The notes under the pieces were generated by a model. The model saw only the letters and a program-made list of their open reading frames with translations. It searched no databases and had not been told where the DNA came from. The translations under genes and the position numbers were made by a program. Positions 1 through 64,000 of a DNA stretch of 64,000 nucleotides are shown piece by piece (within the stretch, counting starts at the first letter, position 1; each line of letters opens with the position of its first letter). The stretch comes from Clostridia bacterium (GTDB lineage: Bacteria; Bacillota; Clostridia; Oscillospirales; UBA644): contig JAFRTE010000019.1 of NCBI GenBank assembly GCA_017427285.1, positions 1 through 64,000 on the forward strand, read 5' to 3'.

Positions 1-508
1 AATGGGAACGTATTTTATAGACGGTAAAACGAAGAAAAACGTTGAGGACGCAAACGAAGCGTTTCTTGCCGCACTTGAAGGCAACGCGCAGGCGGAATCG
101 CACGATCAGAAGCTTACGGAAGTAATAATCGGTCCTACGGATGCGATCGCATCGCTTGCTGTAATGATAATACTGAACGTTATAATCGTTTGTATATATT
201 ATACGGACAGAAGACAGTACGTAACGGCGGTAAAGAAGTTTATCGGATATTCAAAAAGCATGATATTCGGCGGGATATTCTCGGGATTTTTAAAGCTCGC
301 CGCGATCGGCTTTGCAATCGGAGCGCTGATAACGTTTATAATAACGGTAACTCCGGCAAAAGAAATACAGATGTTCGGCGCATTGTCGCTAAATCTTCCG
401 ACAGTACTTTTCTCCGTCGCCGCAACCGCGCTTCTGGCGTTCCTTTTCGCCGTCATCGCCGTAAACAGAACGTATTCCCGCGATACAAGCGACGTTATAA
501 GGGAATAA
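1..508 (+). CDS. FtsX/MacB-type ABC transporter permease, C-terminal part (cut by left edge)
   Basis: Only the last ~168 residues are in the window. They show a short extracytoplasmic stretch (YFIDGK) followed by three hydrophobic segments (about residues 48-68, 92-115, 133-153), the usual C-terminal triple-helix end of FtsX-fold permeases. The sequence aligns well with the C-terminus of the complete permease at 36267-38723 (YYIDGK; VKKIIGYSK against VKKFIGYSK; SVIAV against AVIAV), so the two are paralogues. The Met at position 2 corresponds to an internal position of the paralogue and is unlikely to be the true start; the frame is open to the edge. Substrate unknown. A terminator follows at 532-557. 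Confidence 0.75.
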   Translation, partial: MGTYFIDGKTKKNVEDANEAFLAALEGNAQAESHDQKLTEVIIGPTDAIASLAVMIILNVIIVCIYYTDRRQYVTAVKKFIGYSKSMIFGGIFSGFLKLAAIGFAIGALITFIITVTPAKEIQMFGALSLNLPTVLFSVAATALLAFLFAVIAVNRTYSRDTSDVIRE

Positions 509-531
509 TAAAAAGAAATAATATCAAGCAA

Positions 532-557
532 TACGGTCTGCCTTTCAGCAGACCGTA
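532..557. terminator. Bidirectional hairpin terminator between permease and upp
   Basis: A perfect 10-bp stem (TACGGTCTGC / GCAGACCGTA) with a 6-nt loop is followed by GTTTTAGTTATTATTTTTAT on the plus strand. It lies between convergent genes and probably serves both. Confidence 0.8.
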
Positions 558-578
558 GTTTTAGTTATTATTTTTATT

Positions 579-1208
579 TTATTTCGTTCCGAAAATCCTG
601 TCTCCCGCGTCGCCGAGACCGGGTACGATATAACCGTTTTCGTTGAGCCGTTCGTCAACGTTTGCGCATATTATCTCAACGTCCGGATGCGCCTCGGAAA
701 GAGCTTTGATGCCTTCGGGTGCGGCGATAATGCAAAGGAATTTAATGTGCGTTCCGCCGTAAGATTTGATCTGAGTTATTGCGTCGACCGCAGAGCCGCC
801 CGTTGCAAGCATCGGGTCTACTACAACGATCAGTCTTTCTTCGATATCCGCAGGCAGTTTGCAGTAATACTCGTGGGGCTGAAGCGTTACTTCGTCACGG
901 TACATGCCTATATGTCCTACCTTTGCGGCGGGAACAAGCGAGAGAAGACCGTTTACCATTCCGAGACCCGCGCGGAGAATAGGTACTATGGCAAGCTTTT
1001 TGCCTTTGAGTACTTTCTGCCTTGTTTTGCATATGGGCGTTTCGATGTCGATTTCTTCAAGAGGAAGGTCTCTTAGCGCCTCATAGCACATAAGCATCGT
1101 TATTTCTTCGATACTCTCGCGAAATTCTTTGTTCGGAGTTTCCTTCTGACGGAGAATAGTTGTTTTATGCTGAATAAGAGGATGATCAAGAATAGTTACT
1201 TTGCTCAT
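579..1208 (-). CDS. upp: Uracil phosphoribosyltransferase
   Basis: Converts uracil and PRPP to UMP in pyrimidine salvage, in the cytoplasm. At 209 residues it has the normal family length. The PRPP-binding signature is visible as [11 protein letters not shown] (about residues 129-139), and the C-terminal [13 protein letters not shown] is typical of bacterial Upp. It begins 10 nt after the uracil permease gene and has a GGAGAAAT ribosome binding site in that gap, so the two form a uracil uptake-and-salvage operon. I saw no sign of a PyrR-type attenuator between them. Confidence 0.97.
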
Positions 1209-1218
1209 TTATTTCTCC

Positions 1219-2679
1219 TTATTGGTTTTCCTTCGATTTGGAAACTAACAGGTTGACTATTATACCGAGAATGAGTGCGCATGCAACGGATGTGATCGTG
1301 ATCTGACCGAATGTAAGTGTAAGTCCGCCGATACCCGCAATAAGAATTACGGACGCAGCAAACAGATTTCTGTTCTGTTCAAGATCAACGTTTTTAAGCA
1401 TCTTAAGACCGGATACCGCGATAAATCCGTAAAGGGCCATGCAAACGCCGCCCATAACGCATTTCGGAATAGAATTTACAAAAGCAACGAACGGTGAAAG
1501 GAAAGAAATGAGTATGGCGCCTATCGCAGCGGCGAGGATAGTTACAACGGAGGCATTCTTTGTTATCGCTACGCATCCGATCGATTCGCCGTAAGTCGTG
1601 TTCGGACATCCGCCGAATATAGCGCCAGCAAAAGAGCCGATACCGTCGCCGAGAAGCGTTCTGTGAAGACCGGGGTCTTCAAGAAGGTCTTTTTCGATAA
1701 TTGAGGAGATATTCTTGTGGTCTGCAACGTGTTCCGCAAATACAACGAATGCTACGGGAACGTATGCAACGGCAATCTTAGCTATATATTCGCCGCTGAT
1801 TTCGGAAAATCCGCCGAGCGCAGTTAAGAATGTGAAATCGGGCAGCTGGAGGAACGTTCCGAGACCTACGCCGTCTTTGACGAGATCGGAGAAAATGCCG
1901 AAATTGATAATTTTCAATGAGTCTATATTTGCAGCGTTTCCGATTACCGTAAATATTGTCGCAAGGCAGTATCCTGCGAGAATACCGATGACAAACGGAA
2001 TAAGTCTTGCCATTTTTTTGCCGTATGTCGAGCAGAGAATGGTAACGATAAGAGTTACAAGACCGATGAGTACGCAGATAAGAACGTTTGCTACGGGTAC
2101 ATTATTTGTTATTTGAGTAAGAAGTATCGTTTCGCCTTCTGCTGAAACGGATTCAATTGTCTGAATAACGTTGTCGGTAGCTCCGATGGTCCATTCGGTA
2201 ACTTCTTTCGTAACGCCGCCGACCTGAAGGTCGCCTATGGCGTTGCCTGCGAGCGAAAGGCCGATTATTGCAACTGTCGGGCCGATAACAACGGGAGGCA
2301 TCAGTTTGTTGAGCCAGTTAACACCCGCGATTTTAACGGCTATTGCAATGATAACATAGACGAGACCTGCAAAAGCAGCGCCGATTATAAGACCGAGATA
2401 TCCGACGGCCATTGATACTCCGCCGGCAAATGCTGCTGCCATTGAGCCGAGGAAAGCGAATGACGAACCAAGAAAAACAGGGCTCTTTGCCTGAGTAAAC
2501 AGAATATAAACCAGTGTTCCTACGCCGGCGCCGAATAATGCCGCGGCAGGGCTCATGTTATGTCCTATAATAACGGGGACAACAAGAGTCGCAGCCATGA
2601 TCGCAAGCAGCTGCTGGATAGCGAAAATCAGCAACTGCCCGAACTTGGGCTTGTCGTTAACGCCATAGATCAATTTCAT
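1219..2679 (-). CDS. uraA: Uracil permease, NCS2 family
   Basis: An integral membrane nucleobase:cation symporter-2 protein of about 487 residues with 12-14 hydrophobic segments. QQLLAIMAATLVVPVIIG near the N-terminus and GGCPNTTYGESIG in the second half are hallmarks of the UraA/PyrP branch. The frame can be extended to 2706, but the ATG at 2679 has a GGAGG at 2688-2692 with good spacing and gives the usual N-terminus MKLIYGVNDKP, so I use it. Its partner upp follows immediately, which supports uracil over xanthine or urate as the substrate. Confidence 0.95.
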   Translation of the reverse strand: MKLIYGVNDKPKFGQLLIFAIQQLLAIMAATLVVPVIIGHNMSPAAALFGAGVGTLVYILFTQAKSPVFLGSSFAFLGSMAAAFAGGVSMAVGYLGLIIGAAFAGLVYVIIAIAVKIAGVNWLNKLMPPVVIGPTVAIIGLSLAGNAIGDLQVGGVTKEVTEWTIGATDNVIQTIESVSAEGETILLTQITNNVPVANVLICVLIGLVTLIVTILCSTYGKKMARLIPFVIGILAGYCLATIFTVIGNAANIDSLKIINFGIFSDLVKDGVGLGTFLQLPDFTFLTALGGFSEISGEYIAKIAVAYVPVAFVVFAEHVADHKNISSIIEKDLLEDPGLHRTLLGDGIGSFAGAIFGGCPNTTYGESIGCVAITKNASVVTILAAAIGAILISFLSPFVAFVNSIPKCVMGGVCMALYGFIAVSGLKMLKNVDLEQNRNLFAASVILIAGIGGLTLTFGQITITSVACALILGIIVNLLVSKSKENQ

Positions 2680-2760
2680 ACATATACCTCCGTTTTGGGC
2701 TTTCACCCATATTTAATTTTAAACCGATTTCTGTATCGGCATGTTTTTATACTATCGTTT

Positions 2761-2789
2761 ATTATACTAAATTGATATTGCTTTGTCAA
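2761..2789 (-). promoter_or_regulatory. Sigma-A promoter of uraA-upp
   Basis: On the minus strand, TTGACA (2789-2784), a 17-bp spacer and TATAAT (2766-2761) give a consensus promoter. The leader of about 75 nt to the uraA start contains a small hairpin (CCGAT/ATCGG) and GGG-TGAAAG-CCC just before the GGAGG. No recognised riboswitch or long attenuator is evident. Confidence 0.85.
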
Positions 2790-2821
2790 TAGACATAACG
2801 GTGATATCAAAAAAAATTCCG

Positions 2822-2847
2822 AAAAAAAATTCCCCCGTCAGGGGGAA
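2822..2847 (-). terminator. Terminator of the zinc uptake operon
   Basis: On the minus strand a 7-bp GC-rich stem (TTCCCCC / GGGGGAA, loop TGAC) is followed by eight T. It lies just after the small lipoprotein gene and is a textbook intrinsic terminator. Confidence 0.9.
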
Positions 2848-2855
2848 CTTCTTTA

Positions 2856-3275
2856 TCAGTCAAGTATTTCCGCGTCAGACAGCGTGCAGTATCTGTATTC
2901 ATCTTCATAGTATGTTTCGAAGGTCCCTTCGACCGTTATTTCTTCACCGAGTTCAGGGTATTCATCCGGAAAAATCCTGTTTTCCGCAAGCTCGAATTCG
3001 ATCCCCTGGGCGCAGCAAGCCGTAGCGTCCTCGATAATACAGGCGTAGTAATATCGGTCGATGCCCTCAGCGTATGAAAACAGACCATGCATTTTTACGG
3101 TCTTTCCCTCGTATTCTTCGGGGACCGTCATCATATTCAAAACCTCTGAATAAACCATCGTTCCGCTCATTGAAGTAAGATCGATATAATTCGGATCGTA
3201 TATCTGTTCGTTGCCGCATGCAAAAAAAGAAAGACAAATTATCGCAGCCGTCAGCAAAACCAAGCATTTTTTCAT
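2856..3275 (-). CDS. Small lipoprotein of the zinc uptake operon, function unknown
   Basis: A 139-residue protein with a lipoprotein signal peptide (LSFFAC lipobox, Cys at about residue 20). The mature part has the pattern YEGKTVKMHGLF...YYYACIIEDATACCAQGIEF...LGEEITVEGTF, which looks like a compact beta-barrel (OB-like) domain; that fold is an inference. The TACC cysteine pair could be a metal ligand or a disulfide. Its ATG overlaps the znuB stop (ATGA), so it is the last translationally coupled gene of the operon. An accessory role in zinc capture at the cell surface is plausible but rests on context only. Confidence 0.75.
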   Translation of the reverse strand: MKKCLVLLTAAIICLSFFACGNEQIYDPNYIDLTSMSGTMVYSEVLNMMTVPEEYEGKTVKMHGLFSYAEGIDRYYYACIIEDATACCAQGIEFELAENRIFPDEYPELGEEITVEGTFETYYEDEYRYCTLSDAEILD

Positions 3276-4126
3276 CTTTTTATTTCTCCTTTTATCACGC
3301 CTGCGATGAAAAATATTAAAAATACAAAAATATCGACCGCAACTATTGTCGAACCTACCGGAGTTCCTGCCATAATCGAAACGATAATTCCCGTAAATGC
3401 GCTTATTACGGATACAACCGCCGAACAGACCGTTACGGATCTGAACGTTTTAAATACTCTCATTGCCGAAAGCGCGGGGAAGATCACAAGAGCGGAAATC
3501 AGAAGCGAACCCACAAGATTCATCGCAAGTACGATGATCACCGCTATTATAACCGCGATCAGCAGATTGTAAAGACTCGCTCTCGTTCCTGTTGCTCTCG
3601 CAAAATTCTCATCGAAAGTTACGGCAAATATCTTGTTGTAAAATACTATGAATACAACGACCGTAATAACCGAAAGAACGCCGCATATCCACACCTCTGC
3701 AGTTGTAAGCGTAAGGATCGAAGTCGAACCGAAAAGGGTGGAGCATACGTCTCCCGAAATATTGCTTGATTTTGAAAACAAATTCAGCAGCAGATACCCG
3801 ATCGCGAGCGCCCCCACGGATATCATCGCTATTGCGGCGTCGCCTTTGATCTTGGCGTTCTGACCTAACTGCAAAAGCAGTACTGCGCTTATTACCGTTA
3901 CCGCAAGCACAAACGGCATATTGTTTGTAAGGTTGAATACCGCCGCAAGAGCCATTGCCCCGAATGCTACGTGCGAAAGTCCGTCTCCTATAAAGGAAAA
4001 CCTTTTGAGAACAAGCGTTACTCCGAGCAAGGACGAACAAAGCGCTATCAGTATCCCGACTATCAGGGCATATATAACGAACGGATAGTGAAAATACAGT
4101 ATAAGCTTATCAAAAAGATCAGCCAT
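3272..4126 (-). CDS. znuB: Zinc/manganese ABC transporter permease (ZnuB-like)
   Basis: The membrane subunit of a cluster-9 (zinc/manganese/iron) ABC importer, with 7-9 hydrophobic segments and about 284 residues. The GDGLSHVAFGAMA segment is the conserved region of this permease family. The frame opens with GTG at 4135, but the ATG at 4126 overlaps the znuC stop as ATGGCTGA and leaves better spacing from AAGGACGG, so I prefer it. It sits between znuC and the small lipoprotein gene. Zinc rather than manganese is favoured by the His-rich loop of the partner ZnuA and by the Fur-family regulator leading the operon. Confidence 0.93.
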   Translation of the reverse strand: MADLFDKLILYFHYPFVIYALIVGILIALCSSLLGVTLVLKRFSFIGDGLSHVAFGAMALAAVFNLTNNMPFVLAVTVISAVLLLQLGQNAKIKGDAAIAMISVGALAIGYLLLNLFSKSSNISGDVCSTLFGSTSILTLTTAEVWICGVLSVITVVVFIVFYNKIFAVTFDENFARATGTRASLYNLLIAVIIAVIIVLAMNLVGSLLISALVIFPALSAMRVFKTFRSVTVCSAVVSVISAFTGIIVSIMAGTPVGSTIVAVDIFVFLIFFIAGVIKGEIKR

Positions 4127-4829
4127 TTTCTTCACCGTCCTTTATAAACAGTCTTGCCTCCACGCTTGAAAGATATTCGTCTTTACTGCCGCAAAATACC
4201 GTTTTTCCTATATGTATTACCTTTGTCGCGTATTTCATCGCCGCTTCGATATCGTGCGATATCATCACAACAGTTATTCCATCTTCGCGGTTCAAGCGGC
4301 AGACGATATCGTATATCTCGGCAGTTACGATCGGGTCAAGACCGGTTACCGGTTCATCGAGAAGAAGCATTTTACCCGTTGCGCAAAGCGCTCTTGCAAG
4401 CAAAACACGCTGCTGCTGACCGCCAGAAAGATTTCTGTAGCAGCTTTTTATATATGGCGTCATTCCTAATTTTTCAATTATCTCGCGCGCCTCGCGTTTT
4501 TCGTCTTTACTGTAAAACGGGCGGATCCCCGTTCTGTTAAGGCAGCCCGAAAGGACTATTTCCCAAACGGAAGCCGGAAAATCTCTCTGAATAACGGTCT
4601 GTTGCGGCAGATACCCTATCTCCGTCTGCTTAAACCCGTCTCCCGTAATGATTTTGCCGTCAAGAGGGGACTGCAGCCCGAGGATCGTTTTCATCAGCGT
4701 GCTTTTGCCGGACCCGTTTTCGCCTACAATGCAAAGATAATCGCCCGAATCTATCTCAAAATTCAGGTCTTTTACTATCGCATGTCCCTCATATCCCAGG
4801 GCAAGGTTTCTGCATGTGAGTAGCGCCAT
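4119..4829 (-). CDS. znuC: Zinc ABC transporter ATP-binding protein (ZnuC-like)
   Basis: A 236-residue ABC ATPase with Walker A GENGSGKS (residues 36-43), Q-loop in YLPQQ, signature LSGGQQQR, Walker B LLLDEP and switch His in VMISHD. Length and order match single-domain ZnuC/AdcC-type ATPases. The gene lies 9 nt downstream of znuA and overlaps znuB by 8 nt, the usual A-C-B arrangement of these operons. It drives import through ZnuB. Confidence 0.94.
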   Translation of the reverse strand: MALLTCRNLALGYEGHAIVKDLNFEIDSGDYLCIVGENGSGKSTLMKTILGLQSPLDGKIITGDGFKQTEIGYLPQQTVIQRDFPASVWEIVLSGCLNRTGIRPFYSKDEKREAREIIEKLGMTPYIKSCYRNLSGGQQQRVLLARALCATGKMLLLDEPVTGLDPIVTAEIYDIVCRLNREDGITVVMISHDIEAAMKYATKVIHIGKTVFCGSKDEYLSSVEARLFIKDGEENG

Positions 4830-4838
4830 TTCGTCTCC

Positions 4839-5816
4839 CTATTCCAGTGCCTGTTCGATTGCTTCAAGATTCTTTTCCATAACGGAAATATACGTCACTC
4901 CGTTTTTAACGTCTTCAAGCGTTAACGACTGCATCGAGTCAAGAACAATTATTTTCTGATCTTTATTTTTTGTGTTTTCCCTTATCGTATTTGCAATTTT
5001 TCCGTCGGAGCTTTCAATATGCACTATCGCATTCAGACCGAGCTCATCGGTTTTGTTTGCAAGAAACACGATCGTTTCAAAGCTCGCTTCCGTTTCTGCG
5101 GAACATCCTGCAAAAGCTGCATAATAGTCAAGTCCGTAATCGTCGGTGAGGTATCGAAACGGAAATCTGTCTCCGAATAAAAGCGTGTTTTTGTTTGTAT
5201 CGCTCAATGCGGATTCATATTTTTTATCAAGAGCATTCAGCTTTTCAATGTATTCCGCGAGATTGGCTTCGTATATTTCTCTGTTTTCGGGATCTTTTTC
5301 CGAAATCTTTTTTTCAGTTTCGCGGCAGATCTTTACGGCGTTTTTTAAGGAAAGCCAGACATGCTCGTCGTATTCCTTTTCCTCGTCGTCACCGTGTTCG
5401 TGACTGTGTTCTTCCTCTTCCTGCATTCCCTCAACAGTCTCTTCTTCCTTTACATAGTTTCCGAGCGTTTCAATAAGATTGATGATTGTCATATCTTTGT
5501 TTACGGCGCTTTTCAGAACGTCGTCGACCCATTTGTCAGACTCGCCTCCGACGTATATAAATATATCGCAGGTCGAAATTTTGATTATATCGTCAGCCGT
5601 CGGCTGGTAGCTGTGAAGATCAACACCCTTGTCAAGCAGCAAAGTTACGTCTGCTTCTGCGGCTTTTTCCCCGAGGATATTCATTACCCAGTCGTATTCG
5701 GGAAAAATCGTTGTAACTATTGTAAATTTTTCGTTATTTAAAGGAATGCTTCCGCACCCGGAAAGCAGGGACAGAATAAATATAAACAGAATAAAAGCGG
5801 TATATATTTTCTTCAT
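4839..5816 (-). CDS. znuA: Zinc-binding lipoprotein of ABC importer (ZnuA/AdcA-like)
   Basis: A cluster-9 metal-binding solute receptor of 325 residues, with a lipoprotein signal ending LSLLSGCGS. Family ligands are visible: His in DLHSYQP, the charged loop HSHEHGDDEEKEYDEHVW, typical of zinc-specific receptors, and ASFETIVF/NAIVHIESSDG in the C-terminal lobe. The loop has four His besides the HVW ligand, fewer than many ZnuA proteins. It is the first transporter gene after the regulator (14-nt gap) and delivers metal to ZnuBC at the outer face of the membrane. Confidence 0.93.
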   Translation of the reverse strand: MKKIYTAFILFIFILSLLSGCGSIPLNNEKFTIVTTIFPEYDWVMNILGEKAAEADVTLLLDKGVDLHSYQPTADDIIKISTCDIFIYVGGESDKWVDDVLKSAVNKDMTIINLIETLGNYVKEEETVEGMQEEEEHSHEHGDDEEKEYDEHVWLSLKNAVKICRETEKKISEKDPENREIYEANLAEYIEKLNALDKKYESALSDTNKNTLLFGDRFPFRYLTDDYGLDYYAAFAGCSAETEASFETIVFLANKTDELGLNAIVHIESSDGKIANTIRENTKNKDQKIIVLDSMQSLTLEDVKNGVTYISVMEKNLEAIEQALE

Positions 5817-5830
5817 TTGAAATCACCTTT

Positions 5831-6265
5831 TTATTGCTCAGAGACTTTCTCTTTTTCTCTGCATTTGTCGCAAAGTCCGTAAAAAACAGTTCTTCCCGCA
5901 TTCATTGTGAAATTGTGAGTTTTTAAAAGATGTTCCTCGATTTCTTTTATCTCTTCGCATTGCAGGTGAATAAGTCTGCCGCACTCAACGCATTTGCAGT
6001 GGAAACACTCTTCGTCGTGTTTGTCACATTCGTCGCCGTATTCAAAACAGGCGGACGAAGTGGAGTCGATAGTAAACTTTTTTACCGTTCCCTCGTCAAC
6101 AAGTCTGTCAAGCTGCCTGTAAACGGTCGATACTCCGATATTTACTCCGATACTTTTAAAATGTTCGCAGACATCTCCCGCGGTAACGTGCTGTCCCGGG
6201 ACTGTTTTTAAATATGAAACTATAAGATCTCTCTGCTTTGTATTGTATTTTGATTTCTTTTCCAT
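5831..6265 (-). CDS. zur: Fur-family metalloregulator, probable Zur
   Basis: A 144-residue Fur-family repressor with an N-terminal winged helix (GVSTVYRQLDRLVDEGTVKKF) and a C-terminal dimerisation domain. The structural zinc site is seen as CVEC and CDKC, with regulatory His/Cys in HDEECFHCKC. It is the first gene of the zinc uptake operon, so a zinc-responsive Zur role is the simplest reading; PerR or Fur specificity cannot be excluded from sequence alone. Two palindromes that bracket the promoter core suggest the operon, including this gene, is autoregulated. Confidence 0.85.
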   Translation of the reverse strand: MEKKSKYNTKQRDLIVSYLKTVPGQHVTAGDVCEHFKSIGVNIGVSTVYRQLDRLVDEGTVKKFTIDSTSSACFEYGDECDKHDEECFHCKCVECGRLIHLQCEEIKEIEEHLLKTHNFTMNAGRTVFYGLCDKCREKEKVSEQ

Positions 6266-6285
6266 TTTCGACCCTTTTTGCCAAT

Positions 6286-6307
6286 TTGAAAACTGTTTTC
6301 AATTTTA
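6286..6307 (-). promoter_or_regulatory. Operator 1 overlapping the -10 box of the zur-znu promoter
   Basis: An inverted repeat TTGAAAA-CTG-TTTTCAA (6286-6302) touches the -10 hexamer TAAAAT, which on the minus strand occupies 6307-6302, and extends over the expected transcription start. It shares the TTGAAAA/TTTTCAA core with operator 2; the centres are 50 bp apart. Confidence 0.75.
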
Positions 6308-6330
6308 GCACAGATCAGTCTGTTTGTCAA
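6302..6330 (-). promoter_or_regulatory. Sigma-A promoter of the zur-znuACB operon
   Basis: Minus-strand TTGACA (6330-6325), a 17-bp spacer and TAAAAT (6307-6302). The promoter lies between two matching palindromes, the expected layout for a metal-dependent repressor. Confidence 0.85.
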
Positions 6331-6332
6331 GC

Positions 6333-6355
6333 AATTTGAAAAAAGTTTTCAAATT
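6333..6355 (-). promoter_or_regulatory. Operator 2, perfect 10-3-10 palindrome upstream of the -35 box
   Basis: Arms AATTTGAAAA and TTTTCAAATT are separated by 3 bp and are perfectly complementary. The site ends 2 bp before the -35 box of the zur promoter. Its core is the same as operator 1, so one dimeric repressor family, most likely the adjacent Fur-type protein, is expected to bind both. Confidence 0.8.
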
Positions 6356-6370
6356 CGGCATCAAAATAAT

Positions 6371-6396
6371 CCCGAACGGTCGTTTTGCCGTTCGGG
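6371..6396 (-). terminator. Hairpin terminator after the PAP2 gene
   Basis: A 9-bp stem CCCGAACGG / CCGTTCGGG with an 8-nt loop lies just downstream of the PAP2 stop codon on the minus strand. The following ATTATTTTGA is only moderately T-rich. Confidence 0.65.
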
Positions 6397-6417
6397 ACTG
6401 CGTTTTGATTTGAAATT

Positions 6418-7353
6418 CTATTCCTTTTCTGCTTTTGCTTTCGGGAAAAACCTGAAAACCATCGGCCAGGCAGCACCTGCAACAGTGACCGTGATAAAAT
6501 AGCGAAGCAGCGTTCCCCACGTATTTTCGTCGAGGATCGCATTGAGAGGTATTTTCAGTAGCTCTTTGAGTATCAGCAGGACGGCAAAGCCGCCGACAGC
6601 TTTTATTATCTGCGCCCACCATACGGCTTTCGTATCAAAACGGACCCATTTGCTGTCAATAACATATGCCAAAATCATACCCAGAGCGGCTCCCAGCAGC
6701 GTGAATCCGTTCTTTACGGCGCCGTCGTATTCCTTTATGTTTTCCGCGGCATAAACGCTTTCCGGAAACCTGTAAAAGCAAACGAATAAGATATATAAAA
6801 TATTGACGAGTATTACAACGCCGATTGCGGGTACCAGGATTTTGCTGTTGTTTTCCGCTTTTTTGAAAATAAAATATCCGGCAACGGCAAAAACAACGGC
6901 AATGGCAAATCCGACCCCTACGTCAAGCGGGGTATGTACGCCGAGATAAAGTCTTGAAAACGGGATAAGCAAACAAAGAACTATTGCGACGATTTTTACC
7001 GCTTTGTTCTTATTCCACATGGCAATTCCGCCGTAAAGTCCTACAGAGCACTGAGTATGTCCGCTTGGGAAAGAGTATCCCGTAGCTCCCGCTCTTGCCG
7101 CTTCAACTATTGTAAAATCAGGGTCGATGACCCACGGACGTGGTACTGTGAATATCATTTTGAGGAAATTGTTTACTATAGCTCCGAGCCCGCCGACGGC
7201 AAGAAGATAGTATCCTTCAATTTTATTTACGCACCAGTAAAACGTAAGTCCTACCGCCATAAAAAGCGTTTCTTCTCCAAGGAGCGTGATAATGGAGAAA
7301 AAGAAATCTAAAACGGGATTTCGTATACCTTCCAAAGCATATAAAACAGACAA
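6418..7353 (-). CDS. PAP2-family membrane phosphatase
   Basis: A polytopic membrane protein of 311 residues with the three phosphatidic acid phosphatase type 2 signatures: the arginine-proline segment VPRPW, PSGHTQ, and RLYLGVHTPLDV with its catalytic His. Family members dephosphorylate lipid phosphates such as undecaprenyl pyrophosphate or phosphatidate at the outer membrane face; the substrate here is unknown. After the core come four to five more hydrophobic segments, so it is longer than minimal PAP2 proteins. The start is a TTG at 7353 preceded by AAAGGAGA with 7-nt spacing. It is transcribed alone. Confidence 0.9.
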   Translation of the reverse strand: MSVLYALEGIRNPVLDFFFSIITLLGEETLFMAVGLTFYWCVNKIEGYYLLAVGGLGAIVNNFLKMIFTVPRPWVIDPDFTIVEAARAGATGYSFPSGHTQCSVGLYGGIAMWNKNKAVKIVAIVLCLLIPFSRLYLGVHTPLDVGVGFAIAVVFAVAGYFIFKKAENNSKILVPAIGVVILVNILYILFVCFYRFPESVYAAENIKEYDGAVKNGFTLLGAALGMILAYVIDSKWVRFDTKAVWWAQIIKAVGGFAVLLILKELLKIPLNAILDENTWGTLLRYFITVTVAGAAWPMVFRFFPKAKAEKE

Positions 7354-7382
7354 ATTATCATCTCCTTTTAATTTTCCTGATC

Positions 7383-7411
7383 ATTATATCATATTTGTCT
7401 GTTTTTTTCAA
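7383..7411 (-). promoter_or_regulatory. Promoter of the PAP2 gene
   Basis: Minus-strand TTGAAA (7411-7406), 17-bp spacer, TATAAT (7388-7383). Confidence 0.8.
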
Positions 7412-7469
7412 GACCCATTCGCCTATGCGCCCGAAAAATAAAAAAATATCGTAAAATTGCAATTTATGC

Positions 7470-7498
7470 TTGAAAATCTTTATATTATGATGTATAAT
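7470..7498 (+). promoter_or_regulatory. Promoter of the GH13 branching-enzyme gene
   Basis: TTGAAA (7470-7475), 17-bp spacer, TATAAT (7493-7498), divergent from the PAP2 promoter with about 58 bp between the two -35 boxes. Confidence 0.8.
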
Positions 7499-7535
7499 AA
7501 TGATAAAGGATTTTTATTTTCGGGAGGCGAAAGAT

Positions 7536-9521
7536 ATGAAGTACAGGATATTTCGATACGATCCGGGGCTTTTGCCATATAAAAACGATATCGACCTTCG
7601 TATGGAAAGCTATGCCCGAAAAAAACAGGAACTCCTATCTTCCGTTCCGTCTCTGACCGATTTTGCCAATGGTCATGAATACTTCGGCTTTCACAAAACC
7701 GAAAACGGTTGGTATTATCGCGAATGGGCGCCGGCGGCAGACGAGGTTTTTCTCACGGGAGACATGGTTTCATGGCGCTGGTTCGATTTAAAACTTGAAA
7801 AAAAAGGCGGGGGAGTGTTCGAAATATTCCTTCCGGGTACGGACTTTCTTTACGACGGCTGCCGTGTCAAAACAATAATCAGTCATAACGGTAGTTTCCT
7901 TGAACGCATTCCTTTGTATATCCGCCGAGTAATACAGGATACAAACACTTTTGCCTGGACCGGCGTTATCGAGGACAAACCGCGCTATATCTGGAAAAAC
8001 GTCCCGTTTAAACCCGATAAAAAGGGCCTTTGTATTTACGAATGCCATATCGGTATGGCTCAGGAAAAAGAAGGCATAGGCACATATTCGGAATTTCGCG
8101 AAAATATCCTTCCTCATATCCGAGATCTCGGATACAGCGCAATTCAGATAATGGCTGTAATGGAGCATCCCTATTACGGCTCGTTCGGCTATCAGGTCAC
8201 GTCGTTTTTCGCCGCGTCGTCGCGCTACGGCACGTCTGATGAGCTTAAAGAGCTTATTGATGCCGCGCACGGAATGGGTATAGCCGTTCTTCTCGACGTC
8301 GTTCACTCTCACGCCGCAAAAAACACTTCCGAAGGAATAAACGAATTTGACGGCACACCGTATCAGTTTTTCCACGAAGGACCTCGGGGCGATCATCCTG
8401 CTTGGGGGACAAAGCTTTTTAATTACGGCAAAGACGAGGTGCTGCATTTCCTGCTTTCAAATTTAAAATACTGGCTTTGCGAATTTCATTTTGACGGATT
8501 CCGTTTTGACGGCGTTACTTCCATGATATACCGAAACCACGGGCTCGGAGTAGCTTTTACCGATTACGGCAAATATTTTTCGCTGAATACCGATATCGAA
8601 GCTCTTACGTATCTTCAGCTTGCAAACGATCTCGTTAAAGAGGTAAATCCGGATGCGATCACGGTCGCGGAAGATATGTCCGGTATGCCCGGCATGTGTC
8701 TGCCCGTAAAATACGGCGGAATAGGGTTTGACTATCGTCTCGCAATGGGGCAGCCGGACCTCTGGATAAAGCTTATCAAAGAGCAGCCCGACGATAAATG
8801 GGATTTATGGACTATCTGGTCAGAGCTTACAATCCGCCGTCCGGGAGAAAAATACGTCGCATATTCCGAATCTCACGATCAGTCCCTTGTCGGAGACAAA
8901 ACACTCATTTTCCGCCTTTGCGACAGCGCAATGTATACAGATATGTCCGTTTTCAGACAAAGCAGTATAATCGACCGCGGTATGGCGCTGCTTAAAATGA
9001 TACGTTTTATCACAATGACCGCAGGCGGCGAGGGGTATCTGAATTTTATGGGCAACGAGTTCGGACATCCCGAATGGGTGGATTTCCCTCGCGAGGGTAA
9101 CGGCTGGAGCCATTTTTACTGCCGCCGTCAATGGCATCTTCTTGACGATACTACGCTCAGATACAGATTTCTCAATGAATTTGAAAAAGAAATGATCCGT
9201 TTTATAAGAAAGAAAGGTATCCTGAAAAAACCGGCAAAAGCGCTTTTTATCGACTCTCAGTGTCAGGTCCTTACCTACGAATGCGCGGGATATGTCTTTG
9301 CGATGAATTTCAGCCCGACAAATTCTTACGAAGGATACTGGCTTACCGTTCCGTCTGAAGGAAAATACAAGACGGTTATGTCTACCGACGAAGGACGTTT
9401 CGGCGGATTTGACAGGATCTCCCTTGATTATGTTTATTCAGCCGAGACGGACGCCGAAAACAATTTCAAGCTTCGCATATATCTTCCTTCGAGAACCGCT
9501 CTTTGCATGAAAAATCTTTAA
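7536..9521 (+). CDS. glgB: 1,4-alpha-glucan branching-type enzyme (GH13)
   Basis: A GH13 protein of 661 residues. An N-terminal carbohydrate-binding/E-set-like domain (HEYFGFHKTENGWYYREWAP) precedes an alpha-amylase barrel with the four conserved regions: DVVHSH, FRFDGVTSM (nucleophile Asp), VAEDMSGMP (acid/base Glu) and SESHDQS. The overall pattern (WYYREWAPAA, EFGHPEWVDFPREGNGWS) resembles the eukaryotic-type branching-enzyme subfamily rather than classical bacterial GlgB. The frame opens at 7500, but ATG 7536 has GGGAGG at 7522-7527 with 8-nt spacing. No glgA, glgC or glgP is nearby. Adenine deaminase follows after 44 nt, perhaps on the same transcript. Confidence 0.85.
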   Translation: MKYRIFRYDPGLLPYKNDIDLRMESYARKKQELLSSVPSLTDFANGHEYFGFHKTENGWYYREWAPAADEVFLTGDMVSWRWFDLKLEKKGGGVFEIFLPGTDFLYDGCRVKTIISHNGSFLERIPLYIRRVIQDTNTFAWTGVIEDKPRYIWKNVPFKPDKKGLCIYECHIGMAQEKEGIGTYSEFRENILPHIRDLGYSAIQIMAVMEHPYYGSFGYQVTSFFAASSRYGTSDELKELIDAAHGMGIAVLLDVVHSHAAKNTSEGINEFDGTPYQFFHEGPRGDHPAWGTKLFNYGKDEVLHFLLSNLKYWLCEFHFDGFRFDGVTSMIYRNHGLGVAFTDYGKYFSLNTDIEALTYLQLANDLVKEVNPDAITVAEDMSGMPGMCLPVKYGGIGFDYRLAMGQPDLWIKLIKEQPDDKWDLWTIWSELTIRRPGEKYVAYSESHDQSLVGDKTLIFRLCDSAMYTDMSVFRQSSIIDRGMALLKMIRFITMTAGGEGYLNFMGNEFGHPEWVDFPREGNGWSHFYCRRQWHLLDDTTLRYRFLNEFEKEMIRFIRKKGILKKPAKALFIDSQCQVLTYECAGYVFAMNFSPTNSYEGYWLTVPSEGKYKTVMSTDEGRFGGFDRISLDYVYSAETDAENNFKLRIYLPSRTALCMKNL

Positions 9522-9565
9522 ACGTACCGTTTCTTATCTACATTATTTATAATAGGGAGCATAAA

Positions 9566-11260
9566 ATGAAAACAATTCTAAAAAACGCCTTCGTTGTAAA
9601 CGTGTTTACGGAAGAGATCGAAAAACAGGATGTTCTTATCGAAAACGGGATCATCCTCGGAGTAGGGGACTACTCGGACGTTACGGCGGACAGCACTGCG
9701 GATTTGACCGGTAAATATATATGCCCCGGTTTTATCGACGGACATATCCATATCGAAAGCACAATGCTCATTCCCTATGAGTTTGCGAAAGCATGCGCCC
9801 CTCACGGCACTACTGCGGTTATTGCCGATCCCCACGAAATAGCAAACGTATGCGGCAAAGACGGCATTCGCTATATGCTTCAGGCGAGCGAAGGTCTTCC
9901 TCTTACCGTTTATATCATGCTTCCGTCGTGTGTTCCTTCCACCTCGTTTGACGAATCGGGGGCTTCCCTTACCGCCGAAGATCTCGAAGAGTTTTATTCT
10001 CATCCGCGCGTTCTCGGTCTTGCCGAGGTTATGGATTATCCCGGTGTTATCTCCGAAAACGAGGGACTGATCAAAAAAATCAATTCCGCAAAAGCTCACG
10101 GCGCCGTAATAAACGGACACGCTCCGCTCCTTACCGGGCACAGTCTCGATAAATATATTTCTGCGGGGATTTACGACGATCACGAGTGTTCGTCGGTCGA
10201 AGAGGCGTGCGAGCGTATCAGAAAAGGACAGTTTATTATGATAAGGCAGGGGACCGCAGCCAAAAATCTCGTCGATCTCCTTCCTCTTTTCAAAAAACCG
10301 TGGTCAGACCGCTGTATGCTCGTTTCGGACGACAAACATCCCGCGGATCTTATTGAAAGAGGACATATCGACGACGCCGTGAGGATTGCTGTCAAAAGAG
10401 GCGCATCACCGCTTGCGGCGATAAAAATGGCTTCTTTCAATGCGGCGCAGCATTTCGGGCTTAAAAACGTCGGCGCGATCGCTCCCGGTTACGCTGCGGA
10501 TCTGATAGTTCTCAACAGTCTTGAAGCCGTTGAGATATGCGACGTATATAAAAACGGAAAGAAGGTTTCTTCAAACGGCTCGGTCGTTCCTTTTGAAAAA
10601 CCCGTTGTCGATAATGCTCTTGAAAGCAGAGTTCACCGTACTTTCAGTCTCGATATGATGAAAGGATCCGATTTTATTATAAACTGCGGCGAAAAACGCA
10701 AATGCAATATTATCAGAGCCTTCCGCAGACAGATAATTACCGAAAAGGAAACTGCTGTAATCGATTTTTCCGTAAATAACGGCATTGATATCGAAAACGA
10801 CTTATTAAAAATAGCCGTTATCGAACGTCATAAGCATACCGGACATATGGGCGTCGCATTTATTCGCGGTATAGGCCTTAAATGCGGAGCTATCGCGTCG
10901 TCCGTGGCGCACGATTCGCATAACCTGATCGTCGTCGGCACAAACGAGGCGGATATGGCGTTTGCCGCAAATACCGTAATTGAGGCGGGCGGAGGGCTTG
11001 CCGCCGTAAATAACGGAGCGGTCGTCAGCAAAATGGCTCTTCCCGTTGCAGGTATTATGAGCGAGGAGGACGCCCGCGTATGTGCCGAACAAAACGCCGA
11101 AATTAAAAATGCTGCGCTTTTGCTCGGCTGTCCCGAAAGGTCCGAACCGTTTATGAGAATGTCGTTTATCAGTCTTCCCGTAATTCCTCATATAAAACTT
11201 ACTACTTTCGGACTTTTTGACGGAGATTCTTTTTCTCTTATGCCTCTTTTTGCGGACTGA
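9566..11260 (+). CDS. ade: Adenine deaminase
   Basis: Hydrolyses adenine to hypoxanthine and ammonia for purine salvage. At 564 residues it matches the bacterial Ade family of the amidohydrolase superfamily. Metal-site motifs are GHIHIESTM, ADPHEIANV, NGHAP and DDHECSS, with VSDDKHP in the barrel and the family-specific C-terminal domain (TGHMGVAFIRGIGLKCGAIASSVAHDSHN). The frame can begin at 9503 inside the upstream gene, but ATG 9566 has AGGGAG at suitable spacing. A short hairpin with a T-run (11280-11303) follows. Confidence 0.96.
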   Translation: MKTILKNAFVVNVFTEEIEKQDVLIENGIILGVGDYSDVTADSTADLTGKYICPGFIDGHIHIESTMLIPYEFAKACAPHGTTAVIADPHEIANVCGKDGIRYMLQASEGLPLTVYIMLPSCVPSTSFDESGASLTAEDLEEFYSHPRVLGLAEVMDYPGVISENEGLIKKINSAKAHGAVINGHAPLLTGHSLDKYISAGIYDDHECSSVEEACERIRKGQFIMIRQGTAAKNLVDLLPLFKKPWSDRCMLVSDDKHPADLIERGHIDDAVRIAVKRGASPLAAIKMASFNAAQHFGLKNVGAIAPGYAADLIVLNSLEAVEICDVYKNGKKVSSNGSVVPFEKPVVDNALESRVHRTFSLDMMKGSDFIINCGEKRKCNIIRAFRRQIITEKETAVIDFSVNNGIDIENDLLKIAVIERHKHTGHMGVAFIRGIGLKCGAIASSVAHDSHNLIVVGTNEADMAFAANTVIEAGGGLAAVNNGAVVSKMALPVAGIMSEEDARVCAEQNAEIKNAALLLGCPERSEPFMRMSFISLPVIPHIKLTTFGLFDGDSFSLMPLFAD

Positions 11261-11279
11261 AAACCGATAAAGACATAAT

Positions 11280-11303
11280 CTTCCTTTTTTGCGGAAGCTT
11301 TTT
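11280..11303 (+). terminator. Weak hairpin terminator after adenine deaminase
   Basis: A 5-bp CTTCC/GGAAG stem with an 8-nt loop is followed by CTTTTT. It is the only termination-like structure before the opp promoter. Confidence 0.5.
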
Positions 11304-11451
11304 GCCGATAATGTATTATTTTGGTATTACGGAATGCATAATAATCAGTTCGGAGATATTTGTTTTTTCAGACAGAGTTCCGATAGCAGCTGTAATAATG
11401 CGATTTTTAATAATTTCCCCGCGGAAAAATAAAAAATTTTCAAATAAAGTA

Positions 11452-11480
11452 TTGACAATTCCGTAGAATTATTGTATAAT
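11452..11480 (+). promoter_or_regulatory. Strong sigma-A promoter of the opp operon
   Basis: A full consensus TTGACA (11452-11457), 17-bp spacer, TATAAT (11475-11480). The leader begins with a TAAGCG/CGCTTA hairpin (11498-11516), which may stabilise the 5' end, then GGAGG before oppA. Such a perfect promoter fits the highly expressed look of oppA codon use. Confidence 0.9.
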
Positions 11481-11545
11481 AAGGCGTATAACTTAATTAA
11501 GCGAAAAATACGCTTAGTGTTAAATCTAATTTGGAGGATTGTACT

Positions 11546-14029
11546 ATGAAAAGAATGATCGCGGTCTTTCTTGCTCTCATGATGGTTTTCTCCATGTTCG
11601 CTCTTGCAGCGTGCGACACGGAAACACCCTCCGGTGAAGGAAATGAGAATACAGAGACCCAGCCCGGCAACGAAACAACCGAACCGGGTAACGAACCTGC
11701 GTCTTCCGCAGATGACGGTGTTTACGATGGCGTAGCCGGCAAAGACTACTCTGACGAAGCATCCTATACTTTCCTTGACTTCATGGGCGGAACTACAGGT
11801 CTTAACTGGAACCCCCACGCATGGGAAACATCCGATGACTCTTACGTTCTCGGTTATATTACCACAGCTCTTTACGACTTCGTTATCAACGAAGACCTCT
11901 CGGGTTACACAATTATTCCCGAAGCTGCAGCTGCTCTCCCCGTTGATGTTACGGCTGACTATGTTGGTCAGTACGGCATCAAGGAAGGCGACACCGCAAA
12001 AGCTTGGAAAATCGCTCTTAACCCGCTCGTAACCTGGTCTGACGGCACAAAGATCAACGCTGAAACATACGTTTACTCTATGAAACAGCTCCTTGATCCT
12101 CTCGCTCTCAACAGACGTGCCGACTCCTTCTATTCAGGCGATTTCGAAATCGTTAATGCAAAAGCATACTTCTACAACGGAAAAGTTTCCTACTCCCTCG
12201 CAGGCGACGCTCTTGCTGACGCCCTTGCAAACGGAAACCTTTTCCTTGATATGGATTTCTGGGGCCTTACAGGCGCTCTCGATGCTGACGGCAACGCAGC
12301 TCCCCGTTATGTCAACGTAAACGACGAAACTCTCTACCGTGACGAAGCGGTTGAAGAGGGTCAGGACGAAGACTGGGTTTCTGCTAAATATATTTATGAT
12401 ACATATCTCGCAGAAGGCGCTCCCTATAATTCCTACGCTGCAGACTATATGTATGTTTCTCAGTCCCTTCCCGCAGCTGCTTGGGACGAAGTAGGTATCA
12501 AAGCTCTTGACGAGTATACAATTCTTATTGTTACCGCCACACCTATTGCAGAGCCTGAATTCTATGTACCCTACAACCTCAGCTCCACATGGCTTGTTAA
12601 ACAGGATCTTTATGAATCCTGCCAGACATGGTATGACGCAGACGGTAATGTAGTTGAAGCAGGCGCAGACAATGCGGCTTCTATCTCCAATACCTACTGC
12701 ACAACCGTTGACAGCTCAGTTTCTTACGGTCCTTACGACCTCACTTACTATGAGCTCGACAAACAGCTCACCTTCACAAGAAACGACAACTGGTACGGTT
12801 ACAGCGACGGCAAACACGTAGGTCAGTATCAGACAGACAAGATCTCCTGCCAGATCATCTCCGAACATAAGACCGCTCTCCAGGCGTTCCTTAACGGCGA
12901 AGTAGACAGTATCGGTCTTGACTCCACAGACCTCGAGACATACGCTTCCAGCGACCGTCTCCTTTACACACCGCAGTCTTACACAACCAAGATCACATTC
13001 AACACCAATAAAGAAAAACTCGAAGCTATCGGCAACAACGCTGTAGTTCTTACAATCAAAGAATTCAGACAGGCATTCTCGCTCTCTATCGACCGTGAAA
13101 AATTCTGCGCTGAATACACTGCGGCTCACGAACCCGGCTTCGGACTTCTCAACTACATGTATTGCTACAACCCGTTCACCGGCGAACTTTACCGTGACAG
13201 CGATTACGCTAAGAAAGCCATCGTTGATCTTTACGACATCGAATACGGCGACGGCAAAGCATACGGCGATCTCGACGAAGCTTATGATTCCATCACCGGT
13301 TACGATCCCGACAAGGCAACCGAACTCATGGGCGTAGCTGCTCAGAAAGCTATCGACGACGGTCTTTGGGACGGTTCTTCCGATATCATCCTCGACTTCC
13401 GTGTATACTCTTCCGATGAAATCTACGTTAAGATGTTCAACTTCTTCAACGATTCCATCAAAGCAGTTTGCGTAGGCACACCGTTTGAAGGAAAAGTATC
13501 TCTCCAGATGACTGAAGACCCCGACTACTACAATACGATGTATTCCGGAAACGCAACCATCATCTTCTCCACTTGGGGCGGCGCTTCCATGTCTCCGTTC
13601 ACACTTCTCTATCAGTGCTACTGTGACGCTGCTGACGGCTCCGGTAACCAGATGGAAGTTGGTTTCGAAACCGATAAGGTTCTCGTTGATGTTACCGTTA
13701 ACGGCCAGACCATCAGCGCATCCCTTCAGAACTGGGCTCACTGGTGCAACGGCGATGCAGTTGACGCTATCGATTCCAAAGTCGGCAGATTTGCTGATCA
13801 TACGTATCCCGAAAGATGCGAAGTATTCGCAACTCTCGAAAACGCATACCTCGAAAGCTTTGTAACTGCTCCTATTTACTACAGAAACTCTGCATCTCTC
13901 CTTACACGTAAGGTTGAATATGCTACAAAAGATTATCTCCAGCTCGTTGAGTACGGCGGACTCAGATTCCTCACCTACAACTACAACGACGAAGAGTGGG
14001 CTTCTGTAAAGAGCGGTATATCTTATTAA
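11546..14029 (+). CDS. oppA: Oligopeptide-type ABC transporter substrate-binding lipoprotein
   Basis: A family 5 extracellular solute-binding protein. The signal peptide ends in a lipobox (FALAAC, Cys about residue 23), followed by a linker rich in Glu, Thr, Gly and Pro to about residue 60. At 827 residues it is roughly 250 longer than classical OppA; extra material is spread through the protein, for example the acidic stretch near residues 245-300. Recognisable family parts are WSDGTKINAETYVYSMKQL, SYGPYDLTYYE and FRQAFSLSIDREKFC. Codons ending in C (TTC, TAC, GAC) are favoured far more than in neighbouring genes, consistent with high expression. ATG 11546 has GGAGG at 11532-11536. Peptide specificity cannot be read from the sequence. 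Confidence 0.9.
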   Translation: MKRMIAVFLALMMVFSMFALAACDTETPSGEGNENTETQPGNETTEPGNEPASSADDGVYDGVAGKDYSDEASYTFLDFMGGTTGLNWNPHAWETSDDSYVLGYITTALYDFVINEDLSGYTIIPEAAAALPVDVTADYVGQYGIKEGDTAKAWKIALNPLVTWSDGTKINAETYVYSMKQLLDPLALNRRADSFYSGDFEIVNAKAYFYNGKVSYSLAGDALADALANGNLFLDMDFWGLTGALDADGNAAPRYVNVNDETLYRDEAVEEGQDEDWVSAKYIYDTYLAEGAPYNSYAADYMYVSQSLPAAAWDEVGIKALDEYTILIVTATPIAEPEFYVPYNLSSTWLVKQDLYESCQTWYDADGNVVEAGADNAASISNTYCTTVDSSVSYGPYDLTYYELDKQLTFTRNDNWYGYSDGKHVGQYQTDKISCQIISEHKTALQAFLNGEVDSIGLDSTDLETYASSDRLLYTPQSYTTKITFNTNKEKLEAIGNNAVVLTIKEFRQAFSLSIDREKFCAEYTAAHEPGFGLLNYMYCYNPFTGELYRDSDYAKKAIVDLYDIEYGDGKAYGDLDEAYDSITGYDPDKATELMGVAAQKAIDDGLWDGSSDIILDFRVYSSDEIYVKMFNFFNDSIKAVCVGTPFEGKVSLQMTEDPDYYNTMYSGNATIIFSTWGGASMSPFTLLYQCYCDAADGSGNQMEVGFETDKVLVDVTVNGQTISASLQNWAHWCNGDAVDAIDSKVGRFADHTYPERCEVFATLENAYLESFVTAPIYYRNSASLLTRKVEYATKDYLQLVEYGGLRFLTYNYNDEEWASVKSGISY

Positions 14030-14051
14030 TTGATTTAATCTGATATTCCTT

Positions 14052-14115
14052 GAGCCGGTCGCCGGCTCCCGAATAGATCTTCGGGCAGTGCACTTTTCGT
14101 ACCCTGCCCGAAGAT
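14052..14115 (+). terminator. Twin hairpins between oppA and oppB (partial terminator or mRNA stabiliser)
   Basis: Two hairpins stand in the 216-bp gap: GAGCCGG/CCGGCTC with a 3-nt loop (14052-14068), and a 12-bp perfect stem ATCTTCGGGCAG/CTGCCCGAAGAT with a 15-nt loop (14077-14115). The tail TTGATTATAT is a poor T-run. I saw no good promoter before oppB, so read-through is expected, with oppA mRNA in excess. Confidence 0.7.
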
Positions 14116-14245
14116 TTGATTATATCCGAAACAGTATGGACTGACGTAATATTTATCGTAAAATTACGGTATTATTAATTCTGCCCACACTGTTTTGGAT
14201 GTAATCGGATATTTAAAAGAGAAAACTGAATGGAGCTTGGGTGAA

Positions 14246-15205
14246 ATGGTAAAATATACCATAAAAAGAATTCTTTTGATGTTCTTCACATTGTTTGTTA
14301 TCATGACAATGTGCTTTGTCCTTATCAAACTCCTTCCGCTTCCTGCGGTAAAGGAAATGGGCAAAGATATAAACATCATTCTTATGAAACGTGAACAGAT
14401 GGGTTACGGCAAACCGATACCCGTCCAGTACGGTATATTCCTTAAAAACGTTTTAACGAAGTGGGACTGGGGAGTAGGGGAACAGATGTATGAGACCCTC
14501 GGAATATGGGATGTTTTGATGAAAAAACTTCCGTATACCATTATGGTAAACCTCTACTCTATACTTATAGCGATACCGATAGGTCTCGGTTTCGGTATAT
14601 ATGCTGCTTTGAAGAAAAACAAATGGCAGGATCACGTTATCTCCACCGCCGTTATGATCTTCATTTCCGTCCCGTCATATGTTTACGCCTTCCTTGTACA
14701 GTATTTTCTCTGCTTCAAGGCGGGTCTTTTCCCGATAACCATTCCATCCGGTGAAACAGCGTCGCTATTCAGCGTTAAAATGTTTGTCAGCATGATGCCC
14801 GCCGTTATTTCTCTCGGTTTCGGCGTTATAGCCAATCTTGCACGTTATACAAGAGCCGAACTTTCAGAGGTATTGACCGGCGATTACATGCTTCTTGCAC
14901 GTACCAAAGGTCTTACAAAAGCTCAGGCGACCGCACGTCACGCTATGAGAAACGCTATGGTCGTTATTTTACCAATGATAATCGGTGAATTCCTCGGAAT
15001 TATTTACGGTTCACTTATTATCGAAAAAATATTTGCTATTCCTGGCGTCGGAGACCTTTATATCAGCTCCATAAACCTTCGTGACTATAACTTCTTTATG
15101 GCTCTCACTTTCTTCTATACGTTTATCGGTCTTGCATCCGGTATTCTTATGGATATCAGCTACGGATTCATCGATCCGAGAATCAGAATGGGGGCGAAGA
15201 AATAA
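14246..15205 (+). CDS. oppB: Oligopeptide ABC transporter permease OppB
   Basis: A BPD-type inner-membrane permease of about 319 residues with six hydrophobic segments. It starts VKYTIKRILLMFFTLFVI as OppB/DppB proteins do. The conserved cytoplasmic loop that contacts the ATPase is seen as YTRAELSEVLTGDYMLLART (EAA-type motif). The frame is open from ATG 14195, but the 17 extra residues are hydrophilic and atypical, so I prefer ATG 14246; the ribosome binding site is weak for either. Unlike the other subunits of this operon it has normal family length. Its TAA overlaps the oppC ATG by one base. Confidence 0.93.
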   Translation: MVKYTIKRILLMFFTLFVIMTMCFVLIKLLPLPAVKEMGKDINIILMKREQMGYGKPIPVQYGIFLKNVLTKWDWGVGEQMYETLGIWDVLMKKLPYTIMVNLYSILIAIPIGLGFGIYAALKKNKWQDHVISTAVMIFISVPSYVYAFLVQYFLCFKAGLFPITIPSGETASLFSVKMFVSMMPAVISLGFGVIANLARYTRAELSEVLTGDYMLLARTKGLTKAQATARHAMRNAMVVILPMIIGEFLGIIYGSLIIEKIFAIPGVGDLYISSINLRDYNFFMALTFFYTFIGLASGILMDISYGFIDPRIRMGAKK

Positions 15206-16743
15206 TGCAGAATAACGAATATATGTCAATACCGAAAGAGAAATTCGAATTTGCTCCCGTCGGTGAAAAAATATACGATAAAAAGCTCGAAACGAAGCCA
15301 ATCGGCTATTTTAAAGATGCCTGGATCCGTTTCTGCAAAAACAAAAGCTCCGTTGTTGCGGCGATCATCATTTTAATCCTTGTGTTGTTCGCAATAATCG
15401 TTCCCATTTTCTCTCCGTATACGGTAGACCACCGCGACGGGTACTACAAAACCGTTCTTCCCAAGTCAGAGCTTTTCGCTCCACTCGGCATCTGGGACGG
15501 TACATTTACAAAAACAGATACGCCCGCCGGTTATCTTTACTATAAGTCGATCGGTGTCGAAAGCGGACGCAATGCCGTTATAGGCGAAGGAAAACTCGGT
15601 AAGGATACCGACGGCAACGATTATTACACGTTTAAGGTCGATTCATACAACACTGTCGGCTACGTATTTGTAAACCTCACTCAAAACGAGTATATCGCTC
15701 TTCAGCAGTATCAGGATGAAAATGAAGTTCAGATCATATACCCGATGCCTGAAAACTACAAAACAAATTACACGATCGGCAATGCGGGCGCAAACTTCTG
15801 GTATAAACTGAAAAACGATAAAGCAACTTCCACAGGCGAACCCGTTCTCGATAAAGACGGCAATTATATCCCTAATTACATAACAAGCTCAAATAAAGAC
15901 CGCGGCGACTACATAAGCAAAATGCGCTTACCCACAGATACCGGCGAAAACGGCAAATGGTTCACATACGCCGTTAAAAACCAGACAGGTTATAAAGTCC
16001 GCGTTCTTTACCGCGAATATTATATCTACAAAAACGGTCACGAACCGTCGTTCCTGTTCGGCACAAACGCTTACGGTCAGGATATTTTCACCTGTCTTGC
16101 GGCAGGTGCGAGACTGTCTTTTCTGCTAGCGGTTTTTGTCTCCGTTATCAACCTTACGATCGGCGCACTCTACGGTTCCGTAGAAGGTTATTACGGCGGC
16201 GCAGTCGATATAATTCTTGAACGTATAAGCGACATCCTCGCTTCCGTTCCGTTTATAGTCGTTGTTACGCTGTTTAAACTTCATTTGGCGGATAAGGTCG
16301 GAGCATTGCCTTCATTGCTCTTTGCGTTCGTTATGACGGGCTGGGTCGGAATGGCTTCGAGAGTCCGTTTGCAGTTCTACCGCTTCAAGGGCCATGAATA
16401 TATCCTTGCCGCAAGAACGCTCGGTGCAAAAGACGGCAGACTTATGTTCAAGCATATTTTCCCGAACTCTATCGGTACTATCATCACAGGCGCCGTTCTT
16501 ACAATTCCCGGCGTTATTTTCTCGGAATCGTCGCTTTCATATTTAGGTATTATAAATCTCGAAACGTCTTCTCTTACGTCGGTAGGTACAATGCTTGCTC
16601 AGGGACAGGGCTATTTGCAGACATTCCCGCATATCATTCTTTTCCCGGCAGTATTTATCTCGCTTCTTGAGATTTCGTTCAACTTATTCGGCAACGGATT
16701 GCGCGATGCGTTCAACCCGTCGCTGCGCGGAGTGGAGGAATAA
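15205..16743 (+). CDS. oppC: Oligopeptide ABC transporter permease OppC with large extracytoplasmic insertion
   Basis: A BPD-type permease of 512 residues, about 200 longer than usual OppC. An N-terminal cytoplasmic tail and first membrane segment (about residues 48-70, VVAAIIILILVLFAIIVPIF) lead to SPYTVDHRDGYY, and only about residue 280 does the family resume with FLFGTNAYGQDIFTCLAAGA. The intervening ~200 hydrophilic residues must lie outside the cell, rich in Tyr, Asn, Lys and Gly. The remaining five helices and the EAA loop (GHEYILAARTLGA) are ordinary. It pairs with OppB to form the channel. Confidence 0.92.
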   Translation: MQNNEYMSIPKEKFEFAPVGEKIYDKKLETKPIGYFKDAWIRFCKNKSSVVAAIIILILVLFAIIVPIFSPYTVDHRDGYYKTVLPKSELFAPLGIWDGTFTKTDTPAGYLYYKSIGVESGRNAVIGEGKLGKDTDGNDYYTFKVDSYNTVGYVFVNLTQNEYIALQQYQDENEVQIIYPMPENYKTNYTIGNAGANFWYKLKNDKATSTGEPVLDKDGNYIPNYITSSNKDRGDYISKMRLPTDTGENGKWFTYAVKNQTGYKVRVLYREYYIYKNGHEPSFLFGTNAYGQDIFTCLAAGARLSFLLAVFVSVINLTIGALYGSVEGYYGGAVDIILERISDILASVPFIVVVTLFKLHLADKVGALPSLLFAFVMTGWVGMASRVRLQFYRFKGHEYILAARTLGAKDGRLMFKHIFPNSIGTIITGAVLTIPGVIFSESSLSYLGIINLETSSLTSVGTMLAQGQGYLQTFPHIILFPAVFISLLEISFNLFGNGLRDAFNPSLRGVEE

Positions 16744-16746
16744 ATT

Positions 16747-18915
16747 ATGGCAAACAAATTGGAAGTCAGAAATTTAAGAATCTCTTTCCGCACCGTATCA
16801 GGCAAACTTCAGGCAGTAAGAGATATCTCGTTTGATTTAAAAGACGGCGAAACTCTCGCTATCGTCGGCGAATCCGGCTCGGGTAAATCCGTTACTTCAA
16901 AAGCCATTCTCGGTATTCTTGCAGGAAATGCGATTATCGACGGCGGCGAGATCATTTACGACGGCAGAGACCTTCTGAAAATCCCCGAAGACGAATTTTA
17001 CAAGATCCGCGGCGACAAGATCGCCATGATTTTCCAGGATCCGCTTTCAAGTCTTAACCCGATTATGAGGATAGGCAAACAGCTTACGGAAGCTATGATC
17101 CTCAAAGGCAAAGCGCGCCAGAAATCATGCAGAAAGGCGTTTAACGAATATCTTGCCCGCCTCGAAAAGGCAATGATCAAATCAAACGCCGCAAACGACC
17201 CCGAAAAAGCCAGAAGCATTTCGGAAAAGTGCAAAAATTTCGATAAATTCGAAGGTACTCATCTTAAACTTGAAACCGCTTATAACAGTGCTGTAAACAA
17301 CGCAAACGAAGCAATTGCGGAAATCGAAAACGCGCTCTTCCTTATTGAGAAAAACGCGTTTAAAGATGAGAAAAACATTATTTCAAACATCTGCGAGCTT
17401 TCTCTCGGCACCGTAAACGACTATGTCGTATCTGATGATTCGGCTGAGCTTCACACTCTTGTTTCTTCTCTTAAAACCGCCGCTTCCGCTTCTAAAAAGT
17501 CCGGTAATTATGACGAAGTAACCGCAAATCTCAATAAGATCAACGAAATTCTCAAAGCGGCTATCGCAAAAGAGATGCCTAACTTCTTCTCGATGGGCTA
17601 TTACCTTACTTTCTCGGGCGAACCGCTTCCCGATCTTCCAGTTTCCGAGCTCAATCAATTTCTCCGCAAGTATCTCGACGACAACTATATGCTCGAGTTT
17701 ATCGAGTATGTAGAGAATGCTTTGCGCGATTCAGCAAAAGAGCATCTTGTCAAAAAGGAAGCAGTTGTAAAAGAGCTTAAAGAATCTCTTAATACTTTCA
17801 GGGCAGACGTATATTCTCGTCCCGAAATCGATACGCTCGTAAACAAGCTCGTAAAAGACGTTCATGACTCCATAGACCCCATGGAAATTAACAGAGACAG
17901 CACGGCGTATACTTTCGAATCAAGTCTTCGCAGCGCGGTTGAGGTCTATTTCAACGGTGAAAAACAGAATGTAGTTGAAACGAAACGTTACGAAAAACAG
18001 AAAGCAAGTTACGACAGAAAAGCCGCAAGGGCAGGGGGTGAACTGTCATGGAAAGTCACACCTGCCGCGATAGTCGATTTACAGCTCGCAAAAGATAATA
18101 TCTGCACGATCATTATTCGTCTTACGGAACATTACGAAGAGCTCCTTGCTCAGAAAGATCAGCGCGATTACGGTGAAGAAGCCGTTGCGGTAATAGATTA
18201 TCTTAAATTGAACGCGTCCGGTTTCGCAAATAAAGTTACGCGTCGTTTGGCAAAGCTTCGCGCGCTCAAACTTATGGAAGAAGTCGGTATCCCCGAACCG
18301 AGAAAGAGATACAGACAGTATCCGTTCGAGTTCTCGGGCGGTATGAGACAGCGTATAGTTATCGCTATCGCGCTTGCCGCAAACCCCGATATCCTTATCT
18401 GCGACGAACCTACGACCGCGCTCGACGTTACCATTCAGGCGCAGATACTCGAGCTTATCAACAAGCTCAAAAAAGAAAGAAATCTTTCTATTATCTTCAT
18501 AACTCACGACCTCGGCGTTGTTGCGAATATGGCAGATAAGATCGCCGTAATGTATGCGGGTAAAATCGTTGAATATGGTACTTCAAGAGACGTATTCTAT
18601 TCTCCCGCACATCCGTATACATGGGCGCTCCTGTCTTCTATGCCGGACCTCGATACAAACGAGAAGCTCGAAGCAATACCGGGTACTCCGCCGAATATGA
18701 TCTATCCTCCCGTTGGCGATGCTTTTGCCGAAAGAAATAAATTTGCTTTAAAGATCGACTTTGAAAAACAGCCTCCTATGTTCCGCATAAGCGATACTCA
18801 CAGCGCGGCAACATGGTTGCTCCATCCCGATGCGCCGCATGTCGATCCGCCCAAGATCGTCACCGAACGTATAGCAAGAAGCAAAAAGAATGCAGGAGGT
18901 GACAGCAATGGCTGA
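16747..18915 (+). CDS. oppD: Oligopeptide ABC transporter ATPase OppD with ~380-residue insertion
   Basis: At 722 residues it is twice the normal OppD length. Walker A GESGSGKS (41-48) and Q-loop FQDPLSSLNP (about 96-105) are followed by an insertion from about residue 122 to 505. The family then resumes with LMEEVGIPEPRKRY, signature FSGGMRQR (529-536), Walker B ILICDEP (Asp553, Glu554), switch His587 and the C-terminal oligopeptide-type extension (HPYTWALLSSMPDL, IPGTPPN). The insertion is charged and mostly helical, with Lys/Glu-rich stretches that could form coiled coils; it interrupts the helical subdomain after the Q-loop. All catalytic motifs are intact, so the ATPase should work. GTGGAGGAATAAATT precedes the ATG. 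Confidence 0.9.
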   Translation: MANKLEVRNLRISFRTVSGKLQAVRDISFDLKDGETLAIVGESGSGKSVTSKAILGILAGNAIIDGGEIIYDGRDLLKIPEDEFYKIRGDKIAMIFQDPLSSLNPIMRIGKQLTEAMILKGKARQKSCRKAFNEYLARLEKAMIKSNAANDPEKARSISEKCKNFDKFEGTHLKLETAYNSAVNNANEAIAEIENALFLIEKNAFKDEKNIISNICELSLGTVNDYVVSDDSAELHTLVSSLKTAASASKKSGNYDEVTANLNKINEILKAAIAKEMPNFFSMGYYLTFSGEPLPDLPVSELNQFLRKYLDDNYMLEFIEYVENALRDSAKEHLVKKEAVVKELKESLNTFRADVYSRPEIDTLVNKLVKDVHDSIDPMEINRDSTAYTFESSLRSAVEVYFNGEKQNVVETKRYEKQKASYDRKAARAGGELSWKVTPAAIVDLQLAKDNICTIIIRLTEHYEELLAQKDQRDYGEEAVAVIDYLKLNASGFANKVTRRLAKLRALKLMEEVGIPEPRKRYRQYPFEFSGGMRQRIVIAIALAANPDILICDEPTTALDVTIQAQILELINKLKKERNLSIIFITHDLGVVANMADKIAVMYAGKIVEYGTSRDVFYSPAHPYTWALLSSMPDLDTNEKLEAIPGTPPNMIYPPVGDAFAERNKFALKIDFEKQPPMFRISDTHSAATWLLHPDAPHVDPPKIVTERIARSKKNAGGDSNG

Positions 18916-20032
18916 GCTTAACAAACAGGTAACTCCTTCCAACGATGACAATGTCCTTCTCAGAGTCGAAAATCTCTCTCAGCATTTCGGAGAACTCAAA
19001 GCCGTAGACAACGTATCCTTTGATATTAAAAAGGGCGAAGTTTTCGGGCTTGTAGGTGAGTCCGGATGCGGAAAAACAACGACCGGAAGATCGATCATCA
19101 AACTTTACAATATTACATCCGGCAGCATTTATTTTAAAGGACAAAGAATAGGCGCAGGCACTCTTTCTTATAAAAATGCCATTAAAGACGCCAAAAAGAA
19201 ATTCAAAGATGAAGTTGCCGAACTCAAAAACAGCGATGACCCGGATAAAGCCGCTGTAATTGCTGAAAAAAAGGCGGAGCTTGGCAAACTTATTTCCGAT
19301 ATGCGCAAGCAGATAGCGTCCGCCAAATACGACAACAGTCACGTTGACAAGGACCTTATCACCCAGATCCAGATGATCTTCCAGGACCCCATCGCTTCTC
19401 TCGACCCGCGTATGACGGTCAGAGAAATCATTTCCGAAGGTCTTGTGATTAAGGGAATGAAAGATAAAAAACAGATCGACGAAATGGTTTACGATGTTCT
19501 CGAAACTGTCGGACTTGTCAGAGAGCATGCCGGAAGATACCCTCACGAATTTTCAGGAGGACAGAGACAGCGTATAGGCGTTGCGCGTTCCGTTATTATG
19601 AAACCGGAGCTGATAATTGCCGATGAACCGGTTTCCGCTCTTGACGTTTCTATTCAGGCGCAGGTCATCAATCTTCTTAACGACCTTCGCCATGATCTCG
19701 GTATTACCATTCTGTTCGTTGCTCACGACCTTTCAGTCGTTAAATATTTTTCGGACAGGATCGGCGTAATGTATTTCGGCAAACTTGTTGAACTTGCAGA
19801 TTCGGATGAGCTTTTCAAGCACCCGCTCCATCCGTATACTCGTTCGCTTCTTTCCGCCATACCGCTTCCAGACCCGGACTATGAAAAGAACAGAAAACGT
19901 ATTACCTACGTTCCGCTGCGCGACCACGACTATTCGGTTGAACAGCCGACTTTCAGAGAAGTTTCTCCAAATCATTTTGTCCTCTGCTCCGACAGCGAAG
20001 AAGAGAAATACCGCAGTATTATCGGAGGTTAA
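18908..20032 (+). CDS. oppF: Oligopeptide ABC transporter ATPase OppF with ~60-residue insertion
   Basis: A 374-residue ABC ATPase: Walker A GESGCGKT (50-57), Q-loop FQDPIASLDP (about 158-167), signature FSGGQRQR, Walker B LIIADEP, switch His in VAHDLSV and the OppF-type C-terminus (HPYTRSLLSAIPLPDP). Between the Walker A subdomain and the Q-loop lies a charged, probably helical insertion (about residues 84-145, Lys/Glu/Asp-rich) that ordinary OppF lacks. ATG 18908 has AGGAGG just before it and overlaps the oppD stop as ATGGCTGA, so translation is coupled. It is expected to form the ATPase heterodimer with OppD. Confidence 0.92.
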   Translation: MAELNKQVTPSNDDNVLLRVENLSQHFGELKAVDNVSFDIKKGEVFGLVGESGCGKTTTGRSIIKLYNITSGSIYFKGQRIGAGTLSYKNAIKDAKKKFKDEVAELKNSDDPDKAAVIAEKKAELGKLISDMRKQIASAKYDNSHVDKDLITQIQMIFQDPIASLDPRMTVREIISEGLVIKGMKDKKQIDEMVYDVLETVGLVREHAGRYPHEFSGGQRQRIGVARSVIMKPELIIADEPVSALDVSIQAQVINLLNDLRHDLGITILFVAHDLSVVKYFSDRIGVMYFGKLVELADSDELFKHPLHPYTRSLLSAIPLPDPDYEKNRKRITYVPLRDHDYSVEQPTFREVSPNHFVLCSDSEEEKYRSIIGG

Positions 20033-20037
20033 ACCGA

Positions 20038-20436
20038 GTGAAGAAAAAACTGTTGCAGTATGGGATCTGTTTCCTTATCGGAGCTGCCATGGCGCTCTGG
20101 ATCATGGATTCGGAAGGACTGTTTATTCAAAACAGCCATGTCGATGTTTCGGCTGTCCTCTGTGATGCTTTTTTCGTACCTGGCATACTGCTTGTTATGG
20201 TTGGGTGCCTTTTCTGGATTTCAACCACAGGCCTTTTCGATGCTCTCGGCTATGCTTTTCGCGTCGCAGGACATACTCTTTTCCCGTTTCTGTTTAAGGC
20301 GAACAGTGAATCGTTTTATGACTATAAAACGGAAAAAGACGGTAAACGGGTAAAAACACCGGCATTCATTTTTATAGTCGGCACTGTTTTCCTTGCAGCT
20401 TCGGGAATAGCGCTTGCCGTGTATTATCTCAAATAA
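20038..20436 (+). CDS. Small membrane protein, DUF3899-like
   Basis: A 132-residue protein starting at GTG 20038 (GGAGG nine nt upstream), 5 nt after oppF. It has three hydrophobic segments (about residues 6-23, 38-60, 108-129) and between the second and third a polar loop with FLFKANSESFYDYKTEKDGKR. This pattern resembles the DUF3899 family of Bacillota. Its position as the last gene of the opp operon suggests a link to the transporter, but no function is known to me. A strong terminator follows directly. Confidence 0.7.
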   Translation: MKKKLLQYGICFLIGAAMALWIMDSEGLFIQNSHVDVSAVLCDAFFVPGILLVMVGCLFWISTTGLFDALGYAFRVAGHTLFPFLFKANSESFYDYKTEKDGKRVKTPAFIFIVGTVFLAASGIALAVYYLK

Positions 20437-20440
20437 AATC

Positions 20441-20475
20441 AGGCACAAGGTTTAGTTTTAAACCTTGTGCCTTTT
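20441..20475. terminator. Strong bidirectional terminator after the opp operon and the esterase operon
   Basis: A 13-bp stem AGGCACAAGGTTT / AAACCTTGTGCCT with a 6-nt loop (20441-20472) is followed by TTTT. It lies between convergent operons; on the minus strand the stem is followed by GATTTTATTT. Confidence 0.9.
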
Positions 20476-20489
20476 AAATTTAAGTATTC

Positions 20490-21266
20490 TCAAAGCCATC
20501 CCATATCGGTAAACCAGTTTTTCAAAAGCCCTGTCCATTGCGCAACGTGCGGCATTCCCGCAGCGATATCAAGTCCGTGAGGCCCGTCCGGAAAAATGTG
20601 CATTTCGTGCAAAATGTTATGCTTTCTAAGCGCCGTTGCGTATAAATAGCTGTTTATTACGCTTACTCCGCCGTCATTCGAGGTATGCCAGATAAAAGCT
20701 TTGGGCGTATTGCTGTCAACAAGCAGATCGGGTGATAATTCTCTGTGTTCCTTTTCGTCTCCCGTCAGATTGTAATAGCTTCCTTTATGGCAACATTCGT
20801 CGTCGGGGTGATGGATTACGGGATAGCAAAGTATAGTTGCGTTCGGTATGGGCGACATTCCGTCGATCTCATCAGCACCTTCAAAATCTATCGCTTCTTT
20901 ATAAGTTGAAACAAGCGCCGCAAGATGTCCGCCTGCTGATGAACCCATTACGGCGATTTTGTCTGGATCGACGCCTAACTTTTCAGCGTGATATCTAACG
21001 TACCGTACAGCGCGCCTGGCGTCGAGCAGAGGAATGGGAAATCTGTACGGCGCGACTCTGTATTCGCATACATAAGCGTCCATCCCTATCGAATTAAGAA
21101 ATACCGCATAGCCGTCTCCTTCTTTCGGAGCTCTTCCGCCGTATCCTCCGCCGGGGAAAACTACTACCGCAGCGTCGGTAGCTTTATTTTTTGCGGGATA
21201 ATATTCAAGTACGGGCGTTTCACCGTTAAGTGCAGGTACGTTTTCCCATAAGTCAAGTACTTTCAT
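20490..21266 (-). CDS. Alpha/beta-hydrolase, probable acetylxylan/feruloyl-type carbohydrate esterase
   Basis: A 258-residue alpha/beta-hydrolase. The oxyanion-hole loop VVFPGGGYGG, nucleophile elbow GSSAGGH (Ser110) and catalytic His in PDGPHGLD are clear; the acid is probably in HTSNDGG. No signal peptide is visible, so it should be cytoplasmic. It is the last gene of a four-gene operon with a metallo-beta-lactamase-fold protein, a CE15-like esterase and a GH3 enzyme, which points to removal of acyl groups from imported glycan fragments. The exact substrate is an inference. Confidence 0.82.
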   Translation of the reverse strand: MKVLDLWENVPALNGETPVLEYYPAKNKATDAAVVVFPGGGYGGRAPKEGDGYAVFLNSIGMDAYVCEYRVAPYRFPIPLLDARRAVRYVRYHAEKLGVDPDKIAVMGSSAGGHLAALVSTYKEAIDFEGADEIDGMSPIPNATILCYPVIHHPDDECCHKGSYYNLTGDEKEHRELSPDLLVDSNTPKAFIWHTSNDGGVSVINSYLYATALRKHNILHEMHIFPDGPHGLDIAAGMPHVAQWTGLLKNWFTDMGWL

Positions 21267-21278
21267 AACTAAGCTCCT

Positions 21279-22592
21279 TTATACTTTGTGTTTATGGCTC
21301 CAGCTCATATCAAATTCTTTTCCGATAACAGGGAAAGACGCAGTTTTTACAAATCCGTTTTTTGTCGCTTCAAATTCATAAGTAGCGTCGCCGTTGTAAT
21401 ATACCTGATTTTCCTTTGTATACTTTAACACCTCGCGCAGTTTATGAATATTGTCGTATGCGTGAGCTCCGTAAAATCTGTTCGGCACGGAAGCGACGGG
21501 AGCGCTTATCCACTCGTACATTTTCGGCAGATTGTTGAAGCAGTGGTGCGCGACTTGAACCATTTCCGCTTTCCAAAGCTCAGGATTTCCGTATTTTTCG
21601 GTAAATTCTTCCGCTTCGCTCGATGTGTCTCCAAGAAGCATAAATCTTTGACCGTTGATCGTCAGTTTAACGATCGTTGAAGTCGAGTTAAAGTCTCTCA
21701 GAGGCCAGAAGTCGAGCGCATCCGCGCTTATCATGTCTTCGGCGGCATAAAGGACTTCTACGGTCATATCGGAAAGACTGAATTTCTGTCCGGTATGCAT
21801 TTTAAGCGTTTTAACGTCGGGATAATACTCTGAAACCGCTTCCTTCATATCAAGGTAGGCAGGAGAAAATCCTCTGCATATACTGCGTGACTGAAAACCG
21901 TGCATTACTCTTTCAAGGATGATCTTATCGTGAAAACGGTCGAGAATTCTCGTGCAGCCGTCTGTGTGGTCGTCATGTCCGTGAGTAAAATACCAGCAGC
22001 TGATCCTAATTTTACCGTCTTCCCGCTTATCGGCAAGGTCATACATAAATTTAAAAAGTGCGTCGTTTGCCTCTTTGCTGTGCTGAAAAACATATCCTCC
22101 GTCAACTACAAACAGACTTCCGTCCGAAAGTCTTACGATATAAACCATTCCGCAGTTTATCGTGTTTATTCCGCCTCCGTTTGCGGGGTCATAATACAGA
22201 CCGTAGGCATAAAGCAAGGTTTTTCTGTCGCCCGTATCGGAATATGCAAACCGGTCAAGCGAGAGCGGAGACTGATCTTCAATGATCCGTATCTCGCTAC
22301 GTTTTGCCCAATATACCGCATGATATTGCTTATTGTTGTATTCAAATCCGATACATCTGTCATCGACCATTGAATTTTCAAGATATATCCTTGCGCCGCT
22401 TGATTTGATTTTTTCAATGTACTTTTCAAAATCCTCTTTTTTAACGCTGCAGACTATCTGCATTCTGGAATCCTCATCTGTCGGACCGTTTGTGTCGTCT
22501 TTAAGCATCGGTCCGGAATTGTAATATCCTTTTGCAATTATTTTGCCGTCCGGCATCGGACAGGCGATAATCTGATTTTCTTTCATATCCAT
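21279..22592 (-). CDS. Metallo-beta-lactamase-fold hydrolase
   Basis: A 437-residue protein. An N-terminal ~130-residue region without a recognised domain precedes a metallo-beta-lactamase fold with the metal motif YFTHGHDDHTDG (H-x-H-x-D-H) and further ligands in MLLGDTSSEA and VAHHC. The frame extends to a TTG at 22616, but ATG 22592 has AAGGA seven nt upstream. It lacks a signal peptide. Its place in the GH3/CE15 operon suggests hydrolysis of a carbohydrate ester or lactone, but the family is too broad to name a substrate. Confidence 0.8.
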   Translation of the reverse strand: MDMKENQIIACPMPDGKIIAKGYYNSGPMLKDDTNGPTDEDSRMQIVCSVKKEDFEKYIEKIKSSGARIYLENSMVDDRCIGFEYNNKQYHAVYWAKRSEIRIIEDQSPLSLDRFAYSDTGDRKTLLYAYGLYYDPANGGGINTINCGMVYIVRLSDGSLFVVDGGYVFQHSKEANDALFKFMYDLADKREDGKIRISCWYFTHGHDDHTDGCTRILDRFHDKIILERVMHGFQSRSICRGFSPAYLDMKEAVSEYYPDVKTLKMHTGQKFSLSDMTVEVLYAAEDMISADALDFWPLRDFNSTSTIVKLTINGQRFMLLGDTSSEAEEFTEKYGNPELWKAEMVQVAHHCFNNLPKMYEWISAPVASVPNRFYGAHAYDNIHKLREVLKYTKENQVYYNGDATYEFEATKNGFVKTASFPVIGKEFDMSWSHKHKV

Positions 22593-22635
22593 TTCAGTAT
22601 CCTTAATACGGTTCAAAAATATAATTTCGGATGAT

Positions 22636-23664
22636 TTAATCGTCCTGGTTTATATAACTGATATAATTGTGCCAGTCTTCACGTCCGAAAAAGTGGGTTC
22701 CGCTGCGCATGTGGTACCCTATATCTCCCTCGTGGAAACGGTCTCCTACGGTCGGCAGTCTGTCTGGGTGAACAAAGCCCTCTTTACCGAGTTTTTTGTA
22801 GTATCCGTCAGCTGCAACGCACGCAAGATATTCGTTTTTCGGACATGCCCATCCGTCTTCTGCGGCGCTTGCTACGTATACTTTATGCGGAGCGTTTGCC
22901 GCAATAAGCCAATGCTGGTCAAAAGGCAGGCTTTCAACATTTTCCTGGTATTTTTTGTAGTTTTCGCAAAACCAGTAGGGGAACGTTGTGCAGATATTCT
23001 TTATCGTTTCGCCGGTAGTCTCTCTTGCAAGAGCGGCGCCGCTGCAGCCGGAATCGTTTGAAAACGCACAATAAAAGCGTTTATCGAGCGCTCCCGCAAG
23101 CAGAGCGGTCTTTCCTAAGCGCGAGTGTCCCGCTACGGATATCTTTTTATGGTCAAGTTCCGGCAAAGTTAAAGCATAATCCATAACCGCCATCGCGGAC
23201 CATGCCCAGAGCCCGATCTTTCCGCAGTCATCGTTTTCTCTGACCCCGTCGGGATATACAACGCCTGCAAACTTATCCGTAAAATCATCATTATCCGCAG
23301 TAATATCCTGATAATAAACGGTTAATATTGCATATCCGTTATCGATTATCTCTTCCGTCGGCTGATATTTGTCGGGAATAAGATCGCGGAAGTTTAAGTG
23401 TATAAAGCAAGGGATCGATGTTCCGATTTTTGGGGCGGCATAATAAACGGGAAAAGTAAATTCTCCCCATTCGCCCTTGCAGCAAAGAGATATCTTTTTG
23501 AGCGACGCTTTGCCTGCGGCAAAATTATTGTCATTCTGTTCAACAGTCGCCGTAACGGAATACGGTCTTGCTGGTAAAAATCCGTATTCCTCTTTCAAAA
23601 GCATAGTTATAATTTCGTCTTTTCTGAAATTTACAGGATCGGGCAGATTGTTTATCATTTCCAT
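22636..23664 (-). CDS. CE15-like glucuronoyl esterase family alpha/beta-hydrolase
   Basis: A 342-residue alpha/beta-hydrolase with the nucleophile motif GHSRLGK (Ser181), matching the SRxGK signature of carbohydrate esterase family 15, and the conserved HW after it (FDQHWLIA). NDSGCSGAAL and the C-terminal GTHFFGREDW (probable catalytic His) also fit. Family members cleave 4-O-methyl-glucuronoyl esters linking xylan to lignin and are usually secreted; this one begins MEMINNLPDPVNFRKDE with no signal peptide. It lies 21 nt downstream of the GH3 gene, with GGAG before its ATG. Confidence 0.8.
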   Translation of the reverse strand: MEMINNLPDPVNFRKDEIITMLLKEEYGFLPARPYSVTATVEQNDNNFAAGKASLKKISLCCKGEWGEFTFPVYYAAPKIGTSIPCFIHLNFRDLIPDKYQPTEEIIDNGYAILTVYYQDITADNDDFTDKFAGVVYPDGVRENDDCGKIGLWAWSAMAVMDYALTLPELDHKKISVAGHSRLGKTALLAGALDKRFYCAFSNDSGCSGAALARETTGETIKNICTTFPYWFCENYKKYQENVESLPFDQHWLIAANAPHKVYVASAAEDGWACPKNEYLACVAADGYYKKLGKEGFVHPDRLPTVGDRFHEGDIGYHMRSGTHFFGREDWHNYISYINQDD

Positions 23665-23685
23665 AACCTTATTCTCCTTGTCATT

Positions 23686-26274
23686 CTATTTAACTATCCA
23701 GAAATCCGACTGTAACGGTAAATCGGCAGAAGATCCGCCTATCATCACTCTCATCTGACCAGGTTCTACTACCCACTGATATTTCGGATTCAGAGTTCTG
23801 AAAGCAAGCGTGCCAAGCTCTTTTTCAACAGTTTTCGTCTCTCCCGGTTCGAGGTGGATTCTTTCGCATTCTTTAAGCTCCATTCCGGGCTTTACAACAG
23901 ACGCAAAATAGTCTTTTATGTAAACCTGACAAACTTCTTCTCCGGCAACGTCTCCCGTATTCGTGATTTTAAACGATACTTTGAGAGTTTCATCGGGTTT
24001 GATGGCGTCTGATGAAAGCTTGAGGTCGGAATACCTGAAAGTCGTATACGAAAGACCGTAGCCGAACGGGAAGAGGGGACTTCTGTCAAATCCTTCAACG
24101 TACCGTTTTCCGCCTGCGGGTTTTCTGCTGTAATGTACGGGGATCTGTCCGAGCGTTTTCGGGAAAGAACATGAGAGTTTTCCTGATGGATTTACGTTGC
24201 CGAAAAGTACGTCCGCGATCGCCTTTCCGCCGAGTTCGCCCGCAAAGAACGCCTGGACTATTGCGGGAATATGCTCGTTTTCCCATGTCAGCGTCATCGG
24301 ACGTCCGCTTTGCAATACAAGCACGATCGGTGTGCCGGTCGCATATACGGCTTTGAGAAAATCAAGCTGTTTTCCCGGGAGATTCAGGTCGCAGCGGTCA
24401 AAGTTTTCGCCCGTTGTTATCTGATCCTTGTCACCGAGCGATAAGATCGCAACGTCCGCGCCCTTTACCGCTTCAAGCGCTTCGTTTATATCTGCCGGTT
24501 TTCCCCTCCAGCCGAGAATAACTGCAGCGCCGCGTTCGTCGTTTCTGTATTCTATTTTTATGTTGTATCTCTTTTTCTCAAATTTAAACGGAGCAAGCAC
24601 ATCCGTGCCTCTTCTGTCGCCCCATGCGTCAACAACAAGCTTGTCGTCGACCCACAGTTTGATACTGTCGCGGCAGTTAAATCCGATAAATGCGTCTTCA
24701 TCGATTTTCGATTCGATTACGCCTGTCCAGCGTGCAGAAAACTGTGCGTCAACGTTTCCCGCCGCTTTTTCCGCAATAAAGCTGAAATCTATCGCTCTGT
24801 CGTCTCTTATAAGCACGGGTTCGCCCGTCGGTTCAATGGAATTGTTGAAATATTCGCCTTTGAGCTCCACATACCAGTCGTTCGGAATACGTTTCAGCGT
24901 AAGCTCTTTAAAGTCGCATCCTTTTGCGTAAACAACCTCCGTTTTGTCTCCAACGATTTCTTTTATTGACGAATACAGAGTTATTTTATCGTATGTTTCA
25001 TCCGATACGCTGTAATCTCCGAAATTCAGAATGTTTGCCGAAGGACCGAGCACGGCGATTTTCTTCATTCCCTTTTTAAGAGGAAGAAGCTTGTTTTCGT
25101 TTTTCAGAAGAGTTATCGACTTTGAGGCGATTTTATACGCAAGATCCTTATGTTCTTTACAATGCAATACTTTATCCTGAAGCGTTTCGTCAACATATGG
25201 GTCGTCAAACAGACCGAGATCGAATTTCGTCCTCAATACTCTGCTTACCGCACGGTCAAGAGTTTCAAGCGGCAAAAGACCTCTTTTTACGTAATCAACT
25301 ATCGTACTCTGATAAAAATCATGAGGGAAATCGTGAAGCTGTACGTCTGTTCCCGCTTCAAGTGCCATCCTTATTGCTTCCTCTCTCGAGTCGGCAACGT
25401 TATGGTCGCAGTTGAGCATTGAAATCGCGCACATGTCGGAACGAACAAATCCTCTCATGCCCCACTGTCCGCGCAATACGTCCGTAAGAAGTTCATGGTC
25501 CGAGGGAAGGGGCTGTCCGTCTATCGAGCTGTAAGAACACATTACGTTATATGCTCCCGCGTCTTTAACTGCCGCTTCAAAAACGGGCTGACAGTATTCA
25601 AATACCTCATGTCTGCCAAGAGCGGCTACGGCACAGTTCAGTCCTCCTACGGGTACTCCGTATGCCGTATAATGCTTAAGCTCGGAAATTACCTTGTCGG
25701 GCCTTGAAACGTCGTCTCCCTGAAGTCCTCTTACTATATGATATGCAAATCTGGACGAAAGATAAGTGTCTTCGCCGAAGTTTTCTTCAGTTCTGCCCCA
25801 TCTGGGCTCTCTTGCCAGGTCGCATACGGGGTTCCACGTCTCCTGCACTCCGCACGCGCGTTCTTCTCTTGCGATCGCTTCACCCATTTCTTCACCGAGG
25901 GACGGGTCAAAAGTGCATCCGAGCGCTATCTGCTGCGGAAAAACGGTCGCGCCGACGCGGCAGTAGCCGTGAAGGGCTTCGCTGCAGAATAAAACGGGTA
26001 TTCCGAGTCTTGTGTTTTCAATCACGTATCTCTGGATCTCGTTATAAAGCTTTGCTGAGCTTCTTCCGAGACCGGCATTTCCGTATGCGTTGTTTCCCAT
26101 CAGCTTCAGCTTTTCGTAGTCAACCTTTAATTCTCCCGTTTCTTTGTCTTGCATACAGAAATCGGAAGGCGAATACTGATCGATCTGTCTAGCCTTCTCC
26201 TCAAGCGTCATTCTCGAAATAAGATCCGCTATCCTCTCGTTTACGGGCAGCGATTTGTCTTTATATTTTTCCAT
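23686..26274 (-). CDS. GH3 beta-glucosidase/beta-xylosidase with PA14 domain
   Basis: An 862-residue glycoside hydrolase family 3 protein. The N-terminal barrel has KHYTAYG (200-206) and the nucleophile Asp280 in GFVRSDMCAIS. The second domain holds KNENKLLPLKK and GDKDQITTGENFDRCDL. A PA14-like insertion (about residues 466-600) sits between them, and an Fn3-like domain (GEEVCQVYIKDY) ends the protein. No signal peptide is visible, so it should act in the cytoplasm on imported oligosaccharides. It is the first gene of the operon. Whether the unit removed is glucose, xylose or another sugar cannot be told from sequence. Confidence 0.92.
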   Translation of the reverse strand: MEKYKDKSLPVNERIADLISRMTLEEKARQIDQYSPSDFCMQDKETGELKVDYEKLKLMGNNAYGNAGLGRSSAKLYNEIQRYVIENTRLGIPVLFCSEALHGYCRVGATVFPQQIALGCTFDPSLGEEMGEAIAREERACGVQETWNPVCDLAREPRWGRTEENFGEDTYLSSRFAYHIVRGLQGDDVSRPDKVISELKHYTAYGVPVGGLNCAVAALGRHEVFEYCQPVFEAAVKDAGAYNVMCSYSSIDGQPLPSDHELLTDVLRGQWGMRGFVRSDMCAISMLNCDHNVADSREEAIRMALEAGTDVQLHDFPHDFYQSTIVDYVKRGLLPLETLDRAVSRVLRTKFDLGLFDDPYVDETLQDKVLHCKEHKDLAYKIASKSITLLKNENKLLPLKKGMKKIAVLGPSANILNFGDYSVSDETYDKITLYSSIKEIVGDKTEVVYAKGCDFKELTLKRIPNDWYVELKGEYFNNSIEPTGEPVLIRDDRAIDFSFIAEKAAGNVDAQFSARWTGVIESKIDEDAFIGFNCRDSIKLWVDDKLVVDAWGDRRGTDVLAPFKFEKKRYNIKIEYRNDERGAAVILGWRGKPADINEALEAVKGADVAILSLGDKDQITTGENFDRCDLNLPGKQLDFLKAVYATGTPIVLVLQSGRPMTLTWENEHIPAIVQAFFAGELGGKAIADVLFGNVNPSGKLSCSFPKTLGQIPVHYSRKPAGGKRYVEGFDRSPLFPFGYGLSYTTFRYSDLKLSSDAIKPDETLKVSFKITNTGDVAGEEVCQVYIKDYFASVVKPGMELKECERIHLEPGETKTVEKELGTLAFRTLNPKYQWVVEPGQMRVMIGGSSADLPLQSDFWIVK

Positions 26275-26313
26275 ACCGTGTTCTCCTTTATATATCTATA
26301 TATCTTTTTAAAA

Positions 26314-26342
26314 ATAATAACACAGATTTTTACCGTTGTCAA
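26314..26342 (-). promoter_or_regulatory. Promoter of the GH3-CE15-MBL-esterase operon
   Basis: Minus-strand TTGACA (26342-26337), 17-bp spacer, TATTAT (26319-26314). It starts just after the MATE terminator. Confidence 0.8.
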
Positions 26343-26356
26343 GCCGAAAATCAAAA

Positions 26357-26381
26357 GCTCCGCAAATTAATTTTACGGAGC
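26357..26381 (-). terminator. Terminator of the MATE gene
   Basis: A 10-bp stem, read on the minus strand as GCTCCGTAAA / TTTGCGGAGC with one G-U pair, is followed by TTTTGATTTT. It separates the MATE gene from the GH3 operon on the same strand. Confidence 0.8.
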
Positions 26382-26388
26382 CCTCTCA

Positions 26389-27783
26389 TCAGTTGTCTTT
26401 TATTATATTTTTAGCCCAAATACCGGATTTCAGCATCGGCAGGCCTATCATGATCTTGATAATATCCGAAAACTGTACGATAAAATAGATCGTTACAATG
26501 CTTAGCGACGTAAACCTGCAAAGAAAAAACGAAATAACAACGGGTACGCACCATGTATAAACACTGTCAAACAAAAACGTTATAAAAGTCCGTCCGCCCG
26601 AGCGTATCGTAAAATACGTTGCGTGAATAAGCGCATGAATGGGAAGCGACGCTCCCGCTATTATCAGAAAACTTGTAGCCAGCTGCCTTACGTCGGCTTC
26701 GGTGTTGTAAATAAGCGGAATAAACGGAGATATCGCTATCAGCAAAAGTCCGATAACCGTGTTTGACGCGACCGTCAGGAATATAAGCTTTCTGTCCGCA
26801 TCTCTCGCTTCCTCCGTTTTGCCCGCGCCGAGCTTTTGTCCTACCATTATCGCGATCGCGCTTCCCATCGAAAACATTATTATGCAAAACATGCTCCAGA
26901 CGGTTGACGATATATTGCTCGCCGCAACTACGGAAAGACCTCTTGTTGAATAATTCTGATTAACGAAAGTCGTGCCCATTGACCAGAGCACTTCATTTAT
27001 CAGCAGGGGCGTTCCCTTCCTGAATATTTTGAATACAAGAAAAGAGGGGACTTTCAACGACCTGTAGACACCTTGAATGAAGATGTGTTTATCGCGGTTT
27101 TTATGAGTATATACTATAATATAGACCATTTCAACAAATCTTGCAATTACCGTAGCTATCGCAGCGCCCACAACGCCCATTGCCGGTATAAACAGAAAAC
27201 CGAAAATAAGTACAATGTTAAGCACGAAATTTACGGCAATCGAAATAACGGAAGCGATCATCGGCGCTACTGTATCGCCCGCTTCGCGTAAAGTGCTCGT
27301 ATAGACCTGCACGATCATAAACGGAAAAAGTCCTATGATCGCAACGGAAAGGTAGTCGAGCGCAAAATGGAGCGTAACGGAAACGTCTATGTCAACGTTT
27401 GCCTCATTGTCAAGAAAAAGCATTATCAGACTGCTACCGAATACAGCAAAAACGGCTGTCGCCGCAATGCTCGTAACAATACCGAAAATCATCTTGAAAC
27501 GGAAAGTATTTCTTACGCCTTCATTGTCTCCTACGCCGAAAAACTGAGCGCCGAAAATCGAAGCGCCCGAGATCCCGCCGAAAATCGTAAGATTAAATAT
27601 GAATATTATCTGATTTACTATCGCTACGCCGCTCATCGGCTCCGTGCCGAGAGACCCGACCATTACATTGTCCAGCAGATTTACTATATTCGTTATTCCT
27701 TGCTGTATTATAATCGGTATGATCAGGCGTATAACGGATCTGTAAAAAGCTTTATCGCCTAAATATTTCTTTTTAAAGCTCAT
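26389..27783 (-). CDS. MATE-family multidrug/cation antiporter
   Basis: A 464-residue membrane protein with about 12 hydrophobic segments in two homologous halves, the fold of MATE exporters (IIIQQGITNIVNLLDNVMVG; FGVGDNEGVRNTFR; VGQKLGAGKTEEARDA in the second half). The frame is open to 27930, but those 49 extra residues run over the divergent AraC gene and look non-coding; ATG 27783 gives the normal N-terminus MSFKKKYLGDKAFYRSV. The gene is transcribed divergently from the AraC regulator with only about 60 bp between them, so that regulator may control it. The exported compound is unknown. Confidence 0.9.
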   Translation of the reverse strand: MSFKKKYLGDKAFYRSVIRLIIPIIIQQGITNIVNLLDNVMVGSLGTEPMSGVAIVNQIIFIFNLTIFGGISGASIFGAQFFGVGDNEGVRNTFRFKMIFGIVTSIAATAVFAVFGSSLIMLFLDNEANVDIDVSVTLHFALDYLSVAIIGLFPFMIVQVYTSTLREAGDTVAPMIASVISIAVNFVLNIVLIFGFLFIPAMGVVGAAIATVIARFVEMVYIIVYTHKNRDKHIFIQGVYRSLKVPSFLVFKIFRKGTPLLINEVLWSMGTTFVNQNYSTRGLSVVAASNISSTVWSMFCIIMFSMGSAIAIMVGQKLGAGKTEEARDADRKLIFLTVASNTVIGLLLIAISPFIPLIYNTEADVRQLATSFLIIAGASLPIHALIHATYFTIRSGGRTFITFLFDSVYTWCVPVVISFFLCRFTSLSIVTIYFIVQFSDIIKIMIGLPMLKSGIWAKNIIKDN

Positions 27784-27800
27784 AAAAACAGTTTTTCCTC

Positions 27801-27829
27801 TTGATTTTTTTATGACAATGATATATAAT
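27801..27829 (+). promoter_or_regulatory. Promoter of the AraC-family gene
   Basis: TTGATT (27801-27806), 17-bp spacer, TATAAT (27824-27829). The predicted start site near 27836 leaves a leader of only about 10 nt before ATG 27846, which is unusually short. Confidence 0.7.
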
Positions 27830-27845
27830 AATGTCGGAGAGTGTG

Positions 27846-28706
27846 ATGAATATGGGTGCAAACAAACGAAAAATAATGACTGGCACGGAACTTGCAGGAT
27901 GGGGGGTCCCGCTTCTTGCCATGTATGCAAATCTTTCTTCGGAGCCCGTCCTTCAAAATCACGACCACGGAGAATTATTTGAAATCTGTTATTTGAAACG
28001 CGGAATGCAAAAATATTTTATCGGAAACGAAGAATATAATCTTCGCGGAGGGGATGTTTTTATAACGTTTCCAAACGAAATCCATTCTTCCGGCGATAAC
28101 CCGCAGTCCCGCGGATGCCTTTATTGGATTCATATAGACAGCACTTCAAGCTGCCTCCTCGGGCTTGATAAAGACAGCTCGGATACTCTCATTAAATATT
28201 TGTATTCCATAAAAAACAGAAAATTCCGTATTCGCGACGACGTAGCGTCGGGGCTTATAAACGCCTGCGAAATGATCGAAAAAGGCGAAAAACTCGAAAT
28301 AATCGTTGCCAGAGCGATGCTTGTTGAATTTCTTTACGAGCTTATAAACTCAGAAAACTGTCAGGAAAACCGAAACATCGTCTCCGATCCGATCGCGGAA
28401 GCAAAAATATATATCGACGAAAACATCAAGGAACAGCTCAGTCTTGCCTCCGTTGCGGACAGGGTAGGGTTTTCGCTTTCGCATTTCAAATATAAATTCA
28501 CCAAAGAAACAGGTATGACGCCGGGCGAATACATAATGCAAAAGAAAATTTACGATTCCGTATCTCTTCTTCCCGACAGATCGCTTACTTATATCGCTTA
28601 CGAATACAATTTTTCTTCGCCTCAGCACTATTCCAAAAACTTTAAAGCGGTTACGGGAATGACTCCGAAAGAATACAGAAACAAATTGAAGAATCGCACC
28701 AAATAG
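27846..28706 (+). CDS. AraC-family transcriptional regulator
   Basis: A 286-residue regulator with an N-terminal cupin-like sensor domain (HDHGELFEICYLKRG; LRGGDVFITFPNEIHSS) and a C-terminal double helix-turn-helix (LSLASVADRVGFSLSHFKYK; SLTYIAYEYNFSSPQHYSKN; final MTPKEYRN). GGAG at 27835-27838 favours ATG 27846 over 27831. Cupin-AraC proteins of gut Clostridia commonly sense sugars and activate glycan genes. It is surrounded by a GH3/CE15 operon, a MATE exporter and a sialidase-fold gene; which of them it controls is not shown by the sequence. Confidence 0.9.
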   Translation: MNMGANKRKIMTGTELAGWGVPLLAMYANLSSEPVLQNHDHGELFEICYLKRGMQKYFIGNEEYNLRGGDVFITFPNEIHSSGDNPQSRGCLYWIHIDSTSSCLLGLDKDSSDTLIKYLYSIKNRKFRIRDDVASGLINACEMIEKGEKLEIIVARAMLVEFLYELINSENCQENRNIVSDPIAEAKIYIDENIKEQLSLASVADRVGFSLSHFKYKFTKETGMTPGEYIMQKKIYDSVSLLPDRSLTYIAYEYNFSSPQHYSKNFKAVTGMTPKEYRNKLKNRTK

Positions 28707-28743
28707 TAATTATACCATATAACCGAACGAAAATCAACCCAAA

Positions 28744-28769
28744 AAAACGGACTGCTTTCAGTCCGTTTT
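28744..28769. terminator. Bidirectional terminator between the AraC gene and the sialidase-fold gene
   Basis: A perfect 11-bp stem AAAACGGACTG / CAGTCCGTTTT with a CTTT loop, flanked by A-run and T-run, lies between convergent genes. Confidence 0.9.
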
Positions 28770-28776
28770 CGATTTT

Positions 28777-30594
28777 TCAAGTTATTCTTGCCGTAAATAC
28801 AGAAAAAACAGTGTATTTCCTTTCTTCTGTCGGTAAATCACAGTTTTCAATATCCGGTATAATCGGCCTTACGTCTGTCCCGGGCGCCGATCTGTGCGGT
28901 TTTGTTCTGAATATCAAACGTGAAACGGAATTAACTTTTTGTATATTTCTGATTTTTCCCGCTTTTTTCCCGTCTATAAACACTTCCGTTTCGCATAAAA
29001 CGCAGTCCTGCTCAAAAGACAGTGTATGCTTGTTTTCGTCAAAATCGTGAATATACTGCTTTATCGATGTATTCCTTCCGAAAACCCGTCCTTTTTCGAT
29101 ATAAAACCTTTCACATACGATCCCGTTGCTATCGGCAAGCTCAATTTCAAGAGCGCTGTCGTATCTGCTGCACTGCAATTCGATATCGCAACGGAATTTT
29201 TCGCACTCAGGAAAATTAAGCTCGGCAATGGCATAGTCAAGAGGGTCTTTATCGGTAATAACCATAGCCGTCCCGACGTTTTCCGCTTTTGCCCACTTGG
29301 ACGAATATATATTCCACGGCTCGAGATAGCGGTTGTTTTCGAAATTTCCTCCGAAAAATTCGTCTGCTTCGCTTTTTACGGGAACCGGTATCCTGCTTAC
29401 CCATATATCCTCTTTATTTACACTGTATGTAAGCCATACCGCGTCAGACGGTTTTTCTGCGTTTTCCTCGCATATCCCGCGAATATACTGCGGACCGTAA
29501 TCCTTGTTCAGCCCTTCGTATCTTCTGGGCGGTACTTCTCCGAAAACAGCCGCAATATCATCAAATTCGATCCCGTTTTCCGATGTTACACTCACAAGAG
29601 GATATCTGTGTTCGCTCGATATGCTGTTGATGTAGAACAAAGCAAATTTCCCGTCGGAGGTTTTTTCTCCCCACGCCTTTGCTCCCGTTGTAACAAACGA
29701 CGGTTCTTTTTTTATCAGCCAGTTTTCGCCGTTGTCAAACGATATCCCCGTTATACCGTGCTTCCAGAGGGCAACGACGGTATCTTTGTTGATATGATAT
29801 CTTGTAAACGCCTGATATGGCTTGTTGTCGCTTCTTCCGTAAACTTCACAGTGTGTTTTAAGCGCAACATATTCGCAGTCGTTTCCGTGTTCTTCAGCCC
29901 ATTGCTGCGTTTCGAATTTGTCCTTTAAAAGCGCGTTGCATGCGTTGATAAAGCCCGAATCTTCCGACTTGCCGTATTCGGGGTAGGGCAGGGACGCTTC
30001 ATTCCACCCCGATGACCTCATAATGTATATGAAGTATATCGGGCCTAACGTTCCGTCTCTGTATACTTCTCTTACGACGCGTCCGAGCCCGTTGTTCTCC
30101 CACGGAACGGCATGGTCGGGCGAATATCCGTAAAATCCCGTTGTGAGCAGTCTTCCGTTCGGCGCGGAATAAAACGCTGTTCGCTGGTGCATTACTGCAT
30201 ACGTGTTTTCCGGAATACGGATAACGGCTCCGTCCTTGCAGATATTTTCTCCGTGCGGCAAAAGAACTTTCGGAAAAGAAACGGTTGGCTTTTCCCATGC
30301 AATGCCGTCTTTCGATCGCGCAATAAACGATATTCCGCCCGGCTCGTGCTCATCCTTTGGGTTGGATAAATACTGGACCCAGAAATACCCGAACCAGTAT
30401 GTCATATCAGGCGCATGATTGTACGTATAACCTGCGTCATCCGCCAATTCTGGATGATTTCTGTTTGCTCTCAGTATCTGATAACTCGAAACGCCTACGG
30501 TATGTTTGAGTCCGCCGTCGCTTTTGCTCAAATCGGCAAAAACTTTGCCTGTATACCTCGGAGTTTCGTTTTCGGACATTTTATATCCTGCCAT
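28777..30594 (-). CDS. Sialidase-fold (BNR/Asp-box) protein with C-terminal lectin-like domain
   Basis: A 605-residue protein without a signal peptide. The N-terminal ~400 residues look like a sialidase-type beta-propeller: an Asp-box SFDNGENW (S-x-D-x-G-x-x-W) and a related SKDGIAW are visible, as in sialidases and GH43-like enzymes. The C-terminal ~180 residues (SKWAKAENVGTAMVIT; CETEVFIDGKKAGKIR) suggest a concanavalin-like jelly roll. I could not place the arginine triad of true sialidases, so the activity is open. It starts 17 nt after the CPBP protease gene and GGAG precedes its ATG, so the pair is an operon. Confidence 0.7.
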   Translation of the reverse strand: MAGYKMSENETPRYTGKVFADLSKSDGGLKHTVGVSSYQILRANRNHPELADDAGYTYNHAPDMTYWFGYFWVQYLSNPKDEHEPGGISFIARSKDGIAWEKPTVSFPKVLLPHGENICKDGAVIRIPENTYAVMHQRTAFYSAPNGRLLTTGFYGYSPDHAVPWENNGLGRVVREVYRDGTLGPIYFIYIMRSSGWNEASLPYPEYGKSEDSGFINACNALLKDKFETQQWAEEHGNDCEYVALKTHCEVYGRSDNKPYQAFTRYHINKDTVVALWKHGITGISFDNGENWLIKKEPSFVTTGAKAWGEKTSDGKFALFYINSISSEHRYPLVSVTSENGIEFDDIAAVFGEVPPRRYEGLNKDYGPQYIRGICEENAEKPSDAVWLTYSVNKEDIWVSRIPVPVKSEADEFFGGNFENNRYLEPWNIYSSKWAKAENVGTAMVITDKDPLDYAIAELNFPECEKFRCDIELQCSRYDSALEIELADSNGIVCERFYIEKGRVFGRNTSIKQYIHDFDENKHTLSFEQDCVLCETEVFIDGKKAGKIRNIQKVNSVSRLIFRTKPHRSAPGTDVRPIIPDIENCDLPTEERKYTVFSVFTARIT

Positions 30595-30611
30595 TTTTAT
30601 CTCCGTTTAAA

Positions 30612-31841
30612 TCAGTATGCCATAAGCAGTATATTGGCTGCCGTTTCAAGCGTAAATATAACTATAAACAGCCACATTGCCCATGAAGAAAGTGTTGCGC
30701 CTACAAGCTTTCCGCCGTAAACAGGGGCGATCTGCTTTTCGTGATTTTCTTTTCTTTCCTTTATCCTTCTTACAATAAAAATCACAAGGCAGATTGTTCC
30801 GATTGCGACCGTCGCAATATCGTAAACAGTATAAAGGACTGTATACGTTTCTTCCGGCAGCTTGCCGTAAAGTACCGAGAATATGCAGGAAATAAAATTG
30901 TTTATAAAGTGAAGGATTATTCCTATAAGGAGCGTATCGTATTTTACATAAAGATATCCGAGGAAAAGCCCCATTAAAAATGCAAACGGTATCTGCTGAA
31001 CTGTTGCATGAACAAGACTGAATGCGAGCGCGGAAAGGATGATCGCCGCGGTTGTGTTGTATTCTTTGATAAGACCGCAGATAACTCCTCTGAAAATAAA
31101 CTCCTCGCAAATTGCAGGCATGATAGCTATAACGATAAGATACAGCGCAAATTGAAGCGGCGATTCGGGAGAGGGAATATATTCTTCCATATCAGGCACG
31201 GGTACGCCGAGACTGATAATAAAATTTGTGATAAATTCAGATATATACGATCCTACTGTGCCTATTCCGAGAAAAGCCCCGACGGCAAGCAATGCGTCAA
31301 CAGCAGGCGCATTTGATATCTTAACTGTATTTTTAACTTTACGTTTTGCGACCGTGACCATAAATACAGACGCAAGCGCCGTAAGTATGGGGTAAAGAAG
31401 CTGTGGGACAGCAAATGAAAGAATATACGACAAATCGTCGCCTGCGGCGGAAGCGCTCGGCGATGCCAAAGATAAAATCCCGTATACAAATACCGGCAAT
31501 ACCGCAATTATGGACAGTATCGGGAACGTGCAAAGAATAAGAAAAATGCCTCGGATTGTTTTTTTATACATCTTTTCCGGTGTAACGATCTCGTTTTCCG
31601 CTTTATACTGCTCCGCGTCTTTAACTACGGCCACCGCGGTGCTGTAATACGGCTGACGGTAGTATTCGGCTTCCTGCGTGTTTGTCTGCGGTATTTCGAC
31701 GGTTTGTTCCTGTTCGGTTTTCGCCTCTTCGGTTATTGTTGTCTCTTTCTGCGGCGCAATATCCTCCTGCGCCCCCGGATTGTCATTGATCGATTCTGGG
31801 ATATCGGTTGCTGTATCCGTAAAGGATTCGTTTTCGCTCAT
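30612..31841 (-). CDS. CPBP (CAAX-type) intramembrane metalloprotease
   Basis: A 409-residue protein. The first ~90 residues are cytoplasmic, acidic and low-complexity (Glu, Thr, Gln-rich, ending in YYRQPYYSTAV). Then come about eight hydrophobic segments with the Abi/CPBP motifs: EEFIFRGVI (motif 1), FSLVHA (motif 2) and ILHFINN (motif 3). Family members process prenylated proteins or bacteriocin-like peptides, or act in self-immunity; the substrate is unknown. ATAAGGAG precedes the ATG. A sialidase-fold gene follows on the same transcript. Confidence 0.88.
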   Translation of the reverse strand: MSENESFTDTATDIPESINDNPGAQEDIAPQKETTITEEAKTEQEQTVEIPQTNTQEAEYYRQPYYSTAVAVVKDAEQYKAENEIVTPEKMYKKTIRGIFLILCTFPILSIIAVLPVFVYGILSLASPSASAAGDDLSYILSFAVPQLLYPILTALASVFMVTVAKRKVKNTVKISNAPAVDALLAVGAFLGIGTVGSYISEFITNFIISLGVPVPDMEEYIPSPESPLQFALYLIVIAIMPAICEEFIFRGVICGLIKEYNTTAAIILSALAFSLVHATVQQIPFAFLMGLFLGYLYVKYDTLLIGIILHFINNFISCIFSVLYGKLPEETYTVLYTVYDIATVAIGTICLVIFIVRRIKERKENHEKQIAPVYGGKLVGATLSSWAMWLFIVIFTLETAANILLMAY

Positions 31842-31886
31842 AATAACTCCTTATGTAAACTGTCGTTTTCTGTTTATTTATCATAT

Positions 31887-31915
31887 ATATTAACATATAA
31901 ATAAGAAAAAATCAA
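31887..31915 (-). promoter_or_regulatory. Promoter of the CPBP protease operon
   Basis: Minus-strand TTGATT (31915-31910), 17-bp spacer, TAATAT (31892-31887). The -10 box is a weaker match. Confidence 0.6.
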
Positions 31916-31986
31916 TACTTTTTTGAGTGTTTTTATTATTATCGCATTTACAGTCGAATAACAGTTACATTTATTTCGTAAAACGG

Positions 31987-32015
31987 TTGACAAAACGAAA
32001 AAAAAGTGATAGAAT
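31987..32015 (+). promoter_or_regulatory. Promoter of the acyl-CoA synthetase gene
   Basis: TTGACA (31987-31992), 17-bp spacer, TAGAAT (32010-32015). Confidence 0.8.
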
Positions 32016-32056
32016 AACACATCAAAGAAACTTAATTCCGAAAGGACGGAAATACG

Positions 32057-33691
32057 ATGCCTATTACGGATTTTCTGGAAAAAAATGCAAAGCTTTACCC
32101 AAACGATATAGCTCTTGTCGAAATAAACCCCGATAAAAAACCGTCTCACCCCATAACATGGCGTGAGTACAGTCTTATCGAATCGGCGCCGGGTGGAAAA
32201 TACCGCAGAGAAATGTCGTGGCGTGAGTTTGATATAAAGGCAAATCGTTTTGCCAATCTCCTCCTCACAAGAGGCGTGAAAAAAGGCGATAAAGTCGCCG
32301 TTTTACTGATGAACTGCCTTGAATGGCTCCCGATCTACTTCGGTATCCTTAAAACGGGCGCGCTTGCCGTCCCGATGAATTATCGCTATACTGCCGAAGA
32401 AATAAAATACTGCCTTGATCTCGCAGACGTTTCGGTCCTTGTTTTCGGACCCGAATTTATCGGACGTATCGAGCAGATACGCGACGAGATAGCTTATGTC
32501 AAGCATCTGTTCTATGTCGGAAGCGACGTTCCTTCGTTTGCTGACGGCTATGACGAACTCGTTACCTACTGTTCGTCCGTTGCTCCTGCTATCGACGTCA
32601 GAGACGAAGACCTCGGCGCCATCTATTTCTCGTCCGGCACAACGGGCTTTCCCAAGGCGATCCTTCATTATCACAGCGCTCTTGTTTCTTCCTGCGTTAC
32701 CGAACAGAATCATCACGGACAGACCAGAGACGACGTTTTCCTCTGCATTCCGCCTCTTTATCATACCGGCGCTAAAATGCACTGGTTCGGAAGTCTAATT
32801 TCCGGCTCGAAGGCTGTCATTCTGCGCGGAGTAAGCCCCGAATGGATACTTCGCACCGTTTCTGACGAAGGCGCAACTATCGTTTGGCTGCTCGTTCCCT
32901 GGGCTCAGGATATACTTGACAGCATCGAAAGAGGCGACATCGATATCTCCGACTACAATACGTCGCAATGGCGGCTTATGCATATCGGCGCTCAGCCCGT
33001 ACCGCCGAGTCTTATCCGCCGCTGGAGATCCGTATTCCCCAATCATCAGTACGATACAAACTACGGTCTTTCCGAGTCTATCGGGCCCGGCTGCGTCCAT
33101 CTCGGCGTTGATAACATCGATAAAGTCGGATCGATCGGCAAACCCGGTTATCTCTGGCAGGCAAAAGTCGTCGGCGATAACGGAAAAGAAGTTGAAAACG
33201 ACGAGGTCGGCGAGCTTCTCGTAAAAGGCCCCGGCGTAATGAAATGCTATTACAAAAATCCCGAGGCAACCGATGAAGTCCTTAAAAACGGCTGGCTTTA
33301 TACCGGCGATATGGCGCGCGTAGACGAAGACGGCTTTATCTGGCTTGTAGACCGTAAAAAGGACGTTATCATTACGGGCGGCGAAAACATATATCCCGTT
33401 CAGATCGAAGATTTCCTTCGCGCTTACTCTAAAATAAAGGACGTTGCAGTGATAGGTATTCCCGATAACCGTCTTGGCGAGATTGCCGCGGCTATCATTT
33501 CCGTTAAAGACGATACCGAATGTACCGAGCAGGAGATAAACGAATACTGCGCCGCTCTTCCCAGATATAAACGTCCCAGAAAGATAATTTTTGCCGACGT
33601 TCCCAGAAATCCCACCGGAAAGATCGAAAAACCGAAGCTTCGCGAAATGTACTGCGGCGGACGGCTTGTTGAAGAACAGATCACAAGATAA
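32057..33691 (+). CDS. AMP-forming acyl-CoA synthetase / ligase
   Basis: A 544-residue ANL-superfamily adenylating enzyme. The AMP-binding P-loop YFSSGTTGFPKA, ATP motif TNYGLSES, YTGDMARVDEDGF (with the ribose-binding Asp) and the C-terminal lysine region NPTGKIEKPKLRE are all present. It activates a carboxylic acid with ATP and transfers it to CoA; chain length or aromatic specificity cannot be deduced. AAAGGACGG precedes the ATG. It is transcribed alone, with its own promoter and terminator, so there is no pathway context. Confidence 0.92.
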   Translation: MPITDFLEKNAKLYPNDIALVEINPDKKPSHPITWREYSLIESAPGGKYRREMSWREFDIKANRFANLLLTRGVKKGDKVAVLLMNCLEWLPIYFGILKTGALAVPMNYRYTAEEIKYCLDLADVSVLVFGPEFIGRIEQIRDEIAYVKHLFYVGSDVPSFADGYDELVTYCSSVAPAIDVRDEDLGAIYFSSGTTGFPKAILHYHSALVSSCVTEQNHHGQTRDDVFLCIPPLYHTGAKMHWFGSLISGSKAVILRGVSPEWILRTVSDEGATIVWLLVPWAQDILDSIERGDIDISDYNTSQWRLMHIGAQPVPPSLIRRWRSVFPNHQYDTNYGLSESIGPGCVHLGVDNIDKVGSIGKPGYLWQAKVVGDNGKEVENDEVGELLVKGPGVMKCYYKNPEATDEVLKNGWLYTGDMARVDEDGFIWLVDRKKDVIITGGENIYPVQIEDFLRAYSKIKDVAVIGIPDNRLGEIAAAIISVKDDTECTEQEINEYCAALPRYKRPRKIIFADVPRNPTGKIEKPKLREMYCGGRLVEEQITR

Positions 33692-33694
33692 AAT

Positions 33695-33728
33695 AAAACG
33701 GAGTATCAAAAAAAGATGCTCCGTTTTT
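33695..33728. terminator. Bidirectional terminator after the acyl-CoA synthetase gene
   Basis: AAAACGGAGTATC / GATGCTCCGTTTT (one G-U pair) with an A7 loop is followed by a T. It lies between convergent genes. Confidence 0.85.
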
Positions 33729-33742
33729 GTATTTTTGACCGT

Positions 33743-34069
33743 TTATAACAGCTCTCTCAGTTTATCGAGAAACGCTTCTTCCCCGAAAGTGTTTATCTTA
33801 AAGAAAATTGCCTGACTTCCTCCCGAGGTCACCGCGCAAATGCGTATCGGCCCCGAACCGTTCTGAAAAAGCGTCACGCTCATGCTTAAACGGTTGTTTC
33901 CTATATAGCTGTATCTTTCAAATACCCTTACGCTGCATCTCGCGCCGCCGTCGTAAAAGTCTGTGGAAGCTTCAAGAGATGCCGAAATACTTCCGTTTAT
34001 TATTCCGCTTTCGATCCTGTTCAGTATTTCGATAAAACTTCCGTTTAAAGTCTGCTCAAGCTTTGCCAT
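33743..34069 (-). CDS. Small conserved protein, possibly DUF6054-like
   Basis: A 108-residue soluble protein with no signal peptide: an amphipathic N-terminal part, then a beta-rich pattern (ARCSVRVFERYSYIGNNRLS; FQNGSGPIRICAVTSGGSQA) and an acidic end. It resembles small uncharacterised Bacillota proteins that I associate with DUF6054, but I am not certain of the name. It lies 33 nt downstream of the TRIC-type channel gene with AGGAGAGG before its ATG, so it is probably cotranscribed. Confidence 0.65.
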   Translation of the reverse strand: MAKLEQTLNGSFIEILNRIESGIINGSISASLEASTDFYDGGARCSVRVFERYSYIGNNRLSMSVTLFQNGSGPIRICAVTSGGSQAIFFKINTFGEEAFLDKLRELL

Positions 34070-34102
34070 TGTTTTACCTCTCCTTCATATATCATTATAC
34101 AC

Positions 34103-34798
34103 TCAGTTTTTCGTTGTTAACGACGGTTCGTAAACGGTTTCGTCTTTTTTCTTGTCTCCCTCGTCATTTTCGGCAGGATGCGGCAGATTCCACTGAAAAT
34201 GCGCCGCAAGACAGCGCAAAACGAATATTACCGCAGCGCCGCAAAGCATGGCGGGCAGCTGACCGATAGGTACCCATAAAAGGCAGCATATTATTGCGCC
34301 TGCAATAGACGCGAGAGCGTAAATATGCTTTGTGAAAATATACGGCAGACTGTTTGATAAAACGTCTCTCAGCGCGCCGCCTCCCACGCCCGTTATAACG
34401 CCGAGGAATATATGCATCAGAATTCCGCCGTTAGGCACTGCGGAAATCGAAGCGTTTACGCCCACAACCGTAAAAATTCCGAGTCCGAGCGAGTCCATTA
34501 TAAGTAATGTCAGGTCGTATATCTTCCTTTTTCTCGTTACCGTCCTGCGTATTGACGGCACGAGAAAAACAAGCGCAGTCAGTGCCGCTATCCCCGCATG
34601 AAGCGGATTTCTGAAAACTGCGGGTATATCCTGATTCAGTATAATATCCCTTATCAGTCCTCCTCCGACCGCCGTTGTGATCCCCAGAAATACCGTCCCG
34701 AAAAGGTCGAGTCTCTTTCTCATTCCCGAAATAACGCCCGAAACGGTAAACGATATCGTTCCGAGTATTTCAATTACCGTGATAATAATACTATCCAT
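34103..34798 (-). CDS. TRIC/UPF0126-family membrane channel protein (YicG-like)
   Basis: A 231-residue protein with seven hydrophobic segments and the two-fold glycine-rich repeats of the UPF0126/TRIC family: GITTAVGGGLIRDIIL and GVITGVGGGALRDVLS, each ending a half. Bacterial members are related to trimeric intracellular cation channels; the physiological substrate is unclear and glycine transport has been suggested for some. ATG 34798 is preferred over 34810 because AAAAGGTG is properly spaced before it. Confidence 0.88.
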   Translation of the reverse strand: MDSIIITVIEILGTISFTVSGVISGMRKRLDLFGTVFLGITTAVGGGLIRDIILNQDIPAVFRNPLHAGIAALTALVFLVPSIRRTVTRKRKIYDLTLLIMDSLGLGIFTVVGVNASISAVPNGGILMHIFLGVITGVGGGALRDVLSNSLPYIFTKHIYALASIAGAIICCLLWVPIGQLPAMLCGAAVIFVLRCLAAHFQWNLPHPAENDEGDKKKDETVYEPSLTTKN

Positions 34799-34841
34799 TT
34801 TATAATGCACCTTTTACGCCTGAAATTGCTCTGTTTTGCTT

Positions 34842-34870
34842 ATTTTAACATTTTTATCCGTATTTGTCAA
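34842..34870 (-). promoter_or_regulatory. Promoter of the TRIC-type gene
   Basis: Minus-strand TTGACA (34870-34865), 17-bp spacer, TAAAAT (34847-34842). Confidence 0.8.
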
Positions 34871-34938
34871 TCATTGATTATTCTTTTCCGATTTAGCATA
34901 ATAATATGTAAAATTTTTGTAATAATATGCGGGACTAC

Positions 34939-34967
34939 TTGAAATTTCGCTTGCTTTATGCTATACT
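34939..34967 (+). promoter_or_regulatory. Promoter of ddh
   Basis: TTGAAA (34939-34944), 17-bp spacer, TATACT (34962-34967), divergent from the TRIC-type promoter. Confidence 0.75.
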
Positions 34968-35000
34968 TACACCAAATTTTTAATAAAACGGAGTGAGTTT

Positions 35001-35987
35001 ATGAGTATCAGAATAGGTATTTTCGGCTACGGAAATCTCGGCAGGGGAGTGGAGTGCGCGATCAGGCAGAATCCGGATATGCAGCTTGCCGCCGTTTTTA
35101 CGAGACGAGACACGTCTTCAGTTTCTCTTGCAACAAAAAATGTTCCCGTAGTTTCTTCCGACGACGTGGAAAAATATGTCGGTAAAATAGACGTAATGAT
35201 AATTTGCGGAGGCAGCGCAACCGATCTTCCGGTCCAGACTCCCTTTCTTGCAAAATTTTTCCCTGTTATAGACAGCTTTGATACTCACGCAAAGATCCCA
35301 GAACATTTCGCCAATGTTGACGCTGCCGCAAAAGAGGGCGGACATGCGGCTATGATTTCCGTCGGTTGGGACCCGGGTATGTTCTCTCTTAACCGTTTTC
35401 TTGCGTCCGCAATTCTTCCTGACGGAGAGGATTATACCTTCTGGGGTAAAGGCGTAAGTCAGGGCCATTCCGATGCCATACGCAGGATTGACGGCGTTCT
35501 CGACGCAAAACAGTATACCGTTCCCGTTGAAGAAGCTCTTAACGCCGTAAGAAGCGGTTCTTCTCCCAAGCTGACAACCCGTCAGAAACATATAAGAGAA
35601 TGCTATGTCGTTGCAAAACCCGGCGCAGATCTTGACCGCATTGAAAATGAAATAAAAACCATGCCAAACTATTTTGCCGATTACGATACTACCGTCCGTT
35701 TCATTTCAATGGAAGAGCTTAAGCGCGACCACAGCGCGATCCCTCACGGCGGTTTTGTTATCCGCACGGGCAGGACAGGCGCAAACTGCGAGAATAAACA
35801 CGTTATCGAATATAGCTTGAAACTTGATTCCAATCCCGAGTTTACATCCTCTGTTCTGATTGCATACGCAAGAGCCGTTTTCCGTCTTCAAAACGAGGGC
35901 AATTTCGGCTGTAAAACCGTTTTCGACATCCCGCCCGTTTATCTTTCCGCAAAACCCTTGTCGGAAATAATCAAAAATCTTCTGTGA
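35001..35987 (+). CDS. ddh: meso-Diaminopimelate D-dehydrogenase
   Basis: A 328-residue NADPH-dependent dehydrogenase that converts tetrahydrodipicolinate directly to meso-diaminopimelate for peptidoglycan and lysine. The Rossmann motif IGIFGYGNLGRGVE starts the protein. VGWDPGMFSLNR, WGKGVSQGHSDAIRRI and GGFVIRTGR are characteristic of Ddh. Its presence implies meso-DAP-type peptidoglycan and a shortcut to the acyl-dependent lysine route. It is monocistronic, with CGGAG before the ATG and a strong terminator behind. Confidence 0.95.
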   Translation: MSIRIGIFGYGNLGRGVECAIRQNPDMQLAAVFTRRDTSSVSLATKNVPVVSSDDVEKYVGKIDVMIICGGSATDLPVQTPFLAKFFPVIDSFDTHAKIPEHFANVDAAAKEGGHAAMISVGWDPGMFSLNRFLASAILPDGEDYTFWGKGVSQGHSDAIRRIDGVLDAKQYTVPVEEALNAVRSGSSPKLTTRQKHIRECYVVAKPGADLDRIENEIKTMPNYFADYDTTVRFISMEELKRDHSAIPHGGFVIRTGRTGANCENKHVIEYSLKLDSNPEFTSSVLIAYARAVFRLQNEGNFGCKTVFDIPPVYLSAKPLSEIIKNLL

Positions 35988-36013
35988 TACTCTGTATATC
36001 TCGCTGTTTTTAA

Positions 36014-36060
36014 ATTCTCCGCCCGTGCCGACCGATGCAGGGCGGAGAATTACGTTTTTT
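36014..36060 (+). terminator. Terminator of ddh
   Basis: An 11-bp perfect stem ATTCTCCGCCC / GGGCGGAGAAT (36014-36050) with a 15-nt loop is followed by TACGTTTTTT. Confidence 0.85.
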
Positions 36061-36135
36061 TGCGGTTTGTTTATTTTTAACAAAAAAATACAACTATATA
36101 AGTGATTTTTTTTTCAATTTAAATTAAAACGGCTA

Positions 36136-36164
36136 TTGACAATATTTGTCGTAAATGCTATAAT
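36136..36164 (+). promoter_or_regulatory. Promoter of the FtsX-type permease gene
   Basis: TTGACA (36136-36141), 17-bp spacer, TATAAT (36159-36164). The leader of about 95 nt contains a short open frame (36184-36270). Confidence 0.85.
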
Positions 36165-36183
36165 AATTGCGGAAAGCGGAAAA

Positions 36184-36270
36184 ATGCCGTTGCGAAAACC
36201 GAAATTTGAAGGGTTTTTCATAACGGAATTGTCGTTGGTTTTATTTCAAATTAAATGGGGTCGAACATGA
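36184..36270 (+). CDS. Possible 28-codon leader peptide coupled to the FtsX-type permease
   Basis: An ATG in the leader opens a 28-codon frame whose TGA overlaps the permease ATG as ATGA, the classic arrangement for translational coupling. The upstream GCGGAAAGCGGAAAA could serve as a weak ribosome binding site. The peptide would start MPLRKPKFEGFF and has one short hydrophobic stretch. The frame could be accidental: it is short, and the permease has its own GGGG-type site inside it. Confidence 0.35.
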   Translation: MPLRKPKFEGFFITELSLVLFQIKWGRT

Positions 36271-38723
36271 AAAGTATTATTTCCGATATTTGGTCAGGCA
36301 TTAAAAAATCTCCGTTTCTCTTCTTTTTCATATTTATACAGATCGTTATCACGAGCGTAGTCTTGTATTCTATGCTCGCTACTTTTTATTGGACCGAAGA
36401 GCAGACTGCAACGGCGCAGACTAAGCTAAGTGATAACGAATACCTCAGATGTGTCTCTTATCCGGGTATCCCGGGCAAAATAATCTCTTTGGTGTTATCC
36501 TCCAATTATCAAGCCACAAATCTGGAAAAAGAAAAACGTGAAAACCTCTCGTTTTTTTATAAAATCGACTCTTTTTATAAAGATCTGAGAAAAAATACTG
36601 ATATCATGGTTCTTGTCTGTCAGAATGAAGCGCAGATTAATTTGAAAGAGCCAAAAGAATGGGAGGAAGCGGATAAAACAAGGGAAGGCAACGGCTTATT
36701 ATACAGCGAAGTCAGCACTTGGCATCCTTTTGATAACGTCAAAGCGCTTGTCGTAGGCTCAAATTATCTTGATTATTTTGATATAAAGCTCAGCGAGGGA
36801 GAATATTTTCAAGAAGAAGATTATCTTTATGAAGGCGATTATGTTCCGGTTCTGATGGGTAGCATTTATAAAAAATACTATACTCTCGGCGAGGAGTTTG
36901 AAGGACATCTTCAATTAAATTTCAAAAAAACTTTAAAGTTTAAAGTTATCGGTTTTATTGCGGAAAATCAATATTTTGCTGCTCCTGCACATCCTTCTTC
37001 CGTCAGTCGCTATGATAATTATATCGTTGTTCCTGATTTGGAAAAAGATCTTGACGGGTGTCTTGCCGCAAATTTTTCCAGATTATTTACGGCAAGATTT
37101 ATAGACGCTTATTATGCGTGCGAACCTCAGAAACTCGATGACGTCAAAGCTACAATAAATACTCTTCTCGAAAAAAACGGCTTAGGCGATTATTTTTACG
37201 CTTTCAGGTGCCGCAGTCAGTCGGAGCTGGCGAGCAACTACGTTGATAAACTTTCAATAAGCATTGCCGCATGTATCGCAACGCTGCTGTTTTCTCTTTT
37301 CAGCTTCATTTTCACCATGCTCTATAAGATCGACGACAATATCAAAAATTACGCTATACGCATGGTAGTGGGCGAAACTTATGCGAATATCTCTTTTCGG
37401 TATTTGTTTGAGTCTTTTATCGTTTTCTTCCTCGGCCAGCTTACCGGATATTTTGCGTTTAAGATATATTCGGTTTATTCCTTTATTTATGAAGGTTACA
37501 AATATCTCGAAGAGCCGACGTTAAAAACAGGGCTTCTTCTCAATATAGCTTTTTATATAATTACTGCTGTAATTCTGAGTATTTGCGTAAATGTAAAATT
37601 GAGAACGTATTCTCTTGCAACGCTTATAAGAGGCAACGAGGTGAAAAGAGAAAAACGAATCCCGCTTTACAGAGTAGTTATCTTCATCATGCTTGCCATA
37701 GTCGGCGTATTCGGAATGTTTATCGCGAGCTACAAAGTTGCGGACGCAAGGATAGATGTTTACTATACGGGATTTTTTACTAAAAACGTAAAAAATGTGA
37801 GTGTAAACAGATACTCCGATCCCGACGCTCCCGAAGTTGTCATAAATATAGACGAGATCGGCGAAAAAGCCGATAATGCGGTGATCTTCAGATTTGCCGA
37901 CACGCGATACAGGGGCGACGATCTGTTGGATGAAAGAGGAATTTACTATAACGGATATATCGATTCCGTAAATATGCTCGAAGGCAGATTCTTTACCCCG
38001 GAGGAAACCGCTTCGGAGAATAATGATATCGCAGTCGTCGGAAAAGAAGTTTATAAATACGTAACGTTTGATGAGAAAGGAAACGCGTATTATTACAGCG
38101 ATTATTTGGAAAAAAACTTCCGTGTTATAGGCGTTATGGGCAAAGAAGACCAGTCCACCTCCATAGACCTGATGGTGCTCTTTCCGATAAAAACTGCGAT
38201 AGGGGTATTGGGCCCGGAAGGTAATTACTACATAGACGGAAAAGACAAGCAGATCGTTGATAATCTTGAAAAAGCGTTTATCAGCCATGCCGTTCCTACC
38301 GCAAACGTATCCTCTTTTAAATTCACCCCACGTATAACGGTGGAAGCCCCCGCCGACATACTTATTATGCTGCTGATAATAATCATCATAAACTCGATGG
38401 TATTCTGTTTTTATTACGTATCCAAGCAGGGTCATATCCATGCGGTAAAGAAGATAATAGGATACTCTAAAACGATGATATTGACCGATACCTTTACGGA
38501 CTTTCTCTTACTCTCGCTCGGCGCATTCGTAGCGGGCAACGCGTTAGTCGTTTTGCTGAAAGAAACGTTATTTGCAAACGTTCAGCTTTTCTCGATATAT
38601 ATGCTCGACCCATTCGTAATACTCGTTTCTCTCGCCGGGGTGATCCTCCTTACGGTGTTCCTTTCCGTAATCGCCGTAACAAAGACCTTCGCCTCCGGCA
38701 ATATGAACCAATACAGATCGTAA
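36267..38723 (+). CDS. FtsX/MacB-type ABC transporter permease, orphan
   Basis: An 818-residue membrane protein with a first helix near residues 15-40, a ~250-residue extracytoplasmic domain, three helices around 320-430, further hydrophobic segments to about 490, a second extracytoplasmic domain of ~220 residues and three C-terminal helices. This is the duplicated FtsX-fold layout of MacB/YtrF-like permeases. No ABC ATPase gene adjoins it, so it must pair with one encoded elsewhere. ATG 36267 (GGGG eight nt upstream) is preferred over ATG 36255. The truncated protein at the left edge is a paralogue. The substrate could be a peptide, lipid or signal; nothing decides it. Confidence 0.8.
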   Translation: MKSIISDIWSGIKKSPFLFFFIFIQIVITSVVLYSMLATFYWTEEQTATAQTKLSDNEYLRCVSYPGIPGKIISLVLSSNYQATNLEKEKRENLSFFYKIDSFYKDLRKNTDIMVLVCQNEAQINLKEPKEWEEADKTREGNGLLYSEVSTWHPFDNVKALVVGSNYLDYFDIKLSEGEYFQEEDYLYEGDYVPVLMGSIYKKYYTLGEEFEGHLQLNFKKTLKFKVIGFIAENQYFAAPAHPSSVSRYDNYIVVPDLEKDLDGCLAANFSRLFTARFIDAYYACEPQKLDDVKATINTLLEKNGLGDYFYAFRCRSQSELASNYVDKLSISIAACIATLLFSLFSFIFTMLYKIDDNIKNYAIRMVVGETYANISFRYLFESFIVFFLGQLTGYFAFKIYSVYSFIYEGYKYLEEPTLKTGLLLNIAFYIITAVILSICVNVKLRTYSLATLIRGNEVKREKRIPLYRVVIFIMLAIVGVFGMFIASYKVADARIDVYYTGFFTKNVKNVSVNRYSDPDAPEVVINIDEIGEKADNAVIFRFADTRYRGDDLLDERGIYYNGYIDSVNMLEGRFFTPEETASENNDIAVVGKEVYKYVTFDEKGNAYYYSDYLEKNFRVIGVMGKEDQSTSIDLMVLFPIKTAIGVLGPEGNYYIDGKDKQIVDNLEKAFISHAVPTANVSSFKFTPRITVEAPADILIMLLIIIIINSMVFCFYYVSKQGHIHAVKKIIGYSKTMILTDTFTDFLLLSLGAFVAGNALVVLLKETLFANVQLFSIYMLDPFVILVSLAGVILLTVFLSVIAVTKTFASGNMNQYRS

Positions 38724-38760
38724 ACGTAAACGACACATAAGAATAAATATTATTCCCAAA

Positions 38761-38803
38761 AGCCCCGATCGGAAAAAAGTTGATCGGGGCTCTGTTTATT
38801 TTT
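38761..38803 (+). terminator. Terminator of the FtsX-type permease gene
   Basis: A perfect 10-bp stem AGCCCCGATC / GATCGGGGCT (38761-38791) with an 11-nt loop is followed by CTGTTTATTTTT. Confidence 0.85.
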
Positions 38804-38856
38804 CACCGTCCTTTTTTGAAATAAAATAATAAAATGTAATATTTTTTTTAACTGTG

Positions 38857-38885
38857 TTGATTTTTAAGAATTGATGTGATATAAT
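38857..38885 (+). promoter_or_regulatory. Promoter of the Na/Pi cotransporter gene
   Basis: TTGATT (38857-38862), 17-bp spacer, TATAAT (38880-38885). I saw no PHO-box-like repeats. Confidence 0.75.
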
Positions 38886-38945
38886 ACTGATCATAATGGG
38901 GTAATTTGAATTTAAATATAAAAAAGCGTAAAAAAAGGAGAATGT

Positions 38946-40694
38946 ATGGATATTTTTTCTGTCACAACCATGCTCGGAGGACTTGCCTTTTTCCTCTACG
39001 GCATGCGATTACTTTCAGACAGTCTTGAAAAATCCTATAACGGAGACCTCAACAAAAACCTTAAAGCCGTAACGAAAAACAAGTTTTTGACCATTCTTTT
39101 CGGGGCAGGACTTACCATAGCCGTTCAGTCGTCCTCTGCCGTTACCGTAATGCTTGTAGGCCTTGTAAACTCGGGCATTATCGAATTCGGCGATACGATA
39201 GGCGTTATGATGGGTTCCAATATCGGCACGACCCTCACCGCATGGATTTTAAGCTTGGCGGGTATTGACGGAAGCGCATGGTATATAAATATTTTCAAAC
39301 CCGCAAACTTCGCCCCCATCCTGGCCTTTATCGGTATTTTGATCACAATGATCGGCAAAAAACAGAAAACCAAAAACGCCGGCTATGTCCTTCTCGGTTT
39401 TGCTATTCTTCTTTTCGGCATGACCGTTATGTCTGACGCGATGGCGCCGCTTGCCGAAATTGATGAATTCAAAAATATACTTACTGCATTCAAAAACCCG
39501 ATTCTTGCCGTCCTTGTAGGCGCGATATTTACGGGGATTATCCAGAGCTCCGCAGCGTCCGTTGCTATCCTTCAGGCGTTCTCGATTTCTGGCGGCATAA
39601 CTTACGGCATGGCGATCCCGCTTATTATGGGCCTTAATATCGGTACGTGCGTTACCGCGATGATTTCAAGTATCGGCGTAAGCAAAAACGCCAAAAAAGT
39701 TGCCGTAACGCATCTTACGATCAAAATAATCGGCACTTTGATATTCCTTATTCCTTTCTATATTCTCGATGCGATTTTCAACTTCGCCTTTGTCGATACT
39801 TCGATCAACCCGGTCATGATAGCCGTAATACACAGTGTATTCAATATCGCGAATACGGTTATTCTTCTTCCCTTTACAAAACAGCTTGAAGCTCTTACAA
39901 ATAAGCTTGTCCCCGGCGGAGATAAAAGCGACGGCTTCCGCATCGTTCTCGACGACAGACTTCTCGCTATGCCATCTGTCGCCGTTGAAAGATCTCTTGA
40001 AACCCTTATAGATATGTCCGATCTTTCAATGAGATCCTTCCTTGAATCCGTTGAAATTATCTTTGAGTATAACGACGATAAGGCCGAAGAAATACTTGCA
40101 ATGGAAGATCAGATAGATAAATACGAAGACTACCTCGGCACTTTCATGATGAAGCTCTCAAAAATCAGTCTTTCAGACGCCGATACGAAAAGTGTCACAA
40201 AGATCCTTCACACCATAGACGATTTTGAGCGAATAGGGGACCATGCGGTAAATCTCGTTGACGTTGCGCGCGAAATTTACGAGAAAAAAGTTGAATTTTC
40301 ACCGGACGCACAAAAAGAGATCCAGACTATTACCGCCGCTATGCGCGAAATAGTAGACATTACCCAGAGATGCTTCAAAACCAACGATACGTCCCTCGCT
40401 TCCTATGTAGAACCTCTCGAACAGGTTATAGACGGACTGAAGCTTATTATCAAGAAAAATCATATCAACCGCCTCCAGACTGGCGTATGCACCATAAACC
40501 ACGGCTTTGTGCTTAACGATTTGATAACCAATTACGGCAGAGTTTCAGACCACTGTTCAAACGTTGCCGTTGCCGTTATCGAATCTTATCACGGTACTTT
40601 CGGTACTCACGAATATTTGAATTCCGTTAAAAACCACAACAATGAGGATTTCGAAAGAAAATTCAACGAATTCAGCGAGCGTTTCGCTCTATAA
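38946..40694 (+). CDS. Na/Pi cotransporter family protein with PhoU domain
   Basis: A 582-residue protein. The N-terminal ~310 residues hold the two inverted NptA/SLC34-type repeats, each with a Q-S-S motif (AVQSSSAVTVM and IIQSSAASVAI), in about eight to nine membrane segments. The C-terminal ~230 residues form a PhoU-like helical domain (HTIDDFERIGDHAVNLVD and DLITNYGRVSDHCSNVAVAVIE). It probably imports phosphate with sodium, or regulates phosphate flux. AAAAAAGGAG precedes the ATG. It is monocistronic. Confidence 0.93.
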   Translation: MDIFSVTTMLGGLAFFLYGMRLLSDSLEKSYNGDLNKNLKAVTKNKFLTILFGAGLTIAVQSSSAVTVMLVGLVNSGIIEFGDTIGVMMGSNIGTTLTAWILSLAGIDGSAWYINIFKPANFAPILAFIGILITMIGKKQKTKNAGYVLLGFAILLFGMTVMSDAMAPLAEIDEFKNILTAFKNPILAVLVGAIFTGIIQSSAASVAILQAFSISGGITYGMAIPLIMGLNIGTCVTAMISSIGVSKNAKKVAVTHLTIKIIGTLIFLIPFYILDAIFNFAFVDTSINPVMIAVIHSVFNIANTVILLPFTKQLEALTNKLVPGGDKSDGFRIVLDDRLLAMPSVAVERSLETLIDMSDLSMRSFLESVEIIFEYNDDKAEEILAMEDQIDKYEDYLGTFMMKLSKISLSDADTKSVTKILHTIDDFERIGDHAVNLVDVAREIYEKKVEFSPDAQKEIQTITAAMREIVDITQRCFKTNDTSLASYVEPLEQVIDGLKLIIKKNHINRLQTGVCTINHGFVLNDLITNYGRVSDHCSNVAVAVIESYHGTFGTHEYLNSVKNHNNEDFERKFNEFSERFAL

Positions 40695-40713
40695 GCAAAA
40701 AAAATCAAAAAAA

Positions 40714-40746
40714 ACGGTGAGATGTTTTCATCCCACCGTCATTTTT
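40714..40746. terminator. Bidirectional terminator between the Na/Pi gene and mscL
   Basis: ACGGTGAGATG / CATCCCACCGT, an 11-bp stem with one A-C mismatch and a TTTT loop, is followed by CATTTTTT. The genes are convergent. Confidence 0.8.
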
Positions 40747-40759
40747 TCTAACCGTCTGA

Positions 40760-41146
40760 TTATTCGGCTTTTTCTTCTTTTTCTTCCTCTTTGGGTTCAT
40801 CCTTTTTCCTTAAGGATCTTGCCTTGTTTACTGCCTTAACAACAAGGAAAAGGAATATGGCGGTAAGAAGGAAGTTGATGATCAGCTCAATAAGATTGCC
40901 GTATGCGATTATTGTCGCGCCGTTAGCGGTAGCTTCTTCGAGGGTAGCTCCTTCTCCTTTAAGAAGAATGAACATTTCCTGGAAGTTCGTTTTGCCTGTA
41001 ATAAGACTTACTATCGGCATAAGTATATCGTTTACAACGCTGTTAACTATTTTCGTAAACATACCGCCGATAACCATGCCTATGGCAAGATCCATTACGC
41101 TGCCTTTTGAGATGAATTCCTTGAATTCGCCGATAAATTTTTTCAT
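40760..41146 (-). CDS. mscL: Large-conductance mechanosensitive channel
   Basis: A 128-residue protein opening with MKKFIGEFKEFISKGSVMD and the glycine-rich first helix (LAIGMVIGGMFTKIVNSVV) of MscL; the second helix lies at about residues 78-98 and a charged tail ends the protein. It forms a pentameric emergency valve against hypo-osmotic shock in the membrane. It lies 23 nt downstream of the DUF1015 gene, on the same transcript. Confidence 0.97.
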   Translation of the reverse strand: MKKFIGEFKEFISKGSVMDLAIGMVIGGMFTKIVNSVVNDILMPIVSLITGKTNFQEMFILLKGEGATLEEATANGATIIAYGNLIELIINFLLTAIFLFLVVKAVNKARSLRKKDEPKEEEKEEKAE

Positions 41147-41169
41147 GTTAAACTTCTCCGTTTCTGAAT

Positions 41170-42438
41170 TTATTTGATTTTTTTTGCTTCAATGTAAAAC
41201 CGCTTGTCGTCCGCTTCGCCCATGGAAAACGTTTTTCTCGGCAAAGCGCCCGCCAGCATGACCATGTCAAAAAGGTCTCCTTTTGATATGGAGGGCATCA
41301 GCACCGCGATATTCCCCGGTTTTCTTCCGAGCTCGATCGCCACTCCGTCGCCGTGTATATAGTCGATTTTTGCGTTAGTATCAACGTTTTTGAGATAATA
41401 GTCGAGAAATTCCTGAACACACGCTATCGGGAGCTTCTCTTCTTTTGATTCAAGCTCGTAAACGTGATTTATATCTTCGGTTACGGTTACAAAATCGTTG
41501 AATTCGTCAACGTCGCATACGTCTTCTTTGATCTCGTTTTTGAAATACTTCAAAAGCTCGTCCCTGAAAAGTTCCGTATCCGTACCGAAAACAACTCTGT
41601 GCACGGGCTCGAAATCAAGCGACTTATCGTGAATGTTTACGACCTCGGCAAGAGCAAAACGGGCGGGGTGTGACAGTTTTTCTTCTTCCGTAAGTCCCTG
41701 CTTTATTTCTTCCCAGCATGTTTTTGCCGTTGCAAGCGAATGATTTCCGTCGCCGACCGCAAAGAAAATGGGGGCTCTTTTTCCCGCATGCTCGATACTT
41801 CTTTCAAGCAGTTCTTCAAATCCTTTGTCTATGCTTTCTTTAGCGGCCTCGCCAACGTCCCATCCGGAAATGTAACCGCTGTTTTCCATCAGCTTGAAGC
41901 TGTAAATTTTCTGCATGAGATGCTTGTATTTTTCAAGGTTCGAGAAAATAACGTTTCCGGGGTCGTCAAACAGGATCATTATATGCGGCAGCTCGAGCGG
42001 AGCGTTTTTACGGATTTTTACTCTCGGAGGGATCCTTTCCGTTACCGTTTTTTCCGTTGCGCGTATCAGCGCTTTGGAGTCCTGAGCAAAATCGTATTCT
42101 TCAAGGTCTATTACTCCTACGATTCCCTGCCTTACCGTATCTGAACGCAGAGTCCTTTCAACATAAATATAAGTGTTTTTATATTCGTTAAAAATATCTT
42201 CTTCAAGATATTTTGCCATCGTGGCGTTTATTTTTTCAACACGCTTCTCCACGTCGTCTTTTTCAAGATATATTTCCGGAAGCGTAATTCTTAACGTGCT
42301 CGGAGCGTCGCCGACTGTTTTTTCAACATCGTCCCAGTAGTTAGGGTCTGACGTATACTGATCGCACGCTATAACGCTCCATTTTTCAAGTCCCGTTTTT
42401 GGTATGAGTATGTCGGCCGGATAAAAAGGCGCTTTCAT
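41170..42438 (-). CDS. DUF1015-family protein
   Basis: A 422-residue soluble protein. It matches the DUF1015 pattern: an early VIACDQYTSDPNYWDDVE, then PHIMILFDDPGN, and a central AVGDGNHSLATAKTCWE that is diagnostic. The biochemical role is unknown to me; DxNH-type motifs suggest a nucleotide- or metal-dependent reaction. In this window it is paired with mscL. The 266-bp upstream gap has a TATAAT on the minus strand near 42490 but no convincing -35. Confidence 0.85.
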   Translation of the reverse strand: MKAPFYPADILIPKTGLEKWSVIACDQYTSDPNYWDDVEKTVGDAPSTLRITLPEIYLEKDDVEKRVEKINATMAKYLEEDIFNEYKNTYIYVERTLRSDTVRQGIVGVIDLEEYDFAQDSKALIRATEKTVTERIPPRVKIRKNAPLELPHIMILFDDPGNVIFSNLEKYKHLMQKIYSFKLMENSGYISGWDVGEAAKESIDKGFEELLERSIEHAGKRAPIFFAVGDGNHSLATAKTCWEEIKQGLTEEEKLSHPARFALAEVVNIHDKSLDFEPVHRVVFGTDTELFRDELLKYFKNEIKEDVCDVDEFNDFVTVTEDINHVYELESKEEKLPIACVQEFLDYYLKNVDTNAKIDYIHGDGVAIELGRKPGNIAVLMPSISKGDLFDMVMLAGALPRKTFSMGEADDKRFYIEAKKIK

Positions 42439-42639
42439 AAATTACTCCTGTACTGATTGCCTTGCAGTAAATGATTTATGAATATTATATCTTTATTTCG
42501 TTTATCTTATGTGACATTTTTAAGAAATTTGTTGAACGAAATGGGCACAAAAGCGAAATTTCTCCGCAGTTGCCGCCTGATTTAAAACAGCCGTACTTCG
42601 GAAACATTATTTGGTACAAAAAATTTACAAAGAAAACTA

Positions 42640-42668
42640 TTGATATTTCTCCGTATTAATGATATAAT
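42640..42668 (+). promoter_or_regulatory. Promoter of the zinc-ribbon/SpoVB-type operon
   Basis: TTGATA (42640-42645), 17-bp spacer, TATAAT (42663-42668). Confidence 0.8.
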
Positions 42669-42705
42669 AAATAAAAACATGATATAAACCGAAAGGAGCC
42701 TTTTT

Positions 42706-43098
42706 ATGGATATCAGCAACATAAACAAAGACGAGCTTATCGCAAAAGGCAAGGAAGTTACCGACGCCGCATATCAGAAAAGCCTTGAAGTGATTGAAAA
42801 AACAAAGATCAGATTCAAGCTTCAGGAAGCTAAAACTCAACAGAGACGCGCTTATTTGCAGCTCGGCAAAATCGCATATGAACAGATCAAATCAGGCGAT
42901 ATCAAGCCGGATGAGCGTATGCAGAGCGCAGAATCCGAAATCGATACCGCCAACTATACGGTTAAACTTCTTATGCGTGAGCTCAACGAGCTTCGCGGAG
43001 CGGCTGTCTGCCCGAAGTGCGGCGCGCTCAATCCCGAAAGAGCCAAATTCTGCTCGGAATGCGCAAGCCCTCTTCATGAAGAAACTGAAAACAAGTAA
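42706..43098 (+). CDS. Small zinc-ribbon protein with helical N-terminus
   Basis: A 130-residue protein. The first ~95 residues are charged and helical, probably coiled coil (NKDELIAKGKEVTDAAYQKS; EIDTANYTVKLLMRELNEL). The end carries a zinc ribbon CPKCGALNPERAKFCSECA. Such proteins are common in Bacillota, with no assigned role. Its TAA overlaps the ATG of the flippase gene by one base, so the pair is translationally coupled. Whether it regulates or scaffolds the flippase is speculation. Confidence 0.85.
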   Translation: MDISNINKDELIAKGKEVTDAAYQKSLEVIEKTKIRFKLQEAKTQQRRAYLQLGKIAYEQIKSGDIKPDERMQSAESEIDTANYTVKLLMRELNELRGAAVCPKCGALNPERAKFCSECASPLHEETENK

Positions 43099-44690
43099 TG
43101 TCTGAAAGAAAACAAAGCGTTGCATACGGAGCGTTTGTGCTTTCCGTATCCGGCTTTCTCGTAAAGCTTGTCGGCGCCGTATTCAGGATCCCTCTTACCA
43201 ATCTTGTCGGCGCTGCGGCAATGAGCTATTTCACCTCGGCATACAGTATATATGTCTTTCTACTTGCAATCGCCACTTCGGGGCTGCCTACCGGCATCGC
43301 TACCATGGTTTCCCGTTCTCTTGCTCTTGAAAAGTATAAAGACGTCCCTAAAATACTGAAAATTGCTGCGATGATTTTTATTCCTCTCGGCATTTGTCTC
43401 GCTCTGCTCGGTTTTATTTTCGCAATGCCGCTTGCGGAAGCGATGAACAGCCGCGAGGCGTATTGGTCCGTTGCCGCTATTATGCCCGCAATCGTCTGTA
43501 TTTGCATAGTTTCTGTTTTTAAGGGCTTTTTCCAGGGCTACAGGAATATGACTCCCACCGCCGTTTCAAACCTCATAGAAGCGATCGTAAAGCTTCTGGC
43601 GGGATACGGGATCGCTTATTACCTTTACAACAACGGATACAATGACAGACTTGAGATCGTTGTCGGCGGCGCTGTCCTCGGCGTTTCGATAAGTACTTTT
43701 GTCGCCATGGTCTTCATGTCCGCGCGTTTTCTTATGCGCGGAAAAGAATACCGATTGCCTCCAAAAGAAGCTCTTCCCGAAACCGAAACCGCATGGAAAA
43801 AACTCAGCCGTGATTTCCTTATAATATCTTTACCCCTTATCGTAAGCTCCGTTACCGCAAACCTGATGAGTCTTGTTGACGCATTCGTCGTTATGAACCG
43901 GCTTAAAACATATATGCCCGTTGACGATGCAAAGCTTCTCTGGGGCGCATACGGTAATATGGCTCTTACAATATTTAATCTTCCATCGTTTCTTGTAACG
44001 GCAATCGGCATGAGTCTTATTCCCGCGATAGCTGCGGCGCACGCGAAAAAAGACAGAGAACAGATAATAAAAACTTCAAACGACACTTTGCGTTTTTCCG
44101 CAATTCTCGCTTTCGGCAGCGCTTTCGGACTGAACGCCGTCTCGCAGCCTGTACTGAATCTTTTCTTCCCGCGTGATCCCTCCGGGGTAGAGGTCGCAAC
44201 GCCGCTTTTGCAGATAATTTCATTTGCGCTTATTTCCGTAGGGCTTACCAATATCACCGCGTCGATCCTTCAGGCGGTAGGGAAAACATATCTCCCCGTA
44301 ATATCTGTCGCCGTAGGCGCGCTTATCAAAACAGTCAGCACTCTCATCCTTGTCAGTATCCCCTCGGTAAATGTTCTCGGAGCGCCTATAGCAACAAACA
44401 TCGCATACCCCGTAATGTTCGTAATGAATATTGTCTTTATCAAAAAACATCTCGGTTTTTTACCCGAATGGGTAAACGTGATTTTCAAGCCGCTTGCGTC
44501 CGGAGCCGTATGCTGGGGTGCCGCAAAACTCTTTTTTTTCCTCTTCGATAAAATCTTGCCGCAAAAAATCGCACTTTTCCCTTCAATTATATGTGCAATA
44601 TTGGTATATTTTGTCTTTATGATACTGATAAATTTAGTAAGTTTTAATGAATTTAAAGATTTTTTGTTAAAAAGAAGAAATAAAGCTTGA
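43098..44690 (+). CDS. SpoVB/MurJ-type MOP-superfamily lipid flippase
   Basis: A 530-residue membrane protein with about 14 hydrophobic segments; it opens SVAYGAFVLSVSGFLVKLVGAVFRIPL as SpoVB/YabM-like oligosaccharidyl-lipid transporters do. Family members flip lipid-linked cell-wall or spore-cortex precursors. In Bacillus the yabM gene of this family lies beside yabO, divIC and yabR, the same order as here, so this is most likely the YabM/MurJ-like member. It has no ribosome binding site of its own beyond the coupled stop of the zinc-ribbon gene. Confidence 0.9.
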   Translation: MSERKQSVAYGAFVLSVSGFLVKLVGAVFRIPLTNLVGAAAMSYFTSAYSIYVFLLAIATSGLPTGIATMVSRSLALEKYKDVPKILKIAAMIFIPLGICLALLGFIFAMPLAEAMNSREAYWSVAAIMPAIVCICIVSVFKGFFQGYRNMTPTAVSNLIEAIVKLLAGYGIAYYLYNNGYNDRLEIVVGGAVLGVSISTFVAMVFMSARFLMRGKEYRLPPKEALPETETAWKKLSRDFLIISLPLIVSSVTANLMSLVDAFVVMNRLKTYMPVDDAKLLWGAYGNMALTIFNLPSFLVTAIGMSLIPAIAAAHAKKDREQIIKTSNDTLRFSAILAFGSAFGLNAVSQPVLNLFFPRDPSGVEVATPLLQIISFALISVGLTNITASILQAVGKTYLPVISVAVGALIKTVSTLILVSIPSVNVLGAPIATNIAYPVMFVMNIVFIKKHLGFLPEWVNVIFKPLASGAVCWGAAKLFFFLFDKILPQKIALFPSIICAILVYFVFMILINLVSFNEFKDFLLKRRNKA

Positions 44691-44715
44691 AAAATTGCCG
44701 AAAAAGGTGTAAAAT
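44687..44715 (+). promoter_or_regulatory. Promoter of hup-rqcP
   Basis: TTGAAA (44687-44692) overlaps the stop codon of the flippase gene; a 17-bp spacer leads to TAAAAT (44710-44715). Confidence 0.8.
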
Positions 44716-44759
44716 AGTACACAGTAAATATATAACTAACAGTTTTTGGAGGTATTAAA

Positions 44760-45035
44760 ATGAATAAAAACGTAATTGTTTCCGAGGTTGCGGAAAAAAC
44801 AGGTCTTTCCAAGAAGGATACTGCAAAGGTAATCGATACTTTTATCGACAGCATCGCCAATGCTCTTAAAGCAGGCGACAAAGTTCAGCTCGTCGGTTTC
44901 GGTTGCTTCGAAGTTCGCGAGAGAGCAGCAAGAGAAGGCAGAAATCCTCAGAAGCCCGATGAAAAGATCGCTATCCCCGCAACCAAGGTTCCTGTATTCA
45001 AAGCAGGTAAAGTTCTTCGCGAAGAAATCAAATAA
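44760..45035 (+). CDS. hup: HU-family nucleoid protein
   Basis: A 91-residue HU: MNKNVIVSEVAEKTGLSKKD at the N-terminus, GFGCFEVRERAAREGRNPQ for the DNA-binding arm and KVLREEIK at the end, all standard. It bends and compacts DNA as a dimer. GGAGG lies 9 nt before the ATG. RqcP follows two nt after the stop, as in the hup-yabO pair of many Clostridia. Confidence 0.97.
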   Translation: MNKNVIVSEVAEKTGLSKKDTAKVIDTFIDSIANALKAGDKVQLVGFGCFEVRERAAREGRNPQKPDEKIAIPATKVPVFKAGKVLREEIK

Positions 45036-45037
45036 TA

Positions 45038-45283
45038 GTGCGGCTCGATAAATTTCTGAAAGTATCGCGTCTTATTAAAAGACGTACGGTCGCAAACGAA
45101 GCATGTTCCGGCTCACATGTGAGTGTTAACGGAAAAACCGCCAAACCCGCATACGATTTAAAAGTGGGTGACGTTATAGAGCTTTATCTCGGCGGAAAGA
45201 CTTCAAGATTCGAAGTCCTCTCTCTTTCCGAACATGCCTCAAAGGAAAATGCGTCGCAGATGTATCGCGCATTGACCGAATAA
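45038..45283 (+). CDS. rqcP: RqcP, S4-domain factor of ribosome-associated quality control
   Basis: An 81-residue S4 RNA-binding protein, MRLDKFLKVSRLIKRRTVANE, matching YabO/RqcP. In Bacillus RqcP binds the 50S subunit and helps RqcH add C-terminal alanine tails to stalled peptides. The start is a GTG two nt after the hup stop with almost no Shine-Dalgarno sequence, so expression should depend on coupling to hup. A terminator follows at once. rqcH is not in the window. Confidence 0.93.
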   Translation: MRLDKFLKVSRLIKRRTVANEACSGSHVSVNGKTAKPAYDLKVGDVIELYLGGKTSRFEVLSLSEHASKENASQMYRALTE

Positions 45284-45296
45284 AACAAATAACGGT

Positions 45297-45329
45297 AAAT
45301 ACTTCGCATCTGGCATGCGGAGTATTTTT
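45297..45329 (+). terminator. Terminator of hup-rqcP
   Basis: A 13-bp stem AAATACTTCGCAT / ATGCGGAGTATTT (G-U pair tolerated) with a 5-nt loop is followed by TT then C. Confidence 0.8.
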
Positions 45330-45425
45330 CTGTCCGCGATATTTCGTTCTGCTCTGTCAAACAAGTGTATTTTGCCGATTGTCAAGAAAAGTTCGTAAAT
45401 ATTACGAAAAAAAAGAAGTAAATAC

Positions 45426-45454
45426 TTGCAAAAAGGCGCAAAATATGATATAAT
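45426..45454 (+). promoter_or_regulatory. Promoter of divIC-yabR
   Basis: TTGCAA (45426-45431), 17-bp spacer, TATAAT (45449-45454). Confidence 0.8.
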
Positions 45455-45485
45455 AGAAAAAGACGATAAAGAAGGATGGGGGATT

Positions 45486-45761
45486 ATGTCCAAAACAAGC
45501 ATGTTTATAAGACTCTTGCTGTTTGTTATTGCGGCAGCATCTGTCATCAGTCTTATTTTTATGCAGCTCGATATTACCGACAAAGAACGCGAAATCGCCC
45601 TTGTTACCGAACGAATCAAAGAACAGCGCATCCGCAACAGTGAGCTTGCCGATCTTCTTGCCGAGGGCAACGAAGACGATTTTTACCGTACAATAGCCGA
45701 AGACAATCTGGGTTTCGGGCAGAACGACGAAAAAATATATAAAGATATTTCAGGTAACTGA
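45486..45761 (+). CDS. divIC: DivIC/FtsB-family septum formation protein
   Basis: A 91-residue protein with one N-terminal membrane helix (FIRLLLFVIAAASVISLIF) followed by an extracytoplasmic coiled coil (DITDKEREIALVTERIKEQR) and a short C-terminal cap (FYRTIAEDNLGF, as in FtsB/DivIC). It would join FtsL and DivIB at the division septum. The frame is open from 45426, but ATG 45486 has GATGGGGG upstream and gives the proper short cytoplasmic tail. yabR follows after 20 nt. Confidence 0.88.
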   Translation: MSKTSMFIRLLLFVIAAASVISLIFMQLDITDKEREIALVTERIKEQRIRNSELADLLAEGNEDDFYRTIAEDNLGFGQNDEKIYKDISGN

Positions 45762-45781
45762 TCTAAGGAGGAATAATCCGC

Positions 45782-46156
45782 ATGGCCATTGAGGTCGGGC
45801 ATATTTATGACGGCACAGTAACGGGTCTTTCGAAATTCGGCGCATTTGTCAAACTCCCGGGAGGAAAAAGCGGAATGGTCCACATATCCGAAGTTTCAAC
45901 AGAGTATGTTAAAGACATAAGCGAGCATCTTTCCGAAGGAAGCACCGTCCGTGTCAAGGTCATTTCCGTAGATGAAAAAGGCAGAATAAATCTTTCCGTC
46001 AGAAAAGCTATGGAAGAAGAGTTTATTCCCGATAAAAAACCTGTTTCATTTGAAGATATGCTCTCAAAATTCAAGCAGGAAAGCGACGATAAATTTGCCG
46101 ATTTCAAAATGACTAAGGAAAACCGACGCAGCGACTACGCAAAACGCAAAAAATAG
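45782..46156 (+). CDS. yabR: S1-domain RNA-binding protein (YabR-like)
   Basis: A 124-residue protein. An S1 domain fills the first ~75 residues (GHIYDGTVTGLSKFGAFVKL; GMVHISEVS; VKVISVDEKGRINLS) and a charged tail follows. It matches the general-stress-13-like YabR of Bacillota, which is thought to contact RNA or the ribosome. AAGGAGG precedes the ATG. The gene order divIC-yabR is conserved in many Bacillota. Confidence 0.9.
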   Translation: MAIEVGHIYDGTVTGLSKFGAFVKLPGGKSGMVHISEVSTEYVKDISEHLSEGSTVRVKVISVDEKGRINLSVRKAMEEEFIPDKKPVSFEDMLSKFKQESDDKFADFKMTKENRRSDYAKRKK

Positions 46157-46175
46157 TCATATATACTCATTAATT

Positions 46176-46206
46176 TCCGCAGGGTAAAATCCTTTGCGGA
46201 TTTTAT
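46176..46206 (+). terminator. Terminator of divIC-yabR
   Basis: A TCCGCA/TGCGGA stem (46176-46200) with an A-T-rich loop is followed by TTTTATTTAT. Confidence 0.65.
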
Positions 46207-46320
46207 TTATGTCTTCGTACGTCGTTTAGATATTTTATCCGATTTTGAATTATTATTAATATTTACGCCACATTTATAATGTATATTTACATGGTATACA
46301 TTAAAAAGGAGATAACTGCA

Positions 46321-47577
46321 ATGCTGATGTGCCCTGTTTGCGGCAAAGTATTTAGCGATAAAACGGCCTACTGCGATAATTGCGGGTGGACGTTCGGTAA
46401 CGATATTACCGCTCTTGCCGATCCGCTCTGCGTGAAAGCCGACGAAATACGCGCATACGATCTTCGGGTCTACGAAGCAAGAATGAAATATCAGAATCAT
46501 ATAAACGATAATATGATCGCCGTTTTTGCCCGCAAGTTCAGCGACGATGAGCTAAACTGCGCGCCAAACGCTCTTATAGCCGAAATATTCAACAATGTTT
46601 CTCCCATGCTCGGCGATTTTCTTTTAAAGAGACTCAATGACGATAAAAAACGGACCTTCCTTTCCGAAAGTGATCCCCGGTTCCTTTCGATTCAAAACGA
46701 GATCAACGGCTATTTTTCCGAAACTGCAGCCGTATTAAGCGGAATGAACGGCAATATCGTCAATGAAGGGCTGTTTTTCAGATGCGACGACCTAATATTT
46801 TTCGCAAACGGCAACGATGGCGGATGTCTTTACAAAATGTATCCCGATTCCGGCGCAGTTAAACGAGTTTGTTATGACGAGTGCTTTTCCGTTTATGCCT
46901 ACGGAAATTATATATACTATTGCAATCTTGCCGATAACTGCCGTATTTACAGGATCAGAAGAGACGGCACAGCAAGAAAAGCATTGAATAACGATATTTC
47001 GTGTTTTATAACCGTAAGAGATAATTATGTATATTATTCAAGCCGAAGCGACCGTTACGGACTTTACAGAATGTCTGTAGACGGTACCGGAAGAAAACGT
47101 CTTATTTCCGACGGAGTGCGCGATATTTATATCGTCGGAAATACCGTATATTTCAGAAATTACAGCCAAAAAGACAGAGTTTTTTCTGTCAATATCGACG
47201 GTACTGACTTGAAACAACTAAACGACGACGATTCTTCTTTCCTCAATTTCAGCGACGGAAAGCTCTATTACTGCAACGGTTCGGACGGAAATTCGGTATA
47301 CGTTATGGATACAGACGGTTCAAACAAACAAAAGCTTTGCGGCGACAGCTGCTACTATATTAACGTTTTCAGAGATCATATTTTTTACAGTAATCACTCC
47401 GACCGCAACAGACTTTATAGGATAAATAAGGACGGATCGGGAAAAACGGTCCTTAACAACGACGATACTTCGTATATCAACGTCGCCGGCGACTGGATAT
47501 ACTACAAAAACCGCAAAGACAAAAACCGTATCTATAAAATCCGTACAGACGGTACTGATTGGCAGAGAATGGAATGA
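46321..47577 (+). CDS. Zinc-ribbon protein with seven-repeat DUF5050-type beta-propeller
   Basis: A 418-residue protein without a signal peptide. A zinc ribbon (CPVCGKVFSDKTAYCDNCG) starts it, a ~120-residue helical linker follows, then about seven 39-residue repeats of the form DxxRIYRIxxDGTxxKxLNxD...YIYY, the DUF5050 repeat. The last repeat is truncated (KDKNRIYKIRTDG) and the propeller is preceded by an extra strand (GLFFRCDDLIFFA), as expected for ring closure. DUF5050 proteins are often membrane-anchored or secreted; this one appears cytoplasmic, or anchored by other means. The frame begins at 46279, but ATG 46321 has AAGGAG with 9-nt spacing. No function is known. Confidence 0.8.
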   Translation: MLMCPVCGKVFSDKTAYCDNCGWTFGNDITALADPLCVKADEIRAYDLRVYEARMKYQNHINDNMIAVFARKFSDDELNCAPNALIAEIFNNVSPMLGDFLLKRLNDDKKRTFLSESDPRFLSIQNEINGYFSETAAVLSGMNGNIVNEGLFFRCDDLIFFANGNDGGCLYKMYPDSGAVKRVCYDECFSVYAYGNYIYYCNLADNCRIYRIRRDGTARKALNNDISCFITVRDNYVYYSSRSDRYGLYRMSVDGTGRKRLISDGVRDIYIVGNTVYFRNYSQKDRVFSVNIDGTDLKQLNDDDSSFLNFSDGKLYYCNGSDGNSVYVMDTDGSNKQKLCGDSCYYINVFRDHIFYSNHSDRNRLYRINKDGSGKTVLNNDDTSYINVAGDWIYYKNRKDKNRIYKIRTDGTDWQRME

Positions 47578-47593
47578 TCTTGAATTATTTTGC

Positions 47594-47643
47594 GAAATAT
47601 TATAAAAATAACAAAATATTACAAGGCATGACAAAATATTGTC
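47594..47643 (+). promoter_or_regulatory. Three phased AT-rich repeats upstream of the corrinoid protein promoter
   Basis: AAATATTA (47595-47602), AAATATTA (47614-47621) and AAATATTG (47634-47641) recur at 19-20 bp, about two helical turns; the last two share a longer ACAAAATATT. The last copy is also part of GACAA-AATA-TTGTC, which ends just before the -35 box. They look like tandem sites for one regulator. Confidence 0.55.
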
Positions 47644-47672
47644 TTGACATTTCACGCGATACATTTTATAAT
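47644..47672 (+). promoter_or_regulatory. Promoter of the corrinoid protein gene
   Basis: TTGACA (47644-47649), 17-bp spacer, TATAAT (47667-47672), full consensus. Confidence 0.9.
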
Positions 47673-47703
47673 TCAGTTATAATTCAATAAAGAGGTATTT
47701 ATT

Positions 47704-48339
47704 ATGAGCATTCTTGACGATATCAGAGAAAATTTGATAAAAGGCAAAGCAAAGATCGTTACAGAGCTTGTTACTCAGGCATTAAACGAGGGCGTCGGCG
47801 CAAAGCAGATTCTTGAAGAAGGTCTTCTTGCAGGTATGAACGTTGTCGGTGAAAGATTCCAGAAAAACGAGATCTACGTTCCCGAAGTTCTTGTTGCCGC
47901 AAGAGCAATGAATAAAGGCACGGAAATATTAAAACCGCTTCTCGCAGCATCGGGTGTTGAACCGATAGGCAAGGTTTGTATCGGCACCGTCAGAGGCGAC
48001 CTTCACGATATAGGTAAAAACCTTGTTAAGATGATGCTTGAAGGTAAAGGTTTCGAAGTTATCGATCTCGGCACCGACGTCGCGCCCGAAACTTTTGTTG
48101 AAACCGCAAAGAACGAGGGCTGCCAGATAATCTGCTGCTCCGCTCTTCTTACCACTACAATGGGCGCAATGAAGGAAGTTGTAGACTGCGCAGTAGCCGC
48201 AGGCATCCGCGATCAGGTTAAAATTATGGTCGGCGGTGCACCGCTTACCGATTCTTTCTGCAAACAGATAGGCGCAGATGCGTATACTCCCGATGCCGCA
48301 ACCGCTGCAGACGTAGCCGCAAGCTTCGTAGGCAAGTAA
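47704..48339 (+). CDS. Corrinoid (B12-binding) methyl-carrier protein, orphan
   Basis: A 211-residue protein of the MtbC/MtmC type: an N-terminal helical cap domain (residues 1-85) and a Rossmann-like cobalamin domain with the base-off ligand motif GDLHDIG (His101), plus GGAPLTDSF near the end. It carries a methyl group between a substrate-specific methyltransferase and a tetrahydrofolate- or CoM-type acceptor in methylamine, methanol or methoxy-aromatic metabolism. No MtaB/MttB/MtvB-like methyltransferase or reductive activase lies within this window. It has its own promoter and terminator, so it is expressed alone. Confidence 0.92.
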   Translation: MSILDDIRENLIKGKAKIVTELVTQALNEGVGAKQILEEGLLAGMNVVGERFQKNEIYVPEVLVAARAMNKGTEILKPLLAASGVEPIGKVCIGTVRGDLHDIGKNLVKMMLEGKGFEVIDLGTDVAPETFVETAKNEGCQIICCSALLTTTMGAMKEVVDCAVAAGIRDQVKIMVGGAPLTDSFCKQIGADAYTPDAATAADVAASFVGK

Positions 48340-48356
48340 TTTAAGTAAAAAAAACA

Positions 48357-48385
48357 GAAACACCGAGCGATCGGTGTTTCATTTT
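48357..48385 (+). terminator. Terminator of the corrinoid protein gene
   Basis: A perfect 10-bp stem GAAACACCGA / TCGGTGTTTC with a GCGA tetraloop is followed by ATTTT. Confidence 0.9.
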
Positions 48386-48388
48386 ATA

Positions 48389-48417
48389 TTGACAAATTTT
48401 CATCCTTATGGTAAAAT
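48389..48417 (+). promoter_or_regulatory. Promoter of the GH35 operon
   Basis: TTGACA (48389-48394), 17-bp spacer, TAAAAT (48412-48417), directly after the preceding terminator. Confidence 0.85.
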
Positions 48418-48452
48418 ACAGAAAGGATATTAACGCATGTCGGAGGCAACTT

Positions 48453-50201
48453 ATGTCCCGTTTTGAGATACGCAAAGAGGGCTTCTTTTTTGACGATAAA
48501 AAAATAACAGTTCTTTCGGGGGCAATGCATTATTTCCGTATCCTTCCCGACTATTGGGAGGACAGACTGAAAAAACTTAAAGCTTGCGGACTTAATACCG
48601 TTGAAACATATATTCCTTGGAATTTACACGAAAAAAGTGAAGGGGAGTTTGATTTTTCGGGCATAGCCGACGTCGAGCGCTATATTTCACTTGCCGCGTC
48701 TTACGGGCTTCACGTTATTCTGCGCCCGAGCCCTTATATCTGTTCGGAATGGGATTTCGGAGGACTGCCCGCATGGCTTCTTGCAGACAGAAACATCAAT
48801 GTCCGCTGCTCATGTCCTAAATACCTTGAAAAGGTCAGTAAATATTACAGTGTTCTCATTCCGCGGCTTGCCAAATATCAGTGCGATAACGGCGGTCCCG
48901 TAATAATGTTTCAGATAGAAAACGAATACGGCAGCTACGGAAACGACAAATCATATCTTCGTTTTCTTAAACATCTTATGACCGATCTCGGCGTGACCGT
49001 TCCCATGTTTACGTCGGACGGAGGTACTTTTACTCATTTAAACGGCGGTTCGCTCCCCGATGTCTTTAAGGTTGCGAATTTCGGCGGATGGCCCGATGAA
49101 GACCTTAACTGCCTTAAAGAATTTCAGCCCGATATGCCTCTTATGTGCGGCGAATTCTGGAACGGCTGGTTCGACCATTTCGGTGAAGCGCACCACGTCC
49201 GCGATCTTTCGGACTACGAAAAATGTCTTGACCGTCTTTTTGATCTGGGCGCAAGCGTAAATATATATATGTTCCACGGCGGCACGTCTTTCGGGTGGAT
49301 GGCAGGAGCAAATCACGGCGGTAAATATGAGCCGGATGTTTCAAGCTACGATTACGACGCTCTTCTTGACGAGGCGGGAAACATTACCGAAAAATACCGT
49401 ATAACTCAAAAAGTTATCCGTAAGCATTTCGGCGACTTCCCGTCGGAAGAATTTCCTAAAACGCCCGCTTGCGCATATCCCGATATCACGTTTACCTCCC
49501 AGGCCTCTCTTTTCAGCTGTCTTGACGGTATTTCCGAAAAGCGCCACACGTCATCCGCTCTTCCTATGGAAATGTACGGACAGAATTACGGCTTTATCCT
49601 TTACAAAACCACAGTTCCTTACTACAACGAAGCGACGCTTACGATAGATTCGCCGCACGACCGCGCGCATATTTTCATAAATGGTAAAAGACAGGCGATA
49701 ATTTACAGAAACGACGCCGAAAAAACCGTAAAAGTCTCGTTTCCCGAAAAAGAAAACACTCTTGAAATATTTGTCGATACGTTCGGAAGAGTGAATTTCG
49801 GGCATCCTCTTCTCGACAGAAAAGGGCTCGACTGCCCCGTGATACTCAATTCTTTTCAGGAGCTTTTCGAGTGGGACGTTTTCTGCATCGAGCCGCAAAA
49901 TCTCTCTTCGATCCCGTTTGAAAAATCTTCTGAAAACATCGACGGCCCGGCGTTTCTCCGTTCTGTTTTCGAGATTAACGGAGATATCTGCGATACGTAC
50001 CTTCGTCTTGACGGTTTTTCACGCGGACAGATCTGGGTAAACGGATTTAACCTTGCAAGATACTGGATAACCGCAGGGCCTCAAAAAACTTTCTATATTC
50101 CGTCCGCTCTTCTTTCCCGCGGCAAAAATGAAATAATACTTTTTGAAACCGATTGTTCCGAAACATTAACGGCGCAATTCACAGATACGCCTGAAATATA
50201 A
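48453..50201 (+). CDS. GH35 beta-galactosidase
   Basis: A 582-residue glycoside hydrolase family 35 enzyme. The barrel shows LSGAMHYFRI, NTVETYIPWNLHE, the acid/base Glu158 in QIENEYGSYG and the nucleophile Glu234 in GEFWNGWF; FHGGTSFGWMAGAN is also family-typical. Galactose-binding-like jelly rolls form the C-terminal ~200 residues (GFSRGQIWVNGFNLARYW). No signal peptide, so it probably cleaves imported terminal beta-galactosides. The frame opens at 48408, but ATG 48453 has GTCGGAGG before it. The next gene follows after 21 nt without a terminator. Confidence 0.94.
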   Translation: MSRFEIRKEGFFFDDKKITVLSGAMHYFRILPDYWEDRLKKLKACGLNTVETYIPWNLHEKSEGEFDFSGIADVERYISLAASYGLHVILRPSPYICSEWDFGGLPAWLLADRNINVRCSCPKYLEKVSKYYSVLIPRLAKYQCDNGGPVIMFQIENEYGSYGNDKSYLRFLKHLMTDLGVTVPMFTSDGGTFTHLNGGSLPDVFKVANFGGWPDEDLNCLKEFQPDMPLMCGEFWNGWFDHFGEAHHVRDLSDYEKCLDRLFDLGASVNIYMFHGGTSFGWMAGANHGGKYEPDVSSYDYDALLDEAGNITEKYRITQKVIRKHFGDFPSEEFPKTPACAYPDITFTSQASLFSCLDGISEKRHTSSALPMEMYGQNYGFILYKTTVPYYNEATLTIDSPHDRAHIFINGKRQAIIYRNDAEKTVKVSFPEKENTLEIFVDTFGRVNFGHPLLDRKGLDCPVILNSFQELFEWDVFCIEPQNLSSIPFEKSSENIDGPAFLRSVFEINGDICDTYLRLDGFSRGQIWVNGFNLARYWITAGPQKTFYIPSALLSRGKNEIILFETDCSETLTAQFTDTPEI

Positions 50202-50222
50202 TTAATTTTAAGGAGATTAATC

Positions 50223-50720
50223 ATGAAAAAATTTGTTTTAGCTTTATTTACTGTTGCTTTGTCCGTATTTATGCTGGCGTCCTGCTCGCCGTCATCAGAA
50301 ACTCTCGACGACCTTCATCAGACCGTTGAAAAGGCGTGCGCTGCCGCCGATTTTTCAAACCTCGAATTCAATTTTAAAAGCGACGATTACTCCGAGGAGA
50401 TTTTAATGTATATGTACGGAGTTGAAGATGAAGACTTGATCGACAGCATCGAAGATTTCGTCCTTTCCGAGCGCTCCGGAATGTCGGCTTCCACCTTTTC
50501 AGTTATCAGATTTAAATCCGGTACCGAAAAATCCGTAATTGATTCCGTTAAAACGGCGGTTGAAGAGGTTTACGTTCAGTCTCTCATGAACGCTCTTATG
50601 CCGTATGATCCCACCGAATATGAAATATCCAAAGAGTATAAATTCAAAACTATCGGCAACGACCTCGTTCTTGTTATAAGCAAGGATGCGGACGCAGTCC
50701 TCGAAGCAGTCGTCAAATAA
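50223..50720 (+). CDS. Lipoprotein, DUF4358-like
   Basis: A 165-residue protein with a lipoprotein signal (SVFMLASCSP, Cys at about 21). The mature part has the DUF4358 pattern: a short acidic start, MYGVEDEDLID, an alternating region SASTFSVIRFKSGTEKSV and the final NDLVLVISKDADAVLEAV. The role is unknown. AAGGAGATTA precedes the ATG. Its place between a GH35 gene and a FemX-like gene does not suggest a clear function. Confidence 0.75.
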   Translation: MKKFVLALFTVALSVFMLASCSPSSETLDDLHQTVEKACAAADFSNLEFNFKSDDYSEEILMYMYGVEDEDLIDSIEDFVLSERSGMSASTFSVIRFKSGTEKSVIDSVKTAVEEVYVQSLMNALMPYDPTEYEISKEYKFKTIGNDLVLVISKDADAVLEAVVK

Positions 50721-50758
50721 GCGAAATTTAAAATAATATCCGTAAACAGGGAAACGAA

Positions 50759-52024
50759 ATGTACAGATTTGAAAAAACAGATTTCAGTGTAACCGATCCA
50801 TTAGCGGTAAGAAACGGTATTTTTCAGCAGACGTCCTATTGGGCGTCATTCCGCTCATTTATGAAGCCGCACGCTTTTGCCGGATACGACGAAAACGGAA
50901 GCATCGTTCTCAGCTGTCTTATGCTGTGCCTTCCGGTTTACTTAACGCCTTATTCTGTAGGGTATATAACGAGAGGATTTGTCTGCGATTATTCAAACAG
51001 AACTCTTGTTTCGGAGTTTACCGAATATTTAAAGGAATACTGCAAAAAACATCATATTGCGTATGTGATATTCGACCCGTTCTGCGATTACAGAGTCGAT
51101 TTTGAGGAAGCAGGGGATGACAATATCGTTTCTTTCCTTGGATCTCTCGGCTACGAAAAAAACACAACGGGCGTATTGCAGCCGAGAACAAACTACCGTC
51201 TTCTCTTTTCTACTGAAAACGGGATCGAAGAAGAACGCAAAAAAATGTATTCCAATTTCACCGTTCATCTGAAAAACGATATAAAGTTTTCTCATGACAG
51301 AGGCGTTACGCTTGAGCTTTGCAAAGGCGAAACCCTCGAACACGGAGTCCGCATTTTTTACGATCTTTTGGTCGAAACGACTGAAAAGAAAGGGTTTGGC
51401 AGAAGAAATCTCGATTATTACATCAAGTTTGCGCGATCCCTTAAAGATTTTGTATCAATCTATCTCTACAAATACGACTATGAAAAAGACAAAGCGTATA
51501 CGGACGAAATATTAAAACAGGCAACGTTTCGTCTTAAAACACTGACGGATGAATTTGACGATCCCGACACCACCGAGCAGAAACGCGGCAGACTCGAGCC
51601 CAAAATAAGAGAGGCGAAAAAGCAGATAGGCGCAACCGTAAAACGTGCGGAAATCGCGGAAAAATATAAAAACTGTCCTTATCTGAGCGCTTCGTTTTTT
51701 ATTAAAATGGGCGATAAGGCGTATAATTTTTACGGTGCCAACTCTTCCGCTCTCAGGGAGCTCAAACTTACCGCAAATTATGCCGATATGCTTGAAGATT
51801 CGCTTGACGGCAAAGTATCGTCTTTCAATATGGGCGGCACCCTCCGTCTCGATACCGAGAATATAAAAGACGATAAAATGTATGAGCTTTACCAGTATAA
51901 AAAACAGTACGGCGGCGAATTCGTTGAGATGCCCGGCGAGTTTTTCCTTGTAATCAACCGTAAAGCGTTCAACATACTCAACGGTAAACTCAATTATTTC
52001 AGAAGAATAATTTACAGGAGATAA
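50759..52024 (+). CDS. FemABX-type aminoacyltransferase for peptidoglycan interpeptides
   Basis: A 421-residue protein of the FemABX family: two GNAT-like halves (QQTSYWASFRSFM at the start; YLSASFFIKMGDKAYNFYGANS after the break) with the coiled-coil arm between them (about residues 245-300, Lys/Glu/Arg-rich). These enzymes use aminoacyl-tRNA to add amino acids to the stem peptide of lipid II in the cytoplasm. Together with ddh, this suggests meso-DAP peptidoglycan modified by an interpeptide. The amino acid cannot be predicted. Confidence 0.88.
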   Translation: MYRFEKTDFSVTDPLAVRNGIFQQTSYWASFRSFMKPHAFAGYDENGSIVLSCLMLCLPVYLTPYSVGYITRGFVCDYSNRTLVSEFTEYLKEYCKKHHIAYVIFDPFCDYRVDFEEAGDDNIVSFLGSLGYEKNTTGVLQPRTNYRLLFSTENGIEEERKKMYSNFTVHLKNDIKFSHDRGVTLELCKGETLEHGVRIFYDLLVETTEKKGFGRRNLDYYIKFARSLKDFVSIYLYKYDYEKDKAYTDEILKQATFRLKTLTDEFDDPDTTEQKRGRLEPKIREAKKQIGATVKRAEIAEKYKNCPYLSASFFIKMGDKAYNFYGANSSALRELKLTANYADMLEDSLDGKVSSFNMGGTLRLDTENIKDDKMYELYQYKKQYGGEFVEMPGEFFLVINRKAFNILNGKLNYFRRIIYRR

Positions 52025-52027
52025 TCC

Positions 52028-52867
52028 ATGCATAATTCGGTCAAGGAACATGCTGTATATGCCCTGAAGGGCTTTACCATCGGTTCTCTGATGACGGTTC
52101 CCGGTGTCAGCGGCGGCACGCTTGCAATAATTCTCAATATTTACGATAAACTTGTTTCCGCGGTCGCAAACCTTTTTTCGGATTTTAAAAGAAACTTCAT
52201 TTTTCTTTTAACGGTCGGTATATCCCTTCTTTTCGGAATGGTTACTCTTTCAAAGCTTATCCTTCTTGCTTTGGATTACGCTCCCATACCCGTCAGTTGG
52301 TTTTTTATCGGCTCTATTGCCGGCAGTATTCCAATGCTTTTTAAAAAAACTGGTCTGAAAAAATTCAGTTTTTCCGCATTGCTTTGTGCGCTCGGCGGAA
52401 TAATATGCGTTTTTTTGCTCGATGTTATCCCCGAGGGTATTCTTGAGCTTTCCGGAGATTTTCGTATTGAGCAACTCCCCGCGTTTTGCGTTTGCGGCAT
52501 TGCGCTTGCTGTTGCCGTTATCGTTCCGGGCGTTAGCTTTTCCCATATGCTTGTGATATTCGGTATTTATGAGAGGTTTTACAGCGCGCTGTCGTCTCTG
52601 GATATCGTTTTTCTTCTCTGCGTCGGCGTCCCGACCGCTATCGCGCTGTTGGCCCTGATCCGTCTTTTTAACTATTTGTTAAAAAAATATCCCGCTCAGT
52701 CATATTCTGCAATTCTGGGGTTTGTTGTCGCTTCAATAAAAGATATTTATGCGGGGATCCCGTCCGATGCCGTTATGATAATCGCATCAGTTTTTGCGCT
52801 CCTTTGCGGTATTGCGGCAGTATTTGCGGTAACGGGTATTTTCACTAAAAAACAGGAAGTAAAATGA
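52028..52867 (+). CDS. DUF368 (PopT/DedA-like) membrane protein
   Basis: A 279-residue membrane protein with eight or so hydrophobic segments and the duplicated signature of DUF368: LMTVPGVSGGTLAIIL near the N-terminus and AVIVPGVSFSHMLVIFG in the second half. Members of this family have been implicated in recycling of undecaprenyl phosphate across the membrane, which would fit the neighbouring FemX-like cell-wall gene. It begins 3 nt after femX; its stop overlaps the next gene as ATGA. Confidence 0.9.
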   Translation: MHNSVKEHAVYALKGFTIGSLMTVPGVSGGTLAIILNIYDKLVSAVANLFSDFKRNFIFLLTVGISLLFGMVTLSKLILLALDYAPIPVSWFFIGSIAGSIPMLFKKTGLKKFSFSALLCALGGIICVFLLDVIPEGILELSGDFRIEQLPAFCVCGIALAVAVIVPGVSFSHMLVIFGIYERFYSALSSLDIVFLLCVGVPTAIALLALIRLFNYLLKKYPAQSYSAILGFVVASIKDIYAGIPSDAVMIIASVFALLCGIAAVFAVTGIFTKKQEVK

Positions 52868-54777
52868 GCATTCTTACAGTTTCGGGACTTACAAAGTCCT
52901 TCGCTTCAAGAACTATTTTTTCGGAAGTTTCGTTCCGTGTTGAGAATAATGATAAAATAGGCGTCGTCGGCGTTAACGGCTGCGGAAAAACAACTCTTTT
53001 CCGTGTCCTGATGGGGCTTGAGGATTTTGAACTCGGCTCTGTTAATAAGGAACGCCGTATTTTAGTGTCATATATGGCTCAGCACAGCGACTATACTTCT
53101 CAAAAAACGCCTATGGAAGAGGTTTTGTCGCTGTTTTCGCATTTTGAAGCGATGGAAAACGAGCTTAACGAGTTGAATAAAAAACTCGAACTTTTTCCCG
53201 ATAAAACATGGCTCGAAACACAGCATAAACTTACCGAACGCTATATCGCCGAAGGCGGAATGACTTATAAAAGCCGCTGCCGCGCTACTCTTCTCGGGCT
53301 CGGATTTCTCGAAAGCGAGCTGTCGTTGCCTCTTGAAAAGCTTTCGGGAGGACAAAGAACAAGAGTTTTGCTCGCAAAGATCCTTCTTTCCGGCTCGGAC
53401 CTTTTATTGCTCGACGAACCTACAAACCATCTCGATATCCGTGCAATTCAGTGGCTTGAAGATTTTCTCGCTTCTTATAAGGGCGCGGTTATGGTAATAT
53501 CTCATGACCGATATTTCCTTGATAAGATCTGCAATAAAACATTTGAGATCGAAAACGAAACGCTCCGCGAATACAAAGGGAATTATACGAAGTTCAAAGA
53601 ACAGAAAGCTTTGGACAGACTTACATCTCAAAGAGATTATGACAGAAAACAAAAAGAGATCGAGCGTATAGAGGGCATAATCGAGCAGCAGAAGCGTTTC
53701 GGGCAGGAGCGGAATTTCGTTACTATAAAATCCAAGCTGAAACAGATAGAGCATATCAAAGCTACCGTAACGGAGCCGGAAAAGGACCCGGAAGAAGTAT
53801 CGTTTTCTTTCAAGGCATGTTCCGAAACGGGTCAGGACGCCCTTATCGTTGAAAACGTGACACGGCGCTTCGGTTCAAGAACTTTGTTTTCAGGCGTAAA
53901 TATGCTTATAAAAGCAAAAGAGCGCGCTTTTTTAGTCGGGCCTAACGGCTGCGGAAAAACAACTCTGTTTCGTATAATAATGGGCGAATTGCCCCCCTCG
54001 GAAGGCAGATGCTTAAAAGGAGCTCGTGTCGTTTACGGGTATTACGATCAGAATATCAGCGGACTTGATATGTCAAAAACGATCTTCGACGAAATATCCG
54101 ACTCTTTTCCGTCAATGACAAACGGTCAGATTCGTTCAGCGCTCGGCACGTTCCTATTCAGGGGCGACGAAGTATTCAAGGAAATATCGAAGCTCAGCGG
54201 CGGCGAAAGAGCGCGTGTAGAACTTGCCAAGCTCATGCTTTGCAAAACGAATTTCCTTATTCTTGACGAACCTACAAACCACCTCGATATCGCTTCAAAA
54301 GAAGCGCTTGAAGATGCTTTGCTCGAATATGACGGTACCATGCTCGTCGTATCTCACGACCGTTATTTTATAAATAAGCTGGCTACTCAGATATTCGCTA
54401 TGGAAGACGCTGATTCAGATACCGGAAGCAGAGTGGTTTTATATCCGGGCGGCTACGGCAATTATCTTAACGAACTTGAAAAGAAAAAGCAGTCTCTTCC
54501 CTCCGAACAGTCGAAATCAACAAAAGAAAACAATTATTACAAAAAGAAAGCGGAAGATTCTGAAAAAAGAAAGAGAAAAAGAAAAATCGACTTATTAGAA
54601 GCCGAACTTGAAAAATCCGATTCCGAAAAACGTCTGCTTGAACAGAAGCTCTCAGATGGCAGTATTTCCGACGATTACGAAAAAATGCTTGAAATATCCG
54701 AAAAGATCGCGTCTTTGACAGATAATTACAACAAGCTTTACGCAGAATGGGAAACGCTTGTGGAGGAGGAAATGTAA
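52864..54777 (+). CDS. ABC-F family ATPase
   Basis: A 637-residue protein of two ABC domains without membrane segments. Each has Walker A (GVNGCGKTT; GPNGCGKTT), signature LSGGQRTR and LSGGERARV, Walker B LLLDEPTNHLD and LILDEPTNHLD, and HDRYF. The inter-domain linker (about residues 240-315) and a charged C-terminal coiled coil (about 550-637) fit the Uup/YdiF-like branch. ABC-F proteins act on the ribosome; antibiotic protection is one role but is not implied here. The start overlaps the DUF368 stop. Confidence 0.94.
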   Translation: MSILTVSGLTKSFASRTIFSEVSFRVENNDKIGVVGVNGCGKTTLFRVLMGLEDFELGSVNKERRILVSYMAQHSDYTSQKTPMEEVLSLFSHFEAMENELNELNKKLELFPDKTWLETQHKLTERYIAEGGMTYKSRCRATLLGLGFLESELSLPLEKLSGGQRTRVLLAKILLSGSDLLLLDEPTNHLDIRAIQWLEDFLASYKGAVMVISHDRYFLDKICNKTFEIENETLREYKGNYTKFKEQKALDRLTSQRDYDRKQKEIERIEGIIEQQKRFGQERNFVTIKSKLKQIEHIKATVTEPEKDPEEVSFSFKACSETGQDALIVENVTRRFGSRTLFSGVNMLIKAKERAFLVGPNGCGKTTLFRIIMGELPPSEGRCLKGARVVYGYYDQNISGLDMSKTIFDEISDSFPSMTNGQIRSALGTFLFRGDEVFKEISKLSGGERARVELAKLMLCKTNFLILDEPTNHLDIASKEALEDALLEYDGTMLVVSHDRYFINKLATQIFAMEDADSDTGSRVVLYPGGYGNYLNELEKKKQSLPSEQSKSTKENNYYKKKAEDSEKRKRKRKIDLLEAELEKSDSEKRLLEQKLSDGSISDDYEKMLEISEKIASLTDNYNKLYAEWETLVEEEM

Positions 54778-54778
54778 C

Positions 54779-55873
54779 GTGTCATTGTCAGCATACATCC
54801 ATATCCCGTTCTGTAAGCGAAAATGCAGCTACTGCGCCTTTTACTCCGCTCAGGCGGGTGAGAGTAAGAAAGACGAATACGTTTCCGCGCTCGTAAATCA
54901 GATCATGTCTTCAAAAGATGCGGGAGAAAAGCTTAAATCCGTTTTTTTGGGAGGAGGGACCCCGTCCGTTTTATTCCCATCGCACTTAACACGCATTCTC
55001 GACGCTCTGGAGGTCGTTTTTGATGTTTCCGACGCGGAGGTGACGACCGAGCTTAACCCCGAAAGCGTTCAGAATCTGCTTGATTGCCGGCTTATAAAAC
55101 GGTTTACGCGTTTCAGTATGGGTGTACAGTCGTTCGACGACGAAGAACTGTCTTTGCTCGGCAGGCTTCACAGCTCAAATCAGGCAAAAGAAGCGTTCTC
55201 CGCTCTTCGCAATTTCGGCGCAGAAAACATTAATATTGATTTGATGCTTGCCCTTCCGGGGAAAAACCATCTGCAAAAGCTTGAAAAAACTCTCGACATT
55301 GCCGTTTCGCTTTCTCCCGAACATATTTCTGCGTATATTCTTACTCCCGAAAAAGGTACTTCGCTTTTTGAAAAGTACGGTCAAAATAACGACGACCTGT
55401 CGTCGGAAGCATATCTTATGGCTTGCGAAAAGCTTGAAAAAGCAGGATATGAGCATTACGAAATATCCAATTTCGCCAAAAAGGGCAAAAGATGCGTTCA
55501 CAATATGTGTTATTGGACTCAGCAAAAGTATCTTGCATTCGGACCCTCTGCCTGCGGCTTTGACGGAAACCGAAGATACCGGATCGACTGTTCAACAGAC
55601 GAATATGTCAAAAATAAGGGTATTGTCGCTCCGCTTCTTGAAGAAGAATTAAACGGTACCGAGCTTTTATCTGAAAGAATAATGCTTTCACTCCGTCTTT
55701 CGGACGGCATAGACGGCGAAACTTTAAATGAGATCCGTCGGAATAAGGAAAAAGAAAGATTTATAGAAAGTTTAGTTTCTTCTTCGCTTGCAAAGTATAA
55801 CGAAAGGGGAGGTATCTCACTTACAGATCGTGGTTTTCTTGTTTCCAACAACATAATTTCTCGGTTAATGTAA
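54779..55873 (+). CDS. hemW: HemW-type radical SAM protein (heme chaperone)
   Basis: A 364-residue radical SAM protein. The cluster motif is CKRKCSYCAF (C-x3-C-x2-C), followed by FLGGGTPSVL and TELNPES, and the HemW C-terminal domain (YEHYEISNFAKKGKRCVHNMCYW). HemW-like proteins are heme chaperones and lack the extra residues of true coproporphyrinogen oxidases. I take the GTG at 54779, nine nt after GGAGGAGG and one nt after the ABC-F stop, because the residues encoded upstream of it are unlike the family. Last gene of its operon. Confidence 0.92.
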   Translation: MSLSAYIHIPFCKRKCSYCAFYSAQAGESKKDEYVSALVNQIMSSKDAGEKLKSVFLGGGTPSVLFPSHLTRILDALEVVFDVSDAEVTTELNPESVQNLLDCRLIKRFTRFSMGVQSFDDEELSLLGRLHSSNQAKEAFSALRNFGAENINIDLMLALPGKNHLQKLEKTLDIAVSLSPEHISAYILTPEKGTSLFEKYGQNNDDLSSEAYLMACEKLEKAGYEHYEISNFAKKGKRCVHNMCYWTQQKYLAFGPSACGFDGNRRYRIDCSTDEYVKNKGIVAPLLEEELNGTELLSERIMLSLRLSDGIDGETLNEIRRNKEKERFIESLVSSSLAKYNERGGISLTDRGFLVSNNIISRLM

Positions 55874-55901
55874 AAGCATAACGGCTTCCCGTTATGCTTT
55901 T
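55872..55901. terminator. Bidirectional terminator overlapping both stop codons of hemW and birA
   Basis: A perfect 13-bp stem AAAAGCATAACGG / CCGTTATGCTTTT with a CTTC loop. The hemW TAA (55871-55873) and the birA TAA (55902-55900) each extend into the stem ends. Confidence 0.9.
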
Positions 55902-56670
55902 ACATTTTTATTCTGATTTCTCCGGAGGAAAGTGTTTTTATCTCTCCGTTTCCGTCTTCAATTACGAGACGGCATTTTTGGTCTATGTCCAAAATTGTCG
56001 CCGGATAAAAACTGCCCGTTGCGGTATTTACTATATCTGCTTTCCTGCCTAAAACAAGGCTTCTCTTTTTATATTCTTCAAAAACTATGTCGTAATCACT
56101 CAGCGACGAAAAAAAATTAAGAAATTCCGCGGCTGTTTTTTCTCGTAAATCAGGTATGGTTTCTTCGCATATCGCTCCTGCGGTATCTTTGATTTCCGCA
56201 GGGAATCCTTCGGCAGGTACAAATACGTTTATTCCGATACCCATTACGGCGTATCTGATTTTTTCTTTAACTGCCGCAGCTTCGGTCAAAATTCCGCCAA
56301 CCTTTTTCCCCTCCGAAAAAATATCGTTTACCCACTTGATCTGCGGAAATTTGTCCGTCAGCTTTTCGATCGTTCTGCATGCCGCAACGGCGGCGCGCGC
56401 CGTTATCAATACTGCTTTTTCCGCTTCTGTTTCGGACCTGACAAGTACGCTTATGTATATACCCGTTCCTGCTGGCGAAAAGAAGCTTCTTCCCATTCTG
56501 CCTTTTCCCGCAGTCTGACTTTCCGCGATCACTACCGTGCCGTCTGCCGCGCCTTTTTCTGCCATTTCCTTCAGCAATGTGTTTGTAGACGTTACAGACT
56601 CAAACACCGAGATATCGTATCTTTTTGCGGCTCCTTTAAGACTTTGCCTTAATATATCTTCGCTTATCAT
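55900..56670 (-). CDS. birA: Biotin-[acetyl-CoA-carboxylase] ligase
   Basis: A 256-residue biotin protein ligase with TNTLLKEMAEKG, the biotin/ATP loop SQTAGKGRMGRSF, KWVNDIF (catalytic lysine region) and the C-terminal SH3-like domain. The N-terminal helix-turn-helix of the classical repressor form is absent, so this is the monofunctional type. Its ATG overlaps the pyrD stop as ATGA. It charges biotin onto carboxylase carrier proteins in the cytoplasm. Confidence 0.94.
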   Translation of the reverse strand: MISEDILRQSLKGAAKRYDISVFESVTSTNTLLKEMAEKGAADGTVVIAESQTAGKGRMGRSFFSPAGTGIYISVLVRSETEAEKAVLITARAAVAACRTIEKLTDKFPQIKWVNDIFSEGKKVGGILTEAAAVKEKIRYAVMGIGINVFVPAEGFPAEIKDTAGAICEETIPDLREKTAAEFLNFFSSLSDYDIVFEEYKKRSLVLGRKADIVNTATGSFYPATILDIDQKCRLVIEDGNGEIKTLSSGEIRIKM

Positions 56671-57539
56671 TTCAGAAATCCGCTTTCTGCAAGCTTTTCG
56701 TATTCTTTCAGTATTTTATACGGGGCTGCGGGATCGATTATCGAAGCGGTGCCTATCATTACGGCTTTTGCGCCCGCATACATAAATTCAACAACGTTTT
56801 CCGCATTCATTATTCCGCCCATGCCTATTACCGGTATTTTTACCGCGTGGGAAACCTGATAAACCATTCTTAACGCAACAGGCAATACTGCAGGACCGGA
56901 CAGTCCTCCGAAAACATTAGCAAGTATGGGCTTTCCCGTTTTAATGTCTATCCTCATTCCGAGCAGCGTGTTTATAAGCGAAACCGCGTCGGCGCCGGCG
57001 CTTTCCGCAGCAAGCGCCATATCCGTGATGCTTGTAACGTTGGGCGAAAGCTTTACTATAAGCGGCTGACGAAGGACATCTTTTACCTTTTTTGTTATTT
57101 CTTCGATGTTTTTTGTATCTGTTCCGAATGCAAGACCGCCGTTTTTAATGTTCGGACATGAAATATTAAGCTCGACCATGTCCGTACCGGTAGAGGATAT
57201 CCGTCTTGCGGTTTCAACGTATTCTTCTACGGTGCTGCCGGCGATATTCGCAATTACCGTTGCTCCCGCTTTTTTCATAAACGGAAGCTCTTTTTCTATA
57301 AACCAGTCAACTCCGGGATTTTGCAAACCTACGGAATTAAGCATGCCCGAAGGCGTTTCGGCGATCCTCGGCGAAGGGTTTCCTTCTCTCGGATTTAGCG
57401 TTGTTCCTTTTCCCGATATCGCGCCAAGCGCGGATATCGGGAATATTTCGTTCATTTCTCGCCCGAATCCGCATGTTCCCGAAGCAGTGATTATTGGATT
57501 TTTAAGAGTTATTCCGGCTATATTTACTGAAATATCCAT
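56667..57539 (-). CDS. pyrD: Dihydroorotate dehydrogenase, class 1B catalytic subunit
   Basis: A 290-residue FMN enzyme of de novo pyrimidine synthesis. ASGTCGFGREM starts it; the class 1 catalytic Cys is in NISCPN and GGIMNAENVVEFMYAGA near the end binds FMN phosphate. Class 1B enzymes work with the PyrK electron-transfer subunit using NAD; pyrK is not adjacent here, so it must lie elsewhere or the enzyme must be class 1A-like. It lies 3 nt after ispG and overlaps birA. Confidence 0.92.
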   Translation of the reverse strand: MDISVNIAGITLKNPIITASGTCGFGREMNEIFPISALGAISGKGTTLNPREGNPSPRIAETPSGMLNSVGLQNPGVDWFIEKELPFMKKAGATVIANIAGSTVEEYVETARRISSTGTDMVELNISCPNIKNGGLAFGTDTKNIEEITKKVKDVLRQPLIVKLSPNVTSITDMALAAESAGADAVSLINTLLGMRIDIKTGKPILANVFGGLSGPAVLPVALRMVYQVSHAVKIPVIGMGGIMNAENVVEFMYAGAKAVMIGTASIIDPAAPYKILKEYEKLAESGFLK

Positions 57540-57542
57540 TTT

Positions 57543-58607
57543 TTACCTTCCAAAGCTTTCAGCTGATTTAATTATATACTCCGTTGCTGTCTGTTTGTCC
57601 GCATCTTTCAAAACAACGGATAATTTCCCGTCTTTTTTTGCGAATACTATGTATTTTCCGGCGGCGCCGGTAACCCCGATATCCGCCTCCGCAGCTTCTC
57701 CCGGCCCGTTTACAACACAGCCCATAACCGCAACCTTCATATGCGTCTTTATTCCCGAAAGACTCTTTTCAAGCTCTCCCGCGAGTCCCGAAACGTCTAT
57801 TGTCGTTCTTCCGCATGTCGGACATGCTATGATCTCAACGCCCTCATTTCTCAATCCCAGAGAACGCAGCAGCGTTTTTGCGGCGATTACCTCTTCAACA
57901 GGCGGGGCGGACAGCGAATACCGTATCGTGCTCCCGATCCCGTCAAGAAGCAGAGCGCCTATCCCTGCCGAGTTTTTTATCAGCCCGGAAGCAAACGTTC
58001 CCGCTTCCGTAACCCCGATATGAAGAGGATATCTTTCATTATTCATACCGTCAAAAATCCTGTACGCCTGCACGGTTTTTTTTACGTCAGAGCTTTTAAT
58101 AGAAACTATAATGTCGCCGAAATCAAGGTTTTCCAGCAGCTCAACGTTGTTTTTTGCGCTTTCCGCAAGCGCTTCCGGTGTAGGCGAGCCGTATTTTTCA
58201 AGGAGAGCTTTTTCAAGAGAACCGCTGTTTACTCCCACTCTGATCGGTATATGATGCTCTTTTGCTTTTTTAACAACGGTTTTTATATTGTCTTTCCCGA
58301 TATTGCCGGGATTGATCCTTATTTTGTCTGCCCCTGAGTCGATCGCTTTGAGGGCAAGTCTGTAATCAAAATGTATATCCGCTACAAGAGGGATCTTCAA
58401 CTCTTTTTTTAAAGCGGCGAACATTTCCGCGCTTTTAGGGTCGGGGACAGATACGCGCAGTATCTCGCACCCCGCTTCTTCAAGCTCCTTTGCCTGTAAA
58501 ACAAGTTCGCTGTATCTCGAAAACGGTACAGAACACATGGACTGCACCGATACGGGAAAAGCGCCGCCTACCGCGACGGCGCCGACGTTTACGGTTTTGT
58601 AAGTCAT
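57543..58607 (-). CDS. ispG: 4-Hydroxy-3-methylbut-2-en-1-yl diphosphate synthase
   Basis: A 354-residue iron-sulfur enzyme of the MEP isoprenoid pathway. The [4Fe-4S] ligands are the cysteines in CPTCGRT and GCVVNGPGE, with RINPGNIG in the barrel. The length is that of the compact bacterial type. The frame starts with a GTG at 58616, but ATG 58607 has AGGTG before it and yields the usual MTYKTVNVGAVAVGG. It lies directly after rseP, as in many Bacillota (rseP-ispG); dxr, usually upstream of rseP, is not here. Confidence 0.95.
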   Translation of the reverse strand: MTYKTVNVGAVAVGGAFPVSVQSMCSVPFSRYSELVLQAKELEEAGCEILRVSVPDPKSAEMFAALKKELKIPLVADIHFDYRLALKAIDSGADKIRINPGNIGKDNIKTVVKKAKEHHIPIRVGVNSGSLEKALLEKYGSPTPEALAESAKNNVELLENLDFGDIIVSIKSSDVKKTVQAYRIFDGMNNERYPLHIGVTEAGTFASGLIKNSAGIGALLLDGIGSTIRYSLSAPPVEEVIAAKTLLRSLGLRNEGVEIIACPTCGRTTIDVSGLAGELEKSLSGIKTHMKVAVMGCVVNGPGEAAEADIGVTGAAGKYIVFAKKDGKLSVVLKDADKQTATEYIIKSAESFGR

Positions 58608-58616
58608 TAAATACAC

Positions 58617-59924
58617 CTATACGATCGGAAAGAAAATATCTTTAAATACAATTACAACCATCAATATCATCAGTATAACAATGCCTGCAAAGCTGATCGC
58701 CGCCTCTATTTTCTGAGGTACTTTCTTTCTGAATATCAGTTCAATAAGCAGAAATACGAGCTTTCCGCCGTCCAGAGCGGGGAGGGGGAGCAGATTTACA
58801 ACGGCAAGGTTGATTGATATGAGCGCAACAAGCGAAAGCAACGTCTCAATACCCGTTTTGGCGGCCTGATAAATAACAGTTGAAGTCCCTACCGGGCCCG
58901 AAACATATTTTACGGACAGCTTTCCTGTCACCATGTCTATTATCGTGTCATACATCAGCGTAACAAAAGAGCCTGTCCTGAATACCGAATGCTTGAGGAC
59001 ATTCAAAACCGTATTGTCTTCCGCCTTCACCTTAAAATCGATGTCGGGAGACGATAAATCCTCCGCGGCCTGAAAAACGGGGAAACGAACGCCTTCAAGC
59101 ACGACTGTTTCTCCGTTTCTATCAACCGTGATATCAAGAGTATCTTTATTGTACGCTACGGAAAACGCCGTTGCAATATCCGTATATATACTTATATTTT
59201 TACCGTTGATCTTTAGTATCCTGTCGCCGATCTGCAAACCGGACTGCTCCGAAAGCGCACCGTCAACAAATCCCCCGACGATTGTTGAAGGAAGACCGGA
59301 CGATACTTTAAAATCGATTTTCGGATAATTCTTTCCGTTTTTTTCTTCTGTCGGGAAAGAAACGTTTTCAAGAGTTATCTCTTCGCCTTTTCTAACTACC
59401 TTGATATCGAGCGCGCCCGATCCTTCCGAACGCGAAAACACTCTGCTTATATCACCGTAATTATTAACAGAAACTCCGTTTACCTCAACTATCCTGTCTC
59501 CGGGATTCAGACCACTCTGTGACGAGAGCGCGTCGGGTTCGAATCCTAAAACAGTTGTCGACGCTGATACTGTGGACATTATAACGAGCGCCGTTGTTAT
59601 CACAAATCCGAGGATCAGATTCATCGCTGCTCCGGCAACTACTATAAGCATCCTTTTCCAAACGCTTTTTTTGTTGAACGCTCTGTCGTCTTCGCTGTCC
59701 TCTTCTTCGCCTTCCATCGCAACAAATCCTCCTATAGGTAAAAGACGTATCGCGTATGTCGTTTCTTTACCCTTTATTCTGAAAAGGGTAGGTCCCATTC
59801 CTATCGCAAATTCGTTAACTTTTACCCCGGACAGTTTAGCTGTGATGAAATGCCCAAGTTCATGTATTAAAATCAATACACCGAGAACGATAACAGTGTA
59901 AATGATCTGTAAAAGAATATCCAT
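58617..59924 (-). CDS. rseP: RIP metalloprotease RseP with two PDZ domains
   Basis: A 435-residue site-2 intramembrane protease. The zinc motif HELGH (His21, Glu22, His25) lies in the first helix and the second metal ligand in LLPLPALDGG. Two PDZ domains occupy about residues 125-205 and 215-300 (each with SGLNPGDRI- or SGLQIGDRI-type loops); many Gram-positive RseP proteins have one. It cleaves anti-sigma factors and remnant signal peptides in the membrane. It is 9 nt from ispG and 68 nt from yerC. Confidence 0.95.
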   Translation of the reverse strand: MDILLQIIYTVIVLGVLILIHELGHFITAKLSGVKVNEFAIGMGPTLFRIKGKETTYAIRLLPIGGFVAMEGEEEDSEDDRAFNKKSVWKRMLIVVAGAAMNLILGFVITTALVIMSTVSASTTVLGFEPDALSSQSGLNPGDRIVEVNGVSVNNYGDISRVFSRSEGSGALDIKVVRKGEEITLENVSFPTEEKNGKNYPKIDFKVSSGLPSTIVGGFVDGALSEQSGLQIGDRILKINGKNISIYTDIATAFSVAYNKDTLDITVDRNGETVVLEGVRFPVFQAAEDLSSPDIDFKVKAEDNTVLNVLKHSVFRTGSFVTLMYDTIIDMVTGKLSVKYVSGPVGTSTVIYQAAKTGIETLLSLVALISINLAVVNLLPLPALDGGKLVFLLIELIFRKKVPQKIEAAISFAGIVILMILMVVIVFKDIFFPIV

Positions 59925-59992
59925 TTGATCTCCGGTTGCCGTGTCGTTAATAAAAATACAATAAATGCGCTGATTTCTAAAAGTAAAAGTGA

Positions 59993-60283
59993 TTATTCCT
60001 CTTTCAGCTTGCGGATTACTTTCTCATACCCGTCCGCGCCGTACATCAGCGCGCGGTTTACGCGTGAAATGGTCGCTGTTGAAGCTCCCGTTTTTCCTAC
60101 GATTTCCGAATACTGCATACCGTCAAGAAGCATTCTTGCAACGGTAAATCTCTGTTCCATGCTCTTTAATTCCGAAACCGTGCAGAGGTCTTCAAGAAAA
60201 GCATAGCAGTCGTCGGGAGTCTGCAGAGAAAGGATCCCCTGAACTAGTATATCCATTTGTTCGTTTCTGAGTTTGTCTATCAT
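59993..60283 (-). CDS. YerC/YecD-family TrpR-related DNA-binding protein
   Basis: A 96-residue helical protein with a TrpR-type helix-turn-helix: FLEDLCTVSELKSMEQRF leads to YSEIVGKTGASTATISRVNR. It is a typical Bacillota YerC/YecD protein. The target and ligand are unknown; lack of a Trp operon nearby argues against tryptophan control. It sits between dacF and rseP on the same strand, so it could regulate this envelope operon. Confidence 0.9.
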   Translation of the reverse strand: MIDKLRNEQMDILVQGILSLQTPDDCYAFLEDLCTVSELKSMEQRFTVARMLLDGMQYSEIVGKTGASTATISRVNRALMYGADGYEKVIRKLKEE

Positions 60284-60307
60284 GGCTGTTTTCCTGTATA
60301 TTTTTAG

Positions 60308-61729
60308 TTATTTTTCAATTCTTCTTCGAGTGGGGACGTTTTCGCGTCTTGACTGTTCATACATTTCCTGTCTTCTCTGTCTTCTGAGTCTGTCACGTTT
60401 TCTTCTGCGTGCGTTGGAAATAAAGAACAGAAGCACAAGCGCTCCGATTATGATGAGTATGACTGCTAGAATTATTAGAAATACCTTCAGTCCCGTTGAC
60501 ATACCCTGCTTTTCGGGCTTGCTTTCGGCAGACGTTTCTTCGCTGCCGTTGTTTGCGGGGGTCGTGCTCGCGGTTACGGGGATTGGATTCGTTAACTGCT
60601 TTTCGGTATGCGTCAATTCAAATGTTCCTATATTCGGATACATATATGAGCCGTCCGCTATCGAAAGCGTTACCGTCGGGTTGATGTCGTACCAGCTGTA
60701 AGTTTCATTGATGTTTATCTGGAAAACGACGTCCTCCTCCGAAACTGAAGTATGTCTAAGATAATACATGTCGCTTGCGGGACTTACTGCAACGGTCGCT
60801 ACAACGTTATTGTTTTCCACGATTTTTGAAACGGTTGGTTTAACGTCGTTAACGGTTATCGGAGTTTTTGCAAAATTGTCGTAACCGTAATCGAGCAATG
60901 TCCTCAGATCGCTGAATCTGTTTGCTCCGCTTGTAGATCCCAATACAACGGCGACGAGAGTTTTGTCTCCTCTTTTTGCAACGGCAACGCCCGTATATCC
61001 GGCAGGCGCCGTATATCCTGTTTTTCCTCCGATTATTCCTTCGTAATACTGCGGATCCGCGCCTTTTATCATTGCAAATCCGGTCGAAATAGTTAAAACT
61101 TCACTTTTTTTGTTATCCGGAGGAATATCGTATATGATAGTAGTGAATATTTTGAGAAACTTCTCGTTTGTAATCGCAAATCTTGTGATCTGAGCCATGT
61201 CGTAGGCCGTTGTTACGTGATTTTCGTCTGGCAGTCCGTGTGGGTTTGTAAAATTAGTGTTTTTTGCACCGAGCTGAACTGCTCTTTCGTTCATAAGCTC
61301 GGCAAACGCTGCAACAGATCCTGAAACGGACTCCGCAATGCAGTTAGCTGCGTCGTTGGCGGATTCAATCATCGTTGCATACATAAGATCTTCCATACGG
61401 ATGTTTTCTCCCGCAGTCAGCGCGATATGCATGCTGTCGGAATAATCCGGCTTATCCATTATCGTTGCGTCTGCGGAAACAGTTACAACGGTATCGGGAT
61501 TCGCGTTTTCCACGGCAAGAAGAACAGTCATGATTTTAGTGATACTTGCGGGATATAACTGCTGATCCATGTTCTTTTCAACGAGGACCTGTCCTGTCGT
61601 CGCATCCATCAGAACATATGCCCCTGCGGTAATTCCTTCGGGAAGCGCAGATACGCTGACGGGAATCACCGATAAAAACATCGCAATTACGGTCACAGCG
61701 CAAAGCAGTTTCAATATCTGTCTGTGCAT
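60308..61729 (-). CDS. dacF: D-Ala-D-Ala carboxypeptidase (penicillin-binding protein 5/DacF type)
   Basis: A 473-residue penicillin-binding protein with a Sec signal peptide ending near residue 28. The three catalytic motifs are SITK (Ser62, Lys65), SAN (124-126) and KTG (237-239). A PBP5-like C-terminal domain follows, then a Pro/Ser/Thr/Glu linker, one membrane helix (about 425-450) and an Arg-rich cytoplasmic tail, so it is anchored by a true transmembrane segment rather than an amphipathic helix. It trims stem peptides of peptidoglycan. It is the first gene of the dacF-yerC-rseP-ispG-pyrD-birA operon. Confidence 0.93.
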   Translation of the reverse strand: MHRQILKLLCAVTVIAMFLSVIPVSVSALPEGITAGAYVLMDATTGQVLVEKNMDQQLYPASITKIMTVLLAVENANPDTVVTVSADATIMDKPDYSDSMHIALTAGENIRMEDLMYATMIESANDAANCIAESVSGSVAAFAELMNERAVQLGAKNTNFTNPHGLPDENHVTTAYDMAQITRFAITNEKFLKIFTTIIYDIPPDNKKSEVLTISTGFAMIKGADPQYYEGIIGGKTGYTAPAGYTGVAVAKRGDKTLVAVVLGSTSGANRFSDLRTLLDYGYDNFAKTPITVNDVKPTVSKIVENNNVVATVAVSPASDMYYLRHTSVSEEDVVFQININETYSWYDINPTVTLSIADGSYMYPNIGTFELTHTEKQLTNPIPVTASTTPANNGSEETSAESKPEKQGMSTGLKVFLIILAVILIIIGALVLLFFISNARRRKRDRLRRQRRQEMYEQSRRENVPTRRRIEK

Positions 61730-61802
61730 TTAACAATCGTCTCCTGTCATAATATCCATCTGCCGAAAAACCGGCAGTTTAGCCAATTAACTATACACTG
61801 AT

Positions 61803-61831
61803 ATTATAATATATTTTGTCACAATAGTCAA
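61803..61831 (-). promoter_or_regulatory. Promoter of the dacF operon
   Basis: Minus-strand TTGACT (61831-61826), 17-bp spacer, TATAAT (61808-61803). Its -35 overlaps the left arm of an inverted repeat. Confidence 0.85.
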
Positions 61832-61860
61832 GTGGTAAAATTAATAAATTTACCGCTTGA
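61828..61860. promoter_or_regulatory. Inverted repeat spanning the -35 boxes of two divergent operons
   Basis: Arms TCAAGTGGTAAA and TTTACCGCTTGA (61828-61839, 61849-61860) differ from perfect complementarity at one position and are 9 bp apart. Read outward, each arm gives TTTACCRCTTGAC and so contains the start of the -35 box of its own promoter. This looks like a shared operator for the dacF operon and the mreB operon. Confidence 0.7.
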
Positions 61861-61885
61861 CAATATGCGTTTTATGTTGTATAAT
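61857..61885 (+). promoter_or_regulatory. Promoter of the membrane-protein/mreB operon
   Basis: TTGACA (61857-61862), 17-bp spacer, TATAAT (61880-61885). Its -35 overlaps the right arm of the inverted repeat. Confidence 0.9.
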
Positions 61886-61933
61886 GATATTTGTGAAATT
61901 GTATGCAGCAAATAATGCTTTGGAGGCGTTTTT

Positions 61934-62542
61934 ATGAATAAAAGGACAGCCGTATATCTTGCCCTCGGTATCGTTCAGATCATTGCCGGGTTTTTCGGTT
62001 CTTTCTTTGTTTTTATCGTTTCCGGGACTTTTATGCTCTTCAAAGCTCTTTCGGTTCATTTAAAAAGAGCAAAAAAACCATTCCAGATCGTTATTTCCGC
62101 AATTTTCGCTTTGATAAATCTTTATTTTATTTATTATTCTTCTTTGATGTTTATTTCCGAAATCGATTACGCCGCATTCCGTCCCGAAACGTGGATAATA
62201 ATCCCCATTTCAATTACTCTGATCGTTTATATCGCATTACTTCTTTTTACTGCGGATTCGGCAGTCGAAATTCAAGATCCGACCGATAACGGAGTGAGAT
62301 CTCTGATCGACAGCTCTGTCGAGGATTTCACCGTATTTGCTCTTGTTTTTATCGGATGGATCGGTACTTATGTTTTTGAATTCTTTTTTGAATATGTCGC
62401 CGCATTCTGTATTACGGTATGCGCGCTGAAGAATATTTACGACGTCGTTTTTACCAAACAAACAATACAAACCGCAACAACACAAAAGTCCGCAGCGGAA
62501 GATTTACTTCCGGAAACGGAGCAGACAGTAAAGGAAACATGA
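61934..62542 (+). CDS. Unknown polytopic membrane protein upstream of mreB
   Basis: A 202-residue protein with about five to six hydrophobic segments (about residues 7-40, 51-72, 86-107, 132-150, 152-172) and a Thr/Glu/Gln-rich cytoplasmic tail. I do not recognise the family. TTGGAGG precedes its ATG. It is cotranscribed with mreB (one nt between stop and start), and its promoter shares an inverted repeat with that of the dacF operon, so a role in cell shape or wall synthesis is plausible. It is not an MreC, MreD or RodA homologue by eye. Confidence 0.75.
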   Translation: MNKRTAVYLALGIVQIIAGFFGSFFVFIVSGTFMLFKALSVHLKRAKKPFQIVISAIFALINLYFIYYSSLMFISEIDYAAFRPETWIIIPISITLIVYIALLLFTADSAVEIQDPTDNGVRSLIDSSVEDFTVFALVFIGWIGTYVFEFFFEYVAAFCITVCALKNIYDVVFTKQTIQTATTQKSAAEDLLPETEQTVKET

Positions 62543-62543
62543 T

Positions 62544-63566
62544 ATGTTCGAAAAAAATATCGGTATAGACCTCGGAACCGCGTCGGTTCTGATATATGTA
62601 AAAGGCAAGGGTATAGTATTGCGCGAACCCTCGGTAGTTGCCATAGACAGGACTACCGGAAAAATACTCAAAGTAGGCGTTGAAGCGCAGGAAATGCTCG
62701 GGAGGACTCCTGGAAACATCCTTGCGATCCGTCCGCTGCGCGACGGTGTGATCTCAGATTACGAAACAACGGAGCGCATGCTCAAATATTTTATAAAACG
62801 GGTTAACGGTCATTCCATATTCAGACCGAATATCGTCGTATGCATACCTTCAAGAATAAACGAAGTTGAAGAACGTGCCGTTCGAGACGCCGCGCTCAAC
62901 GCCGGAGCAAAATCAGTAGAACTGATCGAAGAACCCATGGCGGCAGCAATAGGGGCGGGGATAGATATTTCCAAACCTCGCGGAGTAATGGTAATAGATA
63001 TCGGAGGCGGTACAGCAGATATCGCTGTAATCTCTCTCGGCGACGTTGTCGTTTCCGAAAGCGTTAAGGTCGCTGGAGACAGATTTGATGAAGCGCTCGT
63101 TAAATTTATAAGAAAAGAATGGGGAATACTTATCGGTGAACGTACAGCCGAAGATATCAAAATACGTATCGGCTGCGTATCGCCGCGCCCCGAAAAACTC
63201 TCCATGACAGTTCGCGGCAGAGACCTCACTTCGGGGCTTCCGCGCGAATTTACTATCACGTCGGAAGATACCATGGAGGCATATCAGGAACCGGGCAGAA
63301 GCGTCGCAGAAGCCACGCATGATGTCCTTTCACGTACTCCGCCCGAGCTGATAGGCGATATCTCGCTTGACGGTATTATCATGACCGGCGGCGGAAGTCT
63401 TTTATACGGATTTGATAAAATGATAGCCGAATATGTCGGAATACGCGTTGCAGTTGCGGATGACGCTGTTTCGTGCGTTGCAAAAGGCACCGGCGCCGCT
63501 CTGGAGCTTGTAAGCGATCTGTCTTCAATAAAGGCAAATTCCCCGAATAAAAAGCTCTGGGGCTGA
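62544..63566 (+). CDS. mreB: Rod shape-determining protein MreB/Mbl
   Basis: A 340-residue bacterial actin. Phosphate 1 GIDLGTASVLIYVKGKG, phosphate 2 VIDIGGGTADIAVISLG and the adenosine loop MTGGGSLLYGFDKMI are clear, and VNGHSIFRPN agrees with MreB/Mbl. It polymerises on the membrane and guides wall synthesis, implying a rod-shaped cell. AAAGGAAAC precedes the ATG, overlapping the end of the upstream gene. mreC and mreD do not follow; a strong terminator does. Confidence 0.96.
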   Translation: MFEKNIGIDLGTASVLIYVKGKGIVLREPSVVAIDRTTGKILKVGVEAQEMLGRTPGNILAIRPLRDGVISDYETTERMLKYFIKRVNGHSIFRPNIVVCIPSRINEVEERAVRDAALNAGAKSVELIEEPMAAAIGAGIDISKPRGVMVIDIGGGTADIAVISLGDVVVSESVKVAGDRFDEALVKFIRKEWGILIGERTAEDIKIRIGCVSPRPEKLSMTVRGRDLTSGLPREFTITSEDTMEAYQEPGRSVAEATHDVLSRTPPELIGDISLDGIIMTGGGSLLYGFDKMIAEYVGIRVAVADDAVSCVAKGTGAALELVSDLSSIKANSPNKKLWG

Positions 63567-63585
63567 TGTAAAACCGAATAAATAT

Positions 63586-63621
63586 AATTTCCCCGAAAGC
63601 AAAACCGCTTTCGGGGAAATT
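63586..63621. terminator. Bidirectional terminator between mreB and the VWA gene
   Basis: A perfect 15-bp stem AATTTCCCCGAAAGC / GCTTTCGGGGAAATT with a 6-nt loop separates convergent genes; TTAA follows on the plus strand. Confidence 0.9.
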
Positions 63622-63636
63622 TTAATACTGTGGCCT

Positions 63637-64000
63637 TTATTTTTTACCGTCTCTGTTTTCGTAATCCTCTTCAATATCCTTTTTCCATGTCGCCGTCAAC
63701 GGAGCGCATGCTCTTACCGTGCCTATCGCTTCGCTCAGTACGTCAAAATTGAGTCTTGTTCCGCGTTTGTCCGCTTTATAGTTTACCGCTCTGTCTGCGC
63801 CGATACCGAAATTTTTCGCAGTTTCGACCGCGTCGATATTAGCGCCCAAAAAAAGAAACTCCCAGCCATATTTGTCTTTTTGCTTTTCAATCATGTTTTT
63901 AACCGTTTTGCTGTCATATTCCCTGCTTGCGTTTTCCATTCCGTCTGTCGTGATAATAAATATCGTGTGCTCCGGAACGTCCTCTTCTCTTGCGTATTTA
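63637..64000 (-). CDS. VWA-domain protein, C-terminal part (cut by right edge)
   Basis: The frame is open from the edge to 63637; an ATG at 63939 is internal. Residues before it read HTIFIITTDGME, the TDG strand of a von Willebrand A metal site, followed by NASREYDSKTVKNMIEKQK, KYGWEFLFLGANIDAVETA and a short C-terminal tail. This is the typical end of small bacterial VWA proteins, whose role is unknown. About 120 residues are present. The start and any domains upstream lie outside the window. Confidence 0.8.
   Translation of the reverse strand, partial: KYAREEDVPEHTIFIITTDGMENASREYDSKTVKNMIEKQKDKYGWEFLFLGANIDAVETAKNFGIGADRAVNYKADKRGTRLNFDVLSEAIGTVRACAPLTATWKKDIEEDYENRDGKK

Follow-up and report, generated by a model that had tools for sequence, protein, structure and literature searches.

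A predicted intracellular operon of an uncultured gut Clostridia bacterium combines a CE15-type esterase with a Pce-like metal hydrolase

Introduction

Described members of the CE15 glucuronoyl esterase family are usually secreted, although secretion is not a defining property, and they bind the uronate through a conserved lysine, glutamate and tryptophan. RG-II is another reported carrier of such groups: methyl esters are placed on the backbone GalA and on the GlcA of side chain A, while side chain B is described as acetylated, although the authors left undecided whether the GlcA methyl ester is truly present in the RG-II fragment that they studied (PMC7939467). Here we analyse a CE15-type enzyme from an uncultured gut bacterium, encoded within a 64,000-nucleotide stretch of DNA (hereafter the window). 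Unlike known CE15 glucuronoyl esterase systems, the operon in which it lies contains neither a xylanase nor an α-glucuronidase.

Results

Reading of the open reading frames placed the four enzyme genes on the minus strand (Table 1), in the 5′ to 3′ order GH3-PA14, CE15, MBL-fold hydrolase and α/β esterase, separated by gaps of 21, 19 and 12 bases. Scans for transcription signals are weak when taken alone, returning 22 promoter-like sites against 14.1 (s.d. 3.8) in shuffled sequences, and 14 terminator-like sites against 9.4 (s.d. 3.5). The signals were therefore weighted on their conservation across species. The block of hairpin, promoter and ribosome site ahead of the GH3 gene is kept in all five species aligned, and the stem of the hairpin on the MATE side displays paired changes among these species when inspected by eye. 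The four genes are thus, as judged from sequence, one transcription unit, which a conserved promoter of its own and a terminator delimit, in agreement with the cotranscription that the preliminary description had proposed for the CE15 gene, the GH3 gene and two further hydrolase genes. The conserved hairpin and promoter also rule out the MATE gene as the first gene of the operon.

Table 1. Positions of the operon, its putative signals and its neighbours in the window
Feature	Position	Strand	Remarks
Family-5 ABC importer: gene of the solute-binding protein plus four others	11531..20032	+	Convergent with the operon
Terminator-like hairpin, 14 pairs	20441..20472		Between the esterase gene and a convergent DUF3899 gene; scored on both strands
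α/β-hydrolase esterase, 258 aa	20490..21266	-	BD-FAE/Abhydrolase_3; relative of 6a6o
MBL-fold metal hydrolase, 445 aa	21279..22616	-	N-terminal α/β domain (~30-125); Pce/ComEC-like MBL domain (128-440)
CE15 glucuronoyl-esterase-type enzyme, 342 aa	22636..23664	-	GCE_fung (CE15) E 6e-26; OtCE15A E 7e-57
GH3 β-glycosidase, 862 aa	23686..26274	-	PA14 insert (residues ~474-591), Fn3-like end; Pfam domains
Promoter-like TTGACA-17-TATTAT	26314..26342	-	TG before the second hexamer; ~40 bases before GH3; conserved in 5/5 aligned species
Terminator-like hairpin after the MATE gene	26357..26381	-	Separates MATE from the operon
MATE transporter	26389..27930	-	Relatives suggest that it starts near 27783
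AraC-type regulator	27831..28706	+	Divergent from MATE
605-aa protein matching the first half of 5mqr (27-582 of the 1108-residue chain)	28777..30594	-	E 1e-116

Export was assessed by a heuristic, the highest 11-residue hydropathy within the first 45 residues. The peak values were 0.66 for the GH3 enzyme, 0.47 for the CE15 enzyme, 0.79 for the MBL-fold protein and 1.35 for the esterase, whereas five proteins of the window that are clearly exported reached 2.63-3.30. Few codons are open upstream of the GH3, CE15 and MBL starts, the total open frames of these three genes being 869, 349 and 456 aa, respectively. This hydropathy test bears out the earlier statement that none of the four proteins carries a signal peptide, and supports an intracellular location for all four enzymes.

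The best solved relative of the CE15 enzyme is OtCE15A. The Ser-His-acid triad and the oxyanion arginine of the GHSRxGK motif are present (S181, R182, D270 and H324), as are the uronate-binding residues K185, E219 and W272, and in the alignment S267, R268, K271, E305, D356, W358 and H408 of OtCE15A are all retained, D270 corresponding to D356. The two enzymes differ at D204, which replaces Glu290 of OtCE15A, and in the signal peptide, which by hydropathy is absent here. In a tree that included only four characterised references, and from which one partial sequence (L122) was left out, the CE15 enzyme grouped with the glucuronoyl esterase OtCE15A with a support of 0.974, so that the phylogenetic check suggested earlier came out in favour of a glucuronoyl-esterase type. 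The preliminary description had, however, treated a CE15 enzyme without a signal as exceptional, whereas 42 of the 43 open reading frames read from its branch in Clostridia also look signal-less by the hydropathy heuristic. In that reading the start was the first start codon in frame, leaving the N-termini of L114, L123, L128, L132 and L133 uncertain, and the CE15 gene of L053 was missed. A literature search on intracellular or cytoplasmic CE15 enzymes, including those of Firmicutes and of the rumen, returned no pertinent report.

The GH3 enzyme has both the N- and C-terminal catalytic domains of its family together with the motifs of the Asp nucleophile and the Glu acid/base, roles that, going by these GH3 motifs, probably fall to D280 and E623. 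Its closest solved relatives, 7zb3 and 8c7f, are named β-xylosidase or xylosidase. None of the eight NCBIfam specificity models listed reached its cut-off against the protein, the scores including 535 bits for BglX (cut-off 666) and 522.6 for the xylosidase/arabinosidase model (cut-off 1050). To our knowledge GH3 is not among the established RG-II enzymes. The α/β esterase aligns with 6a6o, presumably the Caldicellulosiruptor lactoaceticus acetyl ester-xyloside hydrolase, over residues 5-257 of its 258 (E 6e-65). The two proteins share the GxSxG, Asp and His motifs and differ in their operon partners. S110, D198 and H230 lie in motifs that are invariant in all five sequences aligned, its own included, supporting assignment as the acetyl-esterase-type partner of the operon.

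The third enzyme matches the Pfam metallo-β-lactamase model just under the cut-off (21.9 against 22.7 bits), but the fold is clear in its structure model (pLDDT 90.7), which combines HxHxDH (H212, H214, D216 and H217) with the later ligands D330 and H357/H358, consistent with membership of the MBL superfamily; the protein also carries the sequence D308-x-N310-x-x-S313. Structure comparison of the model gave ComEC (Z 24.1) and Pce (Z 23.5) as the closest folds, ahead of the next at 18.0, and in a profile search Pce came first among solved sequences (E 2.5e-4). The protein thus has the Pce fold and metal-site motif, ComEC being equally close by fold. It shares with Pce/CbpE and the MBL domain of ComEC the HxHxDH, DxNSxS, GD and HH pattern, but is only 15-18% identical to them and has an extra N-terminal domain. 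Unlike these proteins it is cytoplasmic by hydropathy and has neither choline-binding repeats nor a membrane channel according to Pfam, where the 445-aa protein gave no channel match at E 0.1. The N-terminal domain modelled alone (pLDDT 82.8) gave no confident fold, with a best Foldseek E of 0.019 and a best Z of 8.0.

The preliminary description had suggested that the MBL-fold protein may open a lactone or cleave an unusual ester, a view that its nearest folds, ComEC and Pce, which cleave diesters, do not support. No entry among the best 50 structure matches is titled lactonase, and 2wyl/2wym, presumably the ascorbate-phosphate lactonase UlaG, scored E ~1e-6 in Foldseek, where ComEC and Pce reached 2e-12 to 5e-11; a lactonase is accordingly not favoured. 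A defence function was rejected, the matches being weak and partial (PADLOC, best LmuA, E 9.5e-7, residues 308-409; NCBIfam 6A-MBL, E 2e-4). In the reading that we prefer, a Pce-like metal hydrolase would be the new part of the operon. A literature search on MBL enzymes with glycoside hydrolases or phosphocholine found no pertinent report.

Of the ten genomes examined within the genus, five have the identical four-gene order. The GH3, CE15 and MBL genes are found on separate contigs in G006 and G011, and therefore the three enzymes need not act on one molecule. At least one copy of the MBL gene has glycan enzymes for company in nine of the ten genomes: it lies in the operon in five, adjoins the gene of a BT1017-like esterase in two, where a GH29 gene occupies the opposite strand, and is fused to GH36 in a further two. 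Outside the genus, glycan-related neighbours are mostly not apparent, and the MBL gene of rumen Clostridia follows a diacylglycerol-kinase gene. The family-5 ABC importer adjoins the operon in the five syntenic genomes, as far as these were fetched, although it is convergent and behind the terminator. Components of sugar importers, which the preliminary description had suggested looking for, do occur near the CE15 genes of other Clostridia (BPD_transp_1 six times and SBP_bac_1 twice among 123 co-directional neighbours), but the operon itself contains no importer gene. The same 123 neighbours also include GH20, SASA esterase and CBM_4_9 (two each). They were rejected as evidence for xylan, as no glycan family dominates among the 25 commonest of 162 families, a view in which single occurrences, for example of GH67 or GH115, would not show. 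Ten CE15 neighbours scanned singly contained no glycoside hydrolase.

Discussion

The preliminary description placed the operon in the breakdown of glucuronoxylan. Such a role, in which the enzymes would finish the side chains of imported, acetylated and esterified aldouronic xylo-oligosaccharides and the GH3 enzyme would be a β-xylosidase, is consistent with the solved relatives of the GH3 enzyme and of the esterase, and with the single GH10 and two GH43 enzymes of the genome, which also encodes five GH3 enzymes, a GH29 relative and, by look only, a GH51. It is, however, unlikely. Searches found neither GH67 nor GH115 in the genome, which is 95.7% complete, and α-glucuronidases are not enriched with this CE15 branch, occurring in 4 of the 40 Clostridia genomes that have it against 59 of 351 others (a class sample of 391 genomes assumed identical across searches, and counts that exclude weak matches below the cut-off, to GH67 in G326 and GH115 in G244). 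The GH3 enzyme, moreover, falls under every listed NCBIfam cut-off. As the Clostridial CE15 branch looks cytoplasmic and is untied to α-glucuronidases, the lignin-carbohydrate role usually given to CE15 enzymes probably does not extend to the whole family.

Substrates of the pectin/RG-II type appear to fit somewhat better, because a homologue of a module of BT1020 (5mqr, we presume, as the Pfam model name supports), although encoded in a separate unit, shares the conserved island with the operon, and because the MBL gene adjoins that of a BT1017-like uronate methylesterase in two sister species. Both features recall the RG-II system of B. thetaiotaomicron, from which the operon differs in being, by prediction, intracellular and in having CE15 in place of a BT1017-type esterase. 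Pectic, RG-II-like fragments would thus be a likelier source than lignin-bound glucuronoxylan.

Small plant glycosides offer another kind of substrate. Saponins or flavonoids that bear a glucuronate methyl ester, for instance, might be deglycosylated by the enzymes and their aglycones exported by the MATE pump, whose gene lies directly upstream in all five syntenic loci (as two open reading frames in L035); the commonest Pfam families among the 123 CE15 neighbours, which include xylose-isomerase-like barrels (six), GFO/IDH/MocA (five) and GDSL lipases (four), are in keeping with this. The conserved hairpin and promoter nevertheless part the MATE gene from the operon, and we consider this the least probable of the alternatives. 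The MBL-fold protein could also be a housekeeping enzyme, or a phosphodiesterase of lipid or teichoic type, whose place in the operon is incidental: Pce, according to its PDB title, acts on teichoic acid, and in L068 and L071 a relative of the MBL gene immediately follows a DAG-kinase gene, with apparently similar genes present in L066 and L067. The two species with a GH36 fusion and the seven with carbohydrate-esterase neighbours argue against a role of this kind, which seems improbable.

The reading that we prefer, to which we give an even chance, is that the operon completes, in the cytoplasm, the breakdown of decorated plant oligosaccharides or glycosides after their import, a pectic source being favoured. 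It retains from the preliminary description the intracellular finishing of oligosaccharides by cotranscribed enzymes with an acetyl-esterase-type partner, and departs from it over the glucuronoxylan substrate and the lactone- or ester-opening MBL enzyme. The esterase would remove acetyl groups, and the CE15 enzyme would free the C6 carboxylate of the uronic acid from its ester with methyl or another alcohol. The MBL-fold protein, as a hydrolase of the ComEC/Pce branch with a putative two-metal site, would remove a further group held by a diester-type bond, most likely a phosphodiester, after which the GH3 enzyme could release the exposed β-linked terminal sugar.

Within one genus the MBL-fold enzyme keeps company with hydrolases and esterases of glycans, and its target may be a decoration missing from current models of glycan degradation. 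A wider claim, that it represents a class, so far undescribed, of Pce-like metal enzymes that work in the cytoplasm and take diester-linked caps off imported oligosaccharides for a partner glycosidase (GH3 here and, by fusion, GH36 elsewhere), and that it is teamed with uronate-ester esterases from two unrelated families (CE15 and, in sister species, the BT1017-like enzymes), is offered as a tentative and rather doubtful proposal.

Organization and conservation of the locus

The locus is genuine and has clear boundaries. Its four ORFs lie where the preliminary description placed them, all on the minus strand (table), and their family assignments are upheld by Pfam and solved-structure searches. 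The MBL-fold protein is weak by sequence alone (21.9 bits against a Pfam cut-off of 22.7), and its fold assignment consequently rests on a structure model. By a hydropathy heuristic, rather than a dedicated predictor, all four proteins lack an N-terminal hydrophobic stretch (peak hydropathy 0.47-1.35, compared with 2.63-3.30 in five exported proteins of the window), in agreement with the reported absence of signal peptides. A GH35 β-galactosidase and an α-amylase-type enzyme elsewhere in the window also display no obvious signal peptide by eye.

Coordinates of the operon, associated features and related loci (L, loci fetched from other genomes; G011:C18, a contig of genome G011)
Feature	Position	Strand	Basis or context
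GH3-PA14	26274-23686	-	ORF; Pfam and solved-structure searches
CE15	23664-22636	-	ORF; Pfam and solved-structure searches
MBL-fold protein	22616-21279	-	ORF; fold from structure model
Esterase	21266-20490	-	ORF; Pfam and solved-structure searches
Promoter-like TTGACA-17-TATTAT, TG preceding second hexamer	~40 bases upstream of GH3	-	Motif scan
14-pair hairpin	3' of last operon gene		Hairpin scan
BT1020-like protein, 605 aa	30594-28777	-	Beyond MATE and AraC genes; conserved island with AraC regulator
GH35 β-galactosidase	48408-50201		
α-Amylase-type enzyme	7500-9521		
BT1017-like 580-aa protein	L039:7806-9548; L041:3038-4777		Directly upstream of MBL gene
MBL-GH36 fusion	L044:6890-10204 (1104 aa); L043:3619-6918 (1099 aa)		Two species of genus
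Diacylglycerol-kinase gene	L068:9071-9952; L071:9110-9991		Directly upstream of stand-alone MBL relative, rumen Clostridia
MBL relatives with lipoprotein-like start	L049:8549-10954; L070:9395-11320; L072:9857-11320		By eye
MATE read as two ORFs	L035:2100-3595		Genome G013
GH3 tandem pair	G011:C18:44412-49690		76% and 80% identical to window GH3

The genes are separated by only 21, 19 and 12 bases. The promoter and terminator scan is by itself weak evidence (22 promoter-like sites compared with 14.1, sd 3.8, in shuffled sequence; 14 terminator-like sites compared with 9.4, sd 3.5). An alignment of the MATE-GH3 intergenic region from five species, however, contains a hairpin directly 3' of MATE, the stem letters of which change in pairs (by eye), followed by an invariant TTGACA, then TATTAT and a ribosome site. 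The hairpin and promoter suggest that MATE is most likely transcribed separately, whereas GH3, CE15, MBL and esterase form a single unit, consistent with the cotranscription proposed previously.

Ten genomes of the genus were examined, and five of them (G000, G007, G008, G012 and G013) keep the four-gene order, with the MBL gene inside the operon. Over the extent of the stretches retrieved, these five also share MATE, AraC, the BT1020-like gene and the convergent ABC importer. In G013 MATE is split into two ORFs and may be broken or misassembled. The GH3 (two adjacent copies), CE15 and MBL genes of G006 and G011 are each on separate contigs, although in G011 the esterase still lies within ∼7 kb of the MBL gene. 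At E 1e-150, GH3 had no match in G005, G009 or G010 (84, 61 and 57% complete, respectively), and no CE15 match was found in the latter two; G005 contains only a distant CE15 match. The four-gene set is a loose assembly, which weakens any argument that all four enzymes must share one substrate. The window's genome carries a second GH3 copy, 75% identical, on a different contig.

A CE15 branch apparently lacking signal peptides

Mapping the window CE15 on OtCE15A, a characterized glucuronoyl esterase, revealed that Ser267, Arg268, Lys271, Glu305, Asp356, Trp358 and His408 are retained, while Glu290 is replaced by Asp. In the class sample 59 of 391 genomes contain a CE15 match at E 1e-15. We examined 47 CE15 ORFs, present in 45 of 46 loci and coming from the window, three congeners, one family-level relative and, for the rest of the class sample, 36 of 58 genomes. 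The set is biased towards the window's branch as it was drawn mostly from best matches. The Ser, Arg and Lys are invariant, Glu305, Asp356 and His408 occur in 46 ORFs (all but L135, which encodes an exported protein of 893 aa) and Trp358 in 42, whereas the Glu290 position is occupied by Glu (5), Asp (16), Asn (19) or other residues (7). Given this conservation of Asp356 and variability at 290, the catalytic-triad acid is likely at the Asp356 position; according to PMC11096219, the acid of CE15 enzymes can occupy either of two positions. In a tree with only four characterized references, the window protein falls within a 38-sequence group that includes OtCE15A (support 0.974).

The view that a cytoplasmic CE15 is exceptional is not supported for this branch. 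The hydropathy heuristic detected no N-terminal hydrophobic stretch in 45 of the 47 ORFs. L135 and L114 differ, but the L114 frame has probably been extended upstream. Within the window's branch, delimited by match score (E at most 1e-50; five such ORFs fall just outside the OtCE15A tree group), 42 of 43 ORFs look signal-less, so the surprise initially expressed rests on the described CE15 members. The distant branch comprises four ORFs only (L048, L052, L135 and L137), three of which look signal-less. No report of the window's branch as cytoplasmic was found in the open-licence literature searched.

Candidate substrates of the locus

The window's genome encodes a GH10, two GH43 and five GH3 enzymes, and neither GH67 nor GH115, the families that the preliminary description named for checking its proposal, was found in it. 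Across the 391 genomes, with families counted above cut-off, GH67 or GH115 accompanies the window's CE15 branch in 4 of 40 genomes compared with 59 of 351 outside it (Fisher p=0.36), and the distant branch only in 7 of 19 (p=0.02); both tests treat genomes as independent and ignore kinship. The window's CE15 branch is not coupled to α-glucuronidases. The expected link to sugar importers gave a mixed picture: among 123 CE15 neighbours there were six ABC permeases and two sugar-binding proteins, and a family-5 ABC importer adjoins the window operon in convergent orientation. While the general proposal that the locus finishes esterified oligosaccharides inside the cell is reasonable, its lignin-xylan frame has no support.

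RG-II-type fragments (from the pectic polysaccharide) are a more likely substrate than xylan, although this is unproven. Residues 11-575 of the BT1020-like protein, which lacks a signal peptide by hydropathy, match residues 27-582 of the 1108-residue chain 5mqr (E 1e-116), corresponding to its first module only. The entry was deposited as a β-L-arabinobiosidase and the matched region is BT_1020-like in Pfam; we take the first module of BT1020 to be the Dha hydrolase of RG-II. The MBL gene of G006 and G011 adjoins that of a 580-aa protein, with a GH29 on the opposite strand, and the first half of this protein matches BT1017 (6goc, E 3e-36), an RG-II enzyme that acts on 6-O-methyl GalA and GlcA according to PMC7939467. 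Two unrelated types of uronate-ester esterase are therefore neighbours of the MBL gene, CE15 here and the BT1017-like protein in sister species.

The MBL-fold enzyme

The MBL enzyme is the part of the locus that deserves further work. In an AlphaFold2 model built from 19 sequences (pLDDT 90.7), residues 128-440 are closest to the MBL domain of the competence protein ComEC (Z 24.1, 2.8 Å, 254 residues) and to the phosphorylcholine esterase Pce (Z 23.5, 3.0-3.1 Å, 262-278 residues), followed by RNase J (Z 18.0); structure comparison gave no confident match of the N-terminal domain to a known fold. Pce also ranks top in a profile search of solved sequences (E 2.5e-4), with THxHxDH, DxNSxS, GD and HH aligned. 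As ComEC and Pce both cleave diesters, the target is by analogy most likely a phosphodiester-type bond, and the suggested lactonase activity is unsupported by these nearest matches. It should be noted that the ComEC domain was itself modelled on Pce in PMC5031224. The exclusivity of the diester reading is, however, countered by an arylsulfatase (8gyg), fifth in the Foldseek ranking (E 1e-8), and by a match to 2wyl at E ∼1e-6. The latter is presumably the lactonase UlaG.

The family looks rare, occurring at E 1e-25 in 4 of 391 class genomes (the window's own included) and at 19 loci in an 84,980-species collection, where further loci may exist as the scan used two short peptide patterns. In G005 and G010 the MBL domain is fused N-terminally to a GH36 α-galactosidase-type domain, while a more distant copy in G009 has no such glycan-enzyme neighbour (by eye). 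Outside the genus, a GH4 gene lies near one relative (L063), on the opposite strand. The diacylglycerol-kinase neighbours of the rumen relatives, by contrast, favour a lipid or teichoic-type function over a glycan one. Long N-terminal extensions are present on the relatives in L049 and L070. The window's MBL core also matches the phage tail-protein family phrog_7043 (E 2e-7), hinting that related domains may occur on phage tails.
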